From Anaerolineaceae bacterium (GTDB taxonomy: Bacteria > Chloroflexota > Anaerolineae > Anaerolineales > Anaerolineaceae), in assembly GCA_030653365.1 (NCBI GenBank), contig JAURZL010000013.1, positions 1-64,000 of the forward strand: a DNA stretch of 64,000 bases, given 5' to 3'. The position numbers and the translations under genes are program-made. Positions 1 through 64,000 of this stretch are shown here, piece by piece. Under the pieces are notes generated by a model, which was not told where the DNA came from, ran no database searches, and saw only the letters and a list, made by a program, of their open reading frames with translations. How positions within the stretch are numbered: the first letter of the stretch is position 1; the number at the start of each line of letters is the position of its first letter.

Positions 1-1
1 A

Positions 2-1147
2 ATAACCTACACCCTGACCTACACAGCAGGAGCAGGCGGAACGCTGACAGGCTTGACAACACAGGCAGTCAATTATGGAGCTAATGGCACCGCTGTCACA
101 GCTGTTCCGAACACTGGTTACCACTTTGTGAACTGGAGTGATGGCTCGACTGCGAATCCAAGAACGGATACAAACGTCACAGCGAACATCACTGTAATCG
201 TCAACTTTGCGATCAACACCTACACCCTGACCTACACAGCAGGAACAGGTGGAACACTGACAGGAGATACAACACAGACAGTCAATTATGGTGGGAGTGG
301 CACACCTGTCACAGCAGTCCCGAACACCGGATACCACTTTGTGAAGTGGAGTGATGGCTCGACTGTGAATCCAAGAACGGATACAAACGTCACAGCGAAC
401 ATCACTGTATCCGCCAACTTCGCGATTAACACCTACACCCTGACAGTGAACCAATCCGAAAATGGTAGCATCACACCAGTCACAGCCACTTACGCCTACG
501 GCACAGAAGTGGAACTGATAGCCACTCCGGCATTGGGATACCATTTTGTTGAGTGGACAGGCGACTGCAGCGGTGAGACCTCAGCCACGTGTGTTTTGAC
601 GATGGATGCGGACAAGGAGGTCAGTGCTACATTTGCGATTGAGTCTTGTAGCGTTGTTAAACTGATAAATGATATTAATCAAGCTAACACCGATGAAGAT
701 CTAACGGTTATAAACTTAGAATCTGGCTGTACGTATATAATCAATGAACCAATAAATGATCCATCTTATGGCCTTGTCGGTCTACCTGTAATAACAACAC
801 CAATAAAATTTGAAAGTGTAGGTGACATTGCAATTATCACATATGGAAGTGACACAACCTTCCCATTAATTATTGTTACAGGAGATGGCGAGTTAACCTT
901 AAAGAATGTCATAATTGGTGGTTCGGGCAACATAGGTGAAAGTAATAATCTCGAATCTGGTGATAATCTATATAGAGGCATACTTATACCTGATCAAAAT
1001 TCTGAGATTACTTTTATGAATGTTGTTTTTGGTATGTTGGATATCGTTGATATTATAGACTATCTTGCAGTACATGAATTGACACTATTGAATGTGGAAG
1101 ATGGAATTTCATCGACAGCCATGATCCTATTATTATTGTCAAGATAG
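2..1147 (+). CDS. Secreted InlB B-repeat protein with beta-helix-like C-terminus (5' end outside window)
   Basis: The frame is open from base 2, so the true start lies upstream. Three repeats of 71 codons (213-bp period, marked by TYTLT at bases 8, 221 and 434) match the divergent InlB B-repeat family, with motifs GYHFV.W and a closing ANFA or ATFA. The first two copies are strongly similar at DNA level; the third has diverged and carries a Cys pair (GDCSGE, ATCVL). After about residue 215 the sequence changes to C..V..L...INQAN and INL.SGCTY, typical of pectate-lyase-like beta-helix segments in secreted Chloroflexota proteins. Family knowledge suggests a cell-surface or secreted protein. The C-terminus is short and ends in a hydrophobic run, so the gene may be truncated. 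Exact function unknown. Confidence 0.7.
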   Translation: MTYTLTYTAGAGGTLTGLTTQAVNYGANGTAVTAVPNTGYHFVNWSDGSTANPRTDTNVTANITVIVNFAINTYTLTYTAGTGGTLTGDTTQTVNYGGSGTPVTAVPNTGYHFVKWSDGSTVNPRTDTNVTANITVSANFAINTYTLTVNQSENGSITPVTATYAYGTEVELIATPALGYHFVEWTGDCSGETSATCVLTMDADKEVSATFAIESCSVVKLINDINQANTDEDLTVINLESGCTYIINEPINDPSYGLVGLPVITTPIKFESVGDIAIITYGSDTTFPLIIVTGDGELTLKNVIIGGSGNIGESNNLESGDNLYRGILIPDQNSEITFMNVVFGMLDIVDIIDYLAVHELTLLNVEDGISSTAMILLLLSR

Positions 1148-1179
1148 ATTAAAATTTGGGCATTTCTAAATCAATCCAT

Positions 1180-1220
1180 ATCGGTGTGAGATGCGGTTCA
1201 AGAAAACATTTCACACCGAT
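1180..1220. terminator. Hairpin downstream of the InlB-repeat gene
   Basis: ATCGGTGTGA (1180-1189) pairs perfectly with TCACACCGAT (1211-1220). The stem extends inward by about four pairs including one G-U. No long T-run follows, so it is a weak terminator candidate or an mRNA-end hairpin between the repeat protein gene and the sugar operon. Confidence 0.4.
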
Positions 1221-1293
1221 CCACTTATTTCTGGATTAATGGAGACTCATTTAAAAACATCAAATAACCAATATAATTAAATCAGGAGGGTTT

Positions 1294-1881
1294 ATGTCAA
1301 TCCGAATCCATGCAAGCGCAGAAGTCTCGGATAAATCAATAATTGGTGACGGCACCAGTATCTGGCATCATAGTCAGATTCGTGAAAACGCAACCATTGG
1401 GAAAAATTGTATTATAGGCAAAGGTGTTTACATCGATACAGGTGTTGTTATAGGAGATAATGTCAAAATACAAAATTATGTATCTGTATATCATGGCGTA
1501 ACTCTGGAGAACGGTGTTTTTATTGGTCCACATGTTTGCTTCACTAATGATTTGAAGCCAAGAGCAATTAATCCTGATGGAACATTTAAATCTGCAGATG
1601 ATTGGGTTTTGAGTAGAACAACGATAAAAAAAGGGGCTGCTTTGGGTGCAAATTCAACCATTCGTTGTGGAGTCACAATTGGCGAATGGGCAATGGTGGG
1701 ATCTGGTAGTGTCATCACCAGAGATGTACCAGATTTTGGGCTTGTTTTTGGCAATCCTGCTCGATTGAGAGGATATGTTTGTCCTTGTGGAGAAAAATTG
1801 GTAGAAAAACCAGCATCTAGCAAAATTATGTTTTGTAGAAAATGTGGTTTTGAAACAAGTATCATAAAAGAGAATAATTGA
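1294..1881 (+). CDS. Acetamido-sugar N-acetyltransferase, WbpD/WlbB-like
   Basis: 195 aa, close to the length of the WbpD/WlbB acetyltransferases. Residues about 5-155 are hexapeptide repeats of the left-handed beta-helix fold (for example [30 protein letters not shown]). The C-terminus carries CPCGEK and CRKC, a possible zinc ribbon. In the characterised pathway this family acetylates UDP-2-acetamido-3-amino-2,3-dideoxy-glucuronate, giving the precursor of diacetylated mannuronic acid in surface polysaccharides. AGGAGG sits just before the ATG. It is the first gene of a tight operon with the aminotransferase and oxidoreductase that would make its substrate. No dehydrogenase or 2-epimerase is adjacent, so the exact sugar is inference. 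Confidence 0.8.
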
Positions 1882-1904
1882 ATGAAAAGTAAAGAGGTGA
1901 GAAG

Positions 1905-2978
1905 ATGATTCCAATTTCCAAACCTTACATAGGAGAAGCGGAGAAAAGTGCTGTGCTGGAAGTTCTTGACTCAGGTATGCTGGCTCAGGGACCGAAAACA
2001 GCGAAATTAGAAGAAAAATTTACTGAAGTCTGTAACACAAAATATGCAATTGCAGCCACATCAGGAACCGCAGCATTACATGTAGGCCTGCTTGCTCATG
2101 GAATTGGTCAGGGAGATGAAGTCATAACCACCCCTTTCACATTTATGGCTTCTGTAAATTCAATATTTTTTGTTGGCGCAAAACCAGTCTTTGTGGATAT
2201 TGATGAAAAAACTTTTAATATCAACCCTGATGAGATTGAAGGTGCAATCACACCCAGAACGAAAGCCATATTATTGGTTCATCTTTATGGGTATCCATGT
2301 AATATGGATCAAATCACAGGAATTGCTGAAAAACATGGATTAATTATTATTGAGGATGCTTGTCAAGCAATAGGTGCTAAATACAAAGGAAAACCTGTTG
2401 GATCATTTGGTACAGGATGTTTCAGCTTGTACGCTACCAAGAATATTATGTCAGGCGAAGGAGGTATGATAACCACAAGTGACGAAAAGATTGCTCAACG
2501 CTGCCGAATGATCCGCAATCATGGAATGCAGAGACGTTATTACCATGATATGCTTGGATATAATTTCCGAATGTCAGATTTGCATGCTGCAATTGGTTTG
2601 GTTCAGATAGATCGATTGGGAGAATTCACCGAAGCACGCAGGAAAAACGCAACTTTCTTAAACGCTCATTTGACCAGTGTTATAACGCCTCAGGTACTTC
2701 CAGAGTATGAACATGTGTGGCATCAGTATACGATACGGGTTAAGCAAGATGTTGATCGAGATGCAGCGGTTAATTTTCTTAATCAGGCAGGTGTTGGAAC
2801 TGGTATTTTTTACCCGGTTCCAGCATATAAACAGACTCATCTGGTAGAGATGGGTTATAGTAATCTCAATTTACCTGTCACAGAAAGAATAGTGAATGAT
2901 GTTATTTCTTTACCAGTTCATCCACAGCTGACTCGAGCTGATCTTCAGAAAATAGTTGAGGAGGTAAATAAATTATGA
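1905..2978 (+). CDS. DegT/DnrJ/EryC1/StrS sugar aminotransferase, WbpE-like
   Basis: 357 aa, PLP-dependent sugar aminotransferase. Residues seen: TSGTAAL near 53-58 for cofactor phosphate contact, the EDACQA motif with Asp151, and the probable Schiff-base Lys179 in the ATKNIMSGEGG segment. The family transfers an amino group, usually from glutamate, to a keto-sugar nucleotide. With the neighbouring WbpB-like oxidoreductase and WbpD-like acetyltransferase it is expected to make a 3-amino sugar nucleotide. A GAGGTG ribosome site precedes the ATG. The end overlaps the next gene by four bases, indicating translational coupling. Substrate identity is inferred from context. Confidence 0.85.
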   Translation: MIPISKPYIGEAEKSAVLEVLDSGMLAQGPKTAKLEEKFTEVCNTKYAIAATSGTAALHVGLLAHGIGQGDEVITTPFTFMASVNSIFFVGAKPVFVDIDEKTFNINPDEIEGAITPRTKAILLVHLYGYPCNMDQITGIAEKHGLIIIEDACQAIGAKYKGKPVGSFGTGCFSLYATKNIMSGEGGMITTSDEKIAQRCRMIRNHGMQRRYYHDMLGYNFRMSDLHAAIGLVQIDRLGEFTEARRKNATFLNAHLTSVITPQVLPEYEHVWHQYTIRVKQDVDRDAAVNFLNQAGVGTGIFYPVPAYKQTHLVEMGYSNLNLPVTERIVNDVISLPVHPQLTRADLQKIVEEVNKL

Positions 2979-3988
2979 CCATCAAGGCAGCAGTGATTGG
3001 TGTTGGTAGTATGGGGCGAAATCATGCCAGAGTTTATTGGGAATTACCCGACGTAGAATTAGTAGGAGTAGCTGATACAAACCAAAATACTTCAGAAACA
3101 ATTGCTAACAGGTATAACACCAAAGTTTATGCTGATTATCGTAAGATGCTGGATGAACAAAAACCCGAAGCTGTAGCCATATGTGTACCAACAAGCTTAC
3201 ATTTGGAAATCGCTTTGGATGTGATACAAAGAGGAATCCATGTCCTGGTAGAGAAACCCATTTCTTCCAGCGTTGAAGAAGGAAAATTGATGATCGCAGC
3301 AGCTGAAAAAGCTCGTGTAAAACTTATGGTTGGTCATATTGAACGTTTTAATCCTGCAGTAATTGCTTTGAAAGAGCAACTAGCAAAGAATAAGCTAGGA
3401 AAAGTCTTCAATGTTGGAGCTCACAGAGAGGGTCCATTGCCGCAAAGGATCAATGATGTTGGTGTTGTTATCGATTTGGCAGTTCATGATTTAGATATCA
3501 TTCGATATGTGACACAAAAAGAGATTGTCCGACTGTATGCAGAAACACAATGCGGTATTCATAGTAAATACGAGGATTTAATGAGCGCTCTTTTACGCCT
3601 TTCTGATGGAACCATTGGATCCTTAGTAATTAACTGGATTACCCCAACAAAAATTAGAAATTTCTTTGTTACTGGCGAATGTGGGATGTTTAAGGTTGAT
3701 TACTTGACACAGGATCTTTATTTCCACGAAAACTCATTAGTAGATGAGTCTGAGTGGGCTACATTAGGTTTATTGCGTGGCGTTCGCGAAGGGTCTATGA
3801 TAAGGTATCACGTGAACAAAAAAGAGCCCTTACGTGCAGAACAGGAAGCTTTCCTTAAGTCATTCACCAATGATACTGAAGTACCAGTAACTGGAGAAGA
3901 TGGATTAAGAGCATTAGAGCTTGCTCAAGCTTTGGTTACCTCTGGACATGAGCATCGCCTTATATCGTTGAATCATTCAGATTCATAA
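2975..3988 (+). CDS. Gfo/Idh/MocA NAD(P)-dependent oxidoreductase, WbpB-like
   Basis: 337 aa. An N-terminal Rossmann fold with GVGSMG (residues 9-14) and the family hallmark EKP (Lys94 in VLVEKPISS) are visible. The C-terminal half carries the alpha/beta substrate domain with GH.ERFNPA and DLAVHDLDI motifs. In the WbpB/E/D pathway such an enzyme oxidises the 3-hydroxyl of a UDP-GlcNAc-uronate before transamination. The ATG overlaps the upstream stop, and GAGGAGG lies close upstream. It is the last gene of the operon and converges on the NusG-like gene ten bases further on. Confidence 0.85.
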   Translation: MTIKAAVIGVGSMGRNHARVYWELPDVELVGVADTNQNTSETIANRYNTKVYADYRKMLDEQKPEAVAICVPTSLHLEIALDVIQRGIHVLVEKPISSSVEEGKLMIAAAEKARVKLMVGHIERFNPAVIALKEQLAKNKLGKVFNVGAHREGPLPQRINDVGVVIDLAVHDLDIIRYVTQKEIVRLYAETQCGIHSKYEDLMSALLRLSDGTIGSLVINWITPTKIRNFFVTGECGMFKVDYLTQDLYFHENSLVDESEWATLGLLRGVREGSMIRYHVNKKEPLRAEQEAFLKSFTNDTEVPVTGEDGLRALELAQALVTSGHEHRLISLNHSDS

Positions 3989-3998
3989 ATAGTAGTTT

Positions 3999-4526
3999 TT
4001 ATTTTTTATCTGTATTGGATTTAAGTTTTATTTGGTCAGAGGGTAATTCAACAGATAAGTTTCGATTTTGGTTTAGCAATTTAAGGAAAACCCTAACACG
4101 CTCACGGCCTGGCAAATTAAAATCAAATATTGCTTCATATCCTGCAAATATTCCCGATTTAATTAAAATTTCATCCCCTGGTTTTATTCTTTTAATAATT
4201 TGGTCTCCATTAAGGTCAGGGTCTTCTAAACGGTAGCAAATCTCCTTAATTAACGCATCTGGAACAGTAGCTGCTATTCCATCAAATGCCACCAATCCGG
4301 TGCTAAAAGGCATCCATTGAAAAGTCGATATGCCTATCTCATCCAGGTTGACACGAACAAACATATAGCCAGGAAAGTACGGTTGAGTTTTACGCGCTTT
4401 GGGATTCACTGGTTTCACTTTAATTCGAGGTAAAAGGCAATCAATTCCACGAGATTGAACCTGCTGGAAAAGGATCTCTTCTTTTCTTGGTTTACTATGC
4501 AAAACATACCAATTGACAGATACCAT
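3999..4526 (-). CDS. NusG/RfaH-like specialised transcription antiterminator
   Basis: 175 aa. The N-terminal NGN domain (about residues 1-110) starts with NWYVLHSKPRKEE and includes PYFPGYMFVRVN, a signature of the NusG/RfaH family. A KOW-like segment follows (IKPGDEILIKSGIFAGYEAIF, about 120-140). General NusG usually sits beside secE and ribosomal protein genes. Here the gene is alone and convergent with sugar-nucleotide genes, as for RfaH/UpxY/LoaP-type paralogues that help RNA polymerase through long polysaccharide or secondary-metabolite operons. Its target operon is not identified; regulating a polysaccharide cluster is inference. Confidence 0.75.
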   Translation of the reverse strand: MVSVNWYVLHSKPRKEEILFQQVQSRGIDCLLPRIKVKPVNPKARKTQPYFPGYMFVRVNLDEIGISTFQWMPFSTGLVAFDGIAATVPDALIKEICYRLEDPDLNGDQIIKRIKPGDEILIKSGIFAGYEAIFDFNLPGRERVRVFLKLLNQNRNLSVELPSDQIKLKSNTDKK

Positions 4527-4720
4527 TTACTCCCTTAAGTAATTATCTTCCTTTATTCGCCTAATTTTTATTCTTGAATAAACAAGATTTAAATGGATTA
4601 TAAATCTTCATTATAACAAACAAACTTCATTATTCTTAATAGGATAATTTAGATAATAATATATAATGATAAAAAAATTGGATACCAACTAATAACGTTG
4701 CATTATTGAGGCATTTATAA

Positions 4721-5770
4721 ATGAGTTTTTCATACTTTGTAAAATTATTGTTGATTGGTTTACTAATCTTATTTATTTTTTTTCTGATTGATTTTCTCTG
4801 GCTGAATGCTCTTCCAATATTAAATCTCTCATATGGCCCAATTTTCATTCCCCTCTATTTTTTTACCGTTTTTCGCATAATTTTCTTCTTTATAGGTCTG
4901 GTTTATCAACTTGGGTCATCACTAAAACGAACCAAACCACTTATTAAGTTTTATTCTTGGTCATTATTGATTCCTAATTTTTTATTATTAATTTTCGGAA
5001 TATATGGATTTTATATTGAACCTTTGCGTGTTTCTGTATCCCATCTTGAACTTTCAGTTAAAAACCTGAAAGAACCGGTTCGAATTGTTCAATTATCGGA
5101 TCTTCATATCGAGAGCATTACACCCCGTGAAAATGATGTAATACAAATGGTGGATGAACTGAATCCAGATATTATTGTAATTACAGGGGATTTCGCCAAT
5201 CTTACTGGCCCGAATGAAACTCAAACAATAGGTTATCTTAGAGAATTTATTGGAAATTTTCAAGCGCCTTTAGGGATTTATGCAGTAAATGGAAATTACG
5301 AATCAACCAAAAAACTGAAAATGATGTTTGAGGGTTTAGAAATTCATGTATTGGATAATGAGATAAAAAAATTATCCCTACCTGATGTAGAAATTGCAAT
5401 CCTAGGGGTAAGTTTCGAAGAGTGGTGGGGAGACGATAAATCATTGGTCGAATTAATGGAGAAAACAAATCCTGATGAATTTAAATTGTTGCTTCATCAT
5501 ACACCTAATCTTGTATATTTTACCCGTGATTTAGATGTTAATCTTTATTTATCTGGTCACACACACGGAGGTCAGGTGCGATTACCTTTTTATGGTGCCA
5601 TTATTACGAATACAAAATATGGGAAAACCTTCGACATGGGAAAATACCAATTAGACGATACCATTATGTATGTAAATCGCGGTCTAGGATTTGCGGGGGG
5701 ACTGACACCGAGAATTCGTTTTTTGTCTCCACCTGAAGTTCTGGTGGTTGACCTAATTCCGGAAAAATAA
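4721..5770 (+). CDS. Membrane-anchored metallophosphoesterase (calcineurin-like)
   Basis: 349 aa. Three hydrophobic segments occur near residues 5-30, 42-63 and 78-98, followed by a catalytic domain. Metal-binding motifs are present in order: DLH (127-129), GD (156-157), GNYE, LLHHTP and SGHTHGGQ. This layout matches the YkuE-like class of membrane-associated metallophosphoesterases, some of which hydrolyse UDP-sugar lipids or phosphodiesters. The substrate cannot be told from sequence. It is divergent from the NusG-like gene with about 195 AT-rich bases between them, and GAGG lies nine bases before the ATG. Confidence 0.8.
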   Translation: MSFSYFVKLLLIGLLILFIFFLIDFLWLNALPILNLSYGPIFIPLYFFTVFRIIFFFIGLVYQLGSSLKRTKPLIKFYSWSLLIPNFLLLIFGIYGFYIEPLRVSVSHLELSVKNLKEPVRIVQLSDLHIESITPRENDVIQMVDELNPDIIVITGDFANLTGPNETQTIGYLREFIGNFQAPLGIYAVNGNYESTKKLKMMFEGLEIHVLDNEIKKLSLPDVEIAILGVSFEEWWGDDKSLVELMEKTNPDEFKLLLHHTPNLVYFTRDLDVNLYLSGHTHGGQVRLPFYGAIITNTKYGKTFDMGKYQLDDTIMYVNRGLGFAGGLTPRIRFLSPPEVLVVDLIPEK

Positions 5771-5839
5771 GTATTGCAGTTCTCTACAATAATGTTATAG
5801 ATTTGTAACAGTATAAAAAAGTGTTATCAATCTCGTTTA

Positions 5840-5977
5840 TTGGAAAATCTCCCTATTAACTTTTTCTTTACCATCTGGTTAATTCTATATCTGATGACCT
5901 ATGGATTAGGATTGATAGGATTAAGTTTTATTGCTTATAGTATCTGGTTGGTGGTTGTGATTACTGGTAGGGGTTGA
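5840..5977 (+). other. Possible small hydrophobic ORF or gene remnant
   Basis: This frame is open for 45 codons and encodes an almost wholly hydrophobic peptide (IWLILYLMTYGLGLIGL and more). The only plausible start is TTG at 5840, without a convincing ribosome site. It lies between two convergent genes. It may be the end of a decayed membrane protein gene or chance in AT-rich DNA. Confidence 0.2.
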
Positions 5978-6004
5978 GAGAATCAAAAGGAGATAATTTT
6001 AAAT

Positions 6005-7390
6005 TTATTCTAATACTCCATACTCTTCCAACCTTATTTTGCTGAGATCGATATCTACCAATGCAGTCTTAATGAATTCTTCCTCGTCTTCTGGTAATGA
6101 ATCAGCTTTTTTTGAAAGACGATCCAACCACCGCATTTCTATTTTGGAATAAGACAGCTGTCCATTTTCCCCAGCCAGACGAAGTTTCATGAGAGTCACC
6201 AGGGCTGCTTTTCGGGTTCGTAAATAAGCGCTTGGTTCTTGAATAATTTCCTTTGCAAGTTCAAGAACAACATCAGGTTTCAAAACATAAGCCTGGGGAT
6301 CGTATTTTGCATCCGACTCTACCAGCCAATCTCGCAACACTATAGCAGAACTTTTTCCGTGATGCGATGCAGTGTTCATTAATCGAGTTGCATAAACTAA
6401 TTGTTCAAGGGAAACCGTTGGTGCCATTCCTCCTAATAGTTTCACATTATTTACCGATTCATTGCTCCACAAATCGGGTACTGCTTTGGCAATATTACCA
6501 ATGGGTGAAAGATGTGCCACAGCAGCTTCTGCCCCTTCTAATGAAATCGGATATCCGGTGATCGCTTTAAGATAAGGACCTTCATAAGCACAATCTTTGC
6601 TAGGTCCCAGTGCCCCTTGCTCAAATGCGACCAAACTCCTTGGAACACTCATAACTCTTATTAAAGCTGCCCAAACTTTTGGTATGTAGCGTTGTTCAGC
6701 TAGAACCATGGCTGTATTGGCAAATCCGCAGGCGGAATCACCAGCCGGGATCACCCCATGTTGGTGACTGATATCAACGATATTATTCCATAAATCAACC
6801 ATATCCCGGCTGCCTAGAATACCCAGTCCCAGAACAGATAAATCTAAATTTCCATTCAGAATTGCATCATCATGAATTTCCTTACCACCAGTGGATTCGA
6901 TGGAGAAAAAATCTGCGCCTGCTTCTGCACAAAGATGAAAACATCGAAACATTTTATCAACAAACTCACCATTCTTCATAATGGGAGGTCGTGCAAATTC
7001 GCGAATATCATTGGGTGTGACTCGCAAAGCAGTTTTTAATCCGAATTGGTTTTCCATCGAATTAAGAACTTCTTTGAGTATTTTCACCACCTCAGCACCC
7101 CATTCTGGCGTCAGTGTCAGATCTGGAAGGAGCTCAAACTCAATCACCAAGCCAGGTGCATGCAACTTTACCGCTCGTTTACTGGCATCGGTGACCATCT
7201 GGGTGTATTGAATGCATACTTCGGGCATTGAGTCAGCGTCAACGATCATATTGGGTAAAGTGAAATTTAACTCTGGATACACTGTACCACCGCCAATAGT
7301 CAATCCGTTTTTTAATGAAATCGGGTGGGGGCTGGTCCCAAAAATAAAATCGTCTAAATTATTGATTGAAAGTGAATGATATTCTGGCAT
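6005..7390 (-). CDS. mtaB: Methanol:corrinoid methyltransferase, MtaB-like
   Basis: 461 aa, the same length class as archaeal MtaB. The enzyme activates methanol on zinc and passes the methyl group to a cobalt corrinoid protein (MtaC). The three known zinc ligands appear to be conserved at nearly the same positions: Glu165 in SIESTGGKE, Cys221 in GDSACGFANT and Cys267 in GPSKDCAYEG (Glu164, Cys220 and Cys269 in the Methanosarcina enzyme). A strong ribosome site (TAGGAGAGAAA) precedes the ATG. No mtaC corrinoid protein or activating ferredoxin is in the window, so partners must be encoded elsewhere. A palindromic operator overlaps its -35 element. In a bacterium it could feed methanol into the Wood-Ljungdahl pathway; that is inference. 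Confidence 0.85.
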   Translation of the reverse strand: MPEYHSLSINNLDDFIFGTSPHPISLKNGLTIGGGTVYPELNFTLPNMIVDADSMPEVCIQYTQMVTDASKRAVKLHAPGLVIEFELLPDLTLTPEWGAEVVKILKEVLNSMENQFGLKTALRVTPNDIREFARPPIMKNGEFVDKMFRCFHLCAEAGADFFSIESTGGKEIHDDAILNGNLDLSVLGLGILGSRDMVDLWNNIVDISHQHGVIPAGDSACGFANTAMVLAEQRYIPKVWAALIRVMSVPRSLVAFEQGALGPSKDCAYEGPYLKAITGYPISLEGAEAAVAHLSPIGNIAKAVPDLWSNESVNNVKLLGGMAPTVSLEQLVYATRLMNTASHHGKSSAIVLRDWLVESDAKYDPQAYVLKPDVVLELAKEIIQEPSAYLRTRKAALVTLMKLRLAGENGQLSYSKIEMRWLDRLSKKADSLPEDEEEFIKTALVDIDLSKIRLEEYGVLE

Positions 7391-7417
7391 TTTCTCTCTC
7401 CTAGAGGGGTTATACTA

Positions 7418-7446
7418 TTTATAATGAAAATTGACAACGTTGTCAA
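7418..7446 (-). promoter_or_regulatory. mtaB promoter with overlapping palindromic operator
   Basis: On the minus strand TTGACA (7441-7446) is separated by exactly 17 bases from TATAAA (7418-7423). The -35 lies inside a perfect 16-bp palindrome TTGACAACGTTGTCAA (7431-7446) with a central CG, the style of LacI-family operators. A bound repressor would block RNA polymerase. The repressor is not identified; the LacI protein in this window has differently sequenced operators at its own promoter. Confidence 0.7.
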
Positions 7447-7513
7447 TAGTAACCAATACCTGTAATAATTATTTTTTTGACTCTCCATAATTTCCTTTGA
7501 GACGCATGCTTTA

Positions 7514-7541
7514 TTGACATGACCCCTAAATTAGGTATAAT
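7514..7541 (+). promoter_or_regulatory. tRNA-Lys promoter
   Basis: TTGACA (7514-7519) and TATAAT (7536-7541) are separated by 16 bases and end 14 bases before the tRNA. Both hexamers match the housekeeping consensus exactly. Confidence 0.75.
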
Positions 7542-7555
7542 TGCCTTGCGGTACT

Positions 7556-7628
7556 GGCTCACTAGCTCAACTGGCAGAGCAATTGACTCTTAATCAATCG
7601 GTTCTGGGTTCGAGTCCCAGGTGAGTCA
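7556..7628 (+). tRNA. tRNA-Lys (anticodon CTT)
   Basis: A complete 73-nt cloverleaf can be drawn. The acceptor is GGCTCAC with GTGAGTC. The D-stem is GCTC/GAGC. The anticodon stem is ATTGA/TCAAT around loop CTCTTAA, giving anticodon CTT for lysine AAG codons. The T-arm is CTGGG-TTCGAGT-CCCAG. The discriminator is A and the following bases are CCT, so CCA is not encoded. Confidence 0.95.
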
Positions 7629-7670
7629 CCTGAAAGATGATGGGGAACACGCCGTTACCCCAATGAATTA

Positions 7671-7703
7671 AAAGAACTTGCGTACCAAGCAAGTTCTTTT
7701 TTT
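7671..7703 (+). terminator. Rho-independent terminator after tRNA-Lys
   Basis: AAAGAACTTGC (7671-7681) pairs perfectly with GCAAGTTCTTT (7689-7699), and the T-run continues to 7703. The loop is seven bases. Confidence 0.9.
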
Positions 7704-7805
7704 GTGTTAATACTAAATATTATTCTACTGGGGTTTCAATACTTTCCCAAACCAGCCTTTTTTTGGTATAAATACTGATATCAATGGATAATGGAAGGGA
7801 CGGAG

Positions 7806-8264
7806 ATGATTGCTGTAATGTTCGTGTGTCTGGGGAATATTTGTCGCTCTCCCATGGCGGAAGCGGTATTCAGAAAAATGGTTGAAGACAAAGGACTCTC
7901 CGATGAATTTATTATTGCATCCTCCGGGACAGGACGCTGGCATATCGGAGAACCACCTCACATCGGTACTCGATTGATACTTTCAGAAAACAATATTGAG
8001 GTCGGCAATAAACGAGCCGCACAACTCAAATCTGAGGATTTCCAGAAATATGATTTTGTCATCGCCATGGCACAGGAAAATGTGGTTGATATCCAATATT
8101 ACTTTAAGAAGCCTGTCAGACGATTACTTGAATTCGCTCCAAAAGGCTATCCATTGGATGTGCCTGATCCTTATTACGACAATAATTTCGAAGAAGTTTA
8201 CAACTTAGTCAAGGCAGGTTGTCAGGGATTGTTAGAAGCGATTATCAAACAAGAAGGGCTATGA
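7806..8264 (+). CDS. Low-molecular-weight protein-tyrosine-phosphatase family
   Basis: The protein has 152 aa if it starts at the ATG at 7806, chosen because GGAAGGG lies six bases upstream and family members begin directly at the first strand (MIAVMFVCLGNICRS). An in-frame ATG at 7791 is possible. The phosphate-binding loop C-X5-R is Cys8 to Arg14, and the general-acid motif DPY is present (VPDPYYD). Family members dephosphorylate phosphotyrosine; some bacterial ones act on phosphorylated ketosamines. It overlaps the fructosamine-kinase gene by four bases (ATGA), which supports a shared role in protein deglycation, though this is inference. Confidence 0.85.
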   Translation: MIAVMFVCLGNICRSPMAEAVFRKMVEDKGLSDEFIIASSGTGRWHIGEPPHIGTRLILSENNIEVGNKRAAQLKSEDFQKYDFVIAMAQENVVDIQYYFKKPVRRLLEFAPKGYPLDVPDPYYDNNFEEVYNLVKAGCQGLLEAIIKQEGL

Positions 8265-9154
8265 CCAGCTTGCCAATTGCTCTGGAAAACACTCTCAAAC
8301 AGATTCTGGCTGGAATAAGCGATCCGGGTCCGGTTATGCAGATTAAATCTGTTGGTGGTGGCTGTATTAACCATGCTTCTCAGGTTGTGACCGAAAGGAA
8401 CCGTTACTTTCTTAAGTGGAATCCGCAACCACACCCTAATATGTTCACTACGGAAGCTCAAGGCCTACAGATGTTGGCAGCAGTTGATACGATTCGCGTC
8501 CCCTCTGTAATCAAATTTCAGGAAGCCGAACAAAATCTGCCTGCTTTCATTCTGCTCGAATGGATTGAGCATAGCACCAGTTTTGATCAAAAGTTATGTG
8601 GTCAACAACTCGCACAGTTACATCTCAACAGCCAATCTGATCAATTTGGTCTGGATCACAATAATTACATTGGGAGTACCCCTCAATATAATATATGGGT
8701 ATCAGATTGGGTCGCCTTTTTCAGGGACTTTCGTTTGCAACCTCAAATCAATCTCGCCCAAAGCAATGAGTATCTCTCACGCTCTCGTCAACAGAATTTG
8801 GAGCGCATTCTCTCCCGTCTAGGGAACTGGTTACAAGGTGTTCCTCGCAAACCTGCTCTTTTACATGGCGATCTTTGGGGTGGCAATGTTATTGCTGATG
8901 AGAATGGATATCCGGTGCTGATTGATCCTGCTGTCTATTATGGTGATCGTGAAGCTGATCTTGCATTTACTCATATGTTCGGTGGATTTAGCAATGATTT
9001 TTATCAGGCTTACAATGATGTCTACACACTGGAACCTGGCTATCAGGAGCGATTTGAAATTTATAACATTTACCATATTTTAAATCACCTGAACCTCTTT
9101 GGGGAAAGTTATGGTTATTCTTTAGATTCAGTGTTGAATAGATTGGTAGGTTAA
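8261..9154 (+). CDS. Fructosamine/ketosamine-3-kinase family protein
   Basis: 297 aa with an aminoglycoside-phosphotransferase-like fold. Seen: a Gly-rich loop with GGGCINHA, LLEWIE in the hinge, and the catalytic HGDLWGGNV followed by IDPAVYYGDREAD. These are diagnostic of the fructosamine kinase family, which phosphorylates sugars attached to lysines so that they fall off. The start is the ATG overlapping the stop of the upstream phosphatase gene; a longer frame from a TTG at 8219 would run deep into that gene. Phosphatase, kinase and the following YdcF gene form one operon with little or no spacing. Confidence 0.85.
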   Translation: MTSLPIALENTLKQILAGISDPGPVMQIKSVGGGCINHASQVVTERNRYFLKWNPQPHPNMFTTEAQGLQMLAAVDTIRVPSVIKFQEAEQNLPAFILLEWIEHSTSFDQKLCGQQLAQLHLNSQSDQFGLDHNNYIGSTPQYNIWVSDWVAFFRDFRLQPQINLAQSNEYLSRSRQQNLERILSRLGNWLQGVPRKPALLHGDLWGGNVIADENGYPVLIDPAVYYGDREADLAFTHMFGGFSNDFYQAYNDVYTLEPGYQERFEIYNIYHILNHLNLFGESYGYSLDSVLNRLVG

Positions 9155-9156
9155 AT

Positions 9157-9963
9157 ATGTTTGTTTTCCTTTCAAAATTCTTGCCATTATGGTTCTACCC
9201 ATTAGGGGTGATATGGCTGCTTCTGATTGCTTATTTCATCCTGGTCCGGAAACACACCCAGGGTAAACGATTACACTGGATAATCCTTTTGGTAATTGTG
9301 ATAATCTTTCTTGGTGGTAACAAATGGGTACCGGCTATTCTGTCTCGATCGATCGAGTGGCGTTATCTTCCACCTCAGACTCTTCCTACGAACAGCATGG
9401 TTGTGCTGTTGGGCGGTGGCACAGAATCTCATCAGTATCCACGTCAGATGACTGAAATTAACGGTGCTGGTGACCGAGTGCTTTATACCGCCAGACTCTA
9501 TCAGCAGGGGATTGCAGAGAAAATTCTTCTCAGTGGAGGAAATATTGAATGGTCAGGTTCCAGGACAACAACACCTGCAGAAGATATGGCTGACATCCTG
9601 CTGATGATAGGTGTTCCGGAGGATGTGCTTTTAATGCAGGATCAATCCCAAAATACCGCTGAGGATGCAAGATACAGCGCTGATATTCTGAGAGGGATGG
9701 ATGTTGAGGAAATTATTCTTGTCACATCCGCCAGTCACATGCACCGATCTGTTGCGCTTTTTGAAAATGAGGGTTTTTCTGTCATCCCGGCTCCGGCAGA
9801 TTACTCTATCACTCAGGAAAGTTGGTACTCTCTCTGGCATCCGACCTTTCAAGATGTATTGATCGGGTTGGTGCCGAATGCCAATAATCTTGCGAGTATC
9901 AATTATGTGTTGAAAGAATATCTTGGTTATTTTGTGTACTCTGTTTTAGGGGATTTTCATTAA
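9157..9963 (+). CDS. YdcF/ElyC-like DUF218 membrane protein
   Basis: 268 aa. Two N-terminal transmembrane segments (about residues 5-27 and 37-58) are followed by a DUF218 domain with VVLLGGGTE, ILLSGG, TTTPAEDMA and SASHMHRS motifs. ElyC-like members affect envelope carbohydrate metabolism, but the biochemical activity of the family is poorly defined. It starts two bases after the kinase stop and is the last gene of that operon. Confidence 0.8.
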   Translation: MFVFLSKFLPLWFYPLGVIWLLLIAYFILVRKHTQGKRLHWIILLVIVIIFLGGNKWVPAILSRSIEWRYLPPQTLPTNSMVVLLGGGTESHQYPRQMTEINGAGDRVLYTARLYQQGIAEKILLSGGNIEWSGSRTTTPAEDMADILLMIGVPEDVLLMQDQSQNTAEDARYSADILRGMDVEEIILVTSASHMHRSVALFENEGFSVIPAPADYSITQESWYSLWHPTFQDVLIGLVPNANNLASINYVLKEYLGYFVYSVLGDFH

Positions 9964-10112
9964 GCATCAAACAAAGTTTTTGGATCAATTTTACATTTTT
10001 GAATTTTTTATTATTAATCTTAAATATTTTATCTTGTTTTAGTCAATATTTATCTGAAAATGTGAGTAATACTGATATAAAAAAGAATCATCTCAACAAA
10101 ATTGGGTTATGA

Positions 10113-10144
10113 GGTGTTTTAGCAGTGATGTCTGCCTAAACACC
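10113..10144. terminator. Hairpin in the eCIS upstream region
   Basis: GTGTTTTAGCAG (10114-10125) pairs with CTGCCTAAACAC (10132-10143) with one mismatch and a six-base loop, plus one closing G-C pair. No T-run follows, so it may be a regulatory hairpin rather than a terminator. Confidence 0.35.
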
Positions 10145-10435
10145 CTGATCTCTAAGATGAAAAGATTTAAACTAACATTCTAATTAATAGTAAGGCAGAA
10201 TTATTAGTTTTCAGACTTAAGATGATCCTCCTTTGTCGAATTTAAATGGAATACGAGTGGAATAGAAGAGAAACGAGTTTTCTTAGAAAAATGATAAGTT
10301 TCAAAGGAAGAAAAATTTTTATTTTCCGATTTTTTCAAAATAAAAAGGAAGATAGAAATGTTTACAAATTTTTTTGGGTAATCTTAAAAAAAATTAAAAA
10401 TGACATTTTCTTTGTATATTAATTTGCTATTCAAA

Positions 10436-10465
10436 TTGATTTTGGCTAATATTATTAATTATAAT
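10436..10465 (+). promoter_or_regulatory. Candidate promoter of the eCIS operon
   Basis: TTGATT (10436-10441) and TATAAT (10460-10465) are separated by 18 bases, about 190 bases before the ATPase ATG. The surroundings are so AT-rich that chance matches are likely. Confidence 0.3.
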
Positions 10466-10655
10466 TTTGATAAAGAAATCATAATTTAAGAGATTTCTGT
10501 TTTAATTTATTTTTTGTTCAATTATTTATAATTATTGATATCTATATCAAAAATTTACAGCTATTATTTCATTGTTGTAATTGTATTTGTTTAAAGGTTC
10601 AAGCGAGGTTGAAATTTATCATTTCCGAAAAGAAAAATTAGAACCTGAGAAAACA

Positions 10656-12821
10656 ATGAACACAGAATTTTTGCACTTGAATTTAATTAGAATTGATTTG
10701 CTAATTCGTGTCGCCGTTCGACGCTGGGAATTAGCAGGCCAGGATTTTTCTGAAAAATTTCGGGGCTTATTTATTTCTGAAAAAAACATACAAGATTTAC
10801 TGAATCTGCCTATGGGGGGAAATTGGGGGACTGGAATATCATTACCTGAAGCGGAAGAACAATTAATAGATGATCTTTTTCTTCAGGTTGAGGAACAGAT
10901 TGTTCAATTAAGAGAAAAAGCAGATAACAATGAGATCTTACTTCGATTGGATCAGTTGAAACACCTGTTTAATTTATCCACATTTGAATTAGATGCTTTT
11001 CTGTTATGTTTGCTTCCCATGTTGGATAGCAGATATGAACGAATTTATGGATTCTTGCAAGACGATATAACAAATAAATATATGAGCGCAGGATTAATCT
11101 TTGATTTATTAATAGAACCTGGACTTGATCGCATTGATTTTTTTGAGTATTTTGATGATCAACACACTTTGCTAAAATACGAGCTGATAAAATCTGTGTC
11201 CGAGAATCAATCCTCTGAAAAACCTTTGATCAAACAAAATTTCATCGTACCAAATGAAATTATTTCCTGGTTAATGGGTCAATATAAATCAGTTAAAAAG
11301 TTGTCAAATGCATTGCGATTGTCGGATTCAGATCGGACCATGAATGAACAATCTGTTATCTTCGATTTCCCTGAAGATTTATCAATATTGGTGTCAAAAA
11401 ATCCATTTTTGGTTTTGTTCGGTCAGGACGACCTTCAAAAACAATTAATTGCCAATCATATCGCTGCTTTAAAGAATCAGTCCTTACTTTACTTTGACCT
11501 GAGAATGATCTCCGACTCTATCATTTCAGATAGACATTTATTTGATTTATTTATCAGAGATGTCAAACTTTCCAGTTCAATTCCAGTCGTGATAGGTTGG
11601 GACAATAATATTGAGAACCAGAATGAAGTTCAAATTCTTTTCCAGGAACTAAGCAATTTTGATAAATCCATCATACTATTCACAGCTAAATATTGGCCAA
11701 TTTTGCGCAGCGAAAGCCAGAAACAAAAACCAATTATTTGGTTAAATTGCAGCCATCCTTCCAGTGGAAAACGACTGCAAATTTGGAAAAGGTATTTGGG
11801 CAAAAGTGAAGAAATAACAAATCGAGAACTGGAAATACTTTCCGGGCAATTCAGTCTTACGGCCAGTCAAATTCAAAATACGGTTTATTCAGCAAAAGAC
11901 CTGGCATTCAAAAAAGATTTACCAATATCAATTGATGATTTATATGAATCAGCCCGATTTTATTCCAGCCATCACCTGTCAAGCCTGGCAACGAAAATTC
12001 ATCCACGCTATAGTTGGGAGGATATTGTTCTTCCAGAAGATGGGTTAGCATCATTACAGGAAATAACTAACACAATCCGTTGGCGTACAGTAGTACTTGA
12101 TGAATGGGGTGTTGGTGCCAGGTTAATGCCTTATGCAGGCGTGTCTGTTCTGTTTGCAGGACCACCCGGTACTGGCAAAACCCTTGCAGCACAGGTGATT
12201 GCAGCAGAGTTAAAGATGGACCTTTATAAAATTGACTTATCCACGGTGGTAAGCAAATACATTGGTGAAACCGAGAAAAATCTGGAAAGAATTTTTAGCC
12301 AGGCTAAGAACAGCAATGCTATTTTGTTCTTTGATGAGGCTGATTCCATTTTCGGCAAGCGCTCAGAAATTAAAGATGCACATGACCGTTATGCCAATAT
12401 CGAAGTCGGATATCTGTTACAACGCATGGAAACTTATGATGGTGTCGTAATCCTGGCTACCAATTTGCGTTCCAATATGGATGATGCATTTACCCGCAGA
12501 ATCCAGTTTATTGTTGAGTTTCCCTTCCCGGATGAGCAGGAACGCAAAAGAATCTGGGAGGTCTTGTTCCCACCAGGTGTACCGAGATTGGATGATATTG
12601 ATTTTGATGAATTGGGATTCCGTTTCAGACTCACAGGCGGGTCGATTCGCAATGTAATTATTAGCGCTTCATTTCTTGCAGCAAGTGACAATCAATCCGT
12701 TTCGAATCATCACTTAATCCATGCAATTCGAAGAGAAATGCAAAAAATGGGAAGATTGGTAAATGATAAGGATCTTATCATGCCCCACAAGGAAGGTAAT
12801 AATGGCAAAAACTCAAAATGA
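10656..12821 (+). CDS. eCIS AAA+ ATPase (Afp15-like)
   Basis: 721 aa from the ATG at 10656. The frame continues up to a TTG at 10581, but that N-terminus looks unlike coding sequence; neither start has a strong ribosome site. The C-terminal AAA+ module has Walker A GPPGTGKT (residues 502-509) and Walker B ending FFDEAD (556-562), followed by sensor and arginine-finger regions (ATNLRSNMDDAFTRR). An upstream segment (VLFGQDD, about residue 250-400) looks like a degenerate first ATPase module. ATPases of this form are a hallmark of eCIS clusters (Afp15/Pvc15) and are thought to act in assembly or cargo loading. It opens the cluster and overlaps the start of the DUF4157 gene. Confidence 0.85.
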   Translation: MNTEFLHLNLIRIDLLIRVAVRRWELAGQDFSEKFRGLFISEKNIQDLLNLPMGGNWGTGISLPEAEEQLIDDLFLQVEEQIVQLREKADNNEILLRLDQLKHLFNLSTFELDAFLLCLLPMLDSRYERIYGFLQDDITNKYMSAGLIFDLLIEPGLDRIDFFEYFDDQHTLLKYELIKSVSENQSSEKPLIKQNFIVPNEIISWLMGQYKSVKKLSNALRLSDSDRTMNEQSVIFDFPEDLSILVSKNPFLVLFGQDDLQKQLIANHIAALKNQSLLYFDLRMISDSIISDRHLFDLFIRDVKLSSSIPVVIGWDNNIENQNEVQILFQELSNFDKSIILFTAKYWPILRSESQKQKPIIWLNCSHPSSGKRLQIWKRYLGKSEEITNRELEILSGQFSLTASQIQNTVYSAKDLAFKKDLPISIDDLYESARFYSSHHLSSLATKIHPRYSWEDIVLPEDGLASLQEITNTIRWRTVVLDEWGVGARLMPYAGVSVLFAGPPGTGKTLAAQVIAAELKMDLYKIDLSTVVSKYIGETEKNLERIFSQAKNSNAILFFDEADSIFGKRSEIKDAHDRYANIEVGYLLQRMETYDGVVILATNLRSNMDDAFTRRIQFIVEFPFPDEQERKRIWEVLFPPGVPRLDDIDFDELGFRFRLTGGSIRNVIISASFLAASDNQSVSNHHLIHAIRREMQKMGRLVNDKDLIMPHKEGNNGKNSK

Positions 12822-15543
12822 ACATCTGAAAAGTCATGATAAAAATCAGGATAATCACCTGCATAAAACTGAGTCATTAAAACCACAAATCCAAAAGGAT
12901 CTATCCGGTCTAAATGCTCAATTGACACACGCAGTAATCTCACCAGAAAAGGCGAATCCTGGAACAATTCAAATGTTGCAAGAAAGATATGGTAACAATG
13001 AAGTCCGCAGGATTGTTCAACCTGATCAGGCGAATGAAGCAGTTGTTGACCAAAGGGGGAACCTTAAAAAATATGTTTCGGATGAGATTCAAAGGGCTCG
13101 ATCTGGTGGTCAACCATTGCAATTGGATGTGTCTGACCAAATGAAACAAAAATTTGGACATGGTTTTGAGAATGTTCGTTTGCACACAGATCAAAAATCT
13201 GATCATATAAGCAGGAAAATTCAAGCCAGGGCTTTTACAATTGGAAATGATATATTCTTTAGAAAAGGGGCTTATTCTCCGAATTCAGAGCAAGGGAAAA
13301 ATACATTGATGCACGAGTTGACCCATGTTGTGCAACAATCGTCCAGTTCGAACTCGAATGGCCCACTAAAACTTGGCGATCCGAATGATAAATTTGAGCA
13401 GGAAGCTGAAGGTTTTGCGAAAGGTGGACCTGGCAATTCCCATCCAAAAACAGGTTCATCATCAGGTGCTGTTCAAAGGCTATCTTTAGCAGGTGTAAAG
13501 AAATCAGTTGGAGGTATTTTTAGCAGAGGTAGTAAACCTGGATCATCACCAACATCAACTACAGCCCCAACAACAACTCCCCCTGTTCCAACTACTCCAG
13601 CAGGATTATTGCCAGATGAGTGGGCATTAATTCAAAAAGCCGGCGTGGTAGACAGAAATGATTGGAGAAGTATTGATCCAAATAGGCAGAAAGCAATATT
13701 TGATTCAATAAAAACTGATTTTTCAATTGCACAACAGTTAGTATCTGCAAACAAGGCGAGTAGTTGGCCTGCAGATGATAACGGTGCGGAAATTTTTGAT
13801 GTTGCAAAACTAAGAACGATAATTAAGACTTTTACTTTTGATTTTTCCAGTTGGAATGGCTTGAAAAAAGAATATAAAAAATTGTTGTTTTCCTTTTCTA
13901 CAAAGCCATATATTGCATCTTTAGCTGAATTTGCAAAAGTAGACAAATGGCCAAAAGATGGCAGTGATCAGGATATTTCAGATGAGAATATTTTCAAAAC
14001 AATAACGGAGATCTGGAAAATCTCATTGGTTCAATGGCAATCAATCTCAGACAAAAATCAAAGAGGATTTCTATTAAGCAATTCAGGAAAGTCCTATAGT
14101 GATGAATTGGTAAAAGCTGCAATTCAGGGAAAATGGCCAAAAGACGGCAGTGATAATCCCATCTTGGATGATGGGAAAATTACAAACATAATCGATGGAA
14201 TTGGCTTGAATTTAGGGATTTGGTCACAAATTGTATCTTCTTCTCGCCGTGGATTGCTAATAAATTCTGTTGGAACTCTATCAAAAGACCAATTGAATGA
14301 ATTGGCCAGATCAGCTATCTCCGGTGTTTGGCCATTGAATGGTAGTGATCAGGATATTTCTACCGCAAATGACTGGAAAAAAATTAAAGATGCATTACCA
14401 AAAATATCACCATCCTATTGGAATGGATTTGATAGTATTACAAGAACAGATGCACTTTCAAAATCTGATTCAGCTGGCGTAAAAGAAGTAATCAATAAAG
14501 CAAATTTCACTCGAAATAGCAAAGAAGGAGCTATGGATAAAATCGGGGAAGTTTCTGGTCATGGTGCAACTGATACCGTCCTTAGTTCTATCGGTTTAGC
14601 TGGTTCGATTACTAGTCTCTCTAAGGGAACGGGAGACAACGCAACACTGGATCGAGCAGGTGCTTCCACGAGTGCGGTTGCAGATGCTGGAAATCTCCTT
14701 GCTTCTGGTGGATCATTGTTGGGCGGTATCGCTCAATTCAGTCGTGGAAAAAAGATGGCAAATGAAAACAGTTCACGTGCCTCTCAGGAAATCGGTAAAA
14801 AACAAAAATCAAGAGGAAAATGGGGAATAACCCAATCCCTTTTTGGAATGGCTGGTAGTGGTTCAAGTCTTGCAGGAAATGTCACAAAGGCATCTGATCC
14901 AACATCAGATAGCAATGACAAAGCTTCGAGTGGATTAGGTGTTGCAGGTGGTTTCTTTGGAATGTTTGGTTCTGCTCTTGGTTTGGGAAAAGGCAGTGCT
15001 TCAATGAATAGCGCCAGAAAGAGAAGTAGTGGCGCAAAAAAATTCATCAAAGAAGCTCCAACTGGCGGAACATTGACTGATGAAGAAAACAAAATGAATG
15101 CAATCGCTCAATTCACTGCGAAAAATCAGAACAAGACTGGAAAAGGATTAGGAATTTTCAAATCCGTAACATCCTTTGTTGGAAGCGCCCTCGGTACGAT
15201 TGGAAGCATAGGAAGTCTTGCTGGAATGTCCAAAGAAGGTGGTTTCGGATTGGGCATTGCAGGTGCGGCATTAAGTGGTTTGGGTATCGCTGGTGGAATT
15301 GGGCAAATGGTTGCTGAAGGAAAAGGAAAACCAAAAGATGCTGATTTAGAAACTCAGGCTGTCAACATCATTGAATTATTGCGATTAGGTACACCTAAAG
15401 GTTTAGAAGCAGCAAAATTTGTCAAAGATGTATTAAAAATTAATTTAATTGATTTAACTGATACATCAACCTGGACTGCCTGGATTGATGAAGATTTGGA
15501 AGCAGCAAAAGCCTTGATCAAATCAAAGCTTTCAAAATTCTAA
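12802..15543 (+). CDS. DUF4157-domain protein, probable eCIS effector/cargo
   Basis: 913 aa from the ATG at 12802, which has GGAAGG upstream. Residues about 100-180 form a DUF4157 domain with HELTH (171-175), a zinc-metallopeptidase-like HExxH motif. DUF4157 proteins are a known marker of eCIS loci, often effectors whose DUF4157 part directs loading or processing. A VQR motif at about 234 and a Pro/Thr-rich linker (about 252-275) follow. Next come four repeats of about 62-65 residues opening with WP..[DG].[SD], near residues 319, 381, 442 and 507. The rest (about 590-870) is Gly/Ser/Ala-rich with several hydrophobic stretches separated by short Lys-rich segments, which could insert into a membrane. 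No enzymatic toxin domain is recognised. Confidence 0.75.
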   Translation: MAKTQNEHLKSHDKNQDNHLHKTESLKPQIQKDLSGLNAQLTHAVISPEKANPGTIQMLQERYGNNEVRRIVQPDQANEAVVDQRGNLKKYVSDEIQRARSGGQPLQLDVSDQMKQKFGHGFENVRLHTDQKSDHISRKIQARAFTIGNDIFFRKGAYSPNSEQGKNTLMHELTHVVQQSSSSNSNGPLKLGDPNDKFEQEAEGFAKGGPGNSHPKTGSSSGAVQRLSLAGVKKSVGGIFSRGSKPGSSPTSTTAPTTTPPVPTTPAGLLPDEWALIQKAGVVDRNDWRSIDPNRQKAIFDSIKTDFSIAQQLVSANKASSWPADDNGAEIFDVAKLRTIIKTFTFDFSSWNGLKKEYKKLLFSFSTKPYIASLAEFAKVDKWPKDGSDQDISDENIFKTITEIWKISLVQWQSISDKNQRGFLLSNSGKSYSDELVKAAIQGKWPKDGSDNPILDDGKITNIIDGIGLNLGIWSQIVSSSRRGLLINSVGTLSKDQLNELARSAISGVWPLNGSDQDISTANDWKKIKDALPKISPSYWNGFDSITRTDALSKSDSAGVKEVINKANFTRNSKEGAMDKIGEVSGHGATDTVLSSIGLAGSITSLSKGTGDNATLDRAGASTSAVADAGNLLASGGSLLGGIAQFSRGKKMANENSSRASQEIGKKQKSRGKWGITQSLFGMAGSGSSLAGNVTKASDPTSDSNDKASSGLGVAGGFFGMFGSALGLGKGSASMNSARKRSSGAKKFIKEAPTGGTLTDEENKMNAIAQFTAKNQNKTGKGLGIFKSVTSFVGSALGTIGSIGSLAGMSKEGGFGLGIAGAALSGLGIAGGIGQMVAEGKGKPKDADLETQAVNIIELLRLGTPKGLEAAKFVKDVLKINLIDLTDTSTWTAWIDEDLEAAKALIKSKLSKF

Positions 15544-15561
15544 AAAGGAAATGTTGAACTT

Positions 15562-16131
15562 ATGAATAATCTGTTGAAACTACTTGAAAACAAACTGAAT
15601 GATCAAGGATACCAATCGTATCTAGTTCCACTGGATGAGAAGATGCTCCAGCACCAAATTGTTATTGATTTGGATTCCGAGATCAATCTAAAATTAACCA
15701 TTTTCATTATTGGAGATTTGATAAGCCTGTCTTCGGATCATGCCGAATTGAATCAAATTTCAAAAGAATTATCTGATGCCAATGTAGATTTTCTGCAACT
15801 TTTCATCCGATTTCCATTTGGTTTTCTAAAAGAAACCATTCCCGATCTTGCCAGATTAATTCTGATGGCAAACTGGTCAACACCGATTGGTGCGTTTGGC
15901 CTGAATGAAGCACAAAATATTATTTTTTATCGCCATGTTTTTGAAAGATTAGGAGAAGAGCCAGGCGTTAACCTGATCGTAGAAGCTGTGAATGCGATGG
16001 CTTTTTATGCAAAACTCCGATTTGAAAGTCTGGAGATAATCGCTTCTGGCGAGAAAACCTTAGCAGGTTATTTGCGTGATTTGGATGAAGAAAATTTAAG
16101 ATCTGAGGAGTTTCCTGGTTATGATTTATGA
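15562..16131 (+). CDS. Small YbjN/secretion-chaperone-like protein
   Basis: 189 aa, acidic. The middle (FPFGFLKETIPDLARLI, then LNEAQNIIFYRHVF) resembles the YbjN fold, which is related in structure to class I type III secretion chaperones. I rest this on the pattern of an alternating beta-sheet and the F/L-P..L..L.. helix, not on a confirmed match. It lies directly between the putative effector gene and the DUF4255 gene and overlaps the latter by eleven bases. A chaperone role for the DUF4157 cargo is therefore plausible but inferred. Confidence 0.45.
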   Translation: MNNLLKLLENKLNDQGYQSYLVPLDEKMLQHQIVIDLDSEINLKLTIFIIGDLISLSSDHAELNQISKELSDANVDFLQLFIRFPFGFLKETIPDLARLILMANWSTPIGAFGLNEAQNIIFYRHVFERLGEEPGVNLIVEAVNAMAFYAKLRFESLEIIASGEKTLAGYLRDLDEENLRSEEFPGYDL

Positions 16132-16969
16132 GTTGAATGAAACTCTTCGTGAATTACTGATGCATGAGATGCCTGTCCGCAAAGGTGATGTTGATATCCA
16201 ATTTGACCTCCCCAAAAGGGAGTGGTCATCCCGACTGAGCAAACCTACCTTAAATCTGTATATGTATGACATTTTAGAAAATATTGAATTGCGTGGATCT
16301 GAACAATGGACACAAACAGATAATGGCGATGGAACAGTCACAATACATCGAAATCCGGTACGTGTCAATTTCTATTATCTGATTACAAGTTGGGCGAAAG
16401 AAATTCAGGATGAACAGCAACTCCTTTCGGCTGCATTAACCACACTTCTTCGGCAGCCTTCCATACCCGAAGAATTGCTTCCAGTGAATTTGAAGAATCA
16501 ACCTGTTCCCATCCGTTTAGAGGTAGGACAAAATAAGAGTCTGGCTAAATTATCAGATTTTTGGGGAACGATTGACAATGATCCTCATCCAGGCATTCGA
16601 TTAACCGTTACTTTGACAATTGATCCGTATAAAGCCATCACCTCACCCAGGGTTGCTACATCTGAGGTTCGTTTTAAACAGAATCCATCACCTAATGGAC
16701 AAAAATTAGAAGATTCCAAATCAAAACTAGTTGATTCCAAATCATATTTTTCCATCAGAGGTAAATTAGTTAGCCAAAAATATTCACCGACAACATTAAA
16801 ACTCTTTCTAAAAGAAACTGGGAAAGAGGTCTCAATACTGGATGAAGGCGAATTTGCAATACAACGCCTTGTCCAGGGGACATATCATCTTGACATCATC
16901 TTCAACGACCGAGTTTTACGGCACGAGAAGTTTGTTGTTCCAGCATCGTATCTGGAAATTAAAGTCTGA
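16121..16969 (+). CDS. DUF4255 tail-terminator/cap protein (Afp16/Pvc16-like)
   Basis: 282 aa. The N-terminal 180 residues match DUF4255: an opening helix with LNETLRELLM, then W..RLSKPTLNLYMYDILEN and a long conserved LTSWA-like segment (YYLITSWAKEIQDEQQLL). In Afp and PVC this protein caps the tube and sheath end distal to the baseplate and ends polymerisation. A second, beta-rich domain of about 80 residues (FSIRGKLVS to LEIKV) resembles a carboxypeptidase-regulatory-like or carbohydrate-binding sandwich and is an extra beyond the core. The start codon overlaps the upstream gene. Confidence 0.8.
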   Translation: MIYELNETLRELLMHEMPVRKGDVDIQFDLPKREWSSRLSKPTLNLYMYDILENIELRGSEQWTQTDNGDGTVTIHRNPVRVNFYYLITSWAKEIQDEQQLLSAALTTLLRQPSIPEELLPVNLKNQPVPIRLEVGQNKSLAKLSDFWGTIDNDPHPGIRLTVTLTIDPYKAITSPRVATSEVRFKQNPSPNGQKLEDSKSKLVDSKSYFSIRGKLVSQKYSPTTLKLFLKETGKEVSILDEGEFAIQRLVQGTYHLDIIFNDRVLRHEKFVVPASYLEIKV

Positions 16970-17092
16970 AATGCTGGTAATCCGGTTTTCCAAATCTTAT
17001 ACCAAGGAGGTAGAAGAATACATTTATAAAAATTCAGTTGATCTTTTTTATTCAATTATTTCATAAAAGTGCATGTCAGAAAGGAAGAAAAA

Positions 17093-18751
17093 ATGCCAGA
17101 ATATTTATCACCAGGTGTATATGTTGAGGAAGTAGATCGAGGACCGAAACCAATCGAAGGTGTTGGTACTGCGATGGCCGCTTTTATCGGCTTTACTGAA
17201 AAAGCTGAATTAATTCGTGACGTTGATGGAGAGTTTTTGGCTGAGAATTTACTAAATCGGCCACAACTTGTCACAAACTGGACACAATATGTTGAACGCT
17301 ATGGCAATTTTGTGTCCGGTGCTTACTTGCCACAATCCGTCTATGGCTATTTCATGAATGGCGGATCACGTTGTTATGTAGTCAGTGTTCGTACATTCCC
17401 AAAGGCAGAAGCCGTTTTGATGAATCAGCAAGGCAAGCCAGCTTTGACCGCACGGGCAAAGTTATCTGGAACTGAAGGTATGCGTCTTCGTGTTCGCGTT
17501 GGTGATGTTTCATTACCAGCACCTGCAACTGCAACCAAAAAATCAGGTAAGGATGATGAAGAAAAATCATCCGAAGATACTGGCGGAGATGGTGATGGCG
17601 GTTCAAGCTTCACACTCTTTGTCGAACAGGAAAAAACTGATACATCCTGGAAAGTTGTTGAGACGCTAAAAGATGTTCAACTTCAGGATATGTCAGTCAA
17701 TGGCGAGAAAAAAGTTCAGGTAGCATATAAAAACAATAAATTCTCCAAATTAGTAGATTTATTTGTTGCGAATGACAAAGCTTCTGTTGGACAGCTTCTA
17801 CCTAAAGAACAAGAACAGGTTTTGATGATTGAAAAATCATTACTCCCACCTCCAACTTCTTCCGAATTTCAAGGAGATGTAACCAAACGAAGTGGCGTGG
17901 AAGGTCTGGAAGTTTTGGATGACGTCACGATGGTCTGCGTACCTGATCTGATGACGGTAATGCCTGGACAGAAACTTGATCTGGATATGGTTAAAGGTGT
18001 TCAAACAATGATGCTTGCGCATTGTGAGCGTTTGGGTGATCGCGTTGCTATTCTTGATGCTCCTCCGAATTTATCTCCACAGGAAGTGAAAAACTGGAGA
18101 ATGAATGTGGCTGGGTATGATTCAAGTTATGGTGCGCTCTATTATCCCTGGATCCAAATTATGGACCCGGTAACCAACAAAGTTGTCAGTGTTCCCCCTT
18201 CAGGGCATATGGCTGGTGTCTGGGCTCGCAATGATAACACCCGTGGTGTTCACAAAGCCCCTGCCAATGAAGTCGTTCTTGGTGCAGTCGGTGTTGGTTA
18301 TCAGACTACCAAGGGAGAACAGGATACATTAAATCCAATTGGGGTTAATTGCGTTCGCAGCTTCCCAGGACGTGGTATTCGTGTATGGGGTGGGCGTACA
18401 TTGTCAAGCAATCCTTCCTGGCGTTACATAAATGTTCGTCGTCTCTTCAACTATGTTGAAAAGTCGATTGAGAATGGAACCCAATGGGTTGTCTTTGAGC
18501 CCAATGACCGCAAACTTTGGGCACGTGTTCGACGGGATGCCTCCGCTTTTCTCAAAATGGTATGGCGTGATGGAGCATTATTTGGAAGTTCACCAGATGA
18601 GGCTTTCTACGTAAAATGTGATGATGAATTGAACCCACCGGAATCTCGAGATATGGGACGCTTGATCATTGAAATTGGCATGGCACCGGTAAAGCCAGCT
18701 GAATTTGTTATTTTCCGGATTAGCCAATGGGCTGGACCGGGTTCAGAATAA
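17093..18751 (+). CDS. Contractile tail sheath protein
   Basis: 552 aa from the ATG at 17093, chosen for AAGGAAG upstream and the conserved opening MPEYLSPGVYVEEVD seen in phage and eCIS sheaths. The C-terminal half has the sheath core (PNLSPQEVKNWR, YYPWIQI, PPSGHMAGVWARND, GVHKAPAN, INVRRLFNYVEKSIE, FEPND). A Lys/Glu/Asp/Gly-rich low-complexity insert lies at about residues 155-180. The sheath contracts to drive the tube out. Only one sheath gene is present, whereas Afp and PVC have three. A 120-base gap precedes it. Confidence 0.95.
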   Translation: MPEYLSPGVYVEEVDRGPKPIEGVGTAMAAFIGFTEKAELIRDVDGEFLAENLLNRPQLVTNWTQYVERYGNFVSGAYLPQSVYGYFMNGGSRCYVVSVRTFPKAEAVLMNQQGKPALTARAKLSGTEGMRLRVRVGDVSLPAPATATKKSGKDDEEKSSEDTGGDGDGGSSFTLFVEQEKTDTSWKVVETLKDVQLQDMSVNGEKKVQVAYKNNKFSKLVDLFVANDKASVGQLLPKEQEQVLMIEKSLLPPPTSSEFQGDVTKRSGVEGLEVLDDVTMVCVPDLMTVMPGQKLDLDMVKGVQTMMLAHCERLGDRVAILDAPPNLSPQEVKNWRMNVAGYDSSYGALYYPWIQIMDPVTNKVVSVPPSGHMAGVWARNDNTRGVHKAPANEVVLGAVGVGYQTTKGEQDTLNPIGVNCVRSFPGRGIRVWGGRTLSSNPSWRYINVRRLFNYVEKSIENGTQWVVFEPNDRKLWARVRRDASAFLKMVWRDGALFGSSPDEAFYVKCDDELNPPESRDMGRLIIEIGMAPVKPAEFVIFRISQWAGPGSE

Positions 18752-18782
18752 TTTTGTTTTTGAATAAGAAAGGAGCATGAAA

Positions 18783-19229
18783 ATGCCTGGACGTGAAGAT
18801 CCTCTTGTTGCGTTTAAGTTTGGACTGGAAATAGAAGGTAAACTCAGTGGCTTTTTTACTGTGGTTGGCGGAATTGGTTCCGAAACGGAAGTTGTGGACC
18901 ATAAAGTTGTGAATGAAAACGGCGAGACCATTGTACAAAAACTTCCCGGACGTTTGACCTGGACAGAAGTAACGCTAAAACGCGGTGTAACCAGCAATCT
19001 AGATATTTGGGATTGGCGAAATCTGGTTGTTCAGGGAAAAGTTGAAGAAGCCCGTACGAATTGCTCCATCATTGCCTATTCTCAGGATCAGCAACCAATA
19101 GCCCGCTGGGAATTTACCAATGCATGGCCGAGCAAGGTAATTGGTCCGGAATTGGATTCTGGCAGCACTGACTACATGCTTGAAGAAGTAACGATCGTTC
19201 ATGAAGGAATGGAACGGGTAAAACCTTAA
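18783..19229 (+). CDS. Inner tube protein (gp19/Afp1-like)
   Basis: 148 aa starting at the second ATG (18783), because AGGAG is seven bases upstream of it and only one base from the first ATG. The T4 gp19-like tail tube family is shown by DPLVAFKFGLEI, F..V.GIGSE, VTLKRGVT, W.W...V and the closing VTIVHEGMERV. It stacks as hexamer rings forming the injection tube inside the sheath. It directly follows the sheath gene and is followed by unusual inverted repeats, consistent with a highly expressed structural gene. Confidence 0.9.
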   Translation: MPGREDPLVAFKFGLEIEGKLSGFFTVVGGIGSETEVVDHKVVNENGETIVQKLPGRLTWTEVTLKRGVTSNLDIWDWRNLVVQGKVEEARTNCSIIAYSQDQQPIARWEFTNAWPSKVIGPELDSGSTDYMLEEVTIVHEGMERVKP

Positions 19230-19245
19230 GGTGAGAATCAATTCA

Positions 19246-19288
19246 TGAGGTTCTATCTCAACTGATCGGGATGGAACCTCACCCGATT
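19246..19288 (+). promoter_or_regulatory. Interleaved inverted repeats after the tube gene
   Basis: TGAGGTTC (19246-19253) pairs with GAACCTCA (19274-19281). GATCGGG (19264-19270) pairs with CCCGATT (19282-19288) with one G-U. The second left arm lies in the loop of the first stem and its right arm directly follows the first stem. The stems are either alternatives or a strained pseudoknot. It may tune read-through or stability between tube and downstream genes. Confidence 0.5.
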
Positions 19289-19330
19289 CTTAATTAATGA
19301 ATTAATTTACGAAATGGTGACGGTGAAATT

Positions 19331-19804
19331 ATGTTAAGTTCAATAAAGGAAGATTTTAAACTAAATCCGCTTGATTGTTACTTCACATTGGATGTTAATC
19401 AAACAAGATTAGCTACATTTGATAGTCTTTCTGGTGGAGACGTTGAAATCAATGTCATTAAACATAATGTTGTGTACAGTTCAGGAGAATCCAGCACATT
19501 GTTAATTCCTGGAACTACACAGTATTCACCTGTCGAGCTCAAAAGTGGTTTTGGCAATACCAAGGAACTCTATAACTGGTTTGTAAATGCCAGTAGTGGA
19601 GCGTATTCTGACGCCAGAAAAAACGTTACGATTACTCTTAATGCATTAAAAGATGGTGAATATGTTCCCTTGGTAGCCTGGAACTTATTTAATGCCTGGC
19701 CATCAAAAATCTCTGGCTTTGAAAGCAATCAATATAATGTTGCTAATGTAGCCAAGTTTTCGATGACAATTGTTGCAGAATCTATCGAGCGTACTGATCC
19801 TTAA
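19331..19804 (+). CDS. Second tube-like protein (gp19 family)
   Basis: 157 aa, related to the preceding tube protein: LDCYFTLDV, FDSLSGGDVEI, VELKSGFGNTKELYNWF, WNLFNAWPSKISG and a final TIVAESIERTDP matching the tube ending. In Afp/PVC, tube paralogues such as Afp5 form the initiating layer between baseplate and tube. A GGTGA ribosome site precedes the ATG. Assignment to the initiator role is by analogy. Confidence 0.8.
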   Translation: MLSSIKEDFKLNPLDCYFTLDVNQTRLATFDSLSGGDVEINVIKHNVVYSSGESSTLLIPGTTQYSPVELKSGFGNTKELYNWFVNASSGAYSDARKNVTITLNALKDGEYVPLVAWNLFNAWPSKISGFESNQYNVANVAKFSMTIVAESIERTDP

Positions 19805-19843
19805 TTAATGCAGGATGAACAAAATTGAAAGGAAAGCTGAAGA

Positions 19844-20212
19844 ATGAGCTTACACACCGAATTCGAATTTGAATTACCAATTGGTTATGTGGACAGGGAA
19901 GGGAATCTGCATAAACGTGGCATTATGCGTCTGGCTACTGCCATGGATGAGATTACTCCTTTAAATGATATGCGTGTCCAATCCAATGAAGCTTATTTGA
20001 TCATTGTTTTATTAACAAGGGTTATCACCAGTCTGGGAACATTACAACATATTAATACCAGTGTAATTGAAAACCTTTTTGCTGCAGACCTCGCATATTT
20101 GCAAACATTCTATCAGCAGATAAATGAAACGGGTAAGACGACCCGCGCCATTACCTGTAATCATTGTGGAAAACCTGTAGAAATTGATTTGGCAACTTTG
20201 GGGGGGGAATAA
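19844..20212 (+). CDS. Small eCIS protein, candidate assembly-chaperone short form
   Basis: 122 aa with a C-terminal CNHCGK motif (single CxxC) and a mostly helical middle. I do not recognise a named family with certainty. Its place right after tube genes is that of the gpG/gpGT-type tail assembly chaperone in long-tailed phages. The reading frame ends in TTG GGG GGG GAA TAA, with eight consecutive G and a stop. The -1 frame then encodes a DUF6760-like segment with no start codon of its own. A -1 shift would give a 174-aa fusion (121 + 53 residues). Confidence 0.7.
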   Translation: MSLHTEFEFELPIGYVDREGNLHKRGIMRLATAMDEITPLNDMRVQSNEAYLIIVLLTRVITSLGTLQHINTSVIENLFAADLAYLQTFYQQINETGKTTRAITCNHCGKPVEIDLATLGGE

Positions 20213-20367
20213 CGGGCTACCCTCTCGACCAGATCAATGAGGAGGTAGCCTACATTTCCTATCACTTCCATTGGCAGTTGGATCAAATACTTGATCTGGA
20301 GCATCGCCAACGTCGTCAATGGGTAAAAGAGATTGCCAAAATAAATAAACGAATGAATACTGCTTGA
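20188..20367 (+). CDS. DUF6760-like segment, probably made by -1 frameshift
   Basis: The frame is open from 20188 (after a TGA) to the stop at 20365-20367. From 20215 it encodes GYPLDQINEEVAYISYHFHW and then ILDLEHRQRRQWVKEI, which matches my recollection of the DUF6760 family found in eCIS loci. The frame has no ATG, GTG or TTG before the conserved part. It lies in the -1 frame relative to the upstream gene, joined across an eight-G run, so it is most simply read as the second half of a frameshifted product. Alternatives are a rare ATA start at 20209 or a missing G in the assembly. Confidence 0.7.
   Translation, partial: FGNFGGGITGYPLDQINEEVAYISYHFHWQLDQILDLEHRQRRQWVKEIAKINKRMNTA
20200..20250 (+). 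promoter_or_regulatory. Candidate programmed -1 frameshift signal
   Basis: The slippery heptamer G GGG GGG (20200-20206) is in the correct phase of the 19844 frame. An eight-base spacer follows, then a stem of GGCTACC (20215-20221) with GGTAGCC (20244-20250), plus one G-U closing pair. The zero-frame stop TAA (20210-20212) sits in the spacer. Slippery site, spacing and stem all fit known bacterial -1 signals. Confidence 0.65.
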
Positions 20368-20394
20368 GATTTTTCAAACTTGAGATGAGAAATT

Positions 20395-20565
20395 ATGACT
20401 GATCAAGAAAACCCAATCGATATGATCCCTTCTGATCAACAGCAAATGATTAAAGGACAAATAGAAAATTCTGGAAAAGTTGATATGGAAGAGTTGGCAA
20501 AAAAAATCTTTAAGTTACTTAAAACAGACTTGCGACAAGAAAATGAACGACTGCCCAGGAAGTAG
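20395..20565 (+). CDS. 56-aa eCIS small protein
   Basis: 56 aa (opens MTDQENPIDMIPSD). The C-terminal half is a charged helix: VDMEELAKKIFKLLKTDLR, ending ERLPRK. Small genes at this position between tube-like proteins are usual in eCIS loci (for example Afp6/Pvc6). The helix pattern D.EELA..I..LLK..LR is familiar from eCIS small proteins, but I cannot name a family with confidence. GAGATGAG precedes the ATG, and the next gene starts 16 bases later. Confidence 0.7.
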   Translation: MTDQENPIDMIPSDQQQMIKGQIENSGKVDMEELAKKIFKLLKTDLRQENERLPRK

Positions 20566-20581
20566 AAATGTGGAGTGAGAT

Positions 20582-21226
20582 ATGAGCCTAATTGACGGTC
20601 CGAAAAAAATTGACAAACCCAGCAATCAACCAGCTCCTAAAAATATGATGGATGTTGCCAAAGGAATGGTTGGCGCAGCTGGTGTTCGACAATTGGAGAA
20701 TCTTACAGGAATTCGATTCGATCCAGCACCAACATACTTGTTTTACGTAGAAATTTCCGGATTAATTGTTGGTCTATTTACCGAGGTGAGTGGTATTGGT
20801 GCGACCAGAAAAATCGAGACAATTCAAGAAGGTGGATTGAATGACGGCGTTCATAATTTGCCGGGGCAAGTGGAATTTAACCGAATTACCTTTAAAAGAG
20901 GAATGACCGTCTCGCGTGAACTCTGGAACTGGTTTAATATCGGAATTTATGATTTCCAGGTAAAACGATTAAATTTATCAATCATTCAGGGTGCAACTGG
21001 ACAAAGTGTGGCATCACTGATTCCTGGTGCTGGAGGATACGGGGTCGTTAAACGCTGGAATGTAGTCAATGCATACCCGGCAAGCTGGAAATTATCTGAT
21101 CTAAATGTGAGTGATACCAACTCTGTGTCAATTGAATCAATGGAAATCGTTCACGAAGGGATTGAAATTGATCCAAAATTTGGGCTTCCGATGAGCCCAA
21201 TGAGTGTAGTTAAATCAATCATGTAA
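20582..21226 (+). CDS. Third tube-like baseplate protein (gp19 fold)
   Basis: 214 aa. An N-terminal extension of about 55 residues precedes a tube-type core: PTYLFYVEISGL, FTEVSGIGA, VEFNRITFKRGMTVSRELWNWF, VVKRWNVVNAYPASW and IVHEGIEID. In eCIS and phages, proteins with this core sit at the tube-baseplate junction. GGAG lies six bases before the ATG. Its place just upstream of the LysM adaptor and spike genes (with one unusual gene between) fits a baseplate hub role. Confidence 0.8.
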   Translation: MSLIDGPKKIDKPSNQPAPKNMMDVAKGMVGAAGVRQLENLTGIRFDPAPTYLFYVEISGLIVGLFTEVSGIGATRKIETIQEGGLNDGVHNLPGQVEFNRITFKRGMTVSRELWNWFNIGIYDFQVKRLNLSIIQGATGQSVASLIPGAGGYGVVKRWNVVNAYPASWKLSDLNVSDTNSVSIESMEIVHEGIEIDPKFGLPMSPMSVVKSIM

Positions 21227-21235
21227 TGGAATAAA

Positions 21236-24034
21236 ATGACAGATTTTTTGGATGAATCGGCAAAACAATTGAACACAGAACCTGCTGCAATAACCAGTAA
21301 TTTAATAACAAGGTTGCTGCAAAGGAAGGTATCCTCAGGTGTTGTGGTCCCGAAAATTCGAAGCAAAATTGAAAAGATTACGCGTACATCAGACAAAATT
21401 AGGAGAAACCGGATAGTATTGCCCGGAAGACAAAGACGAGAAAATATCAAGAGTTTTGGAGAAACCCTTCAAGCAAGAACTTCCAGAAACCCAAAGAATA
21501 CCTCCCAGAAGTTGGAAAAAAAGCAACAAACTTCCTGGGAGAATCTGGATATGCTTTTACCCAATGGCACCACTCTGGAGAGTTCACGTTCGTCCCTTGC
21601 ACAGTCTAATTTATCAAATATCGGATTATCGGCAGGTGGGCAGGTAATCACTCCATTTTCACCACCTTCACTGAGCAATGAGCCCTCCTTTATTGAGAGA
21701 AGGCAGGCGAGATTAAATGCGCAAGAACAGAAAAAAACCAAACCTAATTTGATAAAACATGATGCTTCTACTCGTTTATTCAGTCGTGTGGAAGAGATCA
21801 TTCCGAATACAGACCAAAAAACAGATCAGAAATCAGAAAAAATCAAGAAAAGTGATCAAATTTTGCCTGCAGAAAAAAAATCAGATGAACCTAAAATTGA
21901 AAGACCATTAACCAAAAAAAGTGAACAAGTCAAAAAAACTGCTTCACAAAATGAATATCCGGAAGAGAAGACTATTGCTAACGGACCGTCCATTTCAACC
22001 GATAACAATTCGGTTGTTCAAAGACAATTAGAAAAAGATATTAATACACCCACATCAAAAGCCAACGAAAAAAAGGTTCTTCCTGAACAAAGACTGAGTT
22101 CGGATGCAATAAAGATAGGTGATACATTCAAATTAGGATCCGATATTGAGAAAGATCTGAATACTCTTGCACCTCGCAAATTGCAAGAAAAATCTCGACA
22201 AGAACAAAAAAGTTCTTCCGAAAAGGAAACAAAGGAAATTGAATTTAAGAATCCTCCCCCAAAAAATAAAATTAAAGGAAATGATAAGAAATTTAAAGAA
22301 TCAAAATCAAAACAGATTTCTGAAATTATTCCTTTTTCGCTGGATAAAGGGAAATCTAAAATTCCTGCTGTTTCCTCCCAAAAAGAAGAGATTAAACCAA
22401 TTTCCGAGGATAAATCAAAAGAACCTTCAATAAAACCACCAACAATAGAGCCAAAAGTATCATCAGTTCCTCCTTTATCAATTCAACGTGAATTGGAAAA
22501 AACAAATAAATCTGTCCACACCAATAAATCAGAAACTCAGGAAACGCAAAGAGAATTCTCTGATGATAAAAAATTGGATTTGCCGCTTATAACACAAAAG
22601 GCATCCATTCCTGATAAAGAAAAAACCATTCCTGGAAAACCATCTTCAGTTCCACTTCCCAGGGATTTAACCGGTAAAACAGAAAAAGAAGAATCTTTGA
22701 TATCCCAACGCTCAATTGCAGACCAAAAAATAGAACTACCGGAAGATACGAAAAAGGTCAAGACAACTACAAAGCAAACAGATAAACCTGTTATTTCCGA
22801 GAAGAAAATTGAGCTAGGACAAAAATCGGAAAAACCAAAACAAATCACACCTCTCGAAAAACCACTGGTTATACCACGAATAAAAAAAATGGCTTTGTCA
22901 AAAACATTTTTGAATTACCAAATAAATAAAATCAAGCGGGTAGTGAAAGAAATTAAAAAACCAGTTACGCGTTCTACGTCTGGAAGAAGATTATTTTCAG
23001 CCAGTAAACCTTTAAGAATCCAACGACAAATTTCTAAAGAAGATTTGAGGATAGATTCGCAATCGATGCCTGAAATTAAGTCGTTCATACCTTCTATAAA
23101 ATCAAAAGGAACAGATTCCCAAACAAAACGTGAACATGTTGATCAATCAAAAGATTTAGTTTCTCATAATGATCAAACACGAACATTTTCCTTAACCTCC
23201 AGACCGAGAAGCAAGAAATATCTTTCTTTGCCTTCGAAAAAAATTAGTGTAATAAAGAAAAAAACCCAGAGAAATCTCGAAAAAGTTATGATTGCTATGA
23301 ACTCATCGCCAATTTTAAAAAGAAGTAAGAGTGACTTGCCTTTACCAATTAATAAATCAGAAAAGACAATTTCTTTTAGAAATACTGCTGGAAGCCCAAA
23401 TGAAGTCAATGACCGGATGGGTAAACCTAGACCAAGACCATTATCTCTAAAGCAAAAAATTTCACCTGTTTTTAATTCACCGATAGGCGAAGAAATACTA
23501 TTGACGTCTGCTGGGAGAAAGTCAATTCAAAATCTATTCATGAGAGATCGATCCGGAGAGAAACCACAAACAAATGAAGGGATTAATCCATTTGTTGTAC
23601 CGATTATTAATAAAGAGACAGGTTTTCAGAAATCAAAGTCCCCTGATCTATCAGTCAAGAAAACCGGTTTTACAGCAAAAACTGAAAGAATAATGAGGAA
23701 AGGTCCAAACAATAGGACTGATCGTTCTTATTCAGAATATTCTCAACAAAAATCAAATGTATCACATGCTCAAAAAGCTCGTCCTGAGATGGAATTACCT
23801 GTTGTGCAATCTAAAAAAGTTGAACCTGTAGAACAATTCATAAAGCCTGAATTGGCTGTAGCTGGTCCCGTTGTTCAGAGGGAGATAAATTCATCAACTG
23901 AATTAGATAATTTACCATCAGTTCCAAATCAGATTGAAAAACCGAATTTGGAAGAACTGGCTAAAGAAGTTTATCCAATTATCAAACGTTGGATAGCAGT
24001 TGAAAAAGAACGCACATCAGGCAGACTGTACTAA
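21236..24034 (+). CDS. 932-aa charged, low-complexity eCIS protein of unknown function
   Basis: Very rich in Lys, Ser, Glu, Gln, Pro and Thr with almost no hydrophobic core, so probably disordered over most of its length. No enzymatic motif is visible. A short motif [VI]QR[QE] recurs near residues 259-262 (VVQRQL), 414 (SIQREL), 593 (RIQRQI) and 878 (VVQREI); the DUF4157 protein has a related AVQR. The final 35 residues are more ordered (LEELAKEVYPIIKRWIAVEKER). It occupies a baseplate-proximal place in the operon where no conventional tape-measure gene is otherwise found. Possible roles are tape measure, scaffold or cargo tether, all inference. The start ATG has a poor ribosome site and follows the upstream stop by nine bases. 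Confidence 0.7.
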   Translation: MTDFLDESAKQLNTEPAAITSNLITRLLQRKVSSGVVVPKIRSKIEKITRTSDKIRRNRIVLPGRQRRENIKSFGETLQARTSRNPKNTSQKLEKKQQTSWENLDMLLPNGTTLESSRSSLAQSNLSNIGLSAGGQVITPFSPPSLSNEPSFIERRQARLNAQEQKKTKPNLIKHDASTRLFSRVEEIIPNTDQKTDQKSEKIKKSDQILPAEKKSDEPKIERPLTKKSEQVKKTASQNEYPEEKTIANGPSISTDNNSVVQRQLEKDINTPTSKANEKKVLPEQRLSSDAIKIGDTFKLGSDIEKDLNTLAPRKLQEKSRQEQKSSSEKETKEIEFKNPPPKNKIKGNDKKFKESKSKQISEIIPFSLDKGKSKIPAVSSQKEEIKPISEDKSKEPSIKPPTIEPKVSSVPPLSIQRELEKTNKSVHTNKSETQETQREFSDDKKLDLPLITQKASIPDKEKTIPGKPSSVPLPRDLTGKTEKEESLISQRSIADQKIELPEDTKKVKTTTKQTDKPVISEKKIELGQKSEKPKQITPLEKPLVIPRIKKMALSKTFLNYQINKIKRVVKEIKKPVTRSTSGRRLFSASKPLRIQRQISKEDLRIDSQSMPEIKSFIPSIKSKGTDSQTKREHVDQSKDLVSHNDQTRTFSLTSRPRSKKYLSLPSKKISVIKKKTQRNLEKVMIAMNSSPILKRSKSDLPLPINKSEKTISFRNTAGSPNEVNDRMGKPRPRPLSLKQKISPVFNSPIGEEILLTSAGRKSIQNLFMRDRSGEKPQTNEGINPFVVPIINKETGFQKSKSPDLSVKKTGFTAKTERIMRKGPNNRTDRSYSEYSQQKSNVSHAQKARPEMELPVVQSKKVEPVEQFIKPELAVAGPVVQREINSSTELDNLPSVPNQIEKPNLEELAKEVYPIIKRWIAVEKERTSGRLY

Positions 24035-24059
24035 ATGAGAAATAATTTGGAGGTGATTC

Positions 24060-24776
24060 TTGTTCGATAAAATAAAAGGTACACTCAATCCACCATCCGA
24101 AAAGCCTACGCTTCAAAAGGCAAAAATAATCTATTCAGCTGGTTCGGGAGCGAAAACGATTGATTGTCAGTTTAATCCACAATCTTTGACGATTGTAAAA
24201 ACAGTTGATTGGAGGTCTGGGAGAGGAGATAAAGATAAGGTTGAACCTCGACCGGAATTAAATTCACCAGAATTATCATTTGGGGGTGGTAACCCAGCAG
24301 AATTCAGCCTGGATTTGATTTTTGATACTACCCGTTTGGATAATCAGGATGTGCGGGGTTTTACCAATCAGCTTCTATCATTAACACTGATGGGTGCTGG
24401 AGATCCGAAAAAGAAAGATGATGACCCACCTCTCGTTCAATTTATTTGGGGTGATTTGGTACTTTTTATTGCAGTTATAAAGAAAGTTGAAATAAGTTAC
24501 ACTTTGTTTTTGGCCAGTGGCATTCCTGTTCGTGCCAGAGCAAAAGTTGATTTTATTCAGGCTTTTGATGAAGATGGTCCTCAAGATAGTCAAAACCCTA
24601 CGACCCGTACCGAAGCAAGAAAAACCCATTTGGTACAACAGGGGGATCGCCTAGATTATCTGGCTTTTACAGCATATGGACAATCCGGATTATGGCGGGA
24701 AATTGCCGCAGCAAATGGACTAGATGATCCAAACGATATTCATCCAGGCCAGGTTTTAGTAATTCCACCTCTTTAA
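24060..24776 (+). CDS. LysM-domain baseplate adaptor (Afp7/Pvc7-like)
   Basis: 238 aa with a TTG start; GGAGGTG lies five bases upstream, which decides the start. The N-terminal 170 residues (IDCQFNPQSLTIVKTVDW, LSFGGGNPAEFSLDLIFDTT) are typical of eCIS and phage hub-adaptor proteins. Residues about 190-238 form a LysM domain (THLVQQGDRLDYLAFTAYG, then IAAANGLDDPNDIHPGQVL). In contractile systems this protein joins tube and spike. It directly precedes the spike gene. Confidence 0.85.
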   Translation: MFDKIKGTLNPPSEKPTLQKAKIIYSAGSGAKTIDCQFNPQSLTIVKTVDWRSGRGDKDKVEPRPELNSPELSFGGGNPAEFSLDLIFDTTRLDNQDVRGFTNQLLSLTLMGAGDPKKKDDDPPLVQFIWGDLVLFIAVIKKVEISYTLFLASGIPVRARAKVDFIQAFDEDGPQDSQNPTTRTEARKTHLVQQGDRLDYLAFTAYGQSGLWREIAAANGLDDPNDIHPGQVLVIPPL

Positions 24777-24797
24777 AAGAAATAGGAAGACTGAATT

Positions 24798-26663
24798 ATG
24801 ACCGAAGAAATTAGCATAACCATTGATGGAACAAATCAAACGGAACTCCTGTTTTATTTGCTCGAAGTCGTTGTGGACACCAATTTATTCATGCCATCCA
24901 TGTTTAGCTTATTGATTCATGATGATGAAAACCCAAAAGGATCGGGAAAAATGAAATATATCGATTCAGCCATTTTTAAAGTTGGAGCGGCTGTAAAGAT
25001 AACGATGAAAACAGATGATATTCCAGATGAACAAAGTCTTGTGAAAGAAGATTTAATAGAAGGTGAAATTACAGCGCTTGAACCTATCTTTTCAGCTGAT
25101 GGAACAGCGATGTTGAGGGTGAGAGGTTATGACAAGTCCCATCGATTGACTCGGGGAAAAAAGACCAGAACTTTTGAAAAAATGAAGGATTCAGCGATTA
25201 TACAAAAAATTGTCCAGGAAGCGGGGCTTAGTTGTCAGGTTGATACCACAACGATCACATATGATTATGTGATGCAGTATAACCAAACAGATTGGGATTT
25301 TATCTGGTCGCGTGCACAAAGAATTGGATACCAGGTTTATTACCATAATGGTAAATTGAATTTTAAAAAAATGGATTCAGTCATAAGTGGAAGTGATCCT
25401 GCAAGATTAACCTGGGGCTACAATCTGAGAAGATTTGAACCAAGACTTTCTGCTATTGGGCAGGTAAATGAGACGATTGCTTCCGGTTGGGATCCAGTTG
25501 AAAAAAAAGAAATTATTGGTAAAAAGTCAGGTGATGTAAAGATTGTTCCAGAAATTGGAATGGGTCAAAATGTTGGCGGAGACGCAACCAAAAAAGCTTT
25601 TGGTTCACCTGCTATAAATTACTTAGCTGATACTCCTGTATTCAATGCGTCTGAAGCTGAACTAATTGCAACAGGGGAAAAGAGTCGTACAGAAAGCACT
25701 TTTATTCAAGCCGAAGGAGAGTGTGCTTATGGCGATCCCCGACTGATTGCCGGAAAAAAAGTTGTTGTTGACGGAATTGGCAACCGATTTAGCGGAAAGT
25801 ACTATGTAACAGAAGCACAACATCATTACAGCCGAGGAACGTATACCGTGTATTTTGGAGTTTCAGGGCAAACTCCCAATACAATTCATGCATTATTAAA
25901 TAACGGTGGAGGTAATCATAGCAATCGAATTGACGGAGTTGTCACTGCTGTAGTAACGAAAAACTCAGGAGATCCGAACGACCTCAGCCGGATACAGGTA
26001 AAATTTCCATGGTTGCCAAAAGACAGTGGTGCAGAGCTTTCCAGTGCCTGGGCAAGAATCGTAACTCCTGGTGGTGGAAAAGATCGTGGTTTTCTATTCT
26101 TTCCTGAAATCAATGATGAAGTCCTGGTTGCCTTTGAGCATGGTGATATAAATTATCCATTAATTGTGGGTGGATTATGGAATAAAAAGGATCTTCCCCC
26201 ATTAAAAAATACGGATGCCGTCAAAAGTGGAGAGGTTAATCAGCGGGTATTGAAATCGCGTAGTGGTCATCAGATTATGTTGGATGACACCAAAGGCGCA
26301 GAAAAAATAACAATCCAGGATAAATCCACAAAGAATATTATTGAATTTGATGTTGACAAAAAATCAATAACTTTTAAAGCCGAGGGTGATTTAATTTTTG
26401 ATGCAGGTGGAAAGTTCACTGTAACGAGTAAGGGCGACCTTTCTATGGCTTCGAAAGCAAAAGCATCCTTTGAAAGCCAGAGCGCAATGAGCATGGAATC
26501 CAAACAAAAAACTTCAGTCAAAGTAGGTTCCAATGAACTTGCTCTGCAAATGGCAGGAAGTTCTTTAAAGGGCACCCAAGTGGAGATCAATGGTAGTGCT
26601 AAAACAGATCTAAAAGGTGGTGCTATGGTTCAAATTCAAGGTGGAATTGTAAAGATAAATTGA
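24798..26663 (+). CDS. VgrG/gp27-gp5-like central spike protein (Afp8-like)
   Basis: 621 aa. Residues about 1-370 are the gp27-like late-control-D fold (ITALEPIFSADGTAMLRVRGYDKSHRL, QYNQTDWDFIWSRAQRIGYQVYY). Residues about 378-470 are the gp5 OB-fold (VTAVVTKN, RIQVKFPWL, WARIVTPG, GFLFFPEINDEVLVAFEHGD). The rest is a repetitive beta-helix needle (KITIQDKSTKNIIEFD onward). It forms the trimeric spike that punctures the target membrane. No effector extension is present at its C-terminus. AGGAAG precedes the ATG. Confidence 0.92.
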   Translation: MTEEISITIDGTNQTELLFYLLEVVVDTNLFMPSMFSLLIHDDENPKGSGKMKYIDSAIFKVGAAVKITMKTDDIPDEQSLVKEDLIEGEITALEPIFSADGTAMLRVRGYDKSHRLTRGKKTRTFEKMKDSAIIQKIVQEAGLSCQVDTTTITYDYVMQYNQTDWDFIWSRAQRIGYQVYYHNGKLNFKKMDSVISGSDPARLTWGYNLRRFEPRLSAIGQVNETIASGWDPVEKKEIIGKKSGDVKIVPEIGMGQNVGGDATKKAFGSPAINYLADTPVFNASEAELIATGEKSRTESTFIQAEGECAYGDPRLIAGKKVVVDGIGNRFSGKYYVTEAQHHYSRGTYTVYFGVSGQTPNTIHALLNNGGGNHSNRIDGVVTAVVTKNSGDPNDLSRIQVKFPWLPKDSGAELSSAWARIVTPGGGKDRGFLFFPEINDEVLVAFEHGDINYPLIVGGLWNKKDLPPLKNTDAVKSGEVNQRVLKSRSGHQIMLDDTKGAEKITIQDKSTKNIIEFDVDKKSITFKAEGDLIFDAGGKFTVTSKGDLSMASKAKASFESQSAMSMESKQKTSVKVGSNELALQMAGSSLKGTQVEINGSAKTDLKGGAMVQIQGGIVKIN

Positions 26664-26699
26664 TATGAAATCGTTACAGTCAGATTTTCAGGAGAAAAA

Positions 26700-26990
26700 A
26701 TGAGTTTTCCAGCAGCGAGATTAACAGATATAACAGCAACGGGCGATACGATTACCGGCCCTGGTGTTGCAACGGTGTTGATTGGCAATATGCCAGCTTC
26801 GGTAGTTGGAGACATGGTGAGTGGAGCTGCCTGTGTCGGATCCATCATGATGGGTAGTATGACAGTTCTAATTGGTGGTAGACCAGCTGCACGAATGACA
26901 AGTCAGGTAGTGGGATCTAATCCAATAACTGGCGTACCTGTTTCTACAGTTGTAGCGAAAGGTGAACCAACGGTCCTGATCGGCGGTTGA
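26700..26990 (+). CDS. PAAR-repeat spike tip protein
   Basis: 96 aa. It opens with PAARLTDITATGD and contains G.P.VLIGN and VLIGGRPAARM followed by a closing PTVLIGG, the repeat pattern of PAAR proteins that form the sharp metal-binding cone on VgrG-like spikes. AGGAG is placed well before the ATG. The stop overlaps the longest possible frame of the next gene. It has no added toxin domain. Confidence 0.9.
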   Translation: MSFPAARLTDITATGDTITGPGVATVLIGNMPASVVGDMVSGAACVGSIMMGSMTVLIGGRPAARMTSQVVGSNPITGVPVSTVVAKGEPTVLIGG

Positions 26991-27010
26991 AAGAAGAAAC
27001 GAGAAAATCA

Positions 27011-27424
27011 ATGAAACAAGATTTACGTAAAGCATATTTAGGAACAGGTCTGGCATTCCCGATGCAGGTAAACTCGAAAGGTGAGATTGCCCTTGTAAGT
27101 GGTCCTACGGATATTGATCAATCGATCAGGATTATTCTGGGTACCCGACCAGGAGAACGAGTGATGCGACCTACCTTTGGTTGTAAAGCGCATGATCTCT
27201 TATTTGAAGTTCGAGATGCAACTACTGCCAGCCTATTGAAAAAATATGTGATTGATGCATTGAATTTTTGGGAACCACGAATTCAGGTATTAATGGTTGA
27301 TGTCTTGATTGATGATGATATGGATGGTGCCCTGCAGGTTGAGATTGATTATGAAATAAAAGCAACTCATGATACCCGAAGTATTGTTTATCCATTCTTC
27401 CTGGCTGGTGAAGAAAATTGGTAA
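27011..27424 (+). CDS. gp25-like baseplate protein (Afp9-like)
   Basis: 137 aa from the ATG at 27011; a TTG at 26987 overlapping the PAAR stop is an alternative. The gp25/W family is shown by YLGTGLAFPMQV, I..SIRIILGTRPGERVMRPTFGC, and L....DAL..WEPRI. It is a wedge component of the baseplate that starts sheath assembly. It is followed after 34 bases by the baseplate J gene, the usual order in eCIS and T6SS-like loci. Confidence 0.92.
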   Translation: MKQDLRKAYLGTGLAFPMQVNSKGEIALVSGPTDIDQSIRIILGTRPGERVMRPTFGCKAHDLLFEVRDATTASLLKKYVIDALNFWEPRIQVLMVDVLIDDDMDGALQVEIDYEIKATHDTRSIVYPFFLAGEENW

Positions 27425-27458
27425 GTTCAAGAAAAAATGATAATGTAGGAGAACAGGT

Positions 27459-29552
27459 ATGCCATTACCAACACCGAATTTAGATGATTTGAAATTTCAA
27501 AAAGACCTGGTGGATGAAGCAAGAAAACGAATCATTCATTATTGTCCGGAGTGGACAGATTACAACTTAAGTGATCCAGGAATTACGTTAATTGAGTTAT
27601 TTGCCTGGATGACAGAATTAATGGTATATCGATTGAATCGTGTTCCAGATAAGAACTATATTAAATTCCTGGAACTTCTCGGTCTCCAAATTAAACCAGC
27701 CAGCAGCGCAAGAACTGATTTAACATTCTGGCTTTCAGTATCCTTACCAATAAGCGAAGATAATCAGCAATCGGTGATCATACCTCGAGGTTCTCAGGTT
27801 CGATCCGACTCATCAGAAAGTGAAGAGATAATTTTCTCAACAGATCGAATGTTAGAAATTGTTCCTCCGAAATTTTATCAACTTCGAAAACCAACAGAAG
27901 TGAATAAAAATTATTATCCAAGATTGGGTATAGAAACGTTTTATCCTTTTGACCGTTATAACCCTAAAGAAGGGGATATGTTTTATCTTGGATTTGATCT
28001 GGAAAATAAACTTGAAGGCCACATTCTCAAATTCAATTTTACTTGTGAACCAACTGAGGCAGTTGGTATACGCAGAGAAGATCCTCCCTGGGTCTGGGAG
28101 TGTTCCATGGGTGAAGGACAGTGGCAGGAAATCCCTTTGAGCAAATATCAGGGTGAAAAAGACACAACCGGTGGGCTTAATAATCCTACAGGGAGTCTGG
28201 TTGTATACCTGCCTTTGGAAGCAAAACCTGATGTAGTCAGTGGACAAAATGCTTTTTGGGTGCGGTGCAGATTGGAACAAAGAAATCCTGCGCAAGGAAT
28301 GTATACCGAATCACCTCGTGTTTTACAAATTGAAGCTTACTCGATCGGTGCAACCGTTCCAGCAACGCATGCGATAACATTAAACCAGGAATTTTTAGGG
28401 ACAAGTTCAGGAGAAGCTGGTCAAATTTTCCACTTAGAGCGCTTTCCAGTACTTGGTCTTCAGGAAGGTGAAACGATATTGGTTGAAGAGCATCGGATTG
28501 GGGAAGTTGTTCTGGTTCCATGGAAACATGTACTTGATTTTTCCATATCCTCAAGATTTGATCGTCATTTCACGTTGGACGAAGCATCCGGGCAAATTAC
28601 TTTTGGACCTTCTGTCCGGCAATCGGACGGAAGTGTTGTTCAATATGGTCGTATTCCAGAGAGTGGAAGAAATATTTACTTTAGTACTTATCGATTTGGA
28701 GGTGGATCAAATGGAAACCTGCCTGTCAACAATCTCCACACGATAACTACTTCATTAGCGTATATATCACGGGTTACAAATTTAATTCGTGCAACTGGTG
28801 GACGGGATCAGGAAAATCTGGATGAGGTAAAACTAAGAGCACAACGCGAACTTCAGGCACAAAAACGTGCAGTAACCGCACAGGATTTTGAACAACTCAC
28901 TTTGGATTTCAGCCGGACAATTGCACGCGTAAAATGTGTCACACCAAAAATGGATCAAGTTCGTGGAGAATTGGGAATTGTGGAAATGCTTGTTGTTCCA
29001 GCAGTGACAGATTCGCTCGTTGTCGGTGATATTTCCAGGTTACATGTTCGAGAAAATTTTATTGGTGAATTAATTAATTATCTCGATCGTTATCGCCTAT
29101 TGACAACCCATGTACGTGTGCGGGAACCGGAATATCTTGGAATCCAGGTAAAAGCACAAGTTGTGGTTGATGACTATAGTAATCCAACCACTGTGATTTC
29201 GCGCATCAATCAACATTTATTAAATTTCTTAAACCCATTAGTTCCTTATCCGGAGACTGAAGAACATGATCATTTGTTGGAACAGGGGTGGAATGGTTGG
29301 CCATTTGGGAAAAGTCTTTTTGCTGCTGAAATTTATTCCTTGGTGCAGAGAGTTCCTGGAGTGAAGTATGTGTTGGATATTGAATTATTCTCCAGACCTA
29401 TCAATCCCAAAATTGAAAGTAATAATCCTGATGAAAAATCTGATCCCGTTCCTGTCGAAGATAAAGTAATTTGGGTTGCTGAGAATGCTCTTATATGTTC
29501 TCTCGAGCACGAAATAATGGTGGTTGCTTTATCGGATGTTCATAGAGAGTGA
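27459..29552 (+). CDS. Baseplate J-like wedge protein (Afp11-like)
   Basis: 697 aa. It opens PLPTPNLDDLKFQKDLVDEA and has the conserved WTDYNLSDPGITLIELFAWMTE. Further on are VLGLQEGE, YRFGGGSNGNLP, ATGGRDQENLDEVKLRAQ and RAVTAQDFEQL, characteristic of putative baseplate assembly proteins of the J/gp6 type. It builds the wedge ring around the spike hub. GGAGAAC precedes the ATG. Its last codons overlap the next gene region. Confidence 0.9.
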   Translation: MPLPTPNLDDLKFQKDLVDEARKRIIHYCPEWTDYNLSDPGITLIELFAWMTELMVYRLNRVPDKNYIKFLELLGLQIKPASSARTDLTFWLSVSLPISEDNQQSVIIPRGSQVRSDSSESEEIIFSTDRMLEIVPPKFYQLRKPTEVNKNYYPRLGIETFYPFDRYNPKEGDMFYLGFDLENKLEGHILKFNFTCEPTEAVGIRREDPPWVWECSMGEGQWQEIPLSKYQGEKDTTGGLNNPTGSLVVYLPLEAKPDVVSGQNAFWVRCRLEQRNPAQGMYTESPRVLQIEAYSIGATVPATHAITLNQEFLGTSSGEAGQIFHLERFPVLGLQEGETILVEEHRIGEVVLVPWKHVLDFSISSRFDRHFTLDEASGQITFGPSVRQSDGSVVQYGRIPESGRNIYFSTYRFGGGSNGNLPVNNLHTITTSLAYISRVTNLIRATGGRDQENLDEVKLRAQRELQAQKRAVTAQDFEQLTLDFSRTIARVKCVTPKMDQVRGELGIVEMLVVPAVTDSLVVGDISRLHVRENFIGELINYLDRYRLLTTHVRVREPEYLGIQVKAQVVVDDYSNPTTVISRINQHLLNFLNPLVPYPETEEHDHLLEQGWNGWPFGKSLFAAEIYSLVQRVPGVKYVLDIELFSRPINPKIESNNPDEKSDPVPVEDKVIWVAENALICSLEHEIMVVALSDVHRE

Positions 29553-29560
29553 ATAAAAAT

Positions 29561-30601
29561 ATGATAGTTCAAACCAGTAATTCAATAAATCAAATCGACC
29601 AAACTGAGACTGTATTCCTCTCACATGTTGCTGATTTCTATAATCGCTACCCTGGTGAAGAGGTTTGCTTTACCACTTCCATTACTTTTGACAAAAGCCT
29701 ATCTGGGTCGATCCTTTCTATAGCATTACCAGAAGGACTTCAATTGATCGAACATTGGGTTGATAATCCTGAAATTAACAAAAGCACATTTGTGCGAGAC
29801 CTTACTTCTGGTCAGGTGGTTGATGTGCATTTGGACAGAAAAAATGAACCCGGACGTCAGGTTCAATTGAAAACAAAAGCGCGAGTGGTGAATGTAGGGA
29901 GACTGGCTTATCTTGTAAGTTTCGCAGAAATTCGTGATAAAAAGGGAGAATTGATTGCCAGCGAAAATATTCGTGTAGCGGTTCATCCTACCGGAAAATA
30001 TATGAACTTCCTTCCAGAAATTTACCATGGCAATGAATTTCTTGGGCGGTATTTAATGTTATTTGAAAGTTTCTGGAAACCAATTGATCAACAAATCAAC
30101 CAGATGGATTTATATTTTGATCCAGATTTAACCCCAAGCACATTTTTACCATGGTTGGCATCCTGGTTAGGTGTAACATGGGATGAATCATTGCCAGAAG
30201 TGCGTAAAAGAAAATTGCTTCATATGGCTGTTAAGTTATATCAACGACGTGGAACCAAAACAGCTCTTGAAGACTATTTGAAAATTTATACAGGTGGTGA
30301 TATTGATATTATCGAACACCGTGCGAAGAATTTTGTTTTAGGGAAACATACCAAATTAGGTTCCGCGGTTGCTTTAGGTTCACAAAATTTACCACATACT
30401 TTCACCGTTAACGTCAGAATCGAAAAATATGAACTGGAAAGAATGCAGGCAAAAGACTTATCTCGAAATGAAAAAGCATATTATCAAAAATTGGAAGAAA
30501 TTATTGAAGAACGAAAACCTGGACATACAGCTTTTTATCTTAATTTAGAAATCAAAAATTCTTCAAAATCCGGACACGAAGTAGGAAAGGACTCTCTATG
30601 A
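29561..30601 (+). CDS. Phage tail protein I-like baseplate component (Afp12-like)
   Basis: 346 aa from the ATG at 29561 (GAGAGTGA lies eight bases upstream); a GTG at 29549 overlapping the previous stop is possible. The N-terminal half is beta-rich (LSIALPEGLQLIEHW). The C-terminal half has the tail protein I motif: NFLPEIYHGNEFLGRYLMLFE, DPDLTPSTFLPWLASWLG and LYQRRGTKTALEDYLKIYTG. It is a wedge partner of baseplate J. It shares an ATGA overlap with the following gene. Confidence 0.88.
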   Translation: MIVQTSNSINQIDQTETVFLSHVADFYNRYPGEEVCFTTSITFDKSLSGSILSIALPEGLQLIEHWVDNPEINKSTFVRDLTSGQVVDVHLDRKNEPGRQVQLKTKARVVNVGRLAYLVSFAEIRDKKGELIASENIRVAVHPTGKYMNFLPEIYHGNEFLGRYLMLFESFWKPIDQQINQMDLYFDPDLTPSTFLPWLASWLGVTWDESLPEVRKRKLLHMAVKLYQRRGTKTALEDYLKIYTGGDIDIIEHRAKNFVLGKHTKLGSAVALGSQNLPHTFTVNVRIEKYELERMQAKDLSRNEKAYYQKLEEIIEERKPGHTAFYLNLEIKNSSKSGHEVGKDSL

Positions 30602-31728
30602 GTAATGATAATTTATTAACATTATTTCCAAACAAACGAATGAAACCCTATGATGGGATGTCGATAACTGCAGATGTATGGAACCTTGCACATGAATACC
30701 ACCGCCAGTTAGATCAAGCTCATAATCTTTTCTTTCATGGATCTGGAATCTTAATTGGAATGGAAGTAGTAGCAAGCGATCCACCTGATTCTATGGTTTT
30801 TATATTGCCTGGGGTAGCGGTAGATGCTAATGGAAAAATTATTGTTTTATCAGATCCTGTAGCTTATGATCTCGGTGATGAAATTGAGGGTCCGCTATAC
30901 CTGACCATTGTACATCGAGAATCTACTTCCGGATTAAAAAAGAATAATGATGGTTCAGGTCTGGCATTTGTTAAGGATGAATTTCTTGTGACTGCGCGTC
31001 AGACTTTACCAGAGAGTCCCATGGTTGAATTAGCAAGATTTAATCGGGAAGACAGAAAATCAGTCATAAATGATGCGAAAAACCCAAAGTCTCCCTTTAT
31101 CAATGAAATTGATCTCCGATACCGCAGACGTTTAGAGATCCACAGTGAACAATTAATAACCACAGCCGTTATTTACTTGGGAGATGATAAGAATCCCATT
31201 CAGGGTCAGGGATTAATTCGATTATCGGAAATTGTTAGAAAACTAAATAATATTAACCTTGTAGTTAATGATAAGGCACTATTGGATCCAGGTATTCTTG
31301 GATATTCCTTTTTGTATCTGGTTGGTAAAGGAAAATTTTCATTAACAAAAGCCCAATTAAAAGGATTACAGGGTTACATTTCTCATGGAGGGTCAGTATT
31401 CATGGAAAGTTGTAATCCTGCAGCACACGATTCTTTTATAAATGTGGCTAAGGAAATAGAATTGGATATTAAAAATAAGCTCCAAAAAGATCATCCATTA
31501 ATGTCACAACCATATTACTTTGTTACCCCACCTGTTGGATATGAACTTGAGGGTGAAATACTGCTATGCCCGGGATGTATTTTAAGTTCCTTTAATTATG
31601 GTGGGTTGTGGTCTGGTGAAGGCAGGGATCGAATACCAACAAGAGAAGAAATTCGATCTGCTACTGAATGGGGAGTAAATTTATTAAGTTACATCCTTGA
31701 AATGAAGGATAAAGAAAAAGAAGGTTAG
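30598..31728 (+). CDS. eCIS-associated protein with DUF4159-like C-terminal half
   Basis: 376 aa. The N-terminal half (VWNLAHEYHRQLDQAHNLFFHGSGI, then VFILPGVAVDANGKII) is of a kind I associate with tail accessory proteins at the end of eCIS operons. The C-terminal half (YLVGKGKFSLTKAQLKGLQGYISHGGSVFMES, then DHPLMSQPYYF) resembles DUF4159, a glutamine-amidotransferase-like fold that usually lacks catalytic residues. The function is unknown. It overlaps the tail protein I gene by four bases, so it is part of the same operon. Family calls are from recollected patterns. Confidence 0.55.
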   Translation: MSNDNLLTLFPNKRMKPYDGMSITADVWNLAHEYHRQLDQAHNLFFHGSGILIGMEVVASDPPDSMVFILPGVAVDANGKIIVLSDPVAYDLGDEIEGPLYLTIVHRESTSGLKKNNDGSGLAFVKDEFLVTARQTLPESPMVELARFNREDRKSVINDAKNPKSPFINEIDLRYRRRLEIHSEQLITTAVIYLGDDKNPIQGQGLIRLSEIVRKLNNINLVVNDKALLDPGILGYSFLYLVGKGKFSLTKAQLKGLQGYISHGGSVFMESCNPAAHDSFINVAKEIELDIKNKLQKDHPLMSQPYYFVTPPVGYELEGEILLCPGCILSSFNYGGLWSGEGRDRIPTREEIRSATEWGVNLLSYILEMKDKEKEG

Positions 31729-31761
31729 TATCAATGTTTGCATTGAAAATTGGAGAGAACC

Positions 31762-32877
31762 ATGAGCTATAACGGCACAATACATGTGATTGATAAAACA
31801 GGCTGGTCGAAAACTTTCCCGCTTGAAAAAGCATTGACCATGATAGGAAGCGCAACATTTAATGATATTGTGCTCTCAGACGATCACGGGAGTGGAGTAG
31901 CAGCTGTTCATCTTCAATTGATCAGTACACAAAATGAAAGACGTAGTTTTCGATTAATTAATTTGGTTAATGAAACTTTGTCTATGGTTCTATCAAATGC
32001 GAGCGGAAAAGTAATCATTCCTGCCAAGGGATCCAGAGAACTCCAGGATGGAGATGCCATTCAACTTGGAGATTTTAAAATCACTTTTTATTTACAGGCT
32101 GTGAATGGATTATCTATTGAAAAAAGAAGTCAAAATATTGGATTACTGTTGGAAATGCCAGGAATTACTGTAAAAGAAGGGAAAATATTAATCGGCCTCT
32201 TAACTGTCAAGAATTATGGACAGGAGAAACGATGTCAATTTGAGGTTGATTTAGAAGGACTCCCTTCAGATTGTTACCAAATCGATCCGGCACCACTTTT
32301 ATTCGCAGGTGGAGAGGAAAAGTTACAAATTCGATTTTTTCATCAGGGGATTCGTCCCACTGCCGGGGATTGCCCTATCCAGTTAAGGGTAACTGCAGTT
32401 TCTGCTTATCCTACGGAAGAAGTTCTTTTGCCGCTGGTATTAAGTATTGAACCTGTTTACCGGTACAAGGTTGAAATTATTGAAGAAAAGGACAAAGTTA
32501 AAGAAGCGATGGAAGTAGTTGTTCCAATCCGATTTACCCCAACAGAAATTGAAATGATTGAGGGGAATCTGAAAGAAGAGGAAAAACAAACAATCAACGA
32601 GTCGGCCGATCTTCTGAATAGTCAACAAATCCATCAAATCACTTCTCAAGAATCAGATATAAATGAAAAATCAACTCAAACGACTGTTGAAGTGGTTGTT
32701 GAGGAAGAGGTTGAAGGTGATTGGTGGGCTGATCAAATCCAACCTCTGCGAACTACTTCAAATTCTGACCCATTGGCAGACTTGAAGCGGGGCAAATCTA
32801 AATTAACTGTTCCAAAATCCAAAGTACAAGTCTTAAAAGCAACTGCTGAGGATGAAATGGAGAGCGAAAATGAATGA
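31762..32877 (+). CDS. FHA-domain protein of the eCIS locus
   Basis: 371 aa from the ATG at 31762 (GGAGAG upstream; a longer frame from a TTG at 31750 is less likely). Residues about 5-112 form a forkhead-associated domain: MIGSATFNDIVLSDD, the H of AAVHLQL and L.DGDAIQLGDF. FHA domains bind phosphothreonine, but the usual R-S pair is degenerate here. Residues about 118-235 look like a NEW3/CARDB-type beta sandwich (GKILIGLLTVKNYGQEKRCQFEV). The last 130 residues are acidic and probably disordered. No membrane segment is seen. It precedes two membrane proteins and shares its domain types with the 2095-aa protein. Confidence 0.7.
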   Translation: MSYNGTIHVIDKTGWSKTFPLEKALTMIGSATFNDIVLSDDHGSGVAAVHLQLISTQNERRSFRLINLVNETLSMVLSNASGKVIIPAKGSRELQDGDAIQLGDFKITFYLQAVNGLSIEKRSQNIGLLLEMPGITVKEGKILIGLLTVKNYGQEKRCQFEVDLEGLPSDCYQIDPAPLLFAGGEEKLQIRFFHQGIRPTAGDCPIQLRVTAVSAYPTEEVLLPLVLSIEPVYRYKVEIIEEKDKVKEAMEVVVPIRFTPTEIEMIEGNLKEEEKQTINESADLLNSQQIHQITSQESDINEKSTQTTVEVVVEEEVEGDWWADQIQPLRTTSNSDPLADLKRGKSKLTVPKSKVQVLKATAEDEMESENE

Positions 32878-32913
32878 TTTTCTGAAAAGAAACATTAATA
32901 ATGAGAAAAAACC

Positions 32914-34026
32914 ATGATCAATACATTATTGGATAATTTCTTTAATTCAATTCCTACGACTGTGGCGGTAATAATCGTTTTAGGGTTCTCATTACTGGCT
33001 TTGTTGATTGCAATTCTTATTTCATTGTTATTAATCCGTGAAATTTTACGAGTTAAATGGAAAAATCAGACAGTTTCTCGATTTATTCAATTAAGAAATG
33101 AAGGAAATGTTAACGAGAAATTCCTATTGAAGGTTGATGTTCCTCAATCTGATCTTTTTTATAAATGTTTAATAGAAGGTAAAGAATTATCTAAATCCAC
33201 TACTGTTTTAAAAGTTTTAATACCGCAAGAAACTAAACCTGAGCCAAACACCTACGAAATGAAACCGATGCAATTCTCTGCAACTGATTCCAATTCTGAG
33301 ACTCAAGCAAAGAAGAAAAGCGAAGAAAAAAAGAAGGTAAAAGAATCTGCTAATAATGCTAAAGATAAGGCCAAAAAAGGATTGGGCTTCATGCGGTTAG
33401 TTTCCGGAATTCTTGCTACACTTGGTTCATTAATACCAGGTTCGGTTGGTGGATCATTGAAAGAAAAATCAGGAGAAATTCAAAAGGTTTCTCAAGATGC
33501 CAGTACAAAAATACAAATGCCTGAACAAAAGTTGAAATCCGTTGAGCATCTGAAAGGACAGGTAAATCAGATCACTCCTGGTGCAAAGGATAAAAAATCC
33601 ATTCCAGCTAAGGTACAGACTAGTGAAACAAATCAAATTCAATCTGTCAGTAATAATAATATTTTGGAACCAGCACCTGATTCATTAACGAATAGGTTAC
33701 AGGTGCGAGAAGTATCATATTCTGATTATTTGGAAACCCCCTCGCTTTCTCCAGGAAAGTCCTTTTGCTTAGAAATCCTGTTGGATCCAGTTCGACCTTA
33801 TCGATCCGGAAAATATTATATTGAAGTCATCATTCGTCAAATTCAATCATTTAATGACTTATTATCTGAAGATCAGGCGGTTACAAATTCAGGTTTAAAT
33901 ATATCCGTAAATGGTCTATCTCCTGTCTTTTGGATATTGTCTTTCGTAATGGTTCTATCTGCAATCGTTATCAATGTGACGTGGGCTGTATTTTTTATAA
34001 ATTGGTTGGCAAGATTCGTGATTTAG
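32914..34026 (+). CDS. Two-TM membrane protein of the eCIS locus
   Basis: 370 aa. One transmembrane helix lies at about residues 18-44 (VAVIIVLGFSLLALLIAIL) and another at about 338-364 (FWILSFVMVLSAIVINVTW). Between them is a Lys/Glu-rich, probably disordered region (about 128-260) that includes a short Gly-rich hydrophobic segment (FMRLVSGILATLG). A beta-rich part follows (LRVREVSYSDYLET-like to YYIEVIIRQ). I do not recognise a family. It sits between two FHA-domain genes, so it may anchor or gate the injection system at the membrane, which is inference. Confidence 0.65.
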   Translation: MINTLLDNFFNSIPTTVAVIIVLGFSLLALLIAILISLLLIREILRVKWKNQTVSRFIQLRNEGNVNEKFLLKVDVPQSDLFYKCLIEGKELSKSTTVLKVLIPQETKPEPNTYEMKPMQFSATDSNSETQAKKKSEEKKKVKESANNAKDKAKKGLGFMRLVSGILATLGSLIPGSVGGSLKEKSGEIQKVSQDASTKIQMPEQKLKSVEHLKGQVNQITPGAKDKKSIPAKVQTSETNQIQSVSNNNILEPAPDSLTNRLQVREVSYSDYLETPSLSPGKSFCLEILLDPVRPYRSGKYYIEVIIRQIQSFNDLLSEDQAVTNSGLNISVNGLSPVFWILSFVMVLSAIVINVTWAVFFINWLARFVI

Positions 34027-34051
34027 TTTTTAGTAATAGGAGTAATTAACC

Positions 34052-37000
34052 ATGACAATAACATCAAATCAAACCATGGAATTCCATGATCTGAACCCGG
34101 ATAAGGGGATAATTAACATTGGAAGTCATCCTGAAAATGATATTGTTGTTCAGGATCCAAGGGTAATGCCATTTCATATGATGATGGATCTCCGTCAAAA
34201 ACCTTATCTTGTGGTCAGCCTGAACCCTGAGGCGGATATTAGAGTGGATGGCGTTCCATTGATTGATAGTGAAACCACAGAAGTCATGGATATCAGTCAG
34301 GTGAGTTTTAGTGGTTATTCCTTGAATTTAATCCAGAAAAATGGAGGAAATTCACCAGCAAAAATCGCTGTAATCTCACCAGATTTTGTTGGTGACACTT
34401 TACCTCTTCCGAAGAATACAAATGCCACCTTGATTGCTCCGATGAGGAGTGAACCAGTGAAGAGTGTAGCAGTTCCTTTGGAACAACCGATACACTATCT
34501 GCCAACCAGTGATGTCATTCTGGTAGAAGTTCATGAACAGAAACAAATCATTAATGTTGAACAAACAGCCATTTATCCCTTAACCATTATTAATGGTGGC
34601 TCGATCGTTGCGGCTTTTGATTTACAGGTGGAAGGTGTGCCACGTGAATGGGTAAAAATTACACCAGAGAAAGTCAATTTAAATGAAGGTGGTCGCGGAA
34701 GAGTAGAGGTGCATATAACTCCTCCCCGAAATTCGGAGAGTCATGCTGGTGATTATTCCATTTTAATCAAAGTTGGCTCATCTAATTATCCAGGTCAGTT
34801 TGGCGGCGCACGAGTAGAGCTCACAGTCAACCCTTATTATGAATTTACTGTTGGAAACCTTTTTCCCCGTCATAAAAGTGTATCCTGGAGTAAACAATCA
34901 GCTGTTGCTCATTTTCCAATTACCAACCAGGGAAATTCAACGACGAACTATCTGGTAATGGCGCAAGATGATGAAAATCGATGTAAATTTGAATTTCAGG
35001 TTCAGGAAGATGTAAGCCTGGCTAAACAAGCAGAAGTGACGATCAAACCAGGGGAGGAGCGCTCCATTCCACTACGAATTATGCCAGTTAAACGAAATCT
35101 GGTACGAATTCGTCCACGACAATATCAATATTCTGTGACTACTCAATCGATGAATGAGGGAGCTGCCTCTCGAATCTTATCGGGAACCTTTATTAGCAGA
35201 CCCTTGTTTGGTTTGTTTAGTATATTGATGGCAGTCATAATTCTTCTCTTGAGTGCATTCTTCATTTTGCGACCCAGAATCATGGATTTTAATGTGGTTG
35301 AAGATGTGATTGCTTTAGGAGATCCTGCTGTACTTAATTGGAAAGTATCGCCATTTACATCCAATCTAAGAATTGAAGGAGTAAATGAGGAAATCACAGG
35401 TTCTCAAAACCAGATTGAAGTAATACCAACCAAAACTGCAGCCACTTATACCCTGGTGGCAGGAAACTGGCTATCTAGAATTTTACGCATGGAGGATATT
35501 CGCAGCAAACCAATCACCGTTCTGGCTATACCACCTGCACCGGAAATTTCTACATTCTTTGTGGACAAAAACCGGATATTTGAAGGTGATGAAATTACCA
35601 TCAAATGGTCGATCGCAAATGCAGATGAGGCTTATTTGACAGTGGATGGCGTTCGGACGTCATTAACCCCTCAAGAAATAACCAGTGAACGGCCTATGAC
35701 AGCGGATGGCGTACGGGCATCATTGGTACCTCAATCATTCAATAATGAACGCACTGTTACGTTAAGGAACGATTCTTTGATTGTTCTTGAGGCAAAAAAT
35801 GATAGTGGTTCAAAATTCCAAAGTGAATTTATCCATGCCCAAAAACCATCGATTCTAATTGAAGAATTCAGTCTTTCAGAAACGACAATCATCAAAGGTG
35901 AACCGGTTACTATTATTTGGAAAGTATCCGGTGTAGGTGTTGAAAATGTGAAAATAGCACCATTTGAAGAGGTGTATCCTTTGGAAGGAGAATTGACCTT
36001 CTTCCCGGAAGCTTCGATGGAATTTGTTCTGACTATCAAAAACCGTGACCTCGAACAAATCCGATTACTTCCCATAGGTGTTTTGGAACCTGGTGCTGAG
36101 CCAGTCCCGCCAACCGTTGAATTCTTTAAGGTAGCTCCGGAAGAAATCACAGGGAGTGGAGCGGTCGAATTCTCATGGTCTATCTCAGGTATTTCTGACC
36201 GCAGAGAAGTCTCAAGCATTGATGGTGTTGTTCTGGCCGGCTTGCCTGCTCAAGGGTTTAAATCGTTTAATGTCAGTAAAACGACATCCTATGTGTTGAC
36301 AGCTTACAATGGGGACTTATCTTCAGCAGCCATTCTTGAAGTAAAAGTCAATGAAACAAAAAAGAATGCAATCATAACAATTGACAAAATTGTGCCAAAT
36401 ACCGCCATCAATCGCGGTGATTCGGTCATGGTTTATTACAGTGTTTACCCTGCGACAAAAGAAAACCAGATAGCAGATTCTGATGCATTAGGCTGGCCTG
36501 AAATTAGTGGATCAGTTGTGGTAACAGATGGATTCGATACCTGTACTCCAGTTGATCTGCCGGTGCATGCTTGTGAATTAACATTAAATACGAGTGAAAA
36601 GAATAAGAAAATTTACGCTACCTATAGTGGGGATGATAATTATGTGCGCAGAACATCAGAACCCTATGGAGTCGGATTGGATGTTGTGGGACAAACAGCA
36701 AAATTTTCGATTTTTAAGTTTTCTGAAAATCCTTTGGTTGCAGGCCAACAAACCACAATAAGTTTCGAAGTCGCTCCAGAAGATCCTACGTCTACTTTTC
36801 CAGTTTCAGGAAAAGTTAAGGTCCTCAAAAATGATCAAACTCTTTGTATCGTTTCTTTAGCAGCATCCGTAAGTAATCCTCTTGCTGCGCAGGGGGAATG
36901 TTTATTAACCTTTACGAGTGCAGCCACAGAATACCTTAACCTGGTCTATGAAGGAAATGATATATATGATGGCAAGATAGCTAGTATGCCTGAGTTGGTA

Positions 37001-40000
37001 GTGAATCATTCCGATACTACAACCAGCCTTACAGCAAATTGGACTACTTTATCAGTGGTTGGTGAGCCTATACTCATACAAATCTCTGTTGGTGCTAAAT
37101 CACCGGGAACAGGGATTCCTACAGGAAATGTTGTTGTGAAAGATAAAGACAACACCTCAGATAATTGTACAAGCTCTTTAGATTCATCAGGAAAAGGACA
37201 ATGCTACTTAATCTTGAATCGAGTAGGAAATCCAATCAATATTATTGGTACTTATGCAGGTGATGGCAACTATAATTCAAGTGAATCGATTATTTATCAA
37301 CATCCCGTTACTAAGGCTTTTACTACAACCACGATTTCATCCTTCACACCTACAACAACCACAGTTGGGCAGGAGTCAATCGTAAAATATCAGGTGAAGG
37401 TTAATGCTCCCGGAACTGGTATCCCAACAGGTACAGTTTCCATCAATGCGGGCAATGGAAATTTATGTAATGGACCAGTTAATGCTTCTGGGGTTGGAGA
37501 ATGTGCGGTCAGGTTTACCAAGGTTGGCGTTCAATCTATATCTGCTACTTATTCCGGAGATACTAATTTTTATGGAAGTGTTGGATCAGGATATTCCTAT
37601 TCCGTAACAATTGCCAGTACAAAAACGACAATCTCTACACCTGAACCAAGTCCTTCTGCGGTAAATGATCTCGTAAAAGTGAGTTTTTCCGTCGATTTAT
37701 CACAAACCAGTCCTATAAAACCTATTGGAACTGCCAGAGTTGAAGCGAGTACAGGGGAGAATTGTCTGGCTAATGTGACCGATGGATCAGGTTTTTGTAA
37801 TCTTATGTTTACAATCGAAGGAACTAGAACCATCAAAGTCATATATCTGGGTACCAGTGATTTTGCCACGAGTGAATCACCAAGCGTCACGCATATTGTT
37901 GTGAGAGCTTCTACCACCAAAATTACTTCGACAACACTTAATCCAATTGTTGACCAGGCAGTGCAGATTGATTTTTCGGTGGTGGCAGTTACAGGTGGAG
38001 GAGGTACTCCAACTGGTCAGGTTACGGTATCATCTGACACAGGAGAAACTTGCACCGGAACGCTAACCAATGGAAGTGGTAATTGTTCCATCACCTTTAC
38101 TAAATCAGGTACAAAAAATTTAACAGCAGTTTATCAAGGCAATACGGAATATAAAACCAGTACATCAACACCTCCGTATCCCATTTCGATAGCGAAAGCA
38201 AGTACAACAACAGTGATTACCAGCAATTTATCAACAACAAAACAGGTTGGAGAATCGATTTCTGTAGCAGTTAGTGTTACCGCAAATATCTCAGCAACAG
38301 TCACTGGTAATGTAACTATCAGTATTGTGGGAAGTACAGATGCAAGAGAAACTTGCACATTGTCTTTGACTGCTGGAACGGGTTCTTGTAGCTTAACACT
38401 TATCCAAATGGGGTCGGCTAGACAAGTTCAAGCTGTTTATGAAGGCACTACGGACCGGTTTGCTGGGTCTCCATCAGCCATCGTGACTCAAAAAGTCGAT
38501 CCTGCTCCAACCACCATCACTATCATCAGTGATACACCAGCCCCTTCAAATGTCAATCAGGCAGTTGCTTTCACTGTGAGAGTAAGAGCAAATACCCTTG
38601 ATACTTTGCGACCATCAGGCACATTTTCAATCAAAGTTATTGAAGGGGTTAGTGAAAATACGATATGTACGGGCAGTTTGGATTCGACAACATCAGAAGG
38701 AACCTGCTCATATACATTCACCAGCCAGGGCATAAAATCCATTAAAGCAGAATATTCAGGATCAACTAATTTTCTCGCCAATTCATCGGTATTAATTACT
38801 CATACGGTTGATAAATCTGATACCAATACAAATATTAATATTGCAACAAATCCCTCCATTCTCAATCAATCGATTTCTGTAAATGTAACTGTAAGTGGAG
38901 TTGGAACAAGTGGAACTTCTCCATCCGGAACAGTTGATATTACAGCAACCAGAACTGGTAGTTCTCCTTTGTCCTGTGTAATTACCCTCAATAGCTCTGG
39001 AGCTGGTACCTGCAACATCACACCCAATGCTGTTGGTGATTGGACAGTTAGGGCAGATTACAAAGGAGATTCTAATTTCAATACAAGTACGAAAAGTATT
39101 ACTCAAACTGTTAATCAAGTAGCAACTACTACGACAGTCTCTGTTTCTCCAACGCCATCCGTGGTTGGGCAACAAGTTGCTGTAAATGTGAGTGTAGCAA
39201 AAACTGGACCAGGTGACGGAACTCTCGGTGGAAGTGTATCAATTACCGCGAAAAGAACAGGTAGCACTGATAAAACCTGTACGATATCCAACATTAGTAC
39301 TGGTAGTGGAAGCTGCAATATTACCCTTGATGCTGCAGGTGATTGGATCGTGACGGCAGTTTATTCTGGGAATACCGATTTTAATGGAAGCCAGGGATCA
39401 GCAAATCATACAGTTAACAAAGTTCCTACCATAACAACCATATCAACTATTTCTCCTGCTCCATCAGTGACAGGCCAATCAGTTACAGTGACAGTCACTG
39501 TTACTCGAAGCGGGGCAGTGGGTGGAACACCAACTGGGAATGTTGCTATCACTGCGGTCAGAGCTGGTGGTGGTTCGGCATCTTGTTCAGCAGCCATCGT
39601 ATTAAATGCTGGAAGTGGAAACTGTAATCTAATTTTACCTACAGCTGGAGAGTGGACAATTACAGCTGTTTATGAAGGAACTACAATTTTCGATACCAGT
39701 TCTGGATCGAAAGCTCAAACTGTCAATAAAGCAAACACGACAACAACCGTAACCTTACCGACTACTTCCATCGTGGTAGGTCAAAGTTTCACAGTGAGTG
39801 TAGCGGTTGCAGCCAGTAGCCCTGGAAGTGGTACTCCAACCGGAAAAGTAGTAGTTACAGCCAAAAAGGATAATGTGACCGTTAATTGTTCAGCGGATAT
39901 TGATCTGGCAAGTACATTAAAAACCTGTACCATTTCTTTACCTTCGGTGGGGGAATGGACAGTAACAGGTGCCTATTCTGGAGATGATAATTTCAACACC

Positions 40001-40339
40001 AGCTCTGGAACAAGTACAAAAACTGTAGCACAAGCCACAACAACACTGGCAATTACAACATCACCATCCTCTTCAATAATTGGGCAAACTGTAAATGTAA
40101 TTTTTGATCTGAAGGTAGTTGCCCCAGGAAGCGGGACACCCACCGGATCAATTACTGCTACAGCAAAAATAAAAGTTACAGGAACTGATTATGAGGTGCC
40201 ATGTACGGGATCGGTTGCAAATGGTTCTTGCAGTTTTATTCTTTCGCAACTAGGAACTTGGAAAGTTTCTGCAACATATCCAGGCGATTCTAATTATAAA
40301 AATGTCACTTCAAGTGAGATTAATCATACCGTTCAATAA
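34052..40339 (+). CDS. Giant FHA / TM / Ig-repeat protein of the eCIS locus
   Basis: 2095 aa. Domain order: FHA-like (about 15-100; INIGSHPENDIVVQDP and PFHMMMDL), two NEW3-like beta sandwiches (about 165-375; PREWVKITPEKVNL), one strong transmembrane helix (about 385-407; FGLFSILMAVIILLLSAFF). After that come three Ig-like modules (about 490-770) and then 13 Big_3-type Ig repeats of about 100 residues to the end. Each late repeat has T..TI at its start, a Cys pair roughly ten or more residues apart (for example ENC to GFC), and A.Y.GD..F near its end. The paired Cys residues suggest disulphides and an extracytoplasmic location. The topology implies FHA inside and Ig stalk outside. It could be an adhesive or target-recognition arm, or an envelope anchor. 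GGAG precedes the ATG. Confidence 0.75.
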   Translation: MTITSNQTMEFHDLNPDKGIINIGSHPENDIVVQDPRVMPFHMMMDLRQKPYLVVSLNPEADIRVDGVPLIDSETTEVMDISQVSFSGYSLNLIQKNGGNSPAKIAVISPDFVGDTLPLPKNTNATLIAPMRSEPVKSVAVPLEQPIHYLPTSDVILVEVHEQKQIINVEQTAIYPLTIINGGSIVAAFDLQVEGVPREWVKITPEKVNLNEGGRGRVEVHITPPRNSESHAGDYSILIKVGSSNYPGQFGGARVELTVNPYYEFTVGNLFPRHKSVSWSKQSAVAHFPITNQGNSTTNYLVMAQDDENRCKFEFQVQEDVSLAKQAEVTIKPGEERSIPLRIMPVKRNLVRIRPRQYQYSVTTQSMNEGAASRILSGTFISRPLFGLFSILMAVIILLLSAFFILRPRIMDFNVVEDVIALGDPAVLNWKVSPFTSNLRIEGVNEEITGSQNQIEVIPTKTAATYTLVAGNWLSRILRMEDIRSKPITVLAIPPAPEISTFFVDKNRIFEGDEITIKWSIANADEAYLTVDGVRTSLTPQEITSERPMTADGVRASLVPQSFNNERTVTLRNDSLIVLEAKNDSGSKFQSEFIHAQKPSILIEEFSLSETTIIKGEPVTIIWKVSGVGVENVKIAPFEEVYPLEGELTFFPEASMEFVLTIKNRDLEQIRLLPIGVLEPGAEPVPPTVEFFKVAPEEITGSGAVEFSWSISGISDRREVSSIDGVVLAGLPAQGFKSFNVSKTTSYVLTAYNGDLSSAAILEVKVNETKKNAIITIDKIVPNTAINRGDSVMVYYSVYPATKENQIADSDALGWPEISGSVVVTDGFDTCTPVDLPVHACELTLNTSEKNKKIYATYSGDDNYVRRTSEPYGVGLDVVGQTAKFSIFKFSENPLVAGQQTTISFEVAPEDPTSTFPVSGKVKVLKNDQTLCIVSLAASVSNPLAAQGECLLTFTSAATEYLNLVYEGNDIYDGKIASMPELVVNHSDTTTSLTANWTTLSVVGEPILIQISVGAKSPGTGIPTGNVVVKDKDNTSDNCTSSLDSSGKGQCYLILNRVGNPINIIGTYAGDGNYNSSESIIYQHPVTKAFTTTTISSFTPTTTTVGQESIVKYQVKVNAPGTGIPTGTVSINAGNGNLCNGPVNASGVGECAVRFTKVGVQSISATYSGDTNFYGSVGSGYSYSVTIASTKTTISTPEPSPSAVNDLVKVSFSVDLSQTSPIKPIGTARVEASTGENCLANVTDGSGFCNLMFTIEGTRTIKVIYLGTSDFATSESPSVTHIVVRASTTKITSTTLNPIVDQAVQIDFSVVAVTGGGGTPTGQVTVSSDTGETCTGTLTNGSGNCSITFTKSGTKNLTAVYQGNTEYKTSTSTPPYPISIAKASTTTVITSNLSTTKQVGESISVAVSVTANISATVTGNVTISIVGSTDARETCTLSLTAGTGSCSLTLIQMGSARQVQAVYEGTTDRFAGSPSAIVTQKVDPAPTTITIISDTPAPSNVNQAVAFTVRVRANTLDTLRPSGTFSIKVIEGVSENTICTGSLDSTTSEGTCSYTFTSQGIKSIKAEYSGSTNFLANSSVLITHTVDKSDTNTNINIATNPSILNQSISVNVTVSGVGTSGTSPSGTVDITATRTGSSPLSCVITLNSSGAGTCNITPNAVGDWTVRADYKGDSNFNTSTKSITQTVNQVATTTTVSVSPTPSVVGQQVAVNVSVAKTGPGDGTLGGSVSITAKRTGSTDKTCTISNISTGSGSCNITLDAAGDWIVTAVYSGNTDFNGSQGSANHTVNKVPTITTISTISPAPSVTGQSVTVTVTVTRSGAVGGTPTGNVAITAVRAGGGSASCSAAIVLNAGSGNCNLILPTAGEWTITAVYEGTTIFDTSSGSKAQTVNKANTTTTVTLPTTSIVVGQSFTVSVAVAASSPGSGTPTGKVVVTAKKDNVTVNCSADIDLASTLKTCTISLPSVGEWTVTGAYSGDDNFNTSSGTSTKTVAQATTTLAITTSPSSSIIGQTVNVIFDLKVVAPGSGTPTGSITATAKIKVTGTDYEVPCTGSVANGSCSFILSQLGTWKVSATYPGDSNYKNVTSSEINHTVQ
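35642..35761 (+). repeat. 60-bp tandem duplication inside the Ig protein gene
   Basis: Two 60-base units start at 35642 and 35702. Both begin with G[TC]GGATGGCGT and encode T[VA]DGVR[TA]SL[TV]PQ followed by a diverged tail ending NER or SER. The second copy is an in-frame insertion within an Ig-like module. Confidence 0.75.
37018..40336 (+). repeat. Tandem Ig-like coding repeats (about 300 bp each)
   Basis: At least eleven clearly related units of about 290-310 bases follow one another, recognisable by codons for ACA ACA A-C at unit starts and GGA-ACT/ACA-CC-AC-GG (GTPTG or similar) in the middle. They have diverged at DNA level, so they are old repeats rather than recent amplification. Two earlier, weaker units lie at about 36370-37017. 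Confidence 0.75.
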
Positions 40340-40434
40340 AACAATTTTTCTGTGAATAATTATTGAAGCTTAAAAAAATTTAGGGATGACTTTTCAAAAT
40401 AAGAAAAATTTCTTTAATACAATCGGAGAGTTCA

Positions 40435-41715
40435 ATGAGATTATTAAATAAATGGATTAGCCTTTTTCTACTACTGCTTTTTATCCTGTCTGGGTGCTCA
40501 TTTGGGAAATCCACACTTCCAGAAAAATGCCTTCCAATTCGGATTGGGGTGTTAATTGCTGATGAAAACCAGGAACGAGGATTTGAGCAAAAAAAAGGTT
40601 ATGAAATGGCTCTCGCGGAAATCAATCAGGCTGGCGGGATCCAGGGCTGTCCGATTGAACTGATTTATAAAAATGAAGGGGAAGAAACCGATACGGAATC
40701 TGCTCAGGTGTCCGTATTACAATTGGCAGATGAAAATGTAATTGCGATCATTGGGGGAACTACGAATAATCCCACAATGCGTGCTGCAGCAATTGCCAGT
40801 TATTTCAAAGTGCCTTTCATAATTCCATCGCCAACCAGTGACGAAATTACCCAAAGAGGAAATCAATGGATTTTTCGTTTACGTGCAAATAACGACACCG
40901 ATTCAAGAACAACCTTCGAAATGGTTCGCAGTGAATTAGGAACTGATGCGAATGTAGTGATCCTTTATGAACAATCTCCGTATGGAGAAAGTTCGGCAGT
41001 AGTTGCAGCAACAGCTGCTTTGGCTCAGGAACTGAATGTAAATGGTTACTTTTCCTTCACAACCCAAAGTAGTGATCTTACTTCGCTGGCAGAACAGGTG
41101 GTTGAATTAGGACCTGAAGTGGTTTATATCATTTCCAGTGGTCAGGAACAAACAGTAAACGTTTTAGGTGCACTTCGTTCCCAACGATTCAGCACCAACA
41201 TGCTTATAGGTCATGGACCGGGCTTTACAGAGCGAAGTTTTCTCTATGATGGAAACGAGGAAATTTTTGATAATTTGAACAACATTATCCTGGTTGCAAA
41301 CTGGTCTACTGACTTACCCTGGGCTGGGATGGATCGATTTATCCAGGATTTCAAGGTTTACAGCCAACGGGCTGGCTACAACAATTCATTACCGGTTATT
41401 CGCAATGTGGAGACTTATACAGCACTTCATTTGGTAGCAGATGCCTTGGATGGACTTAAATTGACGATTTCCGACAGTAAAAATGAACCTGAGTTAACCG
41501 GAGAAACACTGAAAGAATTCCGGGAATCATTAACGTCTGAATTAAGGAATTTAAACGCTGATCAAAGAGAAACACTTTTTGGACCTGTTTCATTTGATGG
41601 AACCGGCCAAAATAGACAGAGTTCAATTTTGGTACAAGTAATGAACGGAAAAATAGTTACAGTATATCCCTCCAGATATGCAGTTCAATCTCCATATTAT
41701 ATTGGTGGATGGTAA
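40435..41715 (+). CDS. Substrate-binding lipoprotein, Peripla_BP_6 type
   Basis: 426 aa. A signal peptide with lipobox ILSGC (Cys21) is followed by a type I periplasmic-binding fold: IRIGVLIADENQERGFEQKKGYEMALAEINQAGGI, then AIIGGTTNNPTMRAAAIA and ILYEQSPYGESSA. This is the family of branched-chain amino acid and amide binding proteins. No permease or ATPase genes of that transporter are adjacent, so it may act as a sensor or solitary binding protein. It lies 95 bases after the Ig protein gene with a good GGAGAG site, and no clear terminator separates them. A link to the eCIS is therefore possible but unproven. Confidence 0.8.
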   Translation: MRLLNKWISLFLLLLFILSGCSFGKSTLPEKCLPIRIGVLIADENQERGFEQKKGYEMALAEINQAGGIQGCPIELIYKNEGEETDTESAQVSVLQLADENVIAIIGGTTNNPTMRAAAIASYFKVPFIIPSPTSDEITQRGNQWIFRLRANNDTDSRTTFEMVRSELGTDANVVILYEQSPYGESSAVVAATAALAQELNVNGYFSFTTQSSDLTSLAEQVVELGPEVVYIISSGQEQTVNVLGALRSQRFSTNMLIGHGPGFTERSFLYDGNEEIFDNLNNIILVANWSTDLPWAGMDRFIQDFKVYSQRAGYNNSLPVIRNVETYTALHLVADALDGLKLTISDSKNEPELTGETLKEFRESLTSELRNLNADQRETLFGPVSFDGTGQNRQSSILVQVMNGKIVTVYPSRYAVQSPYYIGGW

Positions 41716-41755
41716 TCAACAAAGGTCGATGAATTGAGATTCTGATACAGGAAAA

Positions 41756-43357
41756 ATGAGAATACACAGAGAAAAATGGCAGCAGAGGTATCCGCATCAG
41801 CGCGTGTTTAAGCCAAATTGGAGAATCCTCCTTGCGCTGATAGTAGCCTTGCAAGCCATTTTTCATCCTTTCCTGAATCAGTCTGCAGTCGTGCAAGCAG
41901 AAGAAAATAAACGGGTGACGATCAAGACCCGTGAAACCCTGGCAAACCACTGGCGTTTTTCCCGATGGAATGACAGTGTGACAGTATGCGATATTTATGT
42001 TACCCATGATAATTATCCTTCTGGAGATGATATTCTGGCTTATTGTGGTGAAAAAATTTATCTTACCTGGCTGTCAACACCAGCATGTGAAGACGCATTA
42101 TTCGGTCGGGATGCAAGTCTTTGTGATGGAATTTACATTGGATATCTTGGAAAAAACTTGTATGAAGTAAAAGAAACTGTGGAATTACCTCAAGTTAAAA
42201 TCAGGGTTGAAACTGTAAATTGTGAACCAGGGGGTTGGTGTAATGAACGCGTAATTATGAAATTTATTGGTGAGGAACCACTCGCTGACCACAAAATCAT
42301 AAAAATGCATGTACGAATAGGTGCGACTGAGAAGAAATGTGATGCAGCCGATTGCGAGTTACGGATGCCCATAACCAATGATCAGGGTGTGGAGGTTGAA
42401 TATTGGGCAATTTCGGATTTTGGAGATGAAAGTGAGCATGCCACCTTTCGACTCAGAAATGTACCTGATAAGGATGAAACATATCGATTTGATTTAATTG
42501 GGGCTGGTATCGATTCCAGAACGCCAGCTGGATCAGAATTGTGGAATTTGTTCCCAATCCTCAATCATCCTGCAGGAATTGTTTTTGAACGACCCTTCTC
42601 GATCGATAATTTACGCACAAAAAATCGTTTTCTTTATCTGGCAGGCAAATTAATCCTATCCGGTGTGGTCGATGGAAGGACATGTTCAGGGTTTGGATTG
42701 TTGGATAATAATACTGCAAACCCATGTGGGGAGAGACTAGCCAGTTCGAAAGTTCTGGAATGGCAAAACCAATATGATCAGGATATATTTACAGCTTCTA
42801 TTAAAAATAATATTCCCGCACGATTATTAAAGGGGATAATCGCACAGGAAACCCAATTCTGGCCACATCCAGCTTCTCCTCAAGAATTTGGATTGGGAAG
42901 AATCACTGAAAATGGTGCAGATATGTTGTTAAATTGGAATATCCCCGTCTACCTTGAAGATTGCCTCTCACTATATTCAGCTGAAAATTGTTCCGCTGGA
43001 TATTCAAATCTGGATCCATCTGAGCAATCCATGTTACGTGGATTGGTAATTTCTGATGTTGGAACAGATAAAGAATTAGATTTGCTGGCAGCAACATTAT
43101 TCTCCAGTTCTAAACAAGTAAACCAGATGGTAAAGAATATTACCGGGAAGCCAGTCTCGGAAGTATCTACCTATGAAGATATGTGGTTAATCACTGTTGC
43201 TAATTATCATGGTGGGTCTGGGTGTGTGGGAACCGCAATGCAAACTGCCTGGGCAAATGGTGATGACATGTTATGGGAATACATTTATCCAAATTTACTG
43301 GGAGACTGCATGGGTGCGGCAGGATATGTAGAGTCAGTTCTTCAGCTGGCGAAATAA
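41756..43357 (+). CDS. Secreted lytic-transglycosylase-like protein
   Basis: 533 aa. An N-terminal hydrophobic segment (about residues 24-48) acts as signal or anchor. The middle is beta-rich with many Cys (VTVCDIYVTHD, CEDALF, KKCDAADC). The C-terminal part from about residue 350 has an SLT-like fold: IPARLLKGIIAQETQFWPH with the probable catalytic Glu, then GLGRITENGADMLL and a late NYHGGSGC. Such enzymes cut peptidoglycan. Located 40 bases after the lipoprotein gene and at the end of the eCIS region, it could open the cell wall for the machine or for its insertion; that is inference. Confidence 0.65.
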   Translation: MRIHREKWQQRYPHQRVFKPNWRILLALIVALQAIFHPFLNQSAVVQAEENKRVTIKTRETLANHWRFSRWNDSVTVCDIYVTHDNYPSGDDILAYCGEKIYLTWLSTPACEDALFGRDASLCDGIYIGYLGKNLYEVKETVELPQVKIRVETVNCEPGGWCNERVIMKFIGEEPLADHKIIKMHVRIGATEKKCDAADCELRMPITNDQGVEVEYWAISDFGDESEHATFRLRNVPDKDETYRFDLIGAGIDSRTPAGSELWNLFPILNHPAGIVFERPFSIDNLRTKNRFLYLAGKLILSGVVDGRTCSGFGLLDNNTANPCGERLASSKVLEWQNQYDQDIFTASIKNNIPARLLKGIIAQETQFWPHPASPQEFGLGRITENGADMLLNWNIPVYLEDCLSLYSAENCSAGYSNLDPSEQSMLRGLVISDVGTDKELDLLAATLFSSSKQVNQMVKNITGKPVSEVSTYEDMWLITVANYHGGSGCVGTAMQTAWANGDDMLWEYIYPNLLGDCMGAAGYVESVLQLAK

Positions 43358-43525
43358 AAAAAACGGGTAGTATAGTTCAAATTGAGCTTCTTTAAGTGAA
43401 ATGTCAAAAAGTGTGAACAGATTCATTTTTCAATTTTTTGAACTCTATCCTCCAACATATTTAAATGATCTTAAGGTAATTTTCCTTAACCTTGGTTCAA
43501 TTTAACGGTGGTCAAAAAGATATGA

Positions 43526-45100
43526 TCAATTATTAATAATCTGTCTTTTTCTGACCAGAACAGTAACCAAAAGCAGTAATAATGCCAATCCAATATAAAA
43601 AAACCAGGGGCTGTCATTTGACATACCAATAAAATCTATGAAACGAATATTTTGTGTAAGTAAATACATCCATAAAATATAAATCACCTCAAATGTTTTA
43701 CTACTACCTGTGATTACACCAGAGGTGATAGCTAAGGATGGAATAAAAAGCAGACCGGTTAACCAACCTAAAATACCAACAGAATCACCTGCAATAATGT
43801 ACCGAATAATTGCTCCAGAACCAATTATCACAAGAAACAACATGGCTGATAATAACGTGGAAGGGAGTTGATTCTTGATGGGATCAGGTGCAGAAAAAAC
43901 AATCTGTCGGGTATTGAATCGGACTTCACGATTTCCTAATCCACCAAGAATCAAAACAGGCCAGATCCATGTCAGGAGAAGCATTAAACGAGTGTTTTCA
44001 GGGCCAGAAAACAATTGCCCTATGATCAACCCCAAACAAATTATATACCACCACCAACGTTGTCCCTTTATGAGAAGTTTAAATTCGGTCATTAATAAGG
44101 TCATGAATCGGAATTTTGGCCTTGATTGAACAAAGGATGAGAGGTGAAAATCTTTGTTGATGACTGTTTCTTTTGGAATAGGATCCACATACTCCAATTC
44201 CTTTTTTCTTTTTCGTTTTAACTTTAAAATTCGGGAAGTGTCAAAACGATCGAAAAAAACTGCAGCTAAGAGACCAATTCCAATGGAGCTGGTTAAATAC
44301 AGGAACCTTGAAAAGAGAATTTCACCAGACCACTCAATTCCATTCCAAACGAAATAATTAGGATTTTCAAGTGGTGTAATGGAGAATGCAAATCCTCCAG
44401 CACTTTCCGGGTATGTCAGTTTCGCAGCCTGGGTGACACTATTGCCAATTATTTGCCAACCACCGAAGTCCATATAAGGTTGAATGGATGAATCTCCTGA
44501 AGTTGTCTTACCCTCCGCAGAAACGATCATAACAAACATAAAAAGAAAAAAATAAACAACATTACCGAATCCGCCTCGCAACCAGGAAATTGTTTCGAAT
44601 AGGACTGCAATCGCTGCAACAATAGCCATGAAGGGGATGGCGATCAAAAAAATAGGAGAAATATAAGCCAGGAGATTGAAATCCTCTGTTCCAAGAAAGA
44701 TATTCATAAGAATCCCTATTAAGGTGATTATTAAAACCATGATCCCCAAAACCAGGAAATTACTGAACCATTTACCGATAGTATAAAGAGGTTTGCTCAA
44801 AGGAGTGGTCGCCATAATTTGTCCAACCCCGGTTTCATAATCGCGGCGCACTGAACCTTTTACCAGATAAAATCCCACCCAACCCAGAAAGAATGTTACG
44901 GTGAGCGTCATGGTTGCACCAATCCAGGCTGAATTGATAATTCCCAGATAATCTGGTGGAACCCTCATTCGAAATTGACCACTGGCAGTCAGATAACCAA
45001 GCCAGAGTACAAGACCAATCGTCACCAAAAAACTATACCGGCGTGATCGTTCCAGAAAATCGGCTCGAGCCATGTGGTAAATAATAGAGAGGGATTTCAT
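43526..45100 (-). CDS. ABC-2 type transporter permease
   Basis: 524 aa with about twelve predicted membrane helices arranged as two halves joined by a charged cytoplasmic stretch (RILKLKRKRKKELEYVDP). Signatures include RRDYETGVGQIMATTPLSKPLYTIGKWFSNFLVL, common in ABC-2 permeases. The substrate is unknown; candidates are lipids, drugs or peptides. It is translationally coupled to the ATPase gene by a four-base overlap. The pair converges on the eCIS region. Confidence 0.85.
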   Translation of the reverse strand: MKSLSIIYHMARADFLERSRRYSFLVTIGLVLWLGYLTASGQFRMRVPPDYLGIINSAWIGATMTLTVTFFLGWVGFYLVKGSVRRDYETGVGQIMATTPLSKPLYTIGKWFSNFLVLGIMVLIITLIGILMNIFLGTEDFNLLAYISPIFLIAIPFMAIVAAIAVLFETISWLRGGFGNVVYFFLFMFVMIVSAEGKTTSGDSSIQPYMDFGGWQIIGNSVTQAAKLTYPESAGGFAFSITPLENPNYFVWNGIEWSGEILFSRFLYLTSSIGIGLLAAVFFDRFDTSRILKLKRKRKKELEYVDPIPKETVINKDFHLSSFVQSRPKFRFMTLLMTEFKLLIKGQRWWWYIICLGLIIGQLFSGPENTRLMLLLTWIWPVLILGGLGNREVRFNTRQIVFSAPDPIKNQLPSTLLSAMLFLVIIGSGAIIRYIIAGDSVGILGWLTGLLFIPSLAITSGVITGSSKTFEVIYILWMYLLTQNIRFIDFIGMSNDSPWFFYIGLALLLLLVTVLVRKRQIINN

Positions 45101-45975
45101 TTTTGTTGTCCATTTTTGGAAATCAGGTAAAGGTAAACATCCTCCAAACCTGGTTCAGTCTGTTGTGCAGAAGTTGCTGGAGCAGACTCACTTACCACGC
45201 GTACCTGAATACCATCGTTTCGACGAATTGTCCCGCTAAGAATGTATTTTTGTTTTAGATCAGGTAATTCTGAAGAAGGAACAATCCAATGCCAGACTTT
45301 TCCATTCAAAAGTTGCATCAGATTCTCGGGTGTATCATGGTGTATTTTTCGGCCATGATTGATCACTATAATTTCGGTGGCAATCGCTTCGACATCTGAA
45401 ACAATGTGAGTGGATAGGAGAATGAGACGTTCTACCGATAGATCAGATAATAAATTTCGGAAACGAACACGCTCTTCAGGATCCAGACCAACAGTCGGCT
45501 CATCGACTATCAATAACTGTGGATTGTTTAATAACGCCTGTGCAATTCCGACCCGTTGTTTCATTCCTCCAGAATATGAACCTAAAGGACGTTTGGCTGC
45601 ATGAACGAGATTGACCAATGTTAATAATTCTTCAATTCGACTTCCGGATATTTTTTGATCCATTCCTTTGATAGCGGCAATGTATTCCAAAAATTCAAAA
45701 GCAGTCAGATGAGGATAAACACCAAAATCTTGCGGTAAATATCCCAGTATAGACCGGATTGTATCGGGAGATTTCAAGATATCAATATTCTTCCAATGAA
45801 TAGTACCTTGTGTTGGTCGGGTTATTGTTGCCAACATGCGCATTAAAGTTGATTTACCTGCCCCATTCGGGCCAAGCAAGCCAATAACCCCTGAACCCAA
45901 CTCCAGGTTAAAATCTCGAAGTCCCCAAATATCATGACGATATTGTTTTGAAAGGTGTGAGATTGCAAGTTGCAT
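45097..45975 (-). CDS. ABC transporter ATP-binding protein
   Basis: 292 aa. Walker A GPNGAGKST, Q-loop YLPQDFG, signature YSGGMKQR, Walker B LLIVDEPTVGLDPEER and H-loop LLSTHIVSDVE are all intact. The C-terminal 70 residues are the accessory domain typical of ABC-2 exporters. AGGAGTAATTC precedes the ATG. It forms a two-gene operon with the downstream permease; the transported compound cannot be told. Confidence 0.92.
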   Translation of the reverse strand: MQLAISHLSKQYRHDIWGLRDFNLELGSGVIGLLGPNGAGKSTLMRMLATITRPTQGTIHWKNIDILKSPDTIRSILGYLPQDFGVYPHLTAFEFLEYIAAIKGMDQKISGSRIEELLTLVNLVHAAKRPLGSYSGGMKQRVGIAQALLNNPQLLIVDEPTVGLDPEERVRFRNLLSDLSVERLILLSTHIVSDVEAIATEIIVINHGRKIHHDTPENLMQLLNGKVWHWIVPSSELPDLKQKYILSGTIRRNDGIQVRVVSESAPATSAQQTEPGLEDVYLYLISKNGQQK

Positions 45976-46149
45976 GAATTACTCCTGGTTGAATCTATTC
46001 ACCAATAAATTATTGTACTTGATTAAACGGATTCTCTATTTTGATGGATTTTCCCCATAAATGGAAGTAAGCAAAATCAGTGTTATGATTTAATTATAAT
46101 TGAAAAATTATTCAAAATTTTTAAGAACAAAAAACCAGATGAGGAAAAT

Positions 46150-46377
46150 ATGTCCCGTGATTTGCGTAAGTACACTTCTCAAACCAATATCAGATTGATT
46201 ATTGGGGCATTCATCCTGTTATTTGTGATCGGTTTAGGTTTAATTGCGATTATCTATGGAACTGGTGCAGCTTTGGTTGGTCTTTTGTGTTTGCTTGGAG
46301 CCTTGGTTCCGATTAGTCTGGTTGCCTTATTAATGTTTGGATTGGATGTTTTTGTAAAAAAGATTAACAAAGACTGA
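46150..46377 (+). CDS. Small two-TM membrane protein
   Basis: 75 aa. Two hydrophobic helices (about residues 16-38 and 42-66; IIGAFILLFVIGLGLIAIIYG) end in a short basic tail. No family is recognised with certainty. GAGGAAA precedes the ATG. It is divergent from the ABC transporter operon and upstream of an SRPBCC protein. Confidence 0.65.
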   Translation: MSRDLRKYTSQTNIRLIIGAFILLFVIGLGLIAIIYGTGAALVGLLCLLGALVPISLVALLMFGLDVFVKKINKD

Positions 46378-46547
46378 TCAAGCTGAATTGACTTTCGATT
46401 TGAACAATAATACAATAATGTCTAGACTACTGAATTGGATAGTAGTTAATAGACTTTGGGGTTCATTCTAATTTTCAGCTTTGACCCTTAACCTCAGAGT
46501 GATTGGTCGGATAGGTTTTTTTAACAACTTAAGGAGGTAAAACTAAT

Positions 46548-46988
46548 ATGCCTAAATTTGAAAAGGAAGTAGAAATAGATGCCCCGATTGAAAAAGTCTG
46601 GGAAGTAATTACAGATACAAATAAATGGCCACAATGGTTCCCAGGAATTGACAGTGTTTCCAATGTGAAAGCTATTTCTGCTGGTGGAACGTTTGAGTGG
46701 GTCGATGATGGGAAAACAGCTCAGGGAACAATTGTGGCTATGGAACCATTAAAATATCTTGAAATTATGACTCAACTGGGGGATGACAAAGATTTACACA
46801 AATTTAATTTGCGTTCCAGTGGTGGATTTTTTGGACTAGCCAATGATGAATGCAAAGTCGAATACATTTTGGATACTCTTATGGGCGGTGGAATTCTAGG
46901 AAAATTTGTCGCTGGCGGGAATCCCAAAGACACATTACGGGTCAAGAAAGCGATGCATAATTTAAGAAAACTTGTGGAAAGCTCTTAA
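46548..46988 (+). CDS. SRPBCC-family (polyketide cyclase/START-like) protein
   Basis: 146 aa. It opens FEKEVEIDAPIEKVWEVITD and follows with W.QWFPGI, GGTFEWVDDGK and a helical C-terminus (VKKAMHNLRKLVES), the helix-grip fold of SRPBCC proteins that bind hydrophobic ligands. The ligand is not predictable. AAGGAGG is a strong ribosome site. It is probably expressed on its own or with the stress membrane protein downstream. Confidence 0.85.
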   Translation: MPKFEKEVEIDAPIEKVWEVITDTNKWPQWFPGIDSVSNVKAISAGGTFEWVDDGKTAQGTIVAMEPLKYLEIMTQLGDDKDLHKFNLRSSGGFFGLANDECKVEYILDTLMGGGILGKFVAGGNPKDTLRVKKAMHNLRKLVESS

Positions 46989-47078
46989 TTAGGACCTGAG
47001 GCCAGTGTCCCTTTGAACTTCCCCGGATGGGGATGTGGTAGATTGAAAAATTTTAATCAGAAAAAAGGAGAGTAAAAA

Positions 47079-47327
47079 ATGGGTCTTTTTGCATCAATTA
47101 TCGTAGGTCTGATTGCCGGTTTACTTGCTTCATGGTTAATGAAAGCCAAAACTGGATTGTTCGTTGACATAATTTTGGGTATGGTTGGTGGAGTTCTTGG
47201 GGGTTGGCTTTCCAGTTTATTGCTTGGTGTTAACTTAATGAGCGGTGTGAATCTCACAAGTATTGTTGTTGCTGTTATTGGAGCGATTCTTGTAATTGCA
47301 ATATACCGATTCATAAAGAGAAAGTAA
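47079..47327 (+). CDS. GlsB/YeaQ/YmgE-family stress membrane protein
   Basis: 82 aa with three hydrophobic Gly-rich helices: IIVGLIAGLLASWLMKA, DIILGMVGGVLGGWLSSLL and VVAVIGAILVIAIYRF. This matches the transglycosylase-associated/GlsB family induced in stress in many bacteria; no enzymatic activity is established. AAAGGAGAG precedes the ATG. A strong terminator follows. Confidence 0.88.
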   Translation: MGLFASIIVGLIAGLLASWLMKAKTGLFVDIILGMVGGVLGGWLSSLLLGVNLMSGVNLTSIVVAVIGAILVIAIYRFIKRK

Positions 47328-47371
47328 GCTTAACAAACACATATCAAATTAACGGAAAAATAAATGATAAA

Positions 47372-47405
47372 AACAGTGGAAGAGAATTCTTCCATTGTTT
47401 TTTTT
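47372..47405 (+). terminator. Rho-independent terminator after the GlsB-like gene
   Basis: AACAGTGGAAGA (47372-47383) pairs with TCTTCCATTGTT (47388-47399) with one G-U and a tetraloop GAAT, followed by T to 47405. Confidence 0.9.
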
Positions 47406-47607
47406 CACTAAATTTTTTTTCGAGTTCATTCATTAATTTATTACTCAATTCACAAATTAATTTTGTTGCAATTTGATTGATCAAATTTATTTCTGGTTGA
47501 ATCCATTCTTTATCAGATCATATAAGTTTTCTGAGCATTGTTTCAGGATTGAATTTAATTTTTCATGTATATTAATACTATCCCCTGTAGAAAGGCAATC
47601 AACACAC

Positions 47608-49098
47608 ATGAAAACTGCCCGCTTCGAAGTTTTAAGTCAAGAAGAAATTGAAACGATCCATTCTACATCGATGGAAATTCTTGCAGAGGTAGGAATTCTG
47701 GTCAAATACCAGAAAGCCCGTCAAATCTTCCGGGATGCCGGTGCAATCGTTGATGATCAGAACATGACAGTAAAAATTCCGGAGAAGCTTGTCCGGTGGG
47801 CAGTCGATCAGGCTCCCAAGAAATTCTCATTATATGGATTCGACGGAAAATTCAAACTAGAAATCGGAAGAGATCAATCTTCACCGATATATGCTGGTCT
47901 GGGAACACCTACCCGAATAATTGATTTAATTGATGGTAGTGTACGAGCTACGACAAAAAAGGATATGATCGAACATATCATTCTCATCAATGCCTGTAAT
48001 CACATTCACAACTCCCAAATGGATGTCTGGCCAAATGATATCCCAATGACGACAATCCATGCTGAGGCGATTTGGGCGTGGGTGCATAACAGTAATAAAC
48101 CATACGGGATGGGATGTTATGGTTATCTACCCACCTGGGATATGATGCGAATGATGTCCCTGGCTGTTGGTGGAAAGGAAGAACTACAGAAACGCCCACG
48201 TTTCTTTGGGATTTGTTCGGTGGTGAGTCCTTTACAAATGGATCAGGCTCAGGCAGAAGGATTGCTAATTTGTGCAGAATATGGGCAACCAGTAACATGT
48301 GCACCTGAGGGAATCGCTGGCATGACTGCTCCTGTGACACTGGCTGGTCTCATCGCCCAGGAAAATGCCTCTATTCTGGCGCATATCACCCTTGCACAAA
48401 TATTCCGTCCAGGCACCCCGATTCTGTATGGAACTGTATCTACGACAGCGAATATGCGATATGGAACTGTGACATTGGGTTCTGTAGAAACGGGTTTGAT
48501 CACCGCCGCATCAGCTCAAATGGCGCGTTATTACGGATTACCCATTCGCAGTGTAGGTGGAACTACTGAATCAAAAAGGGAAGACATTCAGGCTGGTTTT
48601 GAACGCATGGGAACGCTGCTTCCCGCTGTCCTTGCAGGTGTCAATCTGATCACCTGTGGTGGAACGCTTGATTCCACAATGATAGAGAGTCATGCCTTAT
48701 TGATGTTGGATGATGAGATTTGTGGAGCTGCGTCTCGTATGGCACGGGGGATTGAAGTCACCCAGGAAACACTTGCATTGGATTTAATTAAACGAGTGGG
48801 ATATAGTGGCAGCTATATTGCAGAAATGGAGACATCCAAATTGTATCGAAAAGAGTCTTTCATGCCAAAACTCTTCTCACAAGAACCATATGAAACCTGG
48901 GAAAATGAAGGTAGTAAACTTGCCATCGACAGAGCACGAGAAAAGGCGATCAGTATCCTTGCTAAACATACCCCGAGAGAAGTAGATCATGCTCTTGCCA
49001 TGGAATTGGAATCCTTTAAGGATCATGTTGCTACTCGCAGTATTGAGGACTTTTACTCCTTAGAGAATGAAGAAAACCAGGATTTTTCGATCCTATGA
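47608..49098 (+). CDS. MttB-family (trimethylamine/betaine-type) corrinoid methyltransferase, non-pyrrolysine
   Basis: 496 aa from the ATG at 47608. The frame extends 45 codons further upstream, but that stretch is unlike the family N-terminus. The COG5598 pattern is clear: VLSQEEIETIHSTSMEILAEVGI, then WPNDIPMTTIHAEA, and the barrel segment YGTVSTTANMRYGTVTLGSVETGL followed by GLPIRSVGGTTESK. No in-frame amber codon occurs, so it is a non-pyrrolysine homologue, the group that includes glycine-betaine and related quaternary amine demethylases. The substrate is unknown. It is coupled by a four-base overlap to a GPH transporter gene, and no corrinoid protein is nearby. Confidence 0.85.
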   Translation: MKTARFEVLSQEEIETIHSTSMEILAEVGILVKYQKARQIFRDAGAIVDDQNMTVKIPEKLVRWAVDQAPKKFSLYGFDGKFKLEIGRDQSSPIYAGLGTPTRIIDLIDGSVRATTKKDMIEHIILINACNHIHNSQMDVWPNDIPMTTIHAEAIWAWVHNSNKPYGMGCYGYLPTWDMMRMMSLAVGGKEELQKRPRFFGICSVVSPLQMDQAQAEGLLICAEYGQPVTCAPEGIAGMTAPVTLAGLIAQENASILAHITLAQIFRPGTPILYGTVSTTANMRYGTVTLGSVETGLITAASAQMARYYGLPIRSVGGTTESKREDIQAGFERMGTLLPAVLAGVNLITCGGTLDSTMIESHALLMLDDEICGAASRMARGIEVTQETLALDLIKRVGYSGSYIAEMETSKLYRKESFMPKLFSQEPYETWENEGSKLAIDRAREKAISILAKHTPREVDHALAMELESFKDHVATRSIEDFYSLENEENQDFSIL

Positions 49099-50450
49099 AA
49101 ATGACATCTTCCCGTTTATCACTTCGCACAAAGCTTCTTTTCAGCACAGGGGATTTAAGTACCAGCATACCCTTAGCGTTACTGATGTTTTTTCAACTCT
49201 ACTTTCTTACTGACGTGGCCGGCCTCAGACCTGATTATGCAGGGTGGGCAATTGGAGCAAGCCGCCTTTGGGATGCCATTAACGATCCGCTTTTTGGAAT
49301 GCTTTCCGACCGCATTCGTACTCGGTGGGGGCGTAGGAGGGTTCTATTACTTTTTGGTGCGGTTCCATTAGGTGTGTTTTTTATGCTCATGTGGATTGTT
49401 CCAGCTCTCAGCCAGGGATGGATGGCAGTTTATTATGCAATTACATTCATTCTTTTTGATACAGCTTTTACAATCGTGCATGTTGGATATAATTCTTTGA
49501 CCCCTGAATTGACTTCAGATTATGACGAGAGAAGTTCTCTGAATGGTTACAGAATGGCATTCTCGATACTTGGAACATTAGGAGCGATCATTCTCGCCAC
49601 AGTTCTGGGTTGGACCATCACGAATACCCGTCTACTATTCCTTATTCTCGGTGTTGGATTAGGTTTGATAGCGATCATTCCTCCATTTGTGGTTTTCAGT
49701 ATTACACGGGAACGAAATTCGGAAGATTTACCCCCCCCATTACCTCCGAAAGAAGCGCTCAAACGTACTTTGGGAAATAAACCATTTCGAATGGTTATGG
49801 GTCTTTATCTGCTTAGTTGGACGACAGCCAGCATTCTGGCTGCCGTTTTGATATATTTTGCCAATTATTATTTGCGTGTTCCGGAGCAGGCTAATTATTT
49901 TGTTTTAGCTGCGCAGGGCTCGGCTATTTTATTTATTCCAGTGATCGTGACAATCTCAAAGAAATTAGATAAAAGAAAAGCTTTTATCATTGGTTCACTC
50001 ACCTGGGTTGTTGTCTTATTGGGGATCTCAGCACTGGCACCCGACCAGATCGGGTTGGCATATTTACTGGCAGCAATGGCTGGCTTTGGAATTGCTACGG
50101 CTTATGTTGTTCCCTGGTCGATGATTCCGGATATTATTGAAAATGATCAATTGCAAAGTGGACAACGGAGAGAAGGTTCTTTCTATGCTTTTGCTTCGTT
50201 TTTCCAAAAATTGGCAACCGGATTGGCATTATGGGGAATGGGACAAGCATTGGCTTTAACAGGCTATCTCACACCTGTCAATTCATCATCTCCTCCTATA
50301 CAACCAGAAGCAGCTATTTCAGCAATACGGATTTTTACAGGACCTATCCCGGCAGTTTTATTGTTCCTGGCGGTTATTTTTGCCTGGAAATATCCGATCA
50401 CTCGCGAAAACCATCAGTCTACACTTCAGGAGTTAGCGAATCGGGAATGA
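49095..50450 (+). CDS. MFS transporter, GPH (MelB-like) family
   Basis: 451 aa with about twelve helices. Family marks: LLFSTGDLSTSIP, FYLTD-like YFLTDVAG, the loop motif D..NDPLFGMLSDRIRTRWGRRR and SSLNGYRMAFSILG. GPH members move glycosides, pentosides or hexuronides with cations, but some relatives in methylamine gene clusters carry other solutes. Coupling to the MttB homologue suggests uptake of its substrate. The start ATG overlaps the upstream stop; a second in-frame ATG follows two codons later. Confidence 0.85.
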   Translation: MKMTSSRLSLRTKLLFSTGDLSTSIPLALLMFFQLYFLTDVAGLRPDYAGWAIGASRLWDAINDPLFGMLSDRIRTRWGRRRVLLLFGAVPLGVFFMLMWIVPALSQGWMAVYYAITFILFDTAFTIVHVGYNSLTPELTSDYDERSSLNGYRMAFSILGTLGAIILATVLGWTITNTRLLFLILGVGLGLIAIIPPFVVFSITRERNSEDLPPPLPPKEALKRTLGNKPFRMVMGLYLLSWTTASILAAVLIYFANYYLRVPEQANYFVLAAQGSAILFIPVIVTISKKLDKRKAFIIGSLTWVVVLLGISALAPDQIGLAYLLAAMAGFGIATAYVVPWSMIPDIIENDQLQSGQRREGSFYAFASFFQKLATGLALWGMGQALALTGYLTPVNSSSPPIQPEAAISAIRIFTGPIPAVLLFLAVIFAWKYPITRENHQSTLQELANRE

Positions 50451-50484
50451 TAAACTTTATCCACGGATTGTATGTAAAAGGTTA

Positions 50485-51744
50485 ATGATGAACAAATATA
50501 AATTGGAAACCCTGGCAATTCACGCTGGAGAAAACCCTGATCCAAATAGTGGTGCGATACGCCCTCCTATCCATATGTCAAACACATTCAAATTGCCAAA
50601 ATTTGGGATCAAACTGTTTGATGCATTATTGATGGATTCTGATAGTTCGCCTTTTGTATATACCCGTTGGGGCAATCCCACCTTGCGAGACCTGGAGGAG
50701 CGTTTAACTGCATTGGAACGGGCTGAGGCTGCAGTTGTGACTGCCAGTGGGATGGCAGCGATTTCTGCGTTAGTTTTTACATTCTTACAAAAAGGTGACC
50801 ATCTGATTGCCAGTGAAGTATGTTACGCCGGTACTGTGGAATTATTCGGTCAATACCTGCCAAGATTTGGTATCGAGATCAGTCTGGTGGATACCAGTGA
50901 TTTGGAGCAGGTGCGAGCAGCTGTTCAAAAGAACACGAAAATGATATTTTTGGAGACACCTGCAAATCCGATCCTGAGCATTTCTGATATTTCTGAAATT
51001 GTAAAAATCGCCCATGAGTCAAATATACTTGTGGCAGTTGACTCAACCTGGTCAGGACCAACAATTCAAAGACCACTTAAATTGGGTGCTGACTTTGTGA
51101 TCTACAGCCTTACCAAATACCTGAGTGGTCATGGTGATGCATTAGGTGGGGCTGTATTGGGAAAGAAGAAACTTATTCAAAGAATACGAAAAGAGATGCT
51201 TGTTCATCTGGGTGGTGCGCTCAGCCCATTCAATGCATGGTTGATCATGCGTGGATTGATGACTCTTCCTTTACGCATGAATCTGCATTGTCAGAATGCT
51301 CTGTTGGTGGCGCAGTTTCTCGAAAATCATCCAAAAGTCGTGCGCGTGATCTATCCGGGTCTGGAAAGCCATCCGCATTATGAGCTGGCAGCCCGGCAGA
51401 TGTTGGATTTTGGGGGAATGTTGACATTCAGCCTGAAAGGTGGTTTGGGGGCAGCGATTACGTTGGCTGAAAAAGTCCGATTGTTCTCCTATGCCACCTC
51501 CCTAGGAGATGCGCATAGCCTACTTTTTTATTATCCGACGGATTTATATATTGATGCCATGCCATTTTATTCAGATATTCAAAAACAACGAATCAGAAAA
51601 TGGACGGGTGATGGTATTCTCCGAGCGAGTATTGGATTAGAGAGTGCTGATGATTTGATCGCTGATTTGGACAAGGCTTTACGAGCAAGAACCTTTAAAG
51701 GATTGGTTGGACCATTGGCATATCAAATCCTGAAGAAATCATGA
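50485..51744 (+). CDS. Cys/Met metabolism PLP enzyme (cystathionine gamma-synthase/methionine gamma-lyase type)
   Basis: 419 aa. The family shows ETLAIHAGENPDPNSGAI, VYTRWGNPT, TASGMAAISA, FLETPANPIL and the cofactor lysine Lys211 in YSLTKYLSGHGDALGG. Members make or split thioether amino acids; which reaction applies here cannot be decided. Twelve-helix transporter and methyltransferase genes lie directly upstream on the same strand with a 34-base gap. This raises the possibility of a methylated sulphur amino acid pathway, which is inference. Confidence 0.85.
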   Translation: MMNKYKLETLAIHAGENPDPNSGAIRPPIHMSNTFKLPKFGIKLFDALLMDSDSSPFVYTRWGNPTLRDLEERLTALERAEAAVVTASGMAAISALVFTFLQKGDHLIASEVCYAGTVELFGQYLPRFGIEISLVDTSDLEQVRAAVQKNTKMIFLETPANPILSISDISEIVKIAHESNILVAVDSTWSGPTIQRPLKLGADFVIYSLTKYLSGHGDALGGAVLGKKKLIQRIRKEMLVHLGGALSPFNAWLIMRGLMTLPLRMNLHCQNALLVAQFLENHPKVVRVIYPGLESHPHYELAARQMLDFGGMLTFSLKGGLGAAITLAEKVRLFSYATSLGDAHSLLFYYPTDLYIDAMPFYSDIQKQRIRKWTGDGILRASIGLESADDLIADLDKALRARTFKGLVGPLAYQILKKS

Positions 51745-51917
51745 TTAAAAATATATTTATTGCAGTGAGTTTTAGTTGATTAAATATTCAAATTTGCGAT
51801 TCTCACATTTATAAAAAAAACCTTGTTTGCGGTTGGAAAACCAATTTTTTCAATAATAGAGGACTGACTAGCAACCAGCTTGAATTGATTTGGTTCTTAG
51901 TTACCTTTAATTTCAAT

Positions 51918-52442
51918 TCATGGCGGGGACCAATCCTCAATTATCCATGAATTGCAAAAAAAATCCGTGGCAGAGATCAATCCACTAAGGTATTCTTGTC
52001 CAAAAGAACCATCCTTGAATTCATATGATCCATCCTTTGTAAAACAACAAGTATGATGGTTGATTGAGATCGCCAGTGGTTGAAACCTCAGATTCAAATT
52101 CTTTGATATTTTTTCTAATCAGGAATGAGTCGATTTTGAGCACGAAATCCATCCGCACCAGCAGATGTGCCTGATTCAGTAAAAACGATGTAAAAAAACT
52201 GTTTTCAGTGAAATTATTTGAGAAACTCAGGTAATTAAAAATTATCTACTCCAGTGAGTTTGGTCGGATAAATATGTTTCAAATATTGCCTTTTTTTGAT
52301 CAATATAATCAGATATGGAGATGATGGGGGAGATTACCATCGATTGATGAAAACAATCGTGCTTCGGTAAGGTTTTTACAAATTTACCTGTAATTACACC
52401 ATTAATGTCCAGAAAGTCAGATTGCTTTAACCCTATTGACAT
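51918..52442 (-). pseudogene. Decayed gene in three frames upstream of lacI
   Basis: Reading the minus strand gives a coherent protein-like sequence only if frames are changed. Part one (52442-52242) opens MSIGLKQSDFLDINGVI and ends at a TAG after SDQTHWSR. Part two (52204-52115) gives FFYIVFTESGTSAGADGF to RLIPD. Part three (52118-51918) gives LEKISKNLNLRFQPLAI, INHHTCCFTKDGSYEF and ends IIEDWSPP. Parts two and three touch at 52115-52121 and would be joined by one indel. The two upstream joins fall at a TAG and in a T-run. Long stop-free stretches in AT-rich DNA and natural composition support a real former gene. I do not recognise the family. Confidence 0.45.
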
Positions 52443-52464
52443 CGAATTTGAAATTTGCTATTAT
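52436..52464 (+). promoter_or_regulatory. lacI-family gene promoter
   Basis: TTGACA (52436-52441) and TATTAT (52459-52464) are separated by exactly 17 bases. Transcription should begin near 52471, inside the operator repeats. The -35 overlaps the 5' end of the decayed minus-strand gene. Confidence 0.8.
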
Positions 52465-52467
52465 TTA

Positions 52468-52506
52468 CGTGAGCGCTCACGGGAGCGATCACGGGAACGC
52501 TCACGA
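52468..52506 (+). promoter_or_regulatory. Three tandem LacI-type operators
   Basis: A perfect 14-bp palindrome CGTGAGCGCTCACG (52468-52481) begins four bases after the -10. The 12-base units GTGAGCGCTCAC, GGGAGCGATCAC and GGGAACGCTCAC then run head to tail from 52469 to 52504. The first is close to the classical lac operator core. They overlap the expected start of transcription and should give autorepression. Confidence 0.75.
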
Positions 52507-52537
52507 CCCCCAGAAATTTTTAAAATTGAGGTTCCCT

Positions 52538-53572
52538 TTGCCGGACAAAAATAAAATTACCATTTATGACGTAGCAAAAAAAGCTGGCGTTTCAAGACAA
52601 ACTGTTTCACGTGTTCTTAACAATCGTTTTGATGTCTCTGATGAAACCAGAGAACGTGTTCAGTCGATTATTTCTGATCTTGGATATCATCCCAGTGCCA
52701 TTGCTCAAAGTCTTAGCCGGCAAAAAAGTTATCTTTTTGGTGTCGTCACAGCTGGTCTGAAATATACCGGTCCATCCAGAACACTGAGCGGAATAACCAG
52801 TAAAGCGGAAGAATTAGGGTATGGTTTATTAATTAAAGAACTGGCTAGTTTTAGTGCTAACAATGTTCATCCTATCCTGCAATGGTTTCAATCTCACCAA
52901 GTTGAAGGAATCATTTGGGCAGCTCCGGAGATTGGTGACAATCGTAATTGGCTTGAAAAACAACTGCTTGGAATTGATCTCCCAATTATTTACCTAACCA
53001 TGGAAAAGCGAGAGAATGTCCCGATCGTCGCTGTTGATAACTTTGAGGGAGCAAAATTAGGCACAGAACATTTGCTCGAGCGAGGCAGAAAGAATATTGG
53101 ACATATTTCCGGGCCACTTGATTGGTGGGAGGCTCGACAAAGGAAACAAGGCTGGATTTCTGCAATGCAAGAAGCTGGTCTTGATCCAACTGAAAACATG
53201 TGTGCAGAGGGGAACTGGTCTTCCAAAAGTGGGAAAGCTGCATTTAATGAATTATTGCGAAAGTTTCCAGAAATGGATGCCGTCTTCGTTGGTAATGACC
53301 AGATGGCTTTGAGCGTTTTACAAACCGCATTTGAGATGAAAAAAAATATTCCGGATGATCTGATGGTGGTAGGGTTTGATGGAATTCCTGAATCAGAATT
53401 TTATTGTCCATCGTTAACAACAGTATGTCAGAATCAGGATGATTTAGGAAGCATAGCTGTTGAGGAGTTGGTTCTGGTAGTTGAGAAGAAAAATACGGCC
53501 GAAAATGGAAATAAGCCGAAATATTTGACTATCAAACCTGAATTGATCATTCGTCAGAGTACTTGTAAGTAA
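52538..53572 (+). CDS. LacI-family transcriptional regulator of the arabinose locus
   Basis: 344 aa from a TTG at 52538, with GAGG six bases upstream. The frame is open back to 52436, but that would place the start in the -35 box and translate the operators. The helix-turn-helix (ITIYDVAKKAGVSRQTVSRVLNN) and hinge (YHPSAIAQSLS) are intact. The effector domain has LGTEHLLERGRKNIGHISGP and VGFDGIPESEF. LacI proteins repress sugar genes until a sugar binds. It heads the arabinose and ABC-importer region, so L-arabinose or an arabinoside is the likely inducer (inference). Confidence 0.9.
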   Translation: MPDKNKITIYDVAKKAGVSRQTVSRVLNNRFDVSDETRERVQSIISDLGYHPSAIAQSLSRQKSYLFGVVTAGLKYTGPSRTLSGITSKAEELGYGLLIKELASFSANNVHPILQWFQSHQVEGIIWAAPEIGDNRNWLEKQLLGIDLPIIYLTMEKRENVPIVAVDNFEGAKLGTEHLLERGRKNIGHISGPLDWWEARQRKQGWISAMQEAGLDPTENMCAEGNWSSKSGKAAFNELLRKFPEMDAVFVGNDQMALSVLQTAFEMKKNIPDDLMVVGFDGIPESEFYCPSLTTVCQNQDDLGSIAVEELVLVVEKKNTAENGNKPKYLTIKPELIIRQSTCK

Positions 53573-53743
53573 TATTAAGGAGGTGATCGTCATATTAATT
53601 ATTAATAATAGGAAGCACTCTAATTGATTTGAGGCCAAATAGAGCACTTCCATGGCGGGCGAATACTCATATTTTTGATATTTAGAGTATCTGCACAAAT
53701 CTATTCTACCTTAAAATTCACATGTTTATGATAGGAGAAGAAA

Positions 53744-55183
53744 ATGTTTAGAAAAAAACACCTGTTAAAGATTATTTTCTTTTTATTAGTACTCACATTG
53801 ACATTTAGCGCATGTGCTAAACCCGCAGATGTGCCAACAGTATTAAATAAACCAGAAGCTGAGGTGTCAACAGATGTAAATAAACCAGAAGCTGAAGTGC
53901 CTGTTGCAGAGGTCCCCGCAGAATCACAACCACCTACAGATTTGCCAAAACCATCTGGCAAATTGGTAATTTGGGTTCAACAAGCAAATCAAGATGTCTG
54001 GACAAGTACAGTTCTCCCAGCTTTTCAGGCTGAGTATCCGGACATTGAGATTGAGTTTGTAAACTACTCTCCACCAGAAGTTGCAAACCAGGTTGGTTTA
54101 GCTATTCAAGGAGGAATCGGTGTTCCAGATTTGGCAGTTACAGAGTACCGAAGTCTAAGTGCATTGGTCGATTTGGGTGGCTTGATGGACTTGACTTCAT
54201 TTTTGGAACAATATAAGTCTGATCTCAATACCACAATGATGGGGTATTGTTCAAAAGACAGCAAGATTTATTGTGCACCATGGGATATTGGACCGGTTGT
54301 AACTTTCTACCGGCGTGATATTTTTGAAGCAGCAGGTTTGGCATCAGATCCGGAATCAGTCAGTGCAGCGATAGCCACCTATGGTGATTACCTTGATACT
54401 TGTAAAACCATCAAAGAAAAAACTGGTCTGAATTGTTTTGGATTAAACAAAGCCAACAATTATGGAACCATGCTTGAAAATATGTTATGGCAGCAAGGAC
54501 TTGGTTTCTATGATGCAGAAGGTAAAGTCACAATTGATGCCCCTTATGTAGTTGAGGCAGTTGAAAAAATAGGAGAATTTTGGAAGGCTGATGTTGTCAG
54601 CGATTCTCTCGAGTGGACAGACCCATGGTATGCTGAGCTTAATGCGGGCATGGATAACAAAGAAACTCCGCCAATAGCAACCATAACGATAGGTGCATGG
54701 ATGGGAAATTTCTTGAAAACTTGGGCGGCTGCTGATCAGGCTGGAAATTGGGGTGTTGCACAAATGCCTGCTTTCAAAGCTGGTGGGACACGTGCTTCCA
54801 ACCAAGGAGGTTCTGCATACTTCATCCCTGAAGGTAGCAAAAACCCTGAGGCGGCGAAAGCATTTATTGAGTATGTAAACCTTAATCCAGCAAATCAAGT
54901 AACACAATTTGTCTATAGTGATTATTTCCCAGCAAACAAAGCAACATATTCTGATCCTTTCTTCCAGGAAGCAGATGCTTATTTTGGAGGTCAAGTAACC
55001 CGTATATTATTTGCCACTTCAGCAAATAATGTGCCTTTCGGTTACATTTATGGTCCTTATGCAGTTACTATGTCCAATAATGCAGCCATTGCACTACAAA
55101 ATTATGCTTTAGGTATTAAATCTGCTCAGGATGCGTTGAAAGAAGCAGCAGACGCTGTCAGAATTGAAACAGGTATGCCATAA
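53744..55183 (+). CDS. Sugar ABC transporter substrate-binding lipoprotein
   Basis: 479 aa. The signal peptide ends in a lipobox FSAC (Cys24). A linker follows with the duplicated motif NKPEAEV at about residues 35 and 46. The type I extracellular solute-binding fold (SBP_bac_1) begins at KLVIWVQQANQDVW and has DLAVTEYRSLSAL and YCAPWDIGPVVTFYRRDIFE. It binds mono- or oligosaccharides and delivers them to the two permeases downstream. GGAG precedes the ATG. A hairpin after the stop separates it from the permease genes. Confidence 0.9.
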   Translation: MFRKKHLLKIIFFLLVLTLTFSACAKPADVPTVLNKPEAEVSTDVNKPEAEVPVAEVPAESQPPTDLPKPSGKLVIWVQQANQDVWTSTVLPAFQAEYPDIEIEFVNYSPPEVANQVGLAIQGGIGVPDLAVTEYRSLSALVDLGGLMDLTSFLEQYKSDLNTTMMGYCSKDSKIYCAPWDIGPVVTFYRRDIFEAAGLASDPESVSAAIATYGDYLDTCKTIKEKTGLNCFGLNKANNYGTMLENMLWQQGLGFYDAEGKVTIDAPYVVEAVEKIGEFWKADVVSDSLEWTDPWYAELNAGMDNKETPPIATITIGAWMGNFLKTWAAADQAGNWGVAQMPAFKAGGTRASNQGGSAYFIPEGSKNPEAAKAFIEYVNLNPANQVTQFVYSDYFPANKATYSDPFFQEADAYFGGQVTRILFATSANNVPFGYIYGPYAVTMSNNAAIALQNYALGIKSAQDALKEAADAVRIETGMP

Positions 55184-55197
55184 ATTTACTTTAACTC

Positions 55198-55233
55198 AAA
55201 AAGCTGTGGAATCTTCTGATTCCACAGCTTTTT
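55198..55233 (+). terminator. Intra-operon hairpin after the binding-protein gene
   Basis: A perfect 16-bp stem pairs 55198-55213 with 55218-55233 (core AGCTGTGGAATC/GATTCCACAGCT) around loop TTCT. Only five T occur at its end and the permease ribosome site follows at once. It probably stabilises or partly terminates the mRNA so that binding protein exceeds permease. Confidence 0.7.
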
Positions 55234-55244
55234 AGGAGAAAATA

Positions 55245-56171
55245 ATGACTTTAGAAACAAATACACTGTCAGTATTGAAAAAAAGAGATACTTTATCATT
55301 ATGGCAGAAAATTAGAAAATCTCGCTGGGCTTATGCTTTCATTTCTCCATTTTATTTATTATTTGCAATTTTTGGTCTTTATCCAATGTTACTCTCCCTC
55401 TACCTTAGTTTCACTCGGTGGAAAGGAGTTGGCCCGATGGAATTTGCAGGGGTAGTCAATTTTGAATTAATCCCGAAAGATGCAGTTTTTTGGAAATCTA
55501 TGTCAAATGGAGTTATTTTATTTTTTCTATATGTTCCAGTTATGCTGTTTTTGGCTTTGGCTTTGGCTGTTATCTTGAATTCTGGGAGAGTTAAAGGTTT
55601 TCGTTTATTCCGCACATTAATTTTCATGCCTTTTATCACTAATATGGTTGCTGCGGGATTTACTTTTAGAATTTTACTGGAAAAACAAAACGGACTTTTC
55701 AATATGCTCCTCGGGAATATTGGATTACCCACAGTGCCATGGTTGGAGACAGTGTGGTGGGCGAGAATTTCGCTCAGTTTGTTGATTATTTGGGCTTGGT
55801 TAGGATACAACATGGTGATCATGTTGGCAGGCTTACAGACAATTCCAAGCGATCTTACTGAAGCTGCATTAGTTGATGGGGCAACACCAATCCAGGCTTT
55901 TTTCAGAATTATTATTCCTCTTATGCGTCCAGTGATCTTGTTTTGTATGATTACATCAACAATTGGAAGTTTTGGCTTGTTTGCTGAGGTCTCAACACTC
56001 ACTAATGGAGGACCTGTTAATGCCACAATTACTCCCTTAATTCGGATTTATGGTGTTGCTTTTAGTAGTTATCAATTTGGATATGCTTCAGCCTTAGCTT
56101 ATACGTTCTTTGCTTTAATCTTTTTTTTAACCATTATCCAATTCCGATTAAATCGTGAACAAGGACTTTAG
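55245..56171 (+). CDS. Sugar ABC transporter permease (MalF-like)
   Basis: 308 aa with six predicted helices. The EAA loop reads EAALVDGATPIQAFFRIIIPLMRP, the contact for the ATPase in CUT1 importers. The N-terminus has FISPFYLLFAIFGLYPMLLSLYLSF. AGGAG precedes the ATG. It forms the membrane channel with the next gene. No ATPase gene is nearby, so a shared MsmK/UgpC-type ATPase must serve it. Confidence 0.92.
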   Translation: MTLETNTLSVLKKRDTLSLWQKIRKSRWAYAFISPFYLLFAIFGLYPMLLSLYLSFTRWKGVGPMEFAGVVNFELIPKDAVFWKSMSNGVILFFLYVPVMLFLALALAVILNSGRVKGFRLFRTLIFMPFITNMVAAGFTFRILLEKQNGLFNMLLGNIGLPTVPWLETVWWARISLSLLIIWAWLGYNMVIMLAGLQTIPSDLTEAALVDGATPIQAFFRIIIPLMRPVILFCMITSTIGSFGLFAEVSTLTNGGPVNATITPLIRIYGVAFSSYQFGYASALAYTFFALIFFLTIIQFRLNREQGL

Positions 56172-56185
56172 GGAACATAAGAATA

Positions 56186-57022
56186 ATGACAAATTATTGG
56201 AAAAAATTACTTGTTGACATAGTTCTTTATTCATCCTTGATCTTGATCTCGATCTTTATGGTCTTGCCATTTATTTGGATGATTAGTACTTCTCTCAAGC
56301 TTCCTCAAGATATTTTTGGTTATCCACCTAAGCTGATACCCTCAAACATCACATGGAACAATTATTTATTTATCTTTAAAGAAAAAAATCTGCTCAGGGT
56401 ATTATCTAATACAATTATTATCTCTTCATTATCAACAATCCTAAGTTTGTTTTTTACTTCTATGGGGGGCTATGGTTTTGCAAAGTTTAGTTTTCCAGGA
56501 AAGAAATCTCTTTTTGCTATGCTTCTGGCAACCATGATTATTCCAAGCGCTGTAATGATGGTGCCATCATTTGTAATTATGCGAGAACTTGGTTGGGTGG
56601 ATAAATTTTGGCCATTGATTGTTCCTGGAGCTGCAAATGCATTTGGCATTTTCTTTTTCCGTCAATATATTTCTACCATTAACGATGAACTGATGGATGC
56701 AGCCCGTGTTGATGGTGCATCGGAATTTAGGATATTTAGAAGCATTATTATTCCAATTATCTTTCCAGGCATGATAAGTTTAGGATTAATTTTCTTTATG
56801 GGAAGTTGGAATAACTATCTTGGTCCATTAATTTATCTGAAATCTCCCTCCAATTGGACAATTACATTGGCGATTAATGGCTTGATTGGAGGTGCAGGAT
56901 TAACCTATTGGGGGCCACAAATGGCTATGTCTGTCATTAGCCTGATACCCTTGCTAATTATTTTTCTTGTGTTTCAAAAAAGATTTGCAGAAGGAATTAC
57001 TGCAGGGGCGATAAAAGGATAA
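56186..57022 (+). CDS. Sugar ABC transporter permease (MalG-like)
   Basis: 278 aa with six helices. The opening region has MVLPFIWMISTSLKLPQDIF and the EAA loop DAARVDGASEFRIFRSIIIPIIFP. These are typical of the second CUT1 permease. It starts 14 bases after the first permease and is followed after 28 bases by the GH42 gene, all in one operon. Confidence 0.92.
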   Translation: MTNYWKKLLVDIVLYSSLILISIFMVLPFIWMISTSLKLPQDIFGYPPKLIPSNITWNNYLFIFKEKNLLRVLSNTIIISSLSTILSLFFTSMGGYGFAKFSFPGKKSLFAMLLATMIIPSAVMMVPSFVIMRELGWVDKFWPLIVPGAANAFGIFFFRQYISTINDELMDAARVDGASEFRIFRSIIIPIIFPGMISLGLIFFMGSWNNYLGPLIYLKSPSNWTITLAINGLIGGAGLTYWGPQMAMSVISLIPLLIIFLVFQKRFAEGITAGAIKG

Positions 57023-57050
57023 CTATTTTCTGGATTTCTGGAGGACAATT

Positions 57051-59057
57051 ATGTTTTACTTTGGTGCGGATTATTATCCTGAACATTGGCCGGAAGAACG
57101 CTGGATTGAGGATGCCCGATTAATGGCGAATGCTGGTTTTAATGTAGTTCGAATGGCTGAGTTTGCCTGGGCAAAAATGGAAATGATTGAGGGTAAATTT
57201 GATTTTGACTGGTTAGATAGAGCCATTGAGGTACTTTCTTCATCAGGAATCAAAGTTATTTTGGGTACACCAACCGCTTCTCCTCCCCCCTGGTTGATGT
57301 CAAAACAACAAGATTTATTTCTGGTTGATTCAGACGGGGTACGTCAGACTTATGGACTGCGAAGAGAATACTGTCCCAATAACCCACTGTATTGGATATT
57401 TACCGAAAAGATTGTAAACCGCATGGCTGAGCATTTCAAAGACAATCCTGCTGTCATTGGGTGGCAAATAGATAACGAGTTTGGAGATCGTTGCTTTTGT
57501 AGTATATGCAGCACGAAATTTCAAAAATGGCTTCAAAAACGATATCAGACCCTTGAAGAACTAAATGAAAAATGGGGAACCATCTTCTGGAGCCATGTTT
57601 ATACAGAATGGTCTCAGATCCCTGTACCCCTGGCAATCCTACGTTCCCAGAATCCTGGTCTGGGGCTGGACTATCGCCGCTTTATGTCTGATACCTACCG
57701 GGATTACCAAAAGTTCCAAATTGATATTATCCGCCATTATTGCCCTAGCCACTTTGTCACCCACAATTTGATGGGCTTTGGTTACAATCAACTTAATTAT
57801 TACGATAATACTGCTGACCTGGACGTTGTTACCTGGGATAATTATTTGCGGATGCAATGGGATATGCGATCATATATCGATCCAGCAAAAGCAGCCCTCA
57901 ATCATGATACGATGCGTGGGCTCAAAAAGAAAAATTTCTGGGTCATGGAACAACAATCAGGAGGAGGGGGTTGGGAATATGTTGCAGTAACCCCCAAACC
58001 TGGTGAGTTACGTTTATGGACGTATCAATCAATTGCACATGGTGCAGATGGCATTGTTTATTTTCGCTGGCGTACCAGCCGCACCGGAACAGAGCAGTAT
58101 TGGCAGGGTGTTCTGGAACATCATGGTAATCCAGGCAGACGTTATCTAGAGGTTTTACAAGTTGGGAAAGAATTAAGTAAGATTGGAGATCTTATAGAAG
58201 GGTCTCAAGTTCATACCAGAGTTGCCATTATGCAATCATATGATACTCGTTTTGCCTTTCAGGTTCAGCCAAATCATCCAAATTTCAGTTATGAAAAGCA
58301 CATTCTGGATATCTATAAAGGTTTTTTTCACAATAATATACCAGTCGAAATTATCTCAGAAAAAGATCCCTTAGAAGGATATCAAGTAGTTGTTGTACCA
58401 GCCATGTATATCTTGACAGAGGAAACTGCTAGAAATCTGGAAATATTTGTACAATCAGGTGGTATTGTGATGTTCACTCCACGCACAGGAGTTAAGGACG
58501 AAACAAATACAGTTGTGAATATAAAATTACCTGGGTTGGTTGCGAACATTTGTGGGATTGAAATTAATGAGTATGTTTCTATGGCGGTGGATGAAGACAA
58601 CCAGGTAAAATTTGGGTTGCCTGAATTAGAAGAAGATTTCCCTACATCAGTTTGGGCAGATCTAATTACGCCAAAAGGGGCAGAAGTAATTGCTTTTCAT
58701 ACTATGGATTTTTATACTAATCAACCTGCAGCTACTATCAATCGGTGTGGGAAAGGAAAGGTTATTTACATAGGGGTGATTGGTGATAATGCTTTTAATG
58801 TCTCCATTGCTCGCGTTATTTCAAATATGGCAGGAATTAAACCACTTATGAAAACCCCACCAGGTGTTGAAGTCATGGAACGTTGGAAAGGAAATAAACG
58901 TTTATTGTTTGTTCTCAATCACCTTTCTGAAACTCAAGAGATTACCCTTGATGGAAAATATTTAGATTTGATTAATGAAAACCAAATATCAGGAATAATC
59001 TCTATTGCTCCTTTAAATGTCTTGATATTAAAAGAATTAATAAATAAAAATATATGA
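57051..59057 (+). CDS. GH42 beta-galactosidase / alpha-L-arabinopyranosidase
   Basis: 668 aa, the normal GH42 length. It opens FGADYYPEHWPEERW. The acid/base is Glu143 in IDNEFG and the nucleophile Glu300 in WVMEQQSG. The structural zinc cysteines of the family are present (Cys108, Cys148, Cys150, Cys153). The middle trimerisation domain and a small C-terminal beta domain follow. GH42 enzymes are beta-galactosidases, but some act on alpha-L-arabinopyranosides, which share configuration. Being inside an L-arabinose operon favours action on arabinogalactan-type oligosaccharides; that is inference. No signal peptide is seen, so it works in the cytoplasm on imported sugar. GGAGG precedes the ATG. 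Confidence 0.9.
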   Translation: MFYFGADYYPEHWPEERWIEDARLMANAGFNVVRMAEFAWAKMEMIEGKFDFDWLDRAIEVLSSSGIKVILGTPTASPPPWLMSKQQDLFLVDSDGVRQTYGLRREYCPNNPLYWIFTEKIVNRMAEHFKDNPAVIGWQIDNEFGDRCFCSICSTKFQKWLQKRYQTLEELNEKWGTIFWSHVYTEWSQIPVPLAILRSQNPGLGLDYRRFMSDTYRDYQKFQIDIIRHYCPSHFVTHNLMGFGYNQLNYYDNTADLDVVTWDNYLRMQWDMRSYIDPAKAALNHDTMRGLKKKNFWVMEQQSGGGGWEYVAVTPKPGELRLWTYQSIAHGADGIVYFRWRTSRTGTEQYWQGVLEHHGNPGRRYLEVLQVGKELSKIGDLIEGSQVHTRVAIMQSYDTRFAFQVQPNHPNFSYEKHILDIYKGFFHNNIPVEIISEKDPLEGYQVVVVPAMYILTEETARNLEIFVQSGGIVMFTPRTGVKDETNTVVNIKLPGLVANICGIEINEYVSMAVDEDNQVKFGLPELEEDFPTSVWADLITPKGAEVIAFHTMDFYTNQPAATINRCGKGKVIYIGVIGDNAFNVSIARVISNMAGIKPLMKTPPGVEVMERWKGNKRLLFVLNHLSETQEITLDGKYLDLINENQISGIISIAPLNVLILKELINKNI

Positions 59058-59409
59058 ATTGAGACTAAGAAAGAATTCAAAAATGAAATTAAAACCAATT
59101 GAAAACAAGATCAACCATATTAGGTTTAAAACCAATGTTCTTTGATATATATTCTGCATCTATTTTGATTTCAGATCAATTTATTTTGATGAAATTTTTG
59201 GGGTATTAATTCATGGATGTAATTAGATTACATGCCCCCTTTTACCTTCAAATGCATGATGAATCAGATCCCATCGCAATTTTTGGTGAAGAAGTGGTTG
59301 ATGGCAGGGCTGTAGATATTTGTGGATCAGATAATAAAAAATCCATGATGCGTCGCAACATTGAACATTGCAAGGACTTTTATTAATAATTTGTTGATTG
59401 AGGAATAAT
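59058..59409 (+). other. Gap between GH42 and sugar kinase genes
   Basis: This 352-base AT-rich gap holds one small ORF (59213-59386) and no clear terminator. A partial dyad TTGATTTCAGATCAA lies at 59166-59180 and could be a regulator half-site, though A+T richness makes this weak. Confidence 0.5.
59213..59386 (+). CDS. Possible 57-aa hypothetical protein
   Basis: 57 codons from ATG to TAA, opening MDVIRLHAPFYLQMHDESD and including DICGSDNKKSMMRRN. Composition is protein-like with balanced charge. No strong ribosome site or family is recognised. It may be a small gene or a remnant. It lies 23 bases before the kinase start on the same strand. Confidence 0.35.
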   Translation: MDVIRLHAPFYLQMHDESDPIAIFGEEVVDGRAVDICGSDNKKSMMRRNIEHCKDFY

Positions 59410-61008
59410 ATGGAACAATACAATATCCAAAAAGCAATCGAAGGCGGAAAAACTGTTCTAGGAATCGAACTTGGTTCAACGCGTATCAAGGCGGTGCTCA
59501 TCAATGAGAAACATGCACCACTCGCCTCGGGGAGCTATGATTGGAAAAACAAATATGAAAACGGTATCTGGACATATAGCCTCGATGATATTTGGACTGG
59601 CTTGCAAGACTGCTTTCGAAAACTCAGTAATGAAGTTATTAAGAATTACGGATGCCAACTCCAAACTATTGGTGCCATTGGTTTTAGCGCAATGATGCAC
59701 GGCTATATGGCCTTCGATCAGCATGAAAATCTACTCATACCTTTTCGTACGTGGCGAAACACTATGACCGAACAAGCATCAAAGAATCTCACCGAACTGT
59801 TTCAATTCAATATTCCACAGCGTTGGAGCATTGCACACCTTTATCAGGCGATTTTGAACAGGGAATCCCATATAAAGGATATCAGCTATCTGACCACGCT
59901 TGCAGGCTACATTCATTGGAAGATGACAGGTCAAAAGGTGTTAGGTGTTGGTGATGCATCTGGTATGTTTCCTATAGACAGCATGAACAACGACTTCGAT
60001 TCTCGCATGATAAAACTGTTCAACAAACGGATTGAAGGAGAAAACCTCCCGTGGAAACTCCAAGATATTTTGCCTAAAGTCCTTGCAGCAGGAGATTTCG
60101 CAGGCATTCTTACTGAAGAAGGATCAAGGCTGCTCGATCCCAATGGAATACTACAAACGGATATCCCGCTATGTCCGCCCGAGGGCGATGCAGGAACTGG
60201 AATGGTCGCGACTAACAGCGTTGCAGAGAGAACGGGTAATGTTTCAGCGGGAACCTCTGTCTTTGCTATGATTGTTTTGGAAAAGGCATTATCAAAAGTA
60301 TATCCAGAGATCGACATAGTGACGACACCCATAGGGAAACCTGTTGCTATGGTACATTGTAATAACTGCACCTCGGATATTAATGCTTGGGTCGGTCTCT
60401 TTCGGGAATTAACCACTACTCTCGGCATGGAGGTTGATCAAACCAAGCTCTTTGAATCACTATATCAAAAAGCTCTTGAGGGCGATGCGGACTGTGGCGA
60501 TCTTCTTGCTTTTAATTATTATTCGGGTGAGCCAATCACACATTTTGAAGAAGGACGTCCGTTGTTCGTCCGCACCCCGGAAAGCCGTTTCACCCTAGCA
60601 AACTTCATGCGTGTGCACCTGTTCTCAGCTTTGGGAGCATTGAAGATTGGGCTGGAGATTTTTGAGAACGAGAAAGTCAAAATCGACCAGGTCCTGGGAC
60701 ATGGCGGCTTCTTCAAAACCAAAGGCGTGGGTCAGAAGATCATGGCAGCAGCGATGAATGTCCCAATTACTGTAATGGAAACTGCCAGCGAAGGTGGAGC
60801 ATGGGGGATTGCTCTACTTGCCTCCTATTTACTCAAAAAGTCAGAAAGTGAATTTTTGGAAGTTTATCTTGCCAGAAAAGTTTTTGCGGGTAAAGAAGGG
60901 GTGACAATTGCACCAGATCAAAATGATATAGATAGTTTTACAACATTTATGAGACGTTATAAAAAAGGATTAATTATCGAACGAGCTGCTGTTGATACAC
61001 TGAGGTAA
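59410..61008 (+). CDS. FGGY-family sugar kinase, probable L-ribulokinase
   Basis: 532 aa from the ATG at 59410 (GAGGAA upstream; a TTG four codons earlier is possible). The ATPase fold is shown by [16 protein letters not shown] and [16 protein letters not shown] in the first domain and [19 protein letters not shown] plus [15 protein letters not shown] in the second. Classical AraB has a different N-terminus, so this is the alternative FGGY type. It sits directly before araD and araA with no other pentulose kinase nearby, so L-ribulose is the most likely substrate. Confidence 0.8.
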
Positions 61009-61148
61009 AAATTTTGGAAAACGATTTGAGAAAATTTGAATTTTGGAAGAAAATGTTGATTCACATCGGGTCTTGGGCTAAATTTTTGGTTTGGATTAAA
61101 TGATTTGATGACAGATGCTGGGAAACAAAACGAAAGTGAGCGAAAAAT

Positions 61149-61790
61149 ATGTTAGAAACAATAAAGTCTGAGTTAGTTCTATTTCACTTAGAACTTCAAA
61201 AAAACCAATTAGTCACCTGGACTGGTGGAAATATTAGCGCGCGCGATTCTGAGACCGGGTTGGTAGCTATCAAACCAAGTGGAGTACTGTATTCCGAACT
61301 TACCCCTGAAAAAATGGTTGTGGTCGGTTTAGATGGAATTGTCGTGGAGGGTGCGCTAAAACCATCTTCTGATACTGCCACACATCTTTATATCTATCGA
61401 AATCGACCAGACCTGAATGGAATTGTCCATACTCACTCAACTTTTGCAACGGCATTTGCTGCTGTTGGAAAACCAATCCCACCTGTTTTGACTGCAATTT
61501 GTGATGAATTTGGTGGAGCGATACCGCTTGGTGGTTTCGCTCCCATCGGTGATGAAGAGATTGGAAAAGAGGTCATCCGTTCCATTGGATCAAGTCCTGC
61601 CATTTTGATGCAAAATCATGGTGTTTTTACTGTTGGAAAAACAGTTAGATCCGCGGTCAAAACAGCGGTTATGGTTGAGGATGCAGCCCGAACAGTATTT
61701 TATGCCATGCAGCTTGGAGAATTAATACCGATCCCGGACAATATGGTTATCCGGCTACATAAAAGATATATGGAAGAATATGGTCAGTAA
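61149..61790 (+). CDS. araD: L-ribulose-5-phosphate 4-epimerase
   Basis: 213 aa, class II aldolase fold. Zinc ligands are seen as His94 and His96 in VHTHSTFATAFA and His157 in MQNHGVF. The motifs TGGNIS and PSSDTATH are those of AraD-type epimerases that convert L-ribulose 5-phosphate to D-xylulose 5-phosphate by a retro-aldol step. Related fuculose-phosphate aldolases share the fold, but the araA neighbour decides. The start has a weak ribosome site (GTGAGCG). Confidence 0.88.
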   Translation: MLETIKSELVLFHLELQKNQLVTWTGGNISARDSETGLVAIKPSGVLYSELTPEKMVVVGLDGIVVEGALKPSSDTATHLYIYRNRPDLNGIVHTHSTFATAFAAVGKPIPPVLTAICDEFGGAIPLGGFAPIGDEEIGKEVIRSIGSSPAILMQNHGVFTVGKTVRSAVKTAVMVEDAARTVFYAMQLGELIPIPDNMVIRLHKRYMEEYGQ

Positions 61791-61821
61791 ATTTCAGGAT
61801 TTTATTGGATAGGAGAAAAAC

Positions 61822-63324
61822 ATGAAGGATCTGAAACAATTCGAAGTATGGTTCGTGACCGGGAGTCAACACCTTTATGGCCCTGACACTTTGGAGCAAG
61901 TGGCTGACCATTCTAAACAAGTAGCACAAGCATTAAATAATTCAACTCATATTCCTGTTCGTGTGGTTTTTCAACCGATTTTAACGAATCCTGACTCTAT
62001 TCGGGAAACTTGTCTTCAGGCGAATGCGAATAAAGATTGTATTGGACTGATTACCTGGATGCATACCTTTTCACCAGCAAAAATGTGGATTTCGGGGCTA
62101 ACCATTCTAAAAAAGCCAATTCTCCATCTGCATACTCAGTTTAATCGCGAGATCCCCTGGTCTGAGATTGATATGGATTTTATGAACCTCAACCAATCTG
62201 CGCATGGAGATCGTGAGTTTGGATTTATTGGAACACGTATGCGGATTAACCGAAAAGTTGTCGTCGGATTCTGGCAAGATGAGGAAGTTCAAACCAGTAT
62301 TGGTGTTTGGGTCAGAGCTGCCTGCGCCTGGAATGAATTTCAATCCTTAAAAATCGCGCGGTTTGGGGATAACATGCGAGAGGTTGCTGTAACTGAAGGC
62401 GATAAAGTGGAAGCCCAAATTCAGTTGGGGTATAGCGTATACGGATATGGCATTGGCGATCTGGCAAAATCGATCAATCTGGTTGGGGAAACAGAAATTA
62501 ATAATCTGGTCAAAGAATATTTGGATCTTTATGATGTGGTGGATATTTTACAGCCAAATGGTGATCGTCATCAATCGTTGCGGGAAGGTGCCCAGATTGA
62601 ATTAGGGTTACGACTATTTTTGGAAACGGGTGGATTTAATGCATTCACGACTACTTTTGAAGATTTGCACGGTTTATCCCAGCTTCCCGGACTCGCAGTT
62701 CAACGATTGATGGCAGATGGGTATGGGTTTGGAGCAGAGGGGGATTGGAAAACCTCAGCATTGGTGTATGCCATGAAAGTAATGTGCAGTGGACTAAAAA
62801 ATGGAACAAGCTTTATGGAAGATTACACCTACCATTTTGGTGCGTCTGGAGATAGGGTGCTTGGAGCACACATGCTGGAAGTTTGTGCTTCCATCGCAGC
62901 AAATAAACCCAAACTCGATATACTGCCACTTTCCATTGGTGGTAAAGCTGATCCAGTTCGTCTCATTTTTGACTCAAATATTGGACCGGCAGTCGCTGCT
63001 TCCATGGTGCAGATGGGTCAACGCTTCCGGTTAATCGTCAGTGAAGTAGATGTAGTTCCAGCAGAGGCTCCATTACCAAAATTACCGGTGGCACGTGCCT
63101 TCTGGAAACCCCGACCAGATCTCAAAACAGCTGCCGCTGCATGGATCTATGCTGGTGGAGCGCATCATACCAGTTTCAGTTATGATTTAACGGCTGATCA
63201 TCTGGTTGATTTCTCGGAAATGGCTGGAATTGAATTACTCTTAATTAATGAAAATACCAACCTGGTTGATTTCAAGAAAGAACTTCGTTGGAATGATTTG
63301 TACTATACATTCTTGTTGAAATAA
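61822..63324 (+). CDS. araA: L-arabinose isomerase
   Basis: 500 aa, the normal AraA length. It opens [20 protein letters not shown]. Metal-binding residues are in [36 protein letters not shown] and [10 protein letters not shown], matching the Glu-Glu-His-His set of the family. It converts L-arabinose to L-ribulose in the cytoplasm. GGAG precedes the ATG. It is the last gene of the operon and a hairpin follows. Confidence 0.97.
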
Positions 63325-63351
63325 TCGCTTTTTCATTTTTCTCTCCGTCCG

Positions 63352-63384
63352 TTCTGGTCTGGAACTTCAGCTTCTAGACCAGAA
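63352..63384 (+). terminator. Hairpin after araA
   Basis: TTCTGGTCT (63352-63360) pairs with AGACCAGAA (63376-63384); the stem continues inward for four more pairs (one G-U) to a seven-base loop. No T-run follows on the plus strand, so it may protect the mRNA end or terminate with Rho. Confidence 0.5.
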
Positions 63385-63463
63385 TTGGATTAAAGAGAAT
63401 TAGTATAATATTAATAGTTGAATCTGGAATCCTATTTCGAGAAATGAGAAAAGGGGCAAAGTG

Positions 63464-64000
63464 ATGAAGGCGATCGCTCTGTTGATAAAAATATTTTTTC
63501 TCATGTGCATCATTTTCTCTGCATGCACGCCAGTACCAGTGCAGGTGACCACTACGCCAGTAATACCTGATGAAATCGTACCAACCCAAACGCCAGATCA
63601 AGCAGTATTTATTCCAGCTGATATTCCTGGGGAGGTTTTATATATCCCCTTTCCATTCGAGATTGAAGTGAATGGAGAATTATCGGATTGGGATGATCTT
63701 CCATTCTATTATGTCGATAATGGACCCAGTCCATCTCCGGATCCAGCAGAAAATGGCTCCTTTAGATTTTCGGTTGCAGCTGATTTAGAAAATTTCTACA
63801 TTACCATGCAGATGCCAGATAAAAATATTGTGGCCGGTAAACACGGAGTAGAATTTTGGAATGAAGATTCAATGGAATTCTATATCAATGCTTCCGGAGA
63901 TTTATCTGCGAGCAGTTACAAAACAAATATTTTTCAGATTAATATCAATGCTGCTGATATTGGAAATTCAGATCCAGAAAGGTTAACAATTACTGGAGTG
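63464..64000 (+). CDS. Lipoprotein with CBM9-like domain (3' end outside window)
   Basis: 179 codons are visible and the frame is still open at the window end. The signal peptide ends in a lipobox FSAC (Cys21). A Thr/Pro-rich linker follows (VQVTTTPVIPDEIVPTQTPD). From about residue 65 the sequence EVNGELSDWDDLPFYYVDNG, then FYITMQMPDKNI and EDSMEFYINASGD, resembles the CBM9-like sugar-binding fold. The next domain is not in the window, so the enzyme or binding function is unknown. AAGGGG precedes the ATG; a GTG lies one codon earlier. It may begin a new transcription unit. Confidence 0.75.
   Translation, partial: MKAIALLIKIFFLMCIIFSACTPVPVQVTTTPVIPDEIVPTQTPDQAVFIPADIPGEVLYIPFPFEIEVNGELSDWDDLPFYYVDNGPSPSPDPAENGSFRFSVAADLENFYITMQMPDKNIVAGKHGVEFWNEDSMEFYINASGDLSASSYKTNIFQININAADIGNSDPERLTITGV

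What the first reader, a model, noticed from the sequence alone, without database searches (positions are those of the whole stretch)
19844..20367. Programmed -1 frameshift in an eCIS gene, like the tail-assembly chaperones of long-tailed phages
Seen: the 122-codon frame ends TTG GGG GGG GAA TAA. The heptamer G GGG GGG (20200-20206) is in the right phase, an eight-base spacer follows, then a perfect 7-bp stem (20215-20221 with 20244-20250). The -1 frame is open and encodes a conserved DUF6760-like segment with no start codon. The result would be a 122-aa short form and a 174-aa fusion, just after two tube genes. Established: gpG/gpGT-type tail chaperones of long-tailed phages are made this way at the same map position. 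Inference: this eCIS uses the same device, which I have not seen described.
Basis: partly seen in the sequence, partly recalled or inferred. Interest (0 to 1): 0.85.

Follow-up and report, generated by a model that had tools for sequence, protein, structure and literature searches.

The report
Frameshifted assembly chaperone of bacterial injection machines
A gene in a bacterial syringe-like injection machine carries a deeply conserved signal that should make some ribosomes slip back one base, giving a short and a long form of an assembly helper, as long-tailed viruses of bacteria do.

The parts
18777..19229 (+). tube gene (gp19-like)
   Evidence: Phage_T4_gp19 E 8.6e-35
19331..19804 (+). second tube gene (gp19-like), directly upstream
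   Evidence: Phage_T4_gp19 E 1.4e-18
19844..20212 (+). short product, 122 aa: tail-assembly-chaperone-like protein ('A')
   Evidence: phrog_508 E 1.8e-5; fold nearest YqbN and HK97 chaperone
   Evidence: sequence; homologous tandem sites in relatives
20203..20209 (+). in-phase heptamer G GGG GAA, in the register conserved among relatives; probable main slip site
   Evidence: ends 8 nt before the Tyr codon as in 205 of 223 loci with a G-type heptamer
20210..20212 (+). zero-frame stop TAA
20214..20251 (+). stimulatory hairpin: 20214-20221 pairs with 20244-20251, inner helix 20223-20226 with 20239-20242
   Evidence: fold; synonymous-shuffle test on relatives; pair counts
20209..20367 (+). -1 frame extension (DUF6760), 52 further residues to TGA 20365-20367; fusion of 174 aa
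   Evidence: PF20546 E 4.7e-14; no start codon
10581..30601 (+). surrounding eCIS cluster: AAA ATPase, eCIS_core protein, Pvc16_N, sheath, three gp19-like tubes, CIS_tube/LysM, spike hub, PAAR, gp25, baseplate J, tail protein I

Best explanation
[quoted passage not shown] Most ribosomes stop at TAA 20210 and make a 122-aa chaperone. A minority, held up by the hairpin 5 nt downstream, slip back one base on the G-run and read on through DUF6760, making a 174-aa fusion. As with gpG/gpGT, the short form would coat the tape-measure protein, and the extension would bring tube subunits to it for polymerisation around it. Shown here: the anatomy, its phase, its conservation, RNA stability beyond synonymous shuffles, and homology of the short product to phage tail assembly chaperones. 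Inferred: that ribosomes actually shift, how often, and the role of the two forms.
For: DUF6760 follows in the -1 phase in 248 of 249 gene pairs. In-phase heptamers occur in 122 of 127 clusters, against 36 and 17 for the other two phases. The heptamer types include those of phage chaperone genes: GGGGGAA (57 clusters), which passages of the PRFect paper PMC10885494 give as the only form of its 'fivetwo' motif over a thousand phage cases, and GGGAAAG in one cluster, which the review PMC5009743 lists as highly shift-prone in E. coli (passages). Heptamer-to-Tyr spacing is 8 nt in 205 and 11 nt in 18 of 223 loci. 199 of 223 loci fold such that at most 5 of 100 synonymous shuffles are as stable (median z -2.85), and the Val codon in the 3' arm is GTA in 170 of 186, against 145 of 2453 elsewhere. 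Pair counts: 91.7% of cells paired, 18 cells changed on both sides, 0 of 500 shuffles. No start codon at all in 62 of 127 clusters. The signals go together: of 46 A genes without DUF6760, 3 have five G in the last ten codons, against 224 of 248 with DUF6760, and of 18 clusters without a G-type heptamer only 2 have a hairpin reached by 10 or fewer of 200 synonymous shuffles. Chaperone homology.
Confidence: 0.87

Rival explanations
1. DUF6760 is a separate small protein made by termination-reinitiation or translational coupling at the overlap, with the G-run acting as a Shine-Dalgarno-like stretch.
For: 44 of 127 clusters have a start codon near the junction, 38 as NTGA overlaps. Brevibacillus (L102) has GGAGG-like bases plus ATG and neither heptamer nor significant stem. 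Three actinomycete clusters have ATGA. Haloferax larsenii has an annotated ATGA overlap. RefSeq annotates DUF6760 as a separate CDS in Nostoc and Rhodococcus plasmids.
Against: 62 of 127 clusters, the window included, have no ATG/GTG/TTG in the -1 frame, and 21 more only far upstream; only 5 of the 44 near-junction starts have AGGA, GGAG or GAGG upstream, a count that did not include plain G-runs. The rival does not explain the fixed heptamer phase, the alternative T-run heptamers without start codons in some Bacillota (L111, L127, L128), or a stable hairpin over the initiation region.
Confidence: 0.07
2. RNA polymerase stutters on the G-run (transcriptional slippage), so a fraction of mRNAs carries one more G and encodes the fusion in a single frame.
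For: The window has eight consecutive G; T-run sites in some divergent homologues lack a significant downstream stem. A paper title seen only in reference lists (Vladimirov et al. 2022; [quoted passage not shown]
Against: 71 of 127 clusters have GGGGGAA or GGGGGAG as the last in-phase heptamer, often a run of only five G. Slippage in transcription would not need the codon phase or a downstream hairpin at 5-8 nt.
Confidence: 0.05
3. Sequencing or assembly error, or a decaying pseudogene: really one fused gene.
For: Homopolymers are error-prone; raw reads were not available.
Against: The same -1 phase is found in 248 of 249 gene pairs from independent genomes, including isolates and complete plasmids; both frames are conserved as protein.
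Confidence: 0.01

Closest known systems
gpG/gpGT of phage lambda and equivalent tail assembly chaperones of long-tailed phages
   Same: Short chaperone and -1 frameshift fusion from one gene next to the tube gene; same heptamer classes, GGGGGAA in many actinobacteriophages (passages of PMC10885494) and GGGAAAG described as highly shift-prone in E. coli (passages of PMC5009743). Lambda's use of GGGAAAG itself is recalled.
   Different: Here in a cell-encoded injection machine; the extension is DUF6760; the usual site is a G-run with a strong close hairpin. Frame ratio unknown.
FS-gp41 of phage Mu and Pfam Phage_TAC_7 (E, 41 or 14)
   Same: Predicted fold of A matches 'Probable tail assembly protein FS-gp41' (Foldseek E 2.0e-3, query TM 0.55, rank 10); myophage chaperones.
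   Different: Sequence similarity weak: Phage_TAC_7 matches 5 of 25 members, best E 0.001; the window protein hits Gp41_Mu only at E 0.093, below cut-off.
T4-like baseplate hub assembly proteins / chaperones (phrog_150, Pfam T4_baseplate)
   Same: Best viral fold matches include T4-like baseplate hub assembly proteins (E 2.3e-6); 5 of 124 homologues match phrog_150.
   Different: The review PMC5009743 says G-T frameshifting is conserved except in T4 (passage). Vladimirov et al. 2022, seen as a title only, proposes a mechanism other than frameshifting for T4-like phages. Here the sequence evidence favours frameshifting.
HK97 tail assembly chaperone (2OB9) and YqbN (3KLU)
   Different: 10-11% identity; A has a C-terminal CxxC zinc-ribbon-like tail not covered by these alignments.

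Membership tests
tail assembly chaperone made by -1 programmed frameshift (gpG/gpGT kind) | N-terminal product homologous to phage tail assembly chaperones | tested here: met
[quoted passage not shown]
   window; 122 of 127 clusters
tail assembly chaperone made by -1 programmed frameshift (gpG/gpGT kind) | extension open in the -1 frame, without its own start | tested here: met
   window: no start; -1 phase in 248 of 249 pairs; 62 of 127 clusters without any start, but 44 with one near the junction
tail assembly chaperone made by -1 programmed frameshift (gpG/gpGT kind) | lies between the tube gene and the tape-measure gene | tested here: inconclusive
   directly after two tube genes; no tape-measure gene was identified; the 932-aa ORF 21236-24034 has no Pfam match at E 0.001
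tail assembly chaperone made by -1 programmed frameshift (gpG/gpGT kind) | both products made, at a fixed ratio, and absent from the finished particle | not testable with these tools
   needs protein data; no solved chain resembles A by sequence, which fits but does not show it
tail assembly chaperone made by -1 programmed frameshift (gpG/gpGT kind) | short part binds tape measure, extension binds tube | not testable with these tools
   binding needs experiments
extracellular contractile injection system (eCIS) | sheath, tube, baseplate, spike, eCIS ATPase and eCIS-specific domains, no capsid gene seen | tested here: met
   Phage_sheath_1, three Phage_T4_gp19, CIS_tube, Phage_base_V, PAAR, GPW_gp25, Baseplate_J, Tail_P2_I, AAA, eCIS_core, Pvc16_N; capsid genes were not searched for specifically

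The most novel reading that the evidence does not exclude
Programmed -1 frameshifting of the assembly chaperone is an ancestral, widely kept part of T4-type contractile injection machines encoded by cells. DUF6760 is the functional equivalent of the lambda T domain, and the ratio of the two forms governs assembly and length of the injector tube. Lineages move between slip-site types (G-runs, T-runs, GGGAAAG) and sometimes replace the device by a stop-start overlap.
Probability: 0.5. Interest if true: 0.78.

Novelty: new variant of a known kind. Interest (0 to 1): 0.68.

Why it matters
If true, a recoding device thought of as a phage trait is a standard part of a large class of bacterial protein-delivery machines. 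It would give an identity to two unnamed proteins in them (an assembly chaperone and DUF6760), explain why gene callers place DUF6760 as a separate or truncated gene, and supply a handle on how cell-encoded injectors set assembly and length. It also gives a counterpoint to the exception made for T4 in the frameshift literature. Anyone expressing such clusters with recoded genes could unknowingly destroy the signal.

Tried and rejected
Phage relatives: tblastn of A (E 0.01) and of DUF6760 (E 1) against 50,697 phage records gave no match. Nine IMG/VR contigs carry A; all nine have DUF6760 in the -1 phase and eight a G-type heptamer. I could not tell whether they are viral or mis-sorted eCIS, so I did not use them as phage evidence.

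Rfam: no family at gathering threshold in 17000-24000. NCBIfam: only sub-threshold matches. PDB by sequence: one unrelated match at E 0.15. First structure model too weak to use (25 sequences, mean pLDDT 58.6); the second with 124 sequences reached 83.9.

Covariation in the Streptomyces-type stem: nine variants, not significant. Stems at T-run sites: only L111 and L211 stand out, so I do not claim a stem there.

Literature: searches found no paper on frameshifting in eCIS; DUF6760 is in no held paper. Passages only were seen of PMC3711429, PMC8718954, PMC10885494, PMC5009743, PMC12846349 and PMC13222765; other papers as search listings. Vladimirov et al. 2022 was seen only as a title in reference lists and may discuss related systems; the held library lacks most subscription journals and all preprint-server holdings.

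The 223 loci were chosen for having a G-type heptamer, so the GGG codon there is by selection; the GTA and fold tests are not. Codon controls are pooled over loci, not per genome.

Full report
Observation. The 122-codon frame 19844-20212 ends TTG GGG GGG GAA TAA, with eight G at 20200-20207 and stem arms 20215-20221 and 20244-20250. Folding the 61 bases after the heptamer gives one hairpin, 8 bp plus 4 bp around a C/A mismatch, -17.6 kcal/mol, z -2.92. The -1 frame holds DUF6760 (PF20546, E 4.7e-14), ends at 20367 and has no ATG, GTG or TTG between its upstream stop and the conserved Tyr. The cluster is an eCIS: sheath, three gp19-like tube proteins, CIS_tube, spike hub, PAAR, gp25, baseplate J, AAA ATPase, Pvc16_N and eCIS_core.

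Relatives. I call the 122-aa protein A and the DUF6760 part B. A was found in 55 of 400 genomes of the window's phylum, 7 of 249, 20 of 194, 81 of 188, 23 of 198, 15 of 217 and 3 of 398 genomes of six other phyla, and in 80 named loci kept from 575. The titles there name Chloroflexi, Streptomyces, Myxococcota, Planctomycetota, Brevibacillus and Paenibacillus, cyanobacteria, Terriglobia and Rhodospirillales, so eight phyla by title, with the usual caution about metagenome bins. After removing identical stretches there are 295 A genes. B follows in 249, in the -1 phase in 248; the exception, L231, is a separate gene in phase 0.

Slip site. 227 of the 248 pairs have a G-type heptamer. In 127 clusters at 80% identity of A, an in-phase heptamer is present in 122, while the two other phases have 36 and 17, part of which are the same G-runs read out of phase. 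Types by cluster: GGGGGAA 57, GGGGGGG 20, GGGGGGA 18, GGGGGAG 14, TTTTTTA 5, TTTTTTC 2, and one each of TTTTTTG, TTTTTTT, AAATTTT, GGGAAAG, CCCTTTA and CCCGGGG; none in 5. In the 223 loci with a G-type heptamer and a located Tyr codon the distance is 8 nt in 205 and 11 nt in 18. Both can serve, and both predict a 174-aa fusion.

Hairpin. In those 223 loci the region after the heptamer was compared with 100 versions having synonymous codons in the -1 frame: in 199 at most 5 were as stable, median z -2.85. The Val codon whose bases form the 3' arm is GTA in 170 of 186 loci with Val there, against 145 of 2453 Val codons elsewhere in A and B. On 89 non-redundant sequences of the common register, 91.7% of cells pair, 18 cells differ on both sides and 0 of 500 shuffles reach either value; sliding the partner by +2 columns gives 22 such cells, but only 25.8% paired, so covariation alone is modest. 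A second register (Streptomyces and some Chloroflexota) has an 8-9 bp stem at a shifted position but only nine variants and no significant covariation. Of the 18 clusters without a G-type heptamer, only L211 (0 of 200) and L111 (8 of 200) have a hairpin reached by 10 or fewer synonymous shuffles, so heptamer and hairpin go together.

Start codons. 62 of 127 clusters have none in the -1 frame, 21 only more than 24 nt upstream of the first frame's stop, 44 one near the junction. Of these 44, 38 are NTGA overlaps and 5 have AGGA, GGAG or GAGG upstream; plain G-runs were not counted as ribosome sites. Brevibacillus and three actinomycete clusters have an ATG and no heptamer, and a Haloferax plasmid has an annotated ATGA overlap although an in-phase GGGAAAC lies just upstream. 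The two-product arrangement can therefore be replaced, which is the main evidence against a universal frameshift.

Co-occurrence. Of 46 A genes without B, 7 have any in-phase heptamer in the last 25 codons and 3 have five G in the last ten codons, against 224 of 248 with B. The five genomes of one Chloroflexota genus whose A lacks B have no DUF6760 anywhere and no G-run.

What is known. Passages of the review PMC5009743 describe lambda gpG/gpGT, neither present in virions, and say this frameshifting is widely conserved in long-tailed phages except T4. Passages of PMC10885494 report GGGGGAA as a frequent phage chaperone site. Passages of PMC12846349 propose the device for a myophage family. I found nothing on eCIS in searches; this library lacks many journals. 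Deposited annotation treats B as a separate CDS: in Nostoc it overlaps A by four bases, in Rhodococcus it begins downstream of the A stop.

Judgement. Frameshifting is the only explanation I see that covers the phase, the heptamers, the hairpin, the codon bias and the missing starts together. Reinitiation is plausible for a minority of lineages; polymerase slippage is not excluded for runs of eight G but fits the five-G sites and the hairpin poorly. The chaperone role is inferred from homology.

Noticed in passing
L140, L141, L145, L149-L153 and others (cyanobacteria): Tandem copies of A: the first lacks the zinc-ribbon-like tail and DUF6760, the second carries the G-type heptamer and DUF6760.
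   Followed up: partly
L016-L019, L021, L241, L247, L250-L262 (Chloroflexota): Twenty A genes without a DUF6760 partner after them; how these systems manage without the long form is open.
   Followed up: partly
L325 5989-6785 (Haloferax larsenii plasmid NZ_CP078064.1): An archaeal plasmid carries the A/DUF6760 pair with an ATGA overlap and an in-phase GGGAAAC upstream.
   Followed up: no
L235, junction near 1845: A Pseudomonadota-group homologue has G GGA AAG, in phase, in place of the G-run.
   Followed up: no
window 21236-24034: 932-aa ORF rich in Lys, Ser and Glu with no Pfam match at E 0.001, right after the third gp19-like gene; tape measure or other role unknown.
   Followed up: no
window 12763-15543: 926-aa eCIS_core (DUF4157-type) protein with a long Gly-rich C-terminal region.
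   Followed up: no
window 34052-40339: 2095-aa ORF that looks like many Ig-like repeats, downstream of the eCIS genes; not searched.
   Followed up: no
L102, L106 (Brevibacillus): Heptamer and stem lost together and a Shine-Dalgarno-like stretch plus ATG gained: a natural switch to separate initiation.
   Followed up: partly
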